A DNA stretch of 22,214 nucleotides, from positions 1-22,214 of IMG/VR virus record IMGVR_UViG_3300017960_000303; one strand, given 5' to 3'. Position numbers and translations under genes: made by a program. Source of the stretch: a virus. The notes beneath the pieces are model-generated. The model was not told the DNA's origin and did not search any database. It worked only from the letters and a program-made list of their open reading frames with translations. Below, in pieces: positions 1-22,214 of this stretch. The stretch's first letter is position 1; the number at the start of each line of letters is the position of its first letter.

Positions 1-111
1 AGCAGGCGAACTTGCATCAATCTCTGAAGCAATGTAACCTGCAATTACAGAGACGACAGAAACGTTTCCATCGCCATCTATAACTTTAACTGCTTGATTT
101 GAACCAAACAT
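1..111 (-). CDS. Unknown phage protein, 3' end cut by window edge
   Basis: An open frame starts with ATG one base after the stop of the upstream coiled-coil gene (TAA-T-ATG) and runs off the left edge after 37 codons. The visible protein begins MFGSNQAVKVIDGDGNVSVV and continues into a short segment ending IASEIDASSPA. The spacing is typical of this operon, which supports it as a real gene. Its place downstream of the capsid genes suggests a virion or tail-related protein, but too little is visible to name a family. Confidence 0.6.
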   Translation of the reverse strand, partial: MFGSNQAVKVIDGDGNVSVVSVIAGYIASEIDASSPA

Positions 112-112
112 A

Positions 113-949
113 TTATTGTCTCATCTTAATTATTTTTTCTTTAGCTTTGACAGCTTTAGCTAAGTCATCGAGTTCTGCTGCACGAAGCTTTAGACCTTCC
201 TCGATCGGCTTAAGATTCTTTTCACGTGCAACAAGTTTCTTTTCTTTGAGTTCAAGTCTACTCTCTTTTTTGACAAGAGCATCTTCAATCTTACGAACTT
301 TCTTTTCTCGTGCTTCGACGTCCTTTAACATCGAGTCTCGTTTCTTCTCAAGTTTTGAGATTGCTTTGCGTCTCTTTTCTTTCTTCTCTTTTAGGAACAA
401 GAGATAGTCTGACTTCTTAGAGATCTTTTCTTCAAGTATCGCTACTTCTTCATGAAGATTCGATGTTTTCTCTAAAACAGACGAATTCTTTGAACGACTG
501 CTTTCGAGTTGAGTACTTGCTGTTTGAAGATGATTCTTAAGAATAGCTAGCTCATCTTTCTTGGCAGTGATCTTCTCGTTGAGTCGTTGAAGTATTCTCT
601 CCTTCTCAGTAACCTGCGGACGTAATTCTCCAATTCGTTTTTTGAGATCTAAATGTTTATCACTAAGCGTTGCTCTCTCAGATTTTAGTTGAGTCAGTTC
701 ATTCTCTTGAGTTAACTTAGTTCGACTAAACTGTGTCTCAAGATTACTTAAACTTGACTCGAGCTCTTTAATCTCAGCTTTAAGATGTCTTTTAACTTCT
801 CTCTTCGAACGGATCTGTTCTTCAAGAGAAGTCTTTTCCTCTTCTGCCTCCTTGATGAGAGACTGTAAGTTCTCGAGGTGAACTTCTTTTTTATTGATCG
901 ATCTATTTAATTCTTCATAGACTCGATCTTGCTTATCTTTCTTCGACAT
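113..949 (-). CDS. Coiled-coil protein of the late operon
   Basis: A 278-residue protein, almost wholly charged and alpha-helical. It is rich in Glu, Lys, Arg, Leu and Ser, with heptad-like spacing of Leu and Ile throughout and very few aromatic residues. There is no signal peptide or membrane segment. It starts at an ATG four bases after the stop of the preceding gene and has no Shine-Dalgarno sequence. Long coiled coils in phage late operons include scaffolds, tape-measure chaperones and fibre stalks. This one lies well after the capsid gene, so a structural or assembly role is inferred only. No catalytic motif is visible. Confidence 0.75.
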   Translation of the reverse strand: MSKKDKQDRVYEELNRSINKKEVHLENLQSLIKEAEEEKTSLEEQIRSKREVKRHLKAEIKELESSLSNLETQFSRTKLTQENELTQLKSERATLSDKHLDLKKRIGELRPQVTEKERILQRLNEKITAKKDELAILKNHLQTASTQLESSRSKNSSVLEKTSNLHEEVAILEEKISKKSDYLLFLKEKKEKRRKAISKLEKKRDSMLKDVEAREKKVRKIEDALVKKESRLELKEKKLVAREKNLKPIEEGLKLRAAELDDLAKAVKAKEKIIKMRQ

Positions 950-953
950 AAGT

Positions 954-1253
954 CTATGCAGTGCCGAGTAGTTTAATGTTTACAGTTGCACCAGATGCAT
1001 TTGTAACATATAGGTTTGTTACCTCTACATCGAATGGAATAACATAAGGACTATCTTCGACACCAATTGTAATACCATCATTCGAAGTTGAGCTGAGTCT
1101 GATTGTAACTGTACCATCAACTCGTAACTCAAGTCTTCGATAGACTGGTACATTGTTAAATGTTGATGCCTCATTAGCTTTGATATCTCTGTTAGTTTGA
1201 CCATTTGCTACAGAGAAAGCTGCTGAGTCATACGTTGATTTATCTATTGCCAT
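954..1253 (-). CDS. Small beta-rich late protein
   Basis: A 99-residue protein that begins MAIDKSTYDSAAFSVANGQ and continues as alternating hydrophobic and polar segments, for example LELRVDGTVTIRL and VTNLYVTNASGATVNIKLLG. This pattern suggests a beta sandwich. It has no signal peptide and no cysteine. Its start codon shares one base with the stop of the preceding gene (TAATG), so the two are probably translationally coupled. The setting suggests a minor virion component such as a head-tail or decoration protein, but I recognise no family. Confidence 0.7.
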   Translation of the reverse strand: MAIDKSTYDSAAFSVANGQTNRDIKANEASTFNNVPVYRRLELRVDGTVTIRLSSTSNDGITIGVEDSPYVIPFDVEVTNLYVTNASGATVNIKLLGTA

Positions 1254-1798
1254 TATCTTACGATCTCGGCGTAGAGAGTTGAACTCGCTACATCAGTCGA
1301 GAATGTTACTTTAGTAAATCTAGCCCTCAGCTTCTCTGCTGGCGATGTTGGATATTTTGTGTTATGCATTTGAACAGATCCCGATGTTGGAATCCATGTA
1401 TGAACATACGCAGTAGCACCATGTGACATCGCTACATCAGATGAGTCAGTAGTACCATCTTCTGGGAACCAATCAATTCCATCGTCAGAAAAATAATATG
1501 TCCAGTCGATCTCTGCAGATGTACTTGCGATCGCGATCAGTCTCATATCGAAACCTTCGAGATCAGCTGTAGAAAATTCGAGATCATAAGACGTAACATA
1601 ATTATCAGTCGTCGATGAAGTCTCTGGTTCTAAGTAGATGTATGTACTTGTAGCAGACGCAGTTGCGATTCTCTTATTACTGATAGCACCACCAGTAAAC
1701 CCTTGATCGAGTCCTTCATCTGTCACATTGAAAGGCAAGACGAAGAATGAGATTGCAACTGCGATATAAGCTATGAGTATTGTTTGGAGTGTTCTCAT
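1253..1798 (-). CDS. Membrane-anchored late protein with GFTGG motif
   Basis: A 181-residue protein. Residues 5-22 form an uncharged membrane segment after a short basic start (MRTLQT), giving a signal anchor or uncleaved signal peptide. The rest is Ser/Thr/Asp-rich and probably beta-structured (YVTSYDLEF, EIDWTYYFSDDGIDWF). The motif GFTGG just after the anchor (about residues 33-37) recurs in the next gene upstream in the operon. An exported protein is uncommon among phage head genes. It might be a virion protein routed through the membrane, a surface-modifying or exclusion factor, or a membrane-bound fibre. I do not recognise the family. Confidence 0.7.
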   Translation of the reverse strand: MRTLQTILIAYIAVAISFFVLPFNVTDEGLDQGFTGGAISNKRIATASATSTYIYLEPETSSTTDNYVTSYDLEFSTADLEGFDMRLIAIASTSAEIDWTYYFSDDGIDWFPEDGTTDSSDVAMSHGATAYVHTWIPTSGSVQMHNTKYPTSPAEKLRARFTKVTFSTDVASSTLYAEIVR

Positions 1799-1807
1799 AG
1801 ATAATTG

Positions 1808-1848
1808 CAGAGAGACTGCCCACCCAACTAAGAGTGGGCAGACCTCTG
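1808..1848 (-). other. Intergenic hairpin in late operon
   Basis: In the 69-base gap between two late genes, the minus strand forms CTGCCCAC / GTGGGCAG (8 bp) inside a further CAGAG / CTCTG pairing. It ends about ten bases before the next ATG. No T run follows, so it is not a typical intrinsic terminator. A processing, stabilising or translation-control structure is more likely. It resembles the early-region hairpins in lying between a stop and a start, but lacks their AACTCTCG box. Confidence 0.6.
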
Positions 1849-1867
1849 TTAACTTGAAGCTATGTAT

Positions 1868-2545
1868 CTATTGAATTGCACAGACAGTAGCAGTACCAGA
1901 ATGAGTGTTATCATTATCAAGTAAAGCACCATCATAAGCAGCATTCGTAAATGTTGCAGTACAAGTCACATATTCGGTAGTGTCAAGAGCTTGGTTGATA
2001 CGACCATTTGTGCCGTAGTCTCCTGTCTCATAAGCAGCAGTAGAAGTAGCAACGCTTAATCCATCGATCAAAGTGTCAGATGAAGTATAAGCAGTTGCTG
2101 CTACACCGCAGTCATAAGAAACAGAAGAAGTTGCAACACCATTTTGGTTATAGGTAAAACTAACAATTGTCATGCTGCCAGAACTAAATAGATCTGTAGC
2201 AGGAAGAGCAACAGTTGTAGTCGTTGCATCGGCCATTGTCTGGTCAACACAAGTAATAGTTGCATCGTCGATTGTTAGTTCATCTCCGACTGTAGCATCA
2301 TCAGCAACAGTTAAGTCTGCTGTCAATGCTAGAGTATCTAAACCAGTCGTACCTCCACCAGTGAAGCCCATTGCATCGTCTGCTGAACCATTGACAACCA
2401 TTGTCAAGTTCTCAACATGTTCGATGTTTACTGACTTCGGTGAGAGTGGTAACTCCTGAGCTATACCGTAGGAAACAGTAGCTACAAGCGCGATTGCTAA
2501 TGCTCCGAGTAATACTGGAGCATAGGCCCGTAGTTGTTTTTTCAT
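1868..2545 (-). CDS. Exported four-cysteine late protein with GFTGG motif
   Basis: A 225-residue protein with a clear signal-type start: basic residues MKKQLR, then a hydrophobic core to about residue 25, then a possible cleavage region near YGIAQE. The mature part is low in charge and rich in Ala, Thr and Asp, with repetitive LTVADDATVGDELTIDDATI-like strands. Four cysteines (99, 146, 195, 222) could form two disulfides, which fits folding outside the cytoplasm. GFTGG at about 60-64 is shared with the neighbouring anchored protein. The stalk-like repeats recall fibre or adhesin segments. Function unknown. Confidence 0.7.
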   Translation of the reverse strand: MKKQLRAYAPVLLGALAIALVATVSYGIAQELPLSPKSVNIEHVENLTMVVNGSADDAMGFTGGGTTGLDTLALTADLTVADDATVGDELTIDDATITCVDQTMADATTTTVALPATDLFSSGSMTIVSFTYNQNGVATSSVSYDCGVAATAYTSSDTLIDGLSVATSTAAYETGDYGTNGRINQALDTTEYVTCTATFTNAAYDGALLDNDNTHSGTATVCAIQ

Positions 2546-2560
2546 ACGTAGCTTACTTTA

Positions 2561-3061
2561 TTATTTGCGAGCTCGTGCTCGACGAGTTCGCTTAGTTTTC
2601 TTGGCATCCGACTTCTTTTTTGCGTCGGCTTTCTTTTTTGGTACCTCATCCGCTTCAACTTCTTCTTCCTCTTCAACTTCTTCTTCCTCTTCAACTTCTT
2701 CTTCATCAGCTTCTTCCTCTTCTTCCTCTTCTTCCTCGTCTTCACCAGCTTCTTTCTTCCTGATTGCTTCCATGTACGCATGACGAGAAGCATTCGGAGA
2801 GAGTATCTCAACTCCGAGCTCAGCAGCTTTCGTACTGAGTTCACCCATCGACATGTGCTCGAGTGGTTTTCCTTCAACCTCTTCTTTCTCAATGACTTCT
2901 TCATACTCGTCACGAGTTAAGATGCCATCTCGAACATAAGCTGGAGGAACCTTCTCTTCATGGATTGCATGCAGTTCCTTGTCTTCCCAAGGAATACCGA
3001 TGTCTTTACACCGATCTTGCGAAAGAAGGCGATGCCAATTTACTTTAGCAATTGCTGTCAT
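2561..3061 (-). CDS. SAP/HeH-like protein with acidic and basic tails
   Basis: A 166-residue protein if translated from ATG at 3061 (MTAIAKVNWHRLLSQ). The longer frame up to 3208 overlaps the capsid gene and is unlikely. Residues about 68-103 (PLEHMSMGELSTKAAELGVE, then a second helix) resemble the helix-extended-loop-helix of SAP or HeH/LEM domains, which often bind nucleic acid. A run of Glu follows (about 106-140), then a Lys/Arg-rich end (KKTKRTRRARARK). It directly follows the major capsid gene, where head-completion proteins often sit. The charged tails could contact packaged DNA, but that is inference. Confidence 0.7.
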   Translation of the reverse strand: MTAIAKVNWHRLLSQDRCKDIGIPWEDKELHAIHEEKVPPAYVRDGILTRDEYEEVIEKEEVEGKPLEHMSMGELSTKAAELGVEILSPNASRHAYMEAIRKKEAGEDEEEEEEEEEADEEEVEEEEEVEEEEEVEADEVPKKKADAKKKSDAKKTKRTRRARARK

Positions 3062-3075
3062 AAGTAAAAGTATAA

Positions 3076-3100
3076 GAGGGGAGAGAGTACCTCCCCCCTC
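3076..3100 (-). terminator. GC-rich hairpin after the major capsid gene
   Basis: Read on the minus strand, GAGGGGGGAG pairs with CTCTCCCCTC over 10 bp with one G-U pair and a five-base loop. It is followed by the moderately T-rich TTATACTTTTACTT. It lies 10 bases past the capsid stop and 15 bases before the next start. A partial intrinsic terminator that lowers expression after the abundant capsid transcript is the simplest reading. A 3'-protective hairpin is the alternative. Confidence 0.6.
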
Positions 3101-3110
3101 GTTAATTAGC

Positions 3111-4088
3111 TTAGGAGTTAGTTCCGTTCGATCCGAAGATGTACATCGGATAACCAGTACCGAGAGTGTAGAAGAAATCAACACTGTATTCCCAGTCTTT
3201 GTTAGCATATACTTCTTCAGGCGGATCTAGAGAAGGTCGTTCTGCGAATAAGAGCCGCAGTGTCTTCGCAACGTATTGCGAATCACACATGAACCAATAT
3301 GCAGAAGTATCGGTTCCATCTGCAGCTGCCTCTAACCGTTCCCAAACGATCAGCTTCATTGAACGCAACATCATGTTGGTATCATTGTTAGCAGAGCCTG
3401 AGATCTTGTCAGAGTACAGTATCCTTCGTGCCTCATCTTCAAGAGATGGAGGAACAATCACGGTGTCAAGACGAACTGGACGTACGAGATTGTTAACATC
3501 CTTCATTACCTTTGCGGTAGCGATTTGCTGAACGACAGCAGTACGACTCAATGATGGGTTATCATTGGTACCATCGTTCATGATGTTATTAAAGGTGTTA
3601 CTGTTAATTGGATTTGAGTGGACTTTACTAAACAAAGCCAACGAATCCGGACCAACTGAGGCGACAGTGTCTCCCCAGTAGTCTGTATAGGAAGTGCTCC
3701 ATCCTTGCAATAGAACATCAGCCATGGTTTGATCAATTCCGTTCCAACCTTCGTCGACAACGGTTTCGACCATTCCATAAGCTTTGTCATATCGATCGAA
3801 CTTTCGCATTTCCTTTGAGACAGGTACGATTGCACCATAATGTCTCTGTGTGAGAGTAAGTTGATCACCCTCAACGTTTTCGATGCGTGGTAGATTCTCA
3901 CTATCGCCAACTCTTCGAATACCCTTCAGGCCATGTAAGTTCTGAATGACATAGTCATAAAGTTCAGTTTCCTGAACTCCGAACAGATCAAGACCACCCA
4001 TGCGAGCGATCGCTAGGTTTGAAGTCTCTTCAAAGATATCTTGGAGATCACCAGTTAATGCATCGAAGTCAGAGCGACGTATTGGCAT
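3111..4088 (-). CDS. Major capsid protein (HK97-fold family)
   Basis: A 325-residue protein. The start MPIRRSDFDALTGDLQDIFEE, the central YGAIVPVSKEMRKFDRYDK and the later DTVIVPPSLEDEARRIL and WEYSVDFFY are typical of phage major capsid proteins of the Mu gpT / HK97-fold kind. There the protein forms the E-loop, P-domain and A-domain of capsomers. Gene order (scaffold-like, decoration-like, this gene) and length agree. No N-terminal delta domain is apparent, in keeping with a separate scaffold gene. The start is ATG with an A/T-rich leader and no Shine-Dalgarno sequence. Confidence 0.88.
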   Translation of the reverse strand: MPIRRSDFDALTGDLQDIFEETSNLAIARMGGLDLFGVQETELYDYVIQNLHGLKGIRRVGDSENLPRIENVEGDQLTLTQRHYGAIVPVSKEMRKFDRYDKAYGMVETVVDEGWNGIDQTMADVLLQGWSTSYTDYWGDTVASVGPDSLALFSKVHSNPINSNTFNNIMNDGTNDNPSLSRTAVVQQIATAKVMKDVNNLVRPVRLDTVIVPPSLEDEARRILYSDKISGSANNDTNMMLRSMKLIVWERLEAAADGTDTSAYWFMCDSQYVAKTLRLLFAERPSLDPPEEVYANKDWEYSVDFFYTLGTGYPMYIFGSNGTNS

Positions 4089-4097
4089 ATTTTAACT

Positions 4098-4493
4098 TTA
4101 CGCTAATGCGGGTTTATTAAAGTGACCTCCAGCGACAGTATCACTTATGATTTCCTCGATGTGGAATACTTTGTCAGTAGTCTCACCGAGTTCAATAGTG
4201 GCTTTGTCTTTGATGTCGTAGTCGTTTCCGACGTGAGTAGCTTGCGCTAATGTAGCATCTACAGTAGCATGGAAGTATACCTGATCAGTGATACGAAGAA
4301 CTTCGATCATCTGTCCGGTAGCAGTTGTAGTAACTGATTCCATTGCAACATACTCTGCTTCATCATCGCCATCAGCAGCAACTACCAGATAACCAGATGA
4401 CCATTTCAAAAGATCACCTTTAACGATTGTCTGAGTTGTAGTCGCTGGACGACGACAGACTAGCCCACTATCGAATTGAACTGGAATAAACAT
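4098..4493 (-). CDS. Probable capsid decoration protein
   Basis: A 131-residue, beta-rich protein that begins MFIPVQFDSGLVCRRPATTTQTIVKGDLLKWSSGYLVVAADGDD. The pattern of a small barrel near the start (KGDLLKW followed by a variable loop and AEYVAMESV) resembles DUF2190-type or head-decoration proteins that stabilise capsids. It sits directly upstream of the capsid gene in transcription order and nine bases away from it, the usual place for such a gene. No catalytic motif is seen. Assignment rests on position and fold-like pattern, not a firm family match. Confidence 0.6.
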   Translation of the reverse strand: MFIPVQFDSGLVCRRPATTTQTIVKGDLLKWSSGYLVVAADGDDEAEYVAMESVTTTATGQMIEVLRITDQVYFHATVDATLAQATHVGNDYDIKDKATIELGETTDKVFHIEEIISDTVAGGHFNKPALA

Positions 4494-4529
4494 AATAGTG
4501 TCACTAGATGTGTAGGTTAATTAAATGGA

Positions 4530-5255
4530 CTACTTTGTAGAATACCAGTCTTTCGGATTGGCCAAACCAAGCCGACGACCAGTTGTCTTCCTGCCCTTCG
4601 GAGAGCCGGTTGAAGACTTGCCAGTCTTGTCACCTTCGAACTTCTCATCTTCTGCTTCTTTCCTTTTCTTAGCAGAGATGATGCTCTCCTCGTGTAGTTT
4701 GGGGTACGCTTGATTGAATGCAGTCCTAACTCGTTTTCTGAAGTCTTCGATCGTAATGTCTTCGTCGTCTTCAGAATAATGCTTCCGAATGTTTTTATAA
4801 ACTTCATCTGCATCTAAGCCCTCGTCTTTGAACTCAGAAAGAATAGATTTTAATTCTTCCTTTGCACCCCTGCGACGAGCAACTGCAATTGCTTTGTCTT
4901 CGTTTTTGTTTTTCTTTTCGTCGTCATCAGTGTCGTCGGTGTCATCGTCTCTCTTGCCTGTCAATAAGACAGCCTCGAGTTTTGAACGATAGCCTCTCTT
5001 CTGACCGATGACTTTTGAGAGGTTCTTAGAGTTCGCTAGCTCGCGATCTGTAAGAAGCCCGATCAGCTTCTTCGCTTGATCCTCTGTAACTTCTTTCCCG
5101 GGTTCAATCCCAGCTTCTCGAAGATAGCTCTCGCCGAAGATTCTCTCGATGTCTTCACGAGAGCGTCTTGTCTTTCCGACGATAACCTTCTCTTCTTCTT
5201 TGTCCTTGTTGATCTCCGGAGAGATCTTGTCTTTTGTTAACTTGTCAGGTAACAT
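4530..5255 (-). CDS. Probable capsid scaffolding protein
   Basis: A 241-residue, highly charged and mostly helical protein. A Glu/Lys-rich N-terminus (EINKDKEEEKVIV) is followed by helices, an Asp-rich linker at about 105-115 (DDDTDDTDDDEKKNKNEDK), more helices, and a basic C-terminus (KGRKTTGRRLGLANPKDW). Scaffolds are typically charged, helical, and bind the inner capsid through a basic C-terminal segment. Its place between the portal and capsid genes fits. No protease motif is visible. The start ATG follows a leader with AAAGAAC. Confidence 0.62.
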   Translation of the reverse strand: MLPDKLTKDKISPEINKDKEEEKVIVGKTRRSREDIERIFGESYLREAGIEPGKEVTEDQAKKLIGLLTDRELANSKNLSKVIGQKRGYRSKLEAVLLTGKRDDDTDDTDDDEKKNKNEDKAIAVARRRGAKEELKSILSEFKDEGLDADEVYKNIRKHYSEDDEDITIEDFRKRVRTAFNQAYPKLHEESIISAKKRKEAEDEKFEGDKTGKSSTGSPKGRKTTGRRLGLANPKDWYSTK

Positions 5256-5268
5256 AAATGTTCTTTCC

Positions 5269-5703
5269 CTAGCCCGAATTATCTGAATGAAACGAGCGTA
5301 GGATTTTTCTTAATGCTTTATCATTGTTGAGTCGTCCACTCTTCCTGAGACCTTCCCATGCCTTCTTCATGTCATCTAGATGCTTTAAGATAAACAAGAG
5401 AGCTCCGGCCTGAACATCTCGCTTATCAGGATCTAGCGTTGTAACATTTTTACGTTGCATGCTAAGGATCTCGTAATAAAGGACTTCTCTATATTTAACA
5501 TTGGCATAAGCAGTAGCCAACGCTTTTGTTTGATTATACTTGGCCAAGTTCGTTTGTGCAATTGCTTTCTCACTCTCTGCTAACTTCGGAAGATCTTCGA
5601 ACAAATACATGTTCTGTGTATATGCATCAACTCGAAGAAGCTTGAATAACAACCAGATCATCAATGTTCTGATTGGCCGAGTAATTGTTTTATATACCTT
5701 CAT
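5269..5703 (-). CDS. Unknown helical protein after portal
   Basis: A 144-residue basic protein, mostly helical. Residues 10-24 (PIRTLMIWLLFKLLRV) are hydrophobic and could associate with the membrane or pack as a helix. It overlaps the 3' end of the portal gene by 14 bases, so translation is probably coupled. Its position between portal and scaffold genes suggests a role in head assembly. I recognise no family and no catalytic residues. Confidence 0.7.
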   Translation of the reverse strand: MKVYKTITRPIRTLMIWLLFKLLRVDAYTQNMYLFEDLPKLAESEKAIAQTNLAKYNQTKALATAYANVKYREVLYYEILSMQRKNVTTLDPDKRDVQAGALLFILKHLDDMKKAWEGLRKSGRLNNDKALRKILRSFHSDNSG

Positions 5704-7684
5704 TTGGTATTACTTTCTCTGATTGATTAATCGCTCTCTTCAAATTATTTGGATCGAGCTTCTGTCCTCCTTGACCTTGTTGTCCTGGTATTTGATCTAA
5801 AGCACTCAGAGCTGGTTGGCTCTTAATAACTTTTGATGGATCTTTCCCATAGACTTCTGCAAGAGCTTTGAGAGATTCTTCTTGATTAACCATCGGATCT
5901 TCACCAGTAAGTTTTCTCCAAGCAATCTCATTCTCTTTCTTTTCTCTCTCAGTTTCTTTGAGAGATGAGTTCGGAACAAGTTCAGCAACGATCTTTGCAT
6001 TACGAATTGCTGATGGCTTAATATCAACAACTTGTGAGTTCTCTTCTGTTCTCTCATTTAGAACGTTAAGTTGCTCTTGTGGTCTTGGGTTCTGACGAAT
6101 ATTAATCTCCATCTTTCCAAGAGCATCATTTAGAAGTCTAACGTTCTCAACTACAACCTTGCGATGCTTACCAGTTGACTTTAGTCTTTTTGAATAATAG
6201 TATAGTAAATTCTTAGCTCTTTGTTCAAGTCTTGCTTCTTCAGCCCACTCCATCTGTTTTAGAAACAAACCCATAATCTCTAACGAAGCTTGTCTTGCAG
6301 TAGCAACTTCTTCAGCTGTTCTTACACGACCTGCTCCAGCAATACCTGATTGTTCATGTCCAGTTGATGTTGACTCATTCATCCGTTGTTGCATCACATT
6401 TAATAGCCCAGTCGAGAAGTTTGTCTGTGGAGAGATCTTGAACTCTCTAATTGAGTTTAGATCTGTACCTTGGTCTAAGTCAATTACGTTTGCAGGATAT
6501 AACCAATCTAGATCGATGTCAGAACCAGATGCATTAAAGATCGGAGACTTCAATGCAATGAACATCTGGTCGAGAGTCATATTCCAAATTGCATTTGTCA
6601 TATCTTGAAACGATGCTAACTTAAACGGTAAGCTCATTCCGAGATAGTAGTTCACACTGAGAGGTTCAAATCTGGTTAGATGTAATGGTATCTGTCCATG
6701 AACGTATGTCTTAGATAACGGATTCTCTGGCTCTGTCAGCAAGATGTTATTTGCCATCACATCGAATGTGTCTGTCAGGATATTCCAATACTTTCGAACA
6801 ATAACTTTATCGCCAGCCTCAGCACCGTGTGGGAGTCCAAATGTTTTTACTTCAGACTGTTGATATGCTGAGAGTGGCTGTACTTTATGGATATTCGAAT
6901 AATCTGCGTATTCTTTTTTAAATGTGTCGAAGTCTGGTAACAACTCAATAGCAGCTCGACCCATCTCTTGAACTGAGAGTTTCGTTATATCGCCTGGGAC
7001 AAAACTCTCGATCGGTATAAGCCAACTCATGACATCTTCATAGTCATAGATTGACTTATACTTCCAATTCCCTCTGCGAGATCTAGAAGTTTTAACTCGA
7101 CGTCGCCCTTCGTAATATCCCTCCTCTCGAAGAGCTGCACCTTTGATCGCAGCTTCAAACATTGTATAGAAGAGAAGGATCTCTTCGCTGCCAACCCCAT
7201 ACTTACCTCTTGCTGAGTTCTCGTATAGGTTTGTTATGACTTTCGGTGTTTTCGAATCAAAGCCTTCGGCGTCCCGGAAACGGACCATGATACGTTGAGC
7301 AGCAAGACGAGCGAGGACTGCTAGCATTTTGTTTCGAGTTACTGGATCGAAGACATCTGCTTGCCAATCATCTTTGTAATCAGGTTTCTCAGAGATCGAA
7401 TTAACTCTCTTGTGACTCTCTCTCCAGTATTGCTCTGGCTTGAGTTGAGTTTGGTTCTCTCCCTGACCTAACAACTCTGATGGCTTGTCTCGTTGGTCCT
7501 TCATAACTCGAATCTCTTCAACTCTGTCAGCAACATAATCTTCTTCATGTGCAGTCTGCTTCGACTTCTTTACCATGATATGAAGATCTTTGATTTTCTC
7601 GCCTGGTTTCAGTTGCTGGTTCTTTCTTGTATCTTGCTGTAAGAACTTTTCGTCTTCTACTCTTACTTTGATTTTAGATGGCAT
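5690..7684 (-). CDS. Portal protein (P22-like type)
   Basis: A 664-residue protein three bases after the large terminase gene. The portal forms the ring at one capsid vertex through which DNA is packaged and ejected. Supporting features are its size and position and the middle segment LSVNYYLGMSLPFKLASFQD, which resembles portals where the chain passes the wing and clip. The region ISPQTNFSTGLLNVMQQRMNE followed by TAEEVATARQ also fits; the last motif is common in P22-like portals. The C-terminus carries a Gln/Gly-rich stretch (DQIPGQQGQGGQKL). The start is ATG without a Shine-Dalgarno sequence. Confidence 0.85.
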   Translation of the reverse strand: MPSKIKVRVEDEKFLQQDTRKNQQLKPGEKIKDLHIMVKKSKQTAHEEDYVADRVEEIRVMKDQRDKPSELLGQGENQTQLKPEQYWRESHKRVNSISEKPDYKDDWQADVFDPVTRNKMLAVLARLAAQRIMVRFRDAEGFDSKTPKVITNLYENSARGKYGVGSEEILLFYTMFEAAIKGAALREEGYYEGRRRVKTSRSRRGNWKYKSIYDYEDVMSWLIPIESFVPGDITKLSVQEMGRAAIELLPDFDTFKKEYADYSNIHKVQPLSAYQQSEVKTFGLPHGAEAGDKVIVRKYWNILTDTFDVMANNILLTEPENPLSKTYVHGQIPLHLTRFEPLSVNYYLGMSLPFKLASFQDMTNAIWNMTLDQMFIALKSPIFNASGSDIDLDWLYPANVIDLDQGTDLNSIREFKISPQTNFSTGLLNVMQQRMNESTSTGHEQSGIAGAGRVRTAEEVATARQASLEIMGLFLKQMEWAEEARLEQRAKNLLYYYSKRLKSTGKHRKVVVENVRLLNDALGKMEINIRQNPRPQEQLNVLNERTEENSQVVDIKPSAIRNAKIVAELVPNSSLKETEREKKENEIAWRKLTGEDPMVNQEESLKALAEVYGKDPSKVIKSQPALSALDQIPGQQGQGGQKLDPNNLKRAINQSEKVIPNEGI

Positions 7685-7687
7685 ACT

Positions 7688-9298
7688 TTAATAAGGCACC
7701 TTTCTAAAGCTTTTGCTAACACGTTTTCTTCTCTTTGCTTTCATCTGCTTCATAAAATTCTTCTCAGCGTCGTCAGCTCTTGGTCTGACAATTGTTTCTC
7801 TAGCGAACGTTAAAGCAAAGGCATCCCAGGTGTCTGGTGATTTAATACGTCTCTTTCTCATCTCCTTCTTAGACATGATCTGAAGTATTCCTTTCTCTGT
7901 CGAATACTTGACTTGTAAGACTTCTTCCCAGCTTCGATCATGTTCAAGCTCCATTCCAGCTGTCAATGCGAGAGCTGCTCTCCAATGCATTTGTGCCCTA
8001 GCATTCTTAAAGTCTTGCGAGTCTTTCGATCTCTCTGGAGAGTTAGAACCCTTGACTGAGACAATACCTTTGTATGTCTGAGCAAGTCGATCGTATACTC
8101 CCTTACCAATTCCAATGGCATCAACGAAGACGTTTCTCGGATCAATATTGAAAGCATCGATAAAATGACATGCTTGAGAATAGATCAGCATTGTATCAAT
8201 CGTTCTCTTTCTCCATAAGACTTTCGCAGCATTTGAGCCACGGAGCACAAGAGTTGAATAGTCTCGTCCTTCTCCTGCAGAGTCAATGCCAAGACGTAAC
8301 TCTCCAAAGAGTTGAACTTGTGGCTTCAAAGCTTTGTTTAGATTTTCTTCTAAAACAAGTGGAGAGTAACCATCTGCATCGACTGCCTCCTCCTCAGGGA
8401 ATTGGCATTGAAAGAGAATCGAATAGAGAGGCCGTTCTGCAGCCTCTTCTAGAAACGGTTTGTTATATTGTCCATCTGCTAAACCGATTCTCTCATCGAT
8501 AAAAATCTTCTTATACTTCGTGTCTTTGAAAGATTGATAGAAGTGATTACGAGCAAATGGGTTTCCAATTTTTACGTAGCAAGTGTCTTCGCCTTTACCA
8601 GCTAACATTCTGAACACACCAGCTTCGATTTCATTGGAGATCAATGATGACTCATCTGAGACAACGTTTCTTCCTCCAAATCCCATAACAGCGTTGATCG
8701 CTTCATTAACTCTATGAGCTTCACAAGATACAATCTCTACTGAGCCATATCTTGCAACATTGTCTTCAGACAAGATTTGATACGTCAACTTCACCTTCGA
8801 CTTCTCTTCGAGTAATCGATTCATAGCATCTCTGCTTTTGTTTCTGACTCCAGTAAGCTTTCCTTTGAAGTATGCGTTTTCCGATGTCGCTTTGATAATG
8901 TAATTGATGAGTAGCTTACCACGTTTAGAGTCTGGTACAATCACTAGCCAGTCCTCAGGGAATACTGCGATCCTTGCTAGTAAAGCCATTGCTATTGTAA
9001 TTGTCTTCCCGTACTGAGTACTCGAGACAATCAACATTCTCGGATAAAGTCTTTGGAAAATACTTTTGAAGATCAGAGTCTCAGCAGGAGTTAAGAAGAA
9101 TGTCTCTTGCTGGTCTGTCACAAACATCGAAGCAACCATGTTCCAGGTTGGATCTTCTTGTAGTTCACGATACTCTTGTTGAATGATCTCTTTGAGTTCG
9201 TCATCAGAGTTGTTGATCTTCAAAGTACCTCCGAAGACATCGAAGTCTACTTTTGTTGGATCTGGATAAAGATAGTCTGTCTGCATATTATGCGTCAT
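7688..9298 (-). CDS. terL: Terminase large subunit
   Basis: The packaging motor ATPase and nuclease, 536 residues from the chosen ATG. Walker A-like SSTQYGKT lies at about 92-99 and Walker B VVSDES at about 212-217. The C-terminal RNase H-like nuclease shows acidic motifs LGIDSAGEGRDYS (near 337), VFVDAIGIGKGVYDRL (near 390) and a late DTWDAFALTF. The deviant Walker A (no GxxxxGKT) is usual for terminases. Upstream in-frame TTG codons (to 9334) are less likely starts. The chosen ATG overlaps the small-subunit gene by 11 bases, and another ATG at 9286 is possible. Confidence 0.92.
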   Translation of the reverse strand: MTHNMQTDYLYPDPTKVDFDVFGGTLKINNSDDELKEIIQQEYRELQEDPTWNMVASMFVTDQQETFFLTPAETLIFKSIFQRLYPRMLIVSSTQYGKTITIAMALLARIAVFPEDWLVIVPDSKRGKLLINYIIKATSENAYFKGKLTGVRNKSRDAMNRLLEEKSKVKLTYQILSEDNVARYGSVEIVSCEAHRVNEAINAVMGFGGRNVVSDESSLISNEIEAGVFRMLAGKGEDTCYVKIGNPFARNHFYQSFKDTKYKKIFIDERIGLADGQYNKPFLEEAAERPLYSILFQCQFPEEEAVDADGYSPLVLEENLNKALKPQVQLFGELRLGIDSAGEGRDYSTLVLRGSNAAKVLWRKRTIDTMLIYSQACHFIDAFNIDPRNVFVDAIGIGKGVYDRLAQTYKGIVSVKGSNSPERSKDSQDFKNARAQMHWRAALALTAGMELEHDRSWEEVLQVKYSTEKGILQIMSKKEMRKRRIKSPDTWDAFALTFARETIVRPRADDAEKNFMKQMKAKRRKRVSKSFRKVPY

Positions 9299-10001
9299 TA
9301 ACTTCTTTTGTTGGAACCATGATACCCTTCTCAATCTTGACTGGCATCCTAGTTCTCGGTGTCTCTTCAGTTGGTTTTACTTCTTTCCCAAGTCCAGCGA
9401 TCTTTGCCATAGACTGCTGGATTGATCTGAGAGACTCTTCGCTTTCTGAACCGCCTTGTTTGTCTGACCAGCCATATCGATTTCTCATGTTCTGAGCAAA
9501 CAACGCAGTATTGAAGAACTTGCCCATGTGGACTCCCTGTCTTCCTAGCTTCATCCACCATGCTTCTGCAAGCTCAAGACCATGATTGACAGTCTTACGA
9601 TACTCTGCACACTTCTCACGAATGTCTTGTCTCTTTGCACTCTCTGCTCGATCGATGAGAAAGCGATGCATCTTCTTTGTAAGACCTAGCATCATTAAGA
9701 CTTCCTCGAGAGATGCTCCCTCTGAGAAAGCTTTAGTCATCTTCTTCGGCCATGACTGGATCTTGAATACGTCGTATGCTTTTGACTTGAGACGACCCTT
9801 TCTGACTGGATCAGTCTCTTCTGGAGTAAACCTTGCCCGCTGACGTCTATGTTTGTCTGCTAACTTCTCAAGCTTAGACATCTCGTCCTTCTTTGCTTGT
9901 GGCAACTTGATAGGGCTTTCCTCTTCTCTTCCATTAAGCAAGGCTTCCTTATGAATGCGACGGCTTCGGCGAAGATTGTTTTTTCGAAGTCTTCTTGTCA
10001 T
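9288..10001 (-). CDS. terS: Probable terminase small subunit
   Basis: A 237-residue protein immediately before the large subunit. Small subunits recognise the packaging site and load the motor. The N-terminus is very basic (MTRRLRKNNLRRSRRIHKEA). A helix-turn-helix-like region (KAFSEGASLEEVLMMLGL) follows, and the block LAEAWWMKLGRQGVHMGKFFN with ALFAQNMRNRYGW matches the conserved core of many small terminases. I chose ATG at 10001, which has one of the few convincing Shine-Dalgarno matches here (GGGAG, 8 bases upstream), rather than a TTG at 10031. It overlaps the preceding gene by 53 bases. Confidence 0.78.
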   Translation of the reverse strand: MTRRLRKNNLRRSRRIHKEALLNGREEESPIKLPQAKKDEMSKLEKLADKHRRQRARFTPEETDPVRKGRLKSKAYDVFKIQSWPKKMTKAFSEGASLEEVLMMLGLTKKMHRFLIDRAESAKRQDIREKCAEYRKTVNHGLELAEAWWMKLGRQGVHMGKFFNTALFAQNMRNRYGWSDKQGGSESEESLRSIQQSMAKIAGLGKEVKPTEETPRTRMPVKIEKGIMVPTKEVNDA

Positions 10002-10353
10002 TTGTCTTCTCCCTGATGTACTGAAGCTCAAATGGTTTCAGGTAAGGTGAGAGACGCTTCGTCAACTGTTCGTCTCCTTCCTTGATCAGGAGTTTTAATA
10101 AATCAGATCTTCTTGACTCACCTGTAAGTCCGATGTGCTGTAAAATCTCGGTTATGCTGAGTGTAGTGTGGTATGCAGGTTGGATCCTCTGATACTTGGA
10201 AAAAAATGGATCGCGTTTGATAACGGCTTCCATCTCATTCAATGCTTCGTCGAGGGTATAGGATAAGCCGACGTGAAGATGATTGTAGATCAGGTTGTTA
10301 ACTACAACATCTGCGACGACTGCATACACTTTTAATTTCTCGATCTTGATCAT
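9949..10353 (-). CDS. Unknown protein upstream of terminase
   Basis: A 134-residue protein that begins MIKIEKLKVYAVVADVVVNN and ends in a Lys/Ser-rich tail (KKTSKKQSSPKPSHS). The middle is helical (SYTLDEALNEMEAVIKRD; SRRSDLLKLLIKEGDEQLTKRL). Its 3' end overlaps the small-terminase gene by 53 bases, and the tail might partly be a consequence of that overlap. Position suggests a packaging-related or regulatory role. No family recognised. Confidence 0.65.
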   Translation of the reverse strand: MIKIEKLKVYAVVADVVVNNLIYNHLHVGLSYTLDEALNEMEAVIKRDPFFSKYQRIQPAYHTTLSITEILQHIGLTGESRRSDLLKLLIKEGDEQLTKRLSPYLKPFELQYIREKTNDKKTSKKQSSPKPSHS

Positions 10354-10361
10354 AAAATTCT

Positions 10362-10643
10362 CTATGAGGTCTTCTGTTCTTTTGGCCCATCTATGGGGTG
10401 TTCCCCCGGAGCCCTCTGTAGAGTAGAGTTTAGAAGAGCATACCTTTGATAGGCTTCTGATAGCTGGCCAAATACCTCTATCACTGCAATGAGCGGAATC
10501 TGGTGGTTCCTTACTACATTGTCAATGTCTTCCATCAGTGCCTTCATCTTAGCTTGGTTCTCTTTGACCTTCTTGTCCTTTAGAAGGTTGTTGATGTCCT
10601 TGCTCTTTTGTGCTTGGCTTTGTTTAAGTCTGCCAAAGTTCAT
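10362..10643 (-). CDS. Small helical protein, unknown
   Basis: A 93-residue, Lys/Gln-rich helical protein (MNFGRLKQSQAQKSKDINNL). Its ATG overlaps the stop of the winged-helix gene by four bases (ATGA), a sign of coupled translation. A hydrophobic helix near residues 50-62 (IPLIAVIEVFGQL) may mediate dimerisation. No recognised family. It is the second gene of the leftward operon. Confidence 0.65.
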   Translation of the reverse strand: MNFGRLKQSQAQKSKDINNLLKDKKVKENQAKMKALMEDIDNVVRNHQIPLIAVIEVFGQLSEAYQRYALLNSTLQRAPGEHPIDGPKEQKTS

Positions 10644-10936
10644 ATTGTCTTCCTTGCCTTCTTGACGGCATAGCGTACTGCTTGTTCGATCTGTTGTTGA
10701 CGAACTCCCTTCCGATCGAGCTCGTACGCCTTCACGTCTATACGATCTGAAGGCTTAATTTTTAGAAACCCTCTGTCTAACAATGAATAGAAGGTTTTGT
10801 ATGTCAATGTCTCAGCGAGACGTTGATCGTCATGATGTAGCCAGTAACTGCGTGAACCTCGTATGTTAGTTGTTCTGATCTCCCAGCCATCATTGAGAAG
10901 TGAGAGAATTCTTTTCTGATTTGATGTTAGTTTCAT
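10640..10936 (-). CDS. Winged-helix-like DNA-binding protein, first gene of leftward operon
   Basis: A 98-residue protein. LTSNQKRILSLLNDGWEI, then LAETLTYKTFYSLLDRGFLK and a two-strand YELDRKG segment, fit a winged helix-turn-helix layout (helix, wing-adjacent strand, recognition helix near residues 45-57). The basic C-terminal helix (RYAVKKARKTI) would add DNA contact. As the first gene after the control region, it could regulate late transcription, including its own. This is inferred from fold pattern and position only. Confidence 0.65.
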   Translation of the reverse strand: MKLTSNQKRILSLLNDGWEIRTTNIRGSRSYWLHHDDQRLAETLTYKTFYSLLDRGFLKIKPSDRIDVKAYELDRKGVRQQQIEQAVRYAVKKARKTI

Positions 10937-10942
10937 AGGAAT

Positions 10943-10960
10943 GTCTGAACGTAACGTATG
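10943..10960 (+). repeat. Direct repeat copy 1 (second copy at 11111-11128)
   Basis: GTCTGAACGTAACGTATG here and GTCTGAACGTTACGTTTG at 11111-11128 agree at 16 of 18 bases. Shorter GTCTGAAG words occur at 11103 and 11141. Copy 1 lies just before the first leftward gene, within its mRNA leader, so the repeat may be an operator or RNA-binding site. No function is proven. Confidence 0.55.
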
Positions 10961-11354
10961 TCATGTATACTCCTGTACGCACTAGAAAAAATTCGTACGC
11001 GCCTGTTCTATTACGTCAACGTATATGTTTATATACGACGGTGGCGTTTTATGCCCGTGAGCGCGTTTGTGTGCGAGCGCTGACGAGCGAGAGCGTGCCC
11101 GTGTCTGAAGGTCTGAACGTTACGTTTGGCTTGTGTCAGAGTCTGAAGGCGTCCTGGAGCAGCTTCTGACGTATAGCATCGTTCACGTGCGAGCACGAGC
11201 GAATGCGCCTAAGCGCTTTATCATTATCGTTATCGTTAGTCTATAGCTATTAGTCTACTACTAGTCCTCTACTGTATACGTTCTATAGGAATTATTTTTC
11301 TTTTATTCTACACGTATCATTGTCTTCTATAGACTACGTATAGTATACGTACAG

Positions 11355-11384
11355 TATAGTATAGTATAGTATAGTATAGTATAG
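11355..11384. repeat. Six tandem copies of TATAG
   Basis: An exact 5-base repeat occurs six times, followed by TACTAG and a further TATAGTATAC. The surrounding 11331-11410 is rich in GTATAC and TAGTA words. Easily melted A/T tandem repeats can occur at origins, but replication slippage is enough to explain the array. Similar words recur inside the dNMP kinase gene near 22041. Confidence 0.85.
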
Positions 11385-11583
11385 TACTAGTATAGTATAC
11401 GTCCTTCTCTACGTACGCTACGTGTGCGTATGTGAGCGTGTAAGAGCAGGGAAATGATACTAGAGAGAACACTGTGACATTAGTTGCTTGTTCTTCAGTA
11501 TCAACGTCCTGCTCTACACTCCTCATAACCTGCGCTCCCTTTACAGCACACTCTCGGAAAACGCTAGTAAAATGATTAATTTA

Positions 11584-11612
11584 ATTATAATATAAAATGC
11601 AACATTTGTAAA
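11584..11612 (-). promoter_or_regulatory. Leftward sigma70-like promoter
   Basis: On the minus strand, TTTACA (11607-11612) and TATAAT (11584-11589) are separated by exactly 17 bases. Both boxes match or nearly match the bacterial consensus. Transcription would start near 11576 and cross about 640 untranslated bases before the first leftward gene. It is the best leftward candidate seen for the head operon. Confidence 0.7.
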
Positions 11613-11682
11613 ATATTAATCTCGCAAATCAAGGCTTGAAAACGCATAAAAATCGAGTGAAAACGAGGAGCAAAATGATAAA

Positions 11683-11699
11683 AAATAAATAATTTATTT
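11683..11699. repeat. A/T inverted repeat between the divergent promoters
   Basis: AAATAAAT and ATTTATTT are perfect 8-base complements around a single A. The one-base gap makes a DNA-binding dyad more plausible than an RNA hairpin. It lies between the leftward (11584) and rightward (11744) promoters, where a shared regulator could act. The A/T-only sequence makes chance occurrence possible. Confidence 0.45.
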
Positions 11700-11743
11700 G
11701 CTGCAACATTACAGCGAGAAGTGAGTTATTAACAGCTGAACCA

Positions 11744-11772
11744 TTTACAATCTTTTTAAAATGTGATATTAT
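11744..11772 (+). promoter_or_regulatory. Rightward early promoter
   Basis: TTTACA (11744-11749) and TATTAT (11767-11772) are 17 bases apart. The bases after the -10 box, one base then AAACTGT, are repeated at the same offset after the second rightward promoter at 13524. This suggests a conserved initial transcribed region. Transcription would begin near 11780 and give a leader of about 67 bases before the first early gene. Confidence 0.75.
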
Positions 11773-11831
11773 GAAACTGTACCAATCAAAATCGCACTTT
11801 ACATCACAGCTCAAACGCTGACATAATAATT

Positions 11832-11846
11832 AACTCTCGCAAAATT
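11832..11846 (+). promoter_or_regulatory. AACTCTCGC start leader, copy 1
   Basis: TAATTAACTCTCGC stands immediately upstream of the ATG at 11847. The same TAATTAACTCTCGC precedes the ATG at 14233. The two genes are paralogues, so the leader was probably duplicated with the gene. The AACTCTCG box is also the opening box of the intergenic hairpin elements. Downstream GAGT inside the coding sequence could pair with ACTC and place the start codon in a loop. Confidence 0.55.
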
Positions 11847-12116
11847 ATGAGTGAAGCAAAAACAGCTGTCCGATTCTTAATTAATCTCGACTCGGGCAAA
11901 GTTTTAGACACAGGTAAACGAGGGAGAATGAGAAGGTTACAGAGGAAGCTCGCTGAAGAAGGTACCGAAGCAATCGTTACCAAGTTCAGCTCTCTCTCTG
12001 AACGCAAGAATGCCCTTCAGCCCAAGACGAAGCAGGGCACGAATATGAAGGGGGGCAAAGGGAAACGCAGAAAACCTCGCAAACCATTACCTGAAGTCAC
12101 GGGAGCTACTAAATAA
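11847..12116 (+). CDS. Lys-rich early protein, paralogue 1 of 3
   Basis: The first early gene, 89 residues. The front half, VRFLINLDSGKVLDTGKRGR followed by MRRLQRKLAEEGTEAIVTKF, aligns with the proteins at 14233 and 16061. The shared pattern is hydrophobic strand, SGK(V/I), a turn, a basic helix with LR-like residues, then (V/I)xKF. The back half is a Lys/Arg/Gly/Pro tail (KGGKGKRRKPRKPLPE). A beta-beta-alpha-beta fold with a basic tail suggests nucleic-acid or ribosome binding, which is inference. A hairpin element follows its stop. Confidence 0.75.
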   Translation: MSEAKTAVRFLINLDSGKVLDTGKRGRMRRLQRKLAEEGTEAIVTKFSSLSERKNALQPKTKQGTNMKGGKGKRRKPRKPLPEVTGATK

Positions 12117-12117
12117 T

Positions 12118-12166
12118 AACTCTCGACTGAAGCCGACTTCAATACGACCTCGGCTTCAGTAAAGTT
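12118..12166 (+). repeat. Stop-proximal hairpin element E0
   Basis: It opens with AACTCTCG one base after the TAA stop. ACTGAAGCCGA (12126-12136) pairs perfectly with TCGGCTTCAGT (12150-12160), 11 bp with a 13-base loop. AACT at the start can pair with AGTT at 12163-12166 as a basal stem. The tail AGTTCTTATTATTAAGA resembles the leader after E1 and E2. There is no T run, so it does not look like an intrinsic terminator. Confidence 0.75.
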
Positions 12167-12183
12167 CTTATTATTAAGAATAA

Positions 12184-12429
12184 ATGATGACAGACTCGAA
12201 AAAAGTTAGTCTCGAGGTAGCTGTCTCGATGGTTGCAGACGCAATTGCGTACCACGCTGTTAAACAGTATGATGAGTACGTTGCAAACGTCGTTCCTGAG
12301 CACGTCGACCGTTTGATTAAAGAACGTTCCGACGAGGAAATCAATCCTGCAACGCTTGAGGACGATATTTATGCTGCGTTGTATAAAGCAACAGCGAGTG
12401 AGCTAGGTATGATAGCGAGACATAACTAA
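12184..12429 (+). CDS. Small acidic early protein, unknown
   Basis: An 81-residue, mostly helical and acidic protein (MMTDSKKVSLEVAVSMVADA, then YDEYVANVVPEHVDRLIKER). It has no cysteine and no membrane segment. Either of two adjacent ATGs (12184, 12187) could be the start. It is flanked by elements E0 and E1 and transcribed with the other small early genes. Such proteins often act on host functions, but none is recognised here. Confidence 0.7.
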   Translation: MMTDSKKVSLEVAVSMVADAIAYHAVKQYDEYVANVVPEHVDRLIKERSDEEINPATLEDDIYAALYKATASELGMIARHN

Positions 12430-12471
12430 CTCTCGGCTGTTCATTACGTCTGTAGTGAGCAGCAATGAGTT
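12428..12471 (+). repeat. Stop-anchored hairpin element E1
   Basis: AACTC begins within the TAA stop codon. After TCG, GCTGTTCATTAC (12436-12447) pairs with GTAGTGAGCAGC (12452-12463) over 12 bp including G-U pairs, with loop GTCT. After AAT, GAGTT (12467-12471) is the exact complement of the opening AACTC. The first nine bases of the 5' arm equal those of E3, while the 3' arms differ but still pair. Confidence 0.82.
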
Positions 12472-12494
12472 CCTAACAAATTAAGAGCACGCGT
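12472..12494 (+). promoter_or_regulatory. Shared start leader, copy A
   Basis: CCTAACAAATTAAGAGCACG followed by CGT lies directly before ATG. It matches the leaders before 12937 and 13583 almost base for base. The only Shine-Dalgarno resemblance is a weak GAG. Conservation across unrelated genes points to translation initiation or a protein-binding role. Confidence 0.6.
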
Positions 12495-12818
12495 ATGCCT
12501 TACAGAATACCTGGTTGTGAGAGCCGCAATCATTCAATCTGTATTGGTACGAAAGATGACCTCTGGCAATGTGCAAATTGTGGTAAAACAGTTTGCCTTG
12601 CTGAAGGAAGCAGTGCAAAGCCACAGTATTGTGACGACTGCTGGAATGTCTATCAAGAATTGACAGACGTCATTCTTTCATTATCAATGCAAAAGGTATG
12701 TGAGTACCTTGACATCGATGTCTACGCTATTGCTGACAGGCGTATCAATCGTGAAGACATGTCAGCCAATCTCGCACTCGAGATACTCGAGGAGATTAAA
12801 GACAAAGAGGGGCTTTAG
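12495..12818 (+). CDS. Zinc-ribbon early protein
   Basis: A 107-residue protein. The pairs CANCGKTVC (about residues 27-35) and YCDDCW (about 51-56) form a probable four-cysteine zinc site. Further Cys/His residues precede it (CESRNHSIC). A helical acidic C-terminal half follows (TDVILSLSMQKVCEYLDIDV, ending LALEILEEIKDKEGL). Small zinc-ribbon proteins are common among phage early genes and usually bind nucleic acid or host protein. The precise role is unknown. It is set between E1 with its leader and E2. Confidence 0.75.
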   Translation: MPYRIPGCESRNHSICIGTKDDLWQCANCGKTVCLAEGSSAKPQYCDDCWNVYQELTDVILSLSMQKVCEYLDIDVYAIADRRINREDMSANLALEILEEIKDKEGL

Positions 12819-12915
12819 AACTCTCGGTGCTCTCTCATCTAACGGAAGCCTTGGCTAGGGAGGAGGCTGTGGCTATCAATTCTCACCTCCCGCTGATGGG
12901 AGAGTGCAATGAGTT
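12819..12915 (+). repeat. Stop-anchored hairpin element E2 (branched)
   Basis: AACTC follows the TAG stop with no gap. GTGCTCTCTCATC (12827-12839) pairs with GATGGGAGAGTGC (12895-12907), 13 bp with wobbles. GAGTT (12911-12915) closes the basal stem. The 55-base interior has substems GGGAGG/CCTCCC and AGCC/GGCT, so the RNA is probably branched. The 5' arm GTGCTCT is also complementary to AGAGCAC in the downstream leader, which allows an alternative pairing. Confidence 0.8.
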
Positions 12916-12936
12916 CTTAACAATTAAAGAGCACGT
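12916..12936 (+). promoter_or_regulatory. Shared start leader, copy B
   Basis: The leader CTTAACAATTAAAGAGCACG followed by T lies directly before ATG at 12937. It is nearly identical to copies A and C. Its TAAAGAGCACGT (12925-12936) is the exact reverse complement of a 12-base stretch inside element E5. Confidence 0.62.
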
Positions 12937-13260
12937 ATGGCGAAAGTAAAAGTCACCATACACTACGAACTGACTCTTGACGTAGAAGACGAGTTCGACT
13001 ACGACGCGATTCAGAAACAAGTGTATGAGGAGCTCGTTAATAATGACAACCAGCACGGTGCATTTGACGAGCTTTACGAAGATGCCAAAGTTGTGACTCT
13101 CGTACACAAGAAGCGAACGTGTCCAGGTTGCTTGAAAGTCTTTACAGGCTTTCCTGCACTTTCTCGCTATGAGCACGGAGACATTTGCAGTGATTGTGGT
13201 ATGAGAGAAGCATTCGACGGCGACTTCATCTCCAGACAGAAAGGAGGTGAGAGTAAATGA
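12937..13260 (+). CDS. Zinc-binding early protein (TGxPALSR...CSDCG type)
   Basis: A 107-residue protein. An N-terminal beta-like part (KVKVTIHYELTLDVEDEF) is followed by CPGCLKVFTGFPALSR (from about residue 62) and DICSDCGMREAF (near 82-93), a likely Cys4 zinc ribbon. The block FTGFPALSR...ICSDCG.REA is one I recognise from many phage and some bacterial small proteins of unknown function. Its stop overlaps the next start by four bases (ATGA), so the two are coupled. Confidence 0.75.
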   Translation: MAKVKVTIHYELTLDVEDEFDYDAIQKQVYEELVNNDNQHGAFDELYEDAKVVTLVHKKRTCPGCLKVFTGFPALSRYEHGDICSDCGMREAFDGDFISRQKGGESK

Positions 13261-13466
13261 GTGAGTTAACTTTATCTTACGAGAAGCCTACAATTCAGCT
13301 TACAGGAAATGATGGTAATGCTTTTGCTATCCTCGGCAATGTTCGCAGAGGTATGAAGAGAGCAGGAGCAACTGATGAAGAGCTAAAAGCTTTTATGAGT
13401 GAAGCGACATCAGGAGACTATGACCATCTTCTACAGACCTGTATGAAGTATGTAGACGTTAGATAA
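13257..13466 (+). CDS. Conserved small phage protein (GNDGNAFAILG type)
   Basis: A 69-residue protein. The segment TIQLTGNDGNAFAILGNVRR and the C-terminal SGDYDHLLQTCMKYVDV belong to a small protein found widely in phages and usually annotated as hypothetical. Its partner immediately upstream, a zinc protein, overlaps by four bases. The predicted structure is a short strand, a helix and a second helix. Function unknown. Element E3 starts inside its stop codon. Confidence 0.8.
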   Translation: MSELTLSYEKPTIQLTGNDGNAFAILGNVRRGMKRAGATDEELKAFMSEATSGDYDHLLQTCMKYVDVR

Positions 13467-13508
13467 CTCTCGGCTGTTCATCTTGCTCGAGGTGGACAGC
13501 AAAAAGTT
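13465..13508 (+). repeat. Stop-anchored hairpin element E3
   Basis: AACTCTCG begins in the TAA stop. GCTGTTCATCTTG (13473-13485) pairs with CGAGGTGGACAGC (13488-13500) along all 13 positions with some G-U. The two-base loop means that one or two inner pairs must open. AGTT (13505-13508) can close on AACT. Compared with E1, U-G and U-A pairs are swapped at two positions while pairing is kept. A promoter follows. Confidence 0.8.
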
Positions 13509-13523
13509 ATTAACAAGTCAACG

Positions 13524-13552
13524 TTTACAAAGTTTTACAAATTTTATATAAT
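13524..13552 (+). promoter_or_regulatory. Second rightward early promoter
   Basis: TTTACA (13524-13529) and a perfect TATAAT (13547-13552) are 17 bases apart. One base then AAACTGT follows, as after the promoter at 11744. It sits between the closing box of E3 and the start leader, where E1 and E2 have no insert. It therefore looks like a promoter module added to an element. Confidence 0.82.
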
Positions 13553-13558
13553 TAAACT

Positions 13559-13582
13559 GTTCCTAACAATTAAAGAGCACGT
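13559..13582 (+). promoter_or_regulatory. Shared start leader, copy C
   Basis: GTTCCTAACAATTAAAGAGC followed by ACGT lies directly before ATG at 13583. It matches copies A and B. Since the promoter at 13524 would start transcription near 13560, this leader could form nearly the whole 5' untranslated region of that transcript. Confidence 0.62.
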
Positions 13583-13912
13583 ATGAGAATCTGGCACGAA
13601 GAGCTAATTCCGAAGCTCTGCCGTCAACATCTCTTAGCAGTTTGGAGAGAGGCTCTCGGATGTTATTCAATTATTGTGAATAACAAGAGTGGCTATCGCA
13701 ATCATCCTGCTGTCAAAGAGTTTGAAGACGCACCAGTCAGGCTCTGGTATCGCTTATGTGCAATTCGAGCAGAGATGTGTCGTAGGGGCTATTGCCCAAA
13801 GCCACTGCCGAAGATACACGTTAAGCACAGAGTTGAAACGCTCAGAGAATGGCAAACACTTCCTGAGCAGATCGAAGTTCTTAAATCTAAGAACTGTGAC
13901 TGTGATGTTTAA
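13583..13912 (+). CDS. T4 endonuclease V-like pyrimidine-dimer glycosylase
   Basis: A 109-residue protein that begins MRIWHEELIPKLCRQHLLAV and continues WREALG. The spacing matches T4 endonuclease V (DenV) at its N-terminus: Gln15, His16, Leu17, Arg22 and the catalytic Glu23 fall at the same numbers. The RLCAIRAEMCRRGY helix matches LRKRQIELIAECLKRGF of DenV. The enzyme excises UV dimers using the N-terminal amine of Thr2. Here residue 2 is Arg, as in a bacterial subfamily starting MRLWH, so activity may differ. It is shorter than DenV (138) and is expressed from its own promoter. Confidence 0.78.
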   Translation: MRIWHEELIPKLCRQHLLAVWREALGCYSIIVNNKSGYRNHPAVKEFEDAPVRLWYRLCAIRAEMCRRGYCPKPLPKIHVKHRVETLREWQTLPEQIEVLKSKNCDCDV

Positions 13913-13928
13913 TTCACTAAAGACGAGT

Positions 13929-14135
13929 ATGGCAGACGAACAAATCTTCTATCAATCCTTCGGTCATTTCCCAGGCTATCCTGGTGAAGGAGGAGCGAAT
14001 AGAAAGACCTTAAGAGATGCTCTTCTCGACGCAGTCGAGATGATGACTCGAGAAGGTTGTCATTACGTAGACATCTTCAAAAAGAATGAAGACTACGAAC
14101 TTCTAGCTCGATGGGAGCTTAGAAGAGTTGAGTAA
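13929..14135 (+). CDS. Small acidic early protein, unknown
   Basis: A 68-residue protein (MADEQIFYQSFGHFPGYPGE followed by GGANRKTLRDALLDAVEMMT). The frame opens much further upstream, but that would overlap the glycosylase gene completely. The ATG at 13929 follows TAAAGACGAGT, a variant of the shared leader, so it is preferred. The protein combines an aromatic, Gly-rich start with an acidic helix and a short strand (HYVDIFKKNEDYELLARWEL). No family recognised. Confidence 0.65.
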   Translation: MADEQIFYQSFGHFPGYPGEGGANRKTLRDALLDAVEMMTREGCHYVDIFKKNEDYELLARWELRRVE

Positions 14136-14201
14136 CTCTCGGCTACTCTTCTCACTACAAGCATGGGGAGACAAGGCAACTTGTTCCTTGAGGAGAGTAG
14201 C
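14134..14201 (+). repeat. Stop-anchored hairpin element E4
   Basis: AACTCTCG begins in the TAA stop. GCTACTCTTCTCA (14142-14154) pairs with TGAGGAGAGTAGC (14189-14201), 13 bp with one G-U. Inside, ACAAG-GCAA-CTTGT makes a hairpin with a GNRA tetraloop, extended by GGGGA/TCCTT across a bulge. The closing GAGTT box is missing (AAAGATGTT instead), so this copy has a weaker base. Confidence 0.8.
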
Positions 14202-14221
14202 AAAGATGTTATTTAATAATT

Positions 14222-14232
14222 AACTCTCGCGT
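14222..14232 (+). promoter_or_regulatory. AACTCTCGC start leader, copy 2
   Basis: TAATTAACTCTCGCG precedes the ATG at 14233 and matches the leader before the paralogous gene at 11847. The AATTAA core and the CGCGT just before ATG also match the shared leader before 12495. Confidence 0.55.
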
Positions 14233-14667
14233 ATGTATTATCTCATCAACAAATCAACAGGTGAGATAGTCGAAGAAAACGAGACAAAGAGTCGACTTCG
14301 TAAAAAGCAGAAGACTATGAAGAACAGAACAGACTACAAAGTGAGTAAGTTCAAACCCGGCGAGGGACGTCATGGTTCAGTCAAAAGCAAAGTTGGCCGA
14401 GGCAAAGGATTCTCTGCTCGATGGAACAGAGATCGTATTGCTAAGGAACAAGCTGAGATTGACGAACGCGTCCGCAAACATTTACCGCCGTGGGATTTGT
14501 TCATGCCCACTGATGAACGCCTTCGTAAAATCTGGCGAAGTGGCAAAGCTCACTTTATCGGAGGTGAGAAGAACAACGACATAAGACTCGATGGAAAGAC
14601 AATCCCAAAGAATCGTCTCAATCGACTATCGCACAAACTAAATCAACCTGGAAATCATGGGTACTAA
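14233..14667 (+). CDS. Lys-rich early protein, paralogue 2 of 3
   Basis: A 144-residue basic protein. Residues 1-41 (MYYLINKSTGEIVEENETKS, then RLRKKQKTMKNRTDYKVSKF) align with the modules at 11847 and 16061. After a Gly/Lys segment (GRHGSVKSKVGRGKGF) comes a second part unique to this copy, with ARWNRDRIAKEQAEIDERVR and PPWDLFMPTDERLRKIWRSG. That part may be a separate small domain. It shares an upstream leader with paralogue 1. A nucleic-acid-binding role is suggested by charge only. Confidence 0.72.
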   Translation: MYYLINKSTGEIVEENETKSRLRKKQKTMKNRTDYKVSKFKPGEGRHGSVKSKVGRGKGFSARWNRDRIAKEQAEIDERVRKHLPPWDLFMPTDERLRKIWRSGKAHFIGGEKNNDIRLDGKTIPKNRLNRLSHKLNQPGNHGY

Positions 14668-14908
14668 GAAAAGGAGACAACGAACACTGTATAAAGTGAT
14701 TAGTGTTCACAATAAAGCTAAAGGTCGATGGATCCAACGGTATTCACGTAAAGAACGTCGTACTGCTTGGATCTACCAGCCACCGATACCAATTAAAAAT
14801 GGTTGTGTCAGAGTTGAGGCTGTCTTTCAAAGAGGAAACTCCTTTTGGACTACTCACACTGACATACCGAAAGACGTATGCAAATCGAGATTAGCAAAGG
14901 CAGATTGA
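14657..14908 (+). CDS. Small basic early protein, unknown
   Basis: An 83-residue, strongly basic protein (MGTKKRRQRTLYKVISVHNK, then AKGRWIQRYSRKERRTAWIY). Alternating strands continue in VRVEAVFQRGNSFWTTHTD. It overlaps the preceding gene by 11 bases and the following one by 31. The other frame at 14703 is a less plausible shadow. No family recognised. Basic, beta-rich small proteins may bind nucleic acid. Confidence 0.6.
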   Translation: MGTKKRRQRTLYKVISVHNKAKGRWIQRYSRKERRTAWIYQPPIPIKNGCVRVEAVFQRGNSFWTTHTDIPKDVCKSRLAKAD

Positions 14909-15078
14909 AGTTCCTCATAAAGATCCTTCGTATCCGAAGAGACTATCTCCAAGGCTTACCAACGTTCTTTCACGGAACAAACTCAACTGCTGCTAGAAAC
15001 AGGGAGAAGATACAAGAACTCGAGGAGAGTGTCAATTTTTTGATTGATGCAGGTAAACTCGGACTTAAGAAGTATTAA
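14878..15078 (+). CDS. Small helical early protein, unknown
   Basis: A 66-residue protein: MQIEISKGRLKFLIKILRIR then a loop and NREKIQELEESVNFLIDAGK. It forms a probable two-helix hairpin. The start overlaps the preceding gene by 31 bases, which is long but in the style of this cluster. Element E5 starts inside its stop codon. No family recognised. Confidence 0.6.
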   Translation: MQIEISKGRLKFLIKILRIRRDYLQGLPTFFHGTNSTAARNREKIQELEESVNFLIDAGKLGLKKY

Positions 15079-15191
15079 CTCTCGGCTGACTATCATCTGG
15101 GCTAAATAGATGTCATAAGCTATACCTTCTTCGCTTCACTCAAGCGACGTGCTCTTTACTTCCTCATATAGGTGGTAGTCAGCAATGAGTT
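15077..15191 (+). repeat. Stop-anchored hairpin element E5 (branched, with anti-leader)
   Basis: AACTC begins in the TAA stop. GCTGACTATCATCT (15085-15098) pairs with AGGTGGTAGTCAGC (15170-15183), 14 bp, and GAGTT (15187-15191) closes the base. The 71-base interior has TCGCTT/AAGCGA around CACTC. It also holds ACGTGCTCTTTA (15147-15158), the exact reverse complement of the shared start leader at 12925-12936 and 13571-13582. Confidence 0.82.
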
Positions 15192-15280
15192 AGTTCTTTT
15201 GTTACCCTCCCTGTTCTGGCTGCGAGAGTCCGGAACCTAAGCTCAGTTCTAGAATGAGGGGGAGGGCAACAAGAGAATTA
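15191..15280 (+). other. Second large hairpin directly after E5
   Basis: Bases 15191-15211 and 15260-15280 pair over about 21 positions with one A-C mismatch and a few G-U pairs; the core is CTTTTGTTACCCTCCC / GGGAGGGCAACAAGAG. Pairing continues inward (TGTTCT against AGAATG with a bulge). It shares base 15191 with E5. The first micro-gene starts ten bases later. It has no AACTCTCG box. Confidence 0.78.
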
Positions 15281-15290
15281 AAATATAACA

Positions 15291-15380
15291 ATGTTCTGTA
15301 TTCACACATTGATCATCGGAGTACTATTCGGCTTCATCTTAGCAGTTATACTTCGAGCGATCTTCGAAGCTTATGAGTAA
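15291..15380 (+). CDS. 29-residue single-pass membrane microprotein
   Basis: ATG at 15291 encodes MFCIHTLIIGVLFGFILAVI, then LRAIFEAYE and a stop. Residues 6-21 form a clear membrane helix followed by Arg, so an N-out, C-in orientation is possible. It overlaps the next micro-gene by eight bases. It is too small to classify. Holin-like, toxin-like or membrane-modulating roles are all possible. Confidence 0.6.
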   Translation: MFCIHTLIIGVLFGFILAVILRAIFEAYE

Positions 15381-15489
15381 GAGACTTTACAACAGAGGAG
15401 ACTGGTTCTGGATGATGATCGTCTTTCTGATGTATTTCTATTGCATCTGGAGCGTTGTACCATTCATCTGGAGAGTAATTTTTAAGTGA
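15373..15489 (+). CDS. 38-residue membrane microprotein
   Basis: ATG at 15373, overlapping the preceding stop by eight bases, encodes MSKRLYNRGDWFWMMIVFLM followed by YFYCIWSVVPFIWRVIFK. A basic, cytoplasm-type N-terminus leads into an aromatic-rich membrane helix (about residues 11-33). With its partner it resembles a two-gene membrane module. A lysis or host-membrane role is speculation. Its TGA stop lies inside the 5' arm of the next hairpin. Confidence 0.6.
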   Translation: MSKRLYNRGDWFWMMIVFLMYFYCIWSVVPFIWRVIFK

Positions 15490-15587
15490 CGTGCAGTCGA
15501 CGACAAGCAAAAGAATCTCTGAAACGATCGCACTGGCCCTGGCTCGACTTTCCGTTTAGGAGAATCATTCGACTGCACCTCACTTAA
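15482..15587 (+). other. Long-stem hairpin spanning a stop codon
   Basis: AAGTGACGTGCAGTCGA (15484-15500) is complementary to TCGACTGCACCTCACTT (15569-15585) at 16 of 17 positions, with two more A-T pairs outside. A second stem, TCTCTGAAACG/CGTTTAGGAGA (10 of 11), lies within. The TGA stop of the preceding gene is part of the 5' arm. TAATAATTAAAGACGCG follows, then the next ATG. Unlike E0-E5 there is no AACTCTCG box. Confidence 0.78.
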
Positions 15588-15606
15588 TAATTAAAGACGC
15601 GAAGCT

Positions 15607-15816
15607 ATGTTAGAACTAAGTCGTCTCGATGAGCCTGTAGCAACTCTCTTTCTTGAGAGAGACGCAGACCACTCAACGATACAAACAACTGGGAAAAGAA
15701 AAGACCTCATCGCTCTTATTGCAGACGCTGTCAGTAAAAGTGACGAGCTAAGGGTTCTTTTTCTGCAAGGGATCTCAATCGGGGAAACAAAAAAGTATGA
15801 CAGTGCTGCTGGGTAA
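15607..15816 (+). CDS. Small acidic early protein, unknown
   Basis: A 69-residue protein: MLELSRLDEPVATLFLERDA, then a helix KRKDLIALIADAVSKSDELR and a strand VLFLQGISIGE. The start follows AATTAAAGACGCGAAGCT, a variant of the shared leader. It overlaps the next zinc-ribbon gene by 20 bases. No family recognised. Confidence 0.65.
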   Translation: MLELSRLDEPVATLFLERDADHSTIQTTGKRKDLIALIADAVSKSDELRVLFLQGISIGETKKYDSAAG

Positions 15817-15961
15817 AAAGATACCTTGTCCAAAATGTCACGCAGAAGCAGTGATACTACTGAACGAAGGACGTTACTTTGTTCAGTGTTATACCTGTTT
15901 GTATTATGGCTATTTAAAAGAGTACCATAAGAAGTCGTATAGGAGCCAAAACAGTACCTAG
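15797..15961 (+). CDS. 54-residue zinc-ribbon protein
   Basis: ATG at 15797 encodes MTVLLGKKIPCPKCHAEAVI followed by LLNEGRYFVQCYTCLYYGYL and a basic tail ending at TAG. CPKC and CYTC, about 20 residues apart, form a probable Cys4 zinc ribbon like those in many small nucleic-acid or protein-binding factors. It overlaps the preceding gene by 20 bases. A hairpin follows its stop. Confidence 0.7.
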   Translation: MTVLLGKKIPCPKCHAEAVILLNEGRYFVQCYTCLYYGYLKEYHKKSYRSQNST

Positions 15962-15967
15962 TTTAAC

Positions 15968-16015
15968 TTTAGAGAGAAAAATAGTAGTATTACACTACTA
16001 GCACATCTCTTTAGA
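15968..16015 (+). other. A/T-rich nested hairpin after zinc-ribbon gene
   Basis: TTTAGAGAG (15968-15976) pairs with CTCTTTAGA (16007-16015) with two G-U pairs. Inside it TAGTAGT (15982-15988) pairs perfectly with ACTACTA (15994-16000). It starts six bases after the TAG stop. The remaining bases to the next ATG (16016-16060) are A/T-rich with no clear promoter. Confidence 0.6.
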
Positions 16016-16060
16016 TATAAAGGTCGAATATTATTAAGAAACATTTAACCAACAGACACT

Positions 16061-16396
16061 ATGGCTAAAAAGAAAAATGGAACTGGCAACGGCAAGTTCC
16101 ACATCGTTCACAAAGTCTCTGGCAAAGTAGTTGCTTCAGGAGACAACAAACCAAAACTGCGCAAGCAGAAGAACGAGATGAAAGACGGTGATCAATACAT
16201 CGTCTCCAAGTTTGCTGGGCTACGTCCAGTAAAGGAGAAACCAAACAAACCCGTTAAAGAAAAGAAGGAGAAGAAAGCTAAGAAAACTAAGAAAGTCAAG
16301 AAGACCAAGCAAGAAGACGGGCTCACAGCTGAGCAAAAAGAAGCACGTAAAGCTCGTGCTAAAGCTCGCCGTGAAAGAAAAGCTAAGAAAGACTAA
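16061..16396 (+). CDS. Lys-rich early protein, paralogue 3 of 3
   Basis: A 111-residue protein with about half of its second part Lys or Arg. Residues 10-50 (NGKFHIVHKVSGKVVASGDN, then KPKLRKQKNEMKDGDQYIVS and KF) match the module at 11847 and 14233. The tail (KEKKEKKAKKTKKVKKTK and KARKARAKARRERKAKKD) looks like a histone H1-like or ribosomal-protein-like tail. It could bind DNA or RNA without sequence preference. AACTCTC overlaps its stop, but no hairpin follows, and the next gene starts 12 bases later. Confidence 0.75.
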   Translation: MAKKKNGTGNGKFHIVHKVSGKVVASGDNKPKLRKQKNEMKDGDQYIVSKFAGLRPVKEKPNKPVKEKKEKKAKKTKKVKKTKQEDGLTAEQKEARKARAKARRERKAKKD

Positions 16397-16407
16397 CTCT
16401 CAAGACT

Positions 16408-16869
16408 ATGGCTAAAGACTTAGGAGCCACGATCGATAAGCTAAAAGTCAATGTCAAAGCAGGGTACATTAGAAAACTGAACATGCATGCTCACGGTGGT
16501 CTTCAATTTGAAACCACTGATGTTCACGCTATCTTCGAGGCTAAAGACGTTTCAATTGAACACGCGAATGAAGTTCATTCATTGCTCTCAGAGAAGGCTA
16601 AATACATCATCGAGACTGAGATCGCTAAGATCGAAGGTGCAGTTCAAGATCCTGTTTCGAAGGAGAAAGGCAAAGGTCTTAGTAAAAAATCATTCGAGAA
16701 GATCATGCCACTCTTCAACGACATTACGATGGCGTCTAGTCTTGCAGAGTTAAAGAAGGTGAGGAGTCAATTACGTACTGCTAAAGAAAAAGGAACTTAT
16801 TCAACTAAGCAATACAATCATTTGGCTCGTCACTACAAACAGCGACGTAAACAACTAAAGAACAAGTAA
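16408..16869 (+). CDS. Unknown protein upstream of nuclease gene
   Basis: A 153-residue basic protein. An N-terminal part with LNMHAHGGLQFETTDVHAIF and FEAKDVSIEHANEVHSLLSE suggests alpha/beta structure. The C-terminal part is helical and Lys-rich (KKVRSQLRTAKEKGTYSTKQ, then YNHLARHYKQRRKQLKNK). Its stop abuts the start of the nuclease gene (TAAATG), which suggests shared expression. It may take part in DNA processing, but no family is recognised. Confidence 0.7.
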   Translation: MAKDLGATIDKLKVNVKAGYIRKLNMHAHGGLQFETTDVHAIFEAKDVSIEHANEVHSLLSEKAKYIIETEIAKIEGAVQDPVSKEKGKGLSKKSFEKIMPLFNDITMASSLAELKKVRSQLRTAKEKGTYSTKQYNHLARHYKQRRKQLKNK

Positions 16870-17652
16870 ATGCTCGAAAAGATAAGCCACTCAGGGATCA
16901 AGGATTACTTGAAGTGTCCGCTTCTCTTCTATTATCGACACGTTCTTGGTATAAGAGTCGCTGAAAGACCAATACCGTTAGTCTTCGGTGGAGCAATACA
17001 TAAAGCAGTAGAGCTCTACGAAAAGAACGGAGACGATCCACTCGAAGTTTTTGAAGATAACTTTGAACCTGATAAGATTGATTACTTCGATCGGTTCGGG
17101 AGAGAATTATCTACAAGACAAGCAGATGATGTCTATGAAACCAACTTAGAGAACGGCTTTCGTTTACTCGACCACTTCGTCGAAGAACGAGAGACCGGAA
17201 TTCTAAAGGACTACGAAGTCGTATCAACAGAGCGTTACTTTAGAAGAAGGTTGCGTCATCCTATTACTCACGACCGAGTCAAAGTGAGATGGATGACAGG
17301 TATTGTAGACTTCATTCTCGAGGATGGCAGGTTCGGAGACTATAAGACGAGTGGTAAAACCTATAAGCAAGCAACAGTCGATGAGTCGTTGCAACCAACG
17401 ATGTACTATTTATGGTACTATCTAACTTATAGGAGACTACCAAAAAGCTTTGTCTATATTGTCTTTCTGAAACGACGCAAGACTAATCCGATCCAGGTAC
17501 TAGAGACTCATCGTACATTAACACAACTTGGTGAGCTCGTTGATCTAATTAACGAGATCGCAGTAAAGGTCGAGAAAAAACAATTCAAACGAAGTCACGG
17601 TGAGAAAGCTTATTGTGATTGCTTCCGTTATGAAAAGCTACTAAACGTATGA
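16870..17652 (+). CDS. PD-(D/E)XK nuclease, RecB/Cas4-like
   Basis: A 260-residue protein of the RecB-exonuclease/Cas4 superfamily. Motifs in order: SGIKDYLKCPLLFYYRHV near the N-terminus, GGAIHKAVELY with His44, GIVDFILEDG with Asp147, GDYKTSG with Asp157 and Lys159, and QPTMYYL with Gln175. All the catalytic residues are present. Cys16 and CDC (248-250) hint at a metal or Fe-S site, but only three cysteines are placed as in Cas4. Phage versions process DNA ends for recombination or replication. It overlaps the next start by four bases. Confidence 0.85.
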   Translation: MLEKISHSGIKDYLKCPLLFYYRHVLGIRVAERPIPLVFGGAIHKAVELYEKNGDDPLEVFEDNFEPDKIDYFDRFGRELSTRQADDVYETNLENGFRLLDHFVEERETGILKDYEVVSTERYFRRRLRHPITHDRVKVRWMTGIVDFILEDGRFGDYKTSGKTYKQATVDESLQPTMYYLWYYLTYRRLPKSFVYIVFLKRRKTNPIQVLETHRTLTQLGELVDLINEIAVKVEKKQFKRSHGEKAYCDCFRYEKLLNV

Positions 17653-18059
17653 ACAAAATAGAACCAATACAATCAGACAAATGGTATTCGATCGGTGCAC
17701 TTGTAAGAGTTGCACAAGCAGGATATCTCCCAATCAAATCAAAAGCATATTGGACACAGCTTTGTAAAGACGGTAAGCTGAAACACATTAGATTGAAGAA
17801 TGCTTACTCGATACAGGGTAAGGATGTGCTCGCTCACCTTGATAAAAAATTGCGGTATGAACGAAGAAGTGCTAAAAACAAAGCTCGTAAAAACAGCGGA
17901 GAGATACGCAAAGATAACAATCAAGCTGGCAAAGCTACACGAAAAGAAGATCGATCTAGTGGGGGACGGAGTGAGCCCCAAAAAAGCCAGGGAGATCTGG
18001 AAACACTCAGAGAACGGGATCAGGGAGGCGAAACTAAAGCTACGACTAAAGGGGCTTGA
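17649..18059 (+). CDS. Excisionase-like helix-turn-helix protein with overprinted tail
   Basis: A 136-residue frame. The first 70 residues (KWYSIGALVRVAQAGYLPIK, then SKAYWTQLCKDGKLKHIRLK and YSIQGKDVLAHLDKK) resemble small helix-turn-helix proteins of the excisionase/MerR-like type. From about residue 70 the sequence becomes a low-complexity Lys/Arg/Gly/Gln tail, and from 17857 it overlaps another frame that looks more like real protein. The tail may be extra. It might bind DNA near the replication genes. Confidence 0.7.
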   Translation: MNKIEPIQSDKWYSIGALVRVAQAGYLPIKSKAYWTQLCKDGKLKHIRLKNAYSIQGKDVLAHLDKKLRYERRSAKNKARKNSGEIRKDNNQAGKATRKEDRSSGGRSEPQKSQGDLETLRERDQGGETKATTKGA

Positions 18060-18120
18060 GCAATTGCTATCTTCGTATCGAGCTGCACTGAGGACAGATG
18101 ATCGACAAAAACAATCTTAA
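17857..18120 (+). CDS. Small helical protein in overlapping frame
   Basis: ATG at 17857 encodes 87 residues: MNEEVLKTKLVKTAERYAKI, then TIKLAKLHEKKIDLVGDGVS and helices up to LSSYRAALRTDDRQKQS. The periodic hydrophobic residues look like a genuine helical bundle, unlike the overlapping tail in the other frame. It shares 203 bases with the helix-turn-helix gene and 23 with the next gene. No Shine-Dalgarno sequence is seen. Function unknown. Confidence 0.6.
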   Translation: MNEEVLKTKLVKTAERYAKITIKLAKLHEKKIDLVGDGVSPKKAREIWKHSENGIREAKLKLRLKGLEQLLSSYRAALRTDDRQKQS

Positions 18121-18520
18121 ACGTGCTCTCAAGAGGGTTGGCATCAAGAATGTAAAGTTCTTACTTACTCGCGAAGACGAAGCAATAGTCCTACTCTCTG
18201 AGAATACCTTCAATCAAGTTAAGATCGTATATCCGAAAACCTGTAAGAAGATTTCAGCAATACTTGACTTTACTGATAAAGATCAAGCATGGCTAGATAG
18301 CTTACTCGCAGAGTATAAAGAACATCTAACTCTGAAAGAGATGGTACAACAAGCAGAGAAGATGTCTGACTGGCTGAAGAAGAAGCACATTCAAGATGGC
18401 AATACGAAGAGTCGTTATCGGACGTTCCTCCGTAAAGAAGTTCGTTGGAGAAAGGAACGCCAGCAAAACGGTGGCGAGAAGAACCTTGATCCAGAACTTT
18501 TACGAAAGCTGAATGACTAA
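18098..18520 (+). CDS. Unknown basic protein upstream of primase-helicase
   Basis: A 140-residue basic protein. The N-terminal alpha/beta part (MIDKNNLKRALKRVGIKNVK, FLLTREDEAIVLLSE) is followed by a long helical, Lys/Arg-rich part (LKEMVQQAEKMSDWLKKKH, RTFLRKEVRWRKERQQN). It overlaps the primase-helicase start by eight bases, so it may belong to the replication module, for example as a loader or accessory protein. That is inferred from location only. Confidence 0.68.
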   Translation: MIDKNNLKRALKRVGIKNVKFLLTREDEAIVLLSENTFNQVKIVYPKTCKKISAILDFTDKDQAWLDSLLAEYKEHLTLKEMVQQAEKMSDWLKKKHIQDGNTKSRYRTFLRKEVRWRKERQQNGGEKNLDPELLRKLND

Positions 18521-20081
18521 AAACACAAAGAGAATGCTCAAGGCTGCTCTAAACTATCGCAGCAAAGGTCTCTCTGTTATTCCAGTCGGTGAGAACAAGA
18601 AGCCAATCTTTCCGTGGAAGAAGTATACGAAAACTCTCCCAACGAAAGAGCAGATCAAAGAATGGTGGTCAGAATATCCCGATGCTAATCTTGCTATCAT
18701 CACTGGAGAGATCTCAAACTTAACTGTCGTCGACGTTGAGAAAGATGGAGAGACAGATGGTTATCCTGAGACTCTTACTTGTAAGACAGGTGGAGGTGGG
18801 TTTCATTTTTATTATCAATACTCTGAACGCTTCAAGAATAAGGTAAGAGTCAGAGAACTTACTGATATAAGAAACGACTCAGGCTATGTTGTAGCTCCTC
18901 CATCAATACATCAATCTGGCAAAAGATACAAGTGGTTCGCTCGGAATAAGATAGCACCGTTCCCAGTCAAGCTATTTTATAAAGAGGCAGAGAAGCAAGC
19001 TAAGACTGATGAATGGGAAGAGTCTCTCGAGGGAGTCTCAGAAGGAAGCCGTAATGAGACTGCTGCTAAAGTATGTGGTCTCTTCTTAACAAAGACAAGT
19101 TACAAACTCTGGGAACGTATTGCTTGGCCAGCTGTTAAAGAATGGAACAAGCAAAACGATCCGCCGCTAAGCAACAAAGAACTCCGTGGAGTCTACGATA
19201 GTATAGCAAGTCGAGTCACTTACCATCGTGAAGACACTGAGCAAGAAGTCTTAGCACTTGTCGATGTTACGAAAGAACATAAGGAAGTAATGAAGAGAAG
19301 ACGCGGCGGTCTTGAGTCAGGAGTACCTTCTGGCTTTGAGCAACTCGATCGGAAGTTAAATGGTGGTTTCAAGAAGGGTGACTTTATTGTCATCGGAGCA
19401 AGGCCATCAGTTGGAAAGACAGCACTGGCACTAACGCTTGCGTATAATGCAGCACTGAAAGACTTTAAGATACTGTTTTTCTCTATTGAGATGAGTTCTA
19501 TTGATGTATATGATAGGATCTTATCTTTTATAACGAAAAAACGTTGCAGCGATATTATACAAGGCAAGCTAAAGAAAGAGCTTCAAACAAAAGCATACCG
19601 CAGAGCTAACAAACTCGGGATCTCGATCGTTGAGTTAGCGAAAGCTACTTCATCAGAAGTGATTGAGGTTACAAAACAGCATCTCATCACGTCAGACGTT
19701 GACATGATTATCGTAGACTACCTTCAGTTCTTACGAGACGATGGTAGAAACAAATCAGAAGCGAATCGTGTTGGGAACATCTCAAAGAACCTCAAGATGC
19801 TCGCTCGTATGACAAACATACCAGTGATAGCACCAGCACAACTTAATCGTAAAGCAGAGGGCCGTGGTCACGGTAACCCAAAGCTGCAAGACTTAAGAGA
19901 CTCTGGTAACATCGAAGCAGATGCAGATGTTGTATTCTTACTACATCGTAGTCTCTCAATGGAACACAGAGAGAATGCTTTCTTAGATATTGCTAAGAAT
20001 AGAAAAGGAGAGACTGGTGCAGTACGTCTACGCTTTAACTCAAGGACAACGAGATTTGAGATCAATGACCAAGCGCCTTAA
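18513..20081 (+). CDS. PrimPol-DnaB fusion primase-helicase
   Basis: A 522-residue replication protein. Residues about 1-160 are an archaeo-eukaryotic-type primase/polymerase domain: VVDVEKDG (Asp74, Glu76), GGGGFHFYY (His98) and DIRNDSGYVVAPPS. A PriCT-like linker follows (SEGSRNETAAKVCGLFLT, 176-193). Residues from about 265 form a DnaB-family RecA-fold helicase with Walker A GARPSVGKT (295-303), Walker B IIVDYLQF (399-406), a Gln-rich H4-like APAQLNRKA, and arginine-finger-type AKNRKGETG. One protein could both unwind and prime. It overlaps the next gene by 17 bases. Confidence 0.9.
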   Translation: MTKNTKRMLKAALNYRSKGLSVIPVGENKKPIFPWKKYTKTLPTKEQIKEWWSEYPDANLAIITGEISNLTVVDVEKDGETDGYPETLTCKTGGGGFHFYYQYSERFKNKVRVRELTDIRNDSGYVVAPPSIHQSGKRYKWFARNKIAPFPVKLFYKEAEKQAKTDEWEESLEGVSEGSRNETAAKVCGLFLTKTSYKLWERIAWPAVKEWNKQNDPPLSNKELRGVYDSIASRVTYHREDTEQEVLALVDVTKEHKEVMKRRRGGLESGVPSGFEQLDRKLNGGFKKGDFIVIGARPSVGKTALALTLAYNAALKDFKILFFSIEMSSIDVYDRILSFITKKRCSDIIQGKLKKELQTKAYRRANKLGISIVELAKATSSEVIEVTKQHLITSDVDMIIVDYLQFLRDDGRNKSEANRVGNISKNLKMLARMTNIPVIAPAQLNRKAEGRGHGNPKLQDLRDSGNIEADADVVFLLHRSLSMEHRENAFLDIAKNRKGETGAVRLRFNSRTTRFEINDQAP

Positions 20082-20616
20082 AGAATTCTACGATGACCTT
20101 GCTGAGGACTTATACTATCCGTATAGGATGATAAGTAATCCTGCAGTAGTTGGCGTTGGAGAAGTTGGTAAGATAATGTTTGTTAGCTTATGTCCAGCAA
20201 AGTTAAATGATAGGAAAAACTTTGAGCAGTTCTTTAACAGACAATTGAAGAAGGTTGATCTGAGTCCAAGAGATTACTTCTTCACACATCTCTCCAAGAC
20301 TTCAATCATTGGAGATAAGAATGGTACACTTGGACCAGCACTACGTGATCGCTTCCGCCGTGATCTACGGTTTGAGATTATACAAGTGAGACCGATGCTA
20401 GTTGTACTATTGGGCAAGATCGTGCAAGAGTTCTTCGCAGTTAAGCAGATGCATTTACCAAAGCGTAAGAGGTTTGGTACCCGACGATGTCTTCTCGTTG
20501 GGATCCATCACCCGGGTTATGCGAGAAGATCGTCAGCTGCAGCAAAGAAAACGACAGACGATCTAGCCTATCTAAGTAAACTCTATCGAGAATTACTATG
20601 GCTAAAAAATACTTAG
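20065..20616 (+). CDS. Uracil-DNA-glycosylase-superfamily protein
   Basis: A 183-residue protein. GEVGKIMFVSLCPAKLNDRK resembles the first active-site segment of family 4/5-like glycosylases. VVLLGKIVQEFF marks the central strand and helix, and GIHHPGYARR corresponds to the C-terminal HPS/HPG-type loop that inserts in DNA. The cysteines needed for the Fe-S cluster of family 4 are absent. The frame opens earlier, but ATG at 20065 avoids deep overlap with the helicase. Roles could be uracil excision, a related base repair, or a divergent non-catalytic function. Confidence 0.72.
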   Translation: MTKRLKEFYDDLAEDLYYPYRMISNPAVVGVGEVGKIMFVSLCPAKLNDRKNFEQFFNRQLKKVDLSPRDYFFTHLSKTSIIGDKNGTLGPALRDRFRRDLRFEIIQVRPMLVVLLGKIVQEFFAVKQMHLPKRKRFGTRRCLLVGIHHPGYARRSSAAAKKTTDDLAYLSKLYRELLWLKNT

Positions 20617-21044
20617 ACAAGAAGCTTCTCAAAGCCTCGAAAGAAGGTTCATCTTTTATCAAGTTAGTAACAGGTGAATCAGTAATAGGCGAGTATGTAG
20701 GCTATGATACAGTCTACTCTGAGAAGTATAAGAAAGACAACTTCCATTTCCTCTTTGATATCGAAGGAGATGAGAAGAAACTATCGACTTCGTCAGCCAA
20801 AGTTCTTCGGAAGATGGCACAAATCGAGCCAGGTACAATCGTTGAGATCACTCGCTTAGGAGAAGCAGGTGACACAGATTACTCATTCGACCCAGTCGAT
20901 GACGATGACTATGACGAGAAGCCAAAGAAGAAAAAGAAGAAGACTGTCAAGAAAAAGAAAAAGAAGAAAGCAGTTGTCGAAGACGACGATGACGATGATG
21001 ACGACTTAGACGATGACCTTGACGACGATGACGAAGAAGACTAG
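20598..21044 (+). CDS. SSB-like protein with acidic tail
   Basis: A 148-residue protein. Residues 17-95 (SGESVIGEYVGY-like strands: FIKLVTGESVIGEYVGYDTV, FHFLFDIEGDEKKLSTSS, GTIVEITRLGEAGDTDYSF) suggest an OB-fold. A Lys-rich stretch (about 109-126) is followed by an almost pure Asp/Glu C-terminus, the tail typical of ssDNA-binding proteins that recruits partners. It lies between the glycosylase-like gene and a charged-tail protein. The OB-fold and ssDNA binding are inferred from pattern. It overlaps the preceding gene by 19 bases. Confidence 0.6.
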   Translation: MAKKYLDKKLLKASKEGSSFIKLVTGESVIGEYVGYDTVYSEKYKKDNFHFLFDIEGDEKKLSTSSAKVLRKMAQIEPGTIVEITRLGEAGDTDYSFDPVDDDDYDEKPKKKKKKTVKKKKKKKAVVEDDDDDDDDLDDDLDDDDEED

Positions 21045-21738
21045 TATCTTGGACCTCGTTCAAGAGGAACAAGCGTACAATAAAAAGTTGCTTGCAGACA
21101 GGAACATACTGTTCAAAGAAGAAGAGCAACATCTTAAAGACTTAAAATTAATCAAGTCTCCACGGAGACCTAAAAACAAGATGGCAAAATCAACTAAAGA
21201 ACGTCTCGTCACTAAGACCTCTTGGGCAGTCACGACTCTTATTGATGACTTTGATGAGCACGGTCCAACAAAAAAGTCCATTCGCGTTCTTCGCAAAGCT
21301 CTCTCAGAGCTAATGAACGAACGCTTCCCACGGAAGGGAAAGAAAGTTAAGCTGAAAAAGTATGATCCACCAGCAGATGAACTCCCAGAAGAAGAAGCTG
21401 ATGTAGAGGAGGAAGAAGAGATGGAAGAAGAAGATCTCAAGCCAGCGAAGAAATCAAAAAAGAAAGCAAAACCTGAACCAGAAGAAGACGATGATGAAGA
21501 AGATGAAGACGAGGATGAGGAAGATGAAGACGAGGAAGAAGACGAAGAAGAAGACGATGACGAAGAAGAGGAAGAGGACGATGAGGAAGAAGAAGATGAC
21601 GATGAGGAAGAAGATGACGACGAAGAAGAAGATGAAGACGAAGAAGAAGATGAAGACGAAGAAGAGGAAGAAGAAAAACCTCGCAAGAAAGCTGCTCCAC
21701 GTAAGAAAGCAAAGCCGGCAAAGAAACGAAAAAAATAA
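21028..21738 (+). CDS. Protein with giant acidic low-complexity tail
   Basis: A 236-residue protein from ATG at 21028; another ATG at 21013 is possible. The front (ILDLVQEEQAYNKKLLADRN, then a helical KKSIRVLRKALSELMNERF) is ordered-looking, up to about residue 115. About 100 residues of almost only Glu and Asp follow, then a Lys/Arg/Ala/Pro end (KPRKKAAPRKKAKPAKKRKK). The coding DNA is a GAAGA/GATGA-rich tract. Acidic tails can mimic DNA or bind basic proteins, but no family is recognised. Slippage may vary its length. Its stop overlaps the kinase start by one base (TAATG). Confidence 0.68.
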   Translation: MTKKTSILDLVQEEQAYNKKLLADRNILFKEEEQHLKDLKLIKSPRRPKNKMAKSTKERLVTKTSWAVTTLIDDFDEHGPTKKSIRVLRKALSELMNERFPRKGKKVKLKKYDPPADELPEEEADVEEEEEMEEEDLKPAKKSKKKAKPEPEEDDDEEDEDEDEEDEDEEEDEEEDDDEEEEEDDEEEEDDDEEEDDDEEEDEDEEEDEDEEEEEEKPRKKAAPRKKAKPAKKRKK

Positions 21739-22214
21739 TGCTGATCCTCGTTGAGGGATGTGATAAGACTGGAAAGTCTACTCTAATCAATGGACTGAAA
21801 GATAAGCTACCAGGTGCGGTAGTAATCAAGAACCCTTTCAAGCCGGAGAGAGGACCTCTCTTTGTTAACGGTGTCTACGCAGGGATGTACAATTCTCTGC
21901 GTAGTCACCTTGACAAACACTCAGTCCCGATTTTTATAGACAGAAGTCATATCACTGAACTCGTCTATGCTAAAGTACTAAGAGGATATGATGCGCGAGA
22001 ATATTTTGAGTGGGATGAATATGAGACTAGTCTACTAGAGTATAGTATAGTACTATATACGTATGCTAACGTACGTACTATTAAAGCTAGGTTCGTTACA
22101 GATAAGGAGACATACGTTGAACCGAGCTTTATCTCGCTACTGCTAGATGAATACGATGAGTACTTTAAGCATAGTAATTTAAGAAGACTAAGATTAGATA
22201 GTGGAGTACTTAAA
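21738..22214 (+). CDS. Deoxynucleoside monophosphate kinase-like (dTMP kinase family), 3' end cut
   Basis: 159 codons with no stop before the window edge. The protein begins MLILVEGCDKTGKSTLINGL, a P-loop (GCDKTGKST) like that of thymidylate kinases. IFIDRSHITELVYAKVL holds the conserved DR motif used in dNMP binding. The enzyme would phosphorylate dTMP or a related dNMP to supply DNA precursors for the adjacent replication genes. From about 22030 the DNA is unusually rich in TAGTA, GTAC and CTAG words, resembling the control region, although the reading frame stays open. The start is coupled to the preceding stop (TAATG). Confidence 0.82.
   Translation, partial: MLILVEGCDKTGKSTLINGLKDKLPGAVVIKNPFKPERGPLFVNGVYAGMYNSLRSHLDKHSVPIFIDRSHITELVYAKVLRGYDAREYFEWDEYETSLLEYSIVLYTYANVRTIKARFVTDKETYVEPSFISLLLDEYDEYFKHSNLRRLRLDSGVLK

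Follow-up and report, generated by a model that had tools for sequence, protein, structure and literature searches.

In T4-type phages, promoter-early stem-loops (PeSLs) lie beside promoters and have been proposed to mediate the swapping of early genes. A motif that recurs in the halovirus HGTV-1, where it combines an inverted repeat with an adjacent promoter-like element, has been likened to PeSLs (PMC3950731). Phage T7 places RNase III sites in the gaps of its early operon as hairpins of about two turns with internal loops that need no T run. One such substrate, R1.1, lies between genes 1.0 and 1.1 as a 60-nt early-region hairpin with a 4/5 internal loop and is cut by RNase III (PMC6121014).

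Here we analyzed a 22,214-nt stretch of viral DNA (the window), in which an initial annotation had reported six elements, E0 to E5, that open with the box AACTCTCG at the stop codon of an early gene and then form a hairpin. All six coordinates were correct. The box begins one base after the stop in E0, directly after it in E2, and inside it in E1, E3, E4, and E5; the claimed closing sequences, GAGTT in E1, E2, and E5 and AGTT in E0 and E3, were likewise found.

12117..12166, plus strand: E0, stop-proximal hairpin with its box at 12118-12125, an 11-bp stem, and a weak foot.
12427..12471, plus strand: E1 hairpin, with a 12-bp stem and a loop of 4 above a 3x3 internal loop and a 5-bp foot; the foot overlaps the stop codon (12427-12429).
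12817..12917, plus strand: E2 hairpin, in which a 3x3 internal loop separates the 7-bp foot from a 13-bp stem with a long structured loop.
13464..13509, plus strand: E3 hairpin, in which the stop codon is part of the paired foot and a 4x4 internal loop leads to a 12-bp stem.
14133..14211, plus strand: E4 hairpin, its foot containing the stop codon; a 2x2 internal loop leads to a 13-bp stem, and an 11-nt one-sided bulge lies above that stem.
15076..15192, plus strand: E5 hairpin, its foot containing the stop codon; a 3x3 internal loop leads to a 15-bp stem, whose loop measures 71 nt in the neutral search.

Measured against their own shuffles, E0 to E5 gave z values of -5.2, -6.1, -3.2, -5.5, -6.1, and -4.0, respectively. 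Their inner stems are 11, 12, 13, 12, 13, and 15 bp long, so the annotated range of 11 to 14 bp held except for the longer E5, and the apical loops run from 4 to 71 nt, which agrees with the annotated upper bound of 71 and not with the lower bound of 2. No T run follows the stems, as had been claimed, except at E5, where GTTCTTTT follows. The internal loop falls at nucleotides 6 to 9 after the stop in E1, E3, E4, and E5 and 2 nt later in E2; this placement was rejected as a group-wide rule because it is not seen in E0 or regularly in relatives. The window also holds three hairpins that do not carry the box.

15197..15274, plus strand: second hairpin in the same gap as E5, without the box (z of -3.43).
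15485..15584, plus strand: box-less hairpin whose foot includes the stop codon 15487-15489 (z of -3.19 for the hairpin segment and only -1.31 for the whole gap).
15962..16021, plus strand: stop-proximal hairpin without the box (z of -3.3 for the whole gap).

The box itself is enriched, with 9 copies in the window against 1.71 expected and no shuffle among 100 reaching 9. Six of the copies sit at stop codons, and each of these opens a stable hairpin (z of -3.2 to -6.1). A further copy, at 7003, lies within an opposite-strand gene, a near copy, AACTCTCA, is located at a stop codon at 16395 without a stem, and two copies precede start codons.

11832..11839, plus strand: hairpin-free AACTCTCG box beginning 15 nt before the start codon at 11847.
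14222..14229, plus strand: hairpin-free AACTCTCG box beginning 11 nt before the start codon at 14233.

On their coding strand, the early regions of the relatives L007, L077, and L084 contain no AACTCTCG, and a longer box pattern scanned against viral contigs matched only a same-species contig. Because it is missing there and also precedes start codons without a hairpin, we rejected the box as the defining part of the element, the role it had been given at first. It is peculiar to this species, and what the relatives share is the stop-anchored hairpin; further copies of the element exist in them as equivalent hairpins and not as boxes.

Scans of viral and genome collections recovered L006/L007, L077, L078, L080, L081, and L084, together with same-species contigs. 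The relatives without the box, with a helicase about 60% identical, have the hairpin layout in common with the window. Other scan matches were limited to a single replication protein at 22 to 33% identity, and megablast gave no match to any phage record. The capsid matches PF25209 and PF10124, and the contigs measure 40 to 47 kb; the genome is thus not T4-type, unlike those that carry PeSLs.

Next, we considered the gaps between genes. We compiled the early gaps manually from ATG reading frames, a few of which are short, and folded at most the first 250 nt of each gap; one L077 gap (17399-17516) overlaps a 48-amino-acid frame that was taken as spurious. Across four genomes, 22 of 31 early gaps folded better than shuffles (z < -2) and 9 fell short, among which the L077 gap at 20920 had no hairpin at all. 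A strong stem with its foot at most 5 nt from the first base of the stop codon was present in 19 of 30 gaps (those of at most 330 nt, which excludes a 464-nt L077 gap at 18748) and still in 13 of 24 when the six annotated elements were removed. Six other phages contributed 89 control gaps from full gene lists (for phage AF, only genes beside gaps of at least 40 nt were entered); the same foot criterion selected 3 of these and 16 of 600 shuffles of the 30 gaps. The late and replication gaps, from a simple longest-ORF caller, reached z < -2 in 17 of 33 cases, and this favors a general role in mRNA over an early-only switch.

The helices span 10 to 42 bp with a median of 23 bp among 25 hairpins (one of which, L007 4222, is the second helix of its gap), and 22 of the 25 contain internal loops; this is the size of the T7 R1.1 substrate (PMC6121014). 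The helices are candidate RNase III substrates. T7 differs in the placement and strength of its stems: three of the six T7 gaps examined had z < -2, the best stem starts 10 to 28 nt from the stop in five of the six (starts of 1, 10, 11, 17, 23, and 28), and none reaches the stem score used here. In the first 50 kb of T4, none of 27 gaps had a strong stem foot within 5 nt of the stop.

The claim that pairing is conserved while sequence changes was borne out. With arms aligned by hand, 11 of 11 inner pairs were kept across the six elements, 9 of them changed on both sides, and the covariation score was 0.712 against 0.212 in shuffles. A U-G pair at one position was retained in five of the six copies, and E1 and E3 do share a nine-base 5' arm with U-G and U-A pairs swapped in their 3' arms. 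Covariation was also measurable outside the early region, where one late-gene hairpin covaries among three phages; a second set of late hairpins (A14) yielded no consensus structure.

1807..1850, minus strand: late-gene hairpin after the minus-strand gene 1868-2545; L078 and L077 have counterparts that covary with it.

By z, 26 of 31 early gaps folded better on the coding strand than on the complementary one, so that selection probably acts on RNA. By energy the bias was 23 versus 8 (P = 0.023). The control phage gaps, too, had a coding-strand bias, although a weaker one (50 of 89, P = 0.013). The strand argument rests on the z-based count because G-U outnumbered A-C in stems from a stricter neutral search by only 44 to 30 (P = 0.13); a lenient count, 62 versus 62 in stems scoring at least 18, was set aside. 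Together, the covariation, the strand bias, and the late hairpin of three phages support an RNA element family.

Promoters accompany some of these hairpins, as with PeSLs, and two modules lie in the window.

11725..11772, plus strand: early promoter module ahead of the first early gene, with GTTATTAACA 19 nt (start to start) before TTTACA-17-TATTAT.
13506..13552, plus strand: promoter module after E3, with GTTATTAACA 18 nt (start to start) before TTTACA-17-TATAAT.

There are three clear cases of a hairpin followed by a promoter (E3, L007 3935, and L077 16517), and a module 3' of the hairpin is shared by L007 and L077 at 86% over 63 nt, with a similar one after E3. The proposed parallel with PeSLs thus stands in part: stem-loops lie between early genes whose content changes, sometimes directly before a conserved early promoter. 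Unlike in PeSLs, no more than 5 of the 31 early gaps contain the TTTACA promoter pattern, and most lack terminator features, a U-rich tail being present in 2 of 31. The HGTV-1 motif, compared by its published description, differs in that it precedes open reading frames, has a TATA-like box, and belongs to an archaeal virus (PMC3950731). REP- or MITE-like palindromic repeats also recur in gaps, and L007 contains an exact 50-nt duplicate; however, most stems here share no sequence, and the copies lie at gene ends on the coding strand. No Rfam family among 4,227 matched the window at or above its gathering cutoff.

Our best explanation, to which we give a probability of about 0.5, is that the elements are RNA boundaries between cistrons, for processing or for protection of 3' ends, built as stop-plus-hairpin cassettes that sometimes include an early promoter. 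These stem-loops would mark cistron borders within one long phage mRNA. Each unit starts at the stop codon or a few bases after it, its predicted helix broken by small internal loops, and, without an intervening promoter or second hairpin, usually ends about 10 to 30 nt before the next start, filling the part of the gap left free by both the terminating and the initiating ribosome. The helix may be cut by an RNase III-like host enzyme specific for double strands, or it may simply block 3' exonucleases; either way, each cistron would keep a folded 3' end immediately downstream of its stop codon, and its leader would be short and clean. Since the unit carries its own stop codon, it could be copied between genes harmlessly, at times together with the conserved early promoter. 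Of the functions first suggested, processing and mRNA protection are retained as putative roles, and no analysis here supported antitermination.

That such units are copied is supported by two within-genome cases, in keeping with the exchange of cassettes first suggested. L007 3583 and 4222 are identical over 50 of 50 nt, and E1 and E3 over 18 of 18 nt; in each pair the copy starts precisely with the stop codon's first base. These copies, the shared promoter module, and an early gene content that varies between relatives whose head and replication genes are syntenic would also be expected if the elements were mainly DNA-level exchange cassettes, with short homologies at gene borders swapping early genes and the RNA fold secondary. 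We consider this doubtful: the strand bias and the retained U-G pair point to RNA, hairpins occur in late gaps too, and most stems share no sequence and therefore offer little homology for exchange. A role in translation is rather unlikely. The helix might separate the terminating ribosome from the next start or present the next ribosome-binding site in a fixed manner, and the feet at stop codons, the leaders of 10 to 30 nt left by 15 of 25 strong stems, and a 19-nt junction without a hairpin are consistent with this; however, the helix leaves the next start site uncovered in most gaps, and overlapping genes of the same operons manage without a hairpin. An antisense action of loops on leaders was considered because a segment of the E5 loop (15147-15161) could pair at 14 of 15 positions with the leaders before 12937 and 13583 and is 86% complementary over 14 nt to the leader before 12495. 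It was rejected, as duplex energies of all 31 gaps with their own start regions gave no general signal and the E5 gap ranked 23 of 100 against shuffles.

Stable helices immediately after genes could also be terminators or attenuators whose formation depends on the upstream gene being untranslated. An E. coli terminator 5 bp after a stop codon is reported to fall from about 90% to less than 10% efficiency while the gene is translated (PMC4824070), and such a position would therefore make termination translation-dependent. Termination is nevertheless unlikely, and this conditional form of it quite improbable: unlike intrinsic terminators, the stems are followed by a U tract in only 2 of 31 gaps (after E5 and in the L077 gap after 21278, the latter identified by reading), and a terminator scan of 10900-17000 gave 6 sites against 4.6 in shuffles. 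Least probable, and very much so, is that a phage protein, for instance an antiterminator or a translational repressor, binds AACTCTCG together with its stem. The box and a UCG/AAU internal loop are nearly constant in E1, E2, and E5, and the genes behind the two start-proximal boxes (11847 and 14233) both belong to a family of small basic proteins, also encoded at 16061 and in relatives, with a predicted strand-strand-helix-strand fold. Against this, the coding strand of the relatives' early regions lacks the box, the window has no Rfam match, and a PDB search with the small protein as a candidate RNA-binding partner found nothing at E values of 0.001 or less.

A more specific and unlikely version of boundary processing is that the stop codon at the foot turns the helix into a translation sensor, with cleavage gated for each cistron. 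Terminating ribosomes would hold the short foot and small internal loop open, and the remaining inner stem would be too short for a double-strand nuclease. Once upstream translation stopped, the foot would close, the helix would reach two turns and be cut, and untranslated cistrons would be removed one by one from the shared mRNA. If this were true, a stop codon and a gated cleavage site would make portable quality-control cassettes for early genes.

Taken together, these results show that in this little-known phage group most sizeable early-operon gaps carry a stop-anchored hairpin whose pairing is kept while its sequence is free, and they point to units of exchange whose start coincides with a stop codon. 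If, in the reading of the elements as RNA boundaries, the helices set message ends, they would offer a compact route to per-gene stability on one long mRNA, and they provide a simple way to ask whether access to a processing site is under the control of terminating ribosomes.

The 22.2-kb viral record belongs to a tailed phage, in which the following genes were placed:

3111-4088, minus strand, capsid
7688-9334, minus strand, terminase
16870-17652, plus strand, exonuclease
18513-20081, plus strand, primase-helicase

A megablast comparison of the window with the phage collection gave no match. A 40-kb contig is 99.6 to 99.9% identical to it over the parts compared, and two more contigs are 99.4% identical over spans of 11 to 12 kb. 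Profile scans recovered the related viral contigs L007 (45.6 kb; helicase 60% and terminase 50% against the window), L077 (46.6 kb; terminase 56 to 57%), and L084 (10.5 kb; helicase 60%), together with the terminase-side fragments L078, L080, and L081 (49 to 55%). Head and replication genes are syntenic across these relatives, and the majority of early genes have no counterpart in them. The divergent late and early modules are separated by a run of TAGTA/ATAGT repeats (window 11349-11390, L007 about 2918-2960, L077 about 6085-6165), also found in L078, L080, L081, and L084 (1-90) among the relatives looked at, which is a possible replication origin. Each genome encodes two or three paralogous small basic proteins that start with MYYLINK and have a predicted strand-strand-helix-strand order (window 11847, 14233, and 16061; L007 6382 and 8014; L084 96 and 921; three copies in L077); the window members had no match in Pfam or PHROG. 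The early gene at 13583-13912 of the window matches pyrimidine-dimer DNA glycosylase (PF03013, E 2e-21).

The initial annotation described six hairpins, E0 to E5, each opening with a AACTCTCG box at the stop codon of the gene before, and their coordinates and anatomy were correct on rechecking. The box occurs 9 times in the window against 1.71 expected, and every element is more stable than its own shuffles (z, -3.2 to -6.1). E1, E2, E3, and E5 share a design in which a 5- to 7-bp foot helix at the stop codon is followed by an internal loop (3x3 in E1, E2, and E5; 4x4 in E3) and a 12- to 15-bp stem, while E4 has a 2x2 internal loop and E0 a weak foot. In a hand alignment of the arms that masked the loops, each of the six copies retains every one of the 11 inner pairs, two-sided changes occur at 9 of these, and 80% of cells in the 5-bp foot are paired. 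Covariation scored 0.712 in this alignment; shuffles gave 0.212 (SD, 0.056), and sliding the partner gave no more than 0.146. The score bears out the claim that pairing is kept despite differing sequence; because the structure guided the alignment and the copies come from one genome, it is evidence of retained pairing but not of how frequently the pairing has changed. A one-sided 5'-strand bulge of 2 to 11 nt, opposite an unbroken 3' strand, joins two stacked stems in E4 and in the hairpins at L007 6717, L007 7896, L084 416, and L084 781. Part of the E5 loop (15147-15161) matches the complement of a leader common to two early genes (12922-12936 and 13568-13582) in 14 of 15 positions, which was not significant in a wider test.

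Hairpins are also present in window gaps that lack AACTCTCG at the stop. Early gaps 40 nt or longer numbered 31 across four genomes, and the coding strand gave z<-2 in 22 of them (window 7/8, L007 7/11, L077 6/10, L084 2/2), and in 16 of 25 once the E0-E5 gaps were removed. Mean z was -3.23 on the coding strand and -1.99 on the opposite one, with the coding strand ahead in 26 of 31 gaps (Wilcoxon 3e-5). Because a G-U pair on one strand is A-C on the other, the coding-strand advantage points to RNA. Counted directly, G-U did not significantly exceed A-C (44 versus 30, P = 0.13), and control phages showed a milder preference in the same direction (50/89 gaps, P = 0.013).

Folding at z<-2 (21/30 gaps here versus 29/89 control gaps, P = 5e-4) is less distinctive than anchoring at the stop codon. 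In a stem search that scores G-U and A-C alike, a stem was strong at a score of at least 25 and anchored when its foot lay within 5 nt of the stop's first base. Strong anchored stems occurred in 19 of 30 early gaps of up to 330 nt, compared with 3 of 89 gaps from T7 (first 9 kb), lambda, T4 (first 50 kb), OP947159, MW202627, and AF (Fisher 1e-11), and in 13 of 24 without the E0-E5 gaps (3e-8). Since only 16 of 600 shuffles of the same gaps had a strong anchored stem, composition does not explain the anchoring. The next start lies 10 to 30 nt past the end of 15 of 25 strong stems, closer in 2, and further in 8; among these eight, a promoter intervenes in three (E3, L007 3935, and L077 16517) and additional predicted helices in three (E5, L007 4222, and L077 18748). 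The 19-nt junction at 13913-13931 of the window has no hairpin. Late and replication gaps had z<-2 in 17 of 33 and a strong stop-anchored foot in only 4 of 33.

One late junction, after the counterpart of gene 1868-2545 (minus strand), was matched across phages by flanking-gene homology (by order in L077), and a hairpin is found there in all five phages examined (z, -3.6 to -8.7). Three are alignable (window 1807-1850, L078, and L077). Of the 16 pairs in a consensus fold derived independently for them, 8 have two-sided changes; when the L078 structure is used instead, such changes occur at 7 of 23 pairs, and pairing holds in 96% of 53 cells. This is covariation across different phages, in three sequences only.

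A covariance model built from E0-E5, as the initial annotation had proposed, recovered four of its six source copies over 167 kb of the phage group, missing E2 and E5, both of which have long loops. Its E values are rough, and three foreign matches reached E<=1:

L077 4962-5015, minus strand, E 0.023
L039 16289-16333, minus strand, E 0.049
L077 5297-5347, minus strand, E 0.18

The two in L077 are hairpins close to the stops of early genes and contain zero nonstandard pairs. The L039 match, which scores between them, lies antisense within an open frame, contains nonstandard pairs, and is probably chance. Over 368 kb from 12 other loci, the model gave no match at E<=1.

In T7, intercistronic hairpins generally serve as processing sites, and by analogy those described here may work alike. 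PMC6121014 describes R1.1 of T7 as an RNase III substrate from the early region, a hairpin of 60 nt containing an internal loop; helices here are comparable in size (median, 23 bp). T7 differs in placement, its six gaps having best stems that start at 1, 10, 11, 17, 23, and 28. Intrinsic termination by these hairpins is unlikely, since U-rich tails follow in just 2 of 31 early gaps and PMC4824070 reports that when an E. coli terminator is moved to 5 bp from a stop, its efficiency drops from about 90% to less than 10%. The parallel first drawn with promoter-early stem-loops (PeSLs) of T4-type phages applies where a promoter follows the hairpin; it breaks down on promoter coupling (promoter pattern in 5 of 31 early gaps), on the terminator, and on the T4-type genome, PeSL features being taken in part from PMC3950731 and PMC4503421. 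No earlier description of such phage-gap hairpins was found among the matches listed from a literature collection with few subscription journals.

The promoter module that follows the E3, L007 3935, and L077 16517 hairpins consists of GTTATTAACA starting 18 to 21 nt before a TTTACA-17-TATAAT pair, and the latter two modules share 86% over 63 nt. The same motif, which we take to resemble an operator or DnaA-box-like site, or its reverse complement precedes most early-region promoters of this type (window 11725-11734 and 13506-13515; L007, L077, and L080), and in direct orientation it lies 18 to 21 nt before the -35 every time.

The L007 hairpins that follow 3583 and 4222 share 50 identical nt, a match that opens precisely on the stop codon's first base, and E1 and E3 in the window are identical at 18 of 18 nt counted from the same base. 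A portable unit bearing its own stop codon would leave identity of this kind. We consider it rather improbable that the hairpins are exchange cassettes; a unit carrying its stop could be copied without harm, and exchange would thus be a partner of processing or protection, not its opposite. Our preferred reading, to which we give a probability of about one-half, is that the hairpins act in processing or 3'-end protection, and the findings fit an RNA border between cistrons.
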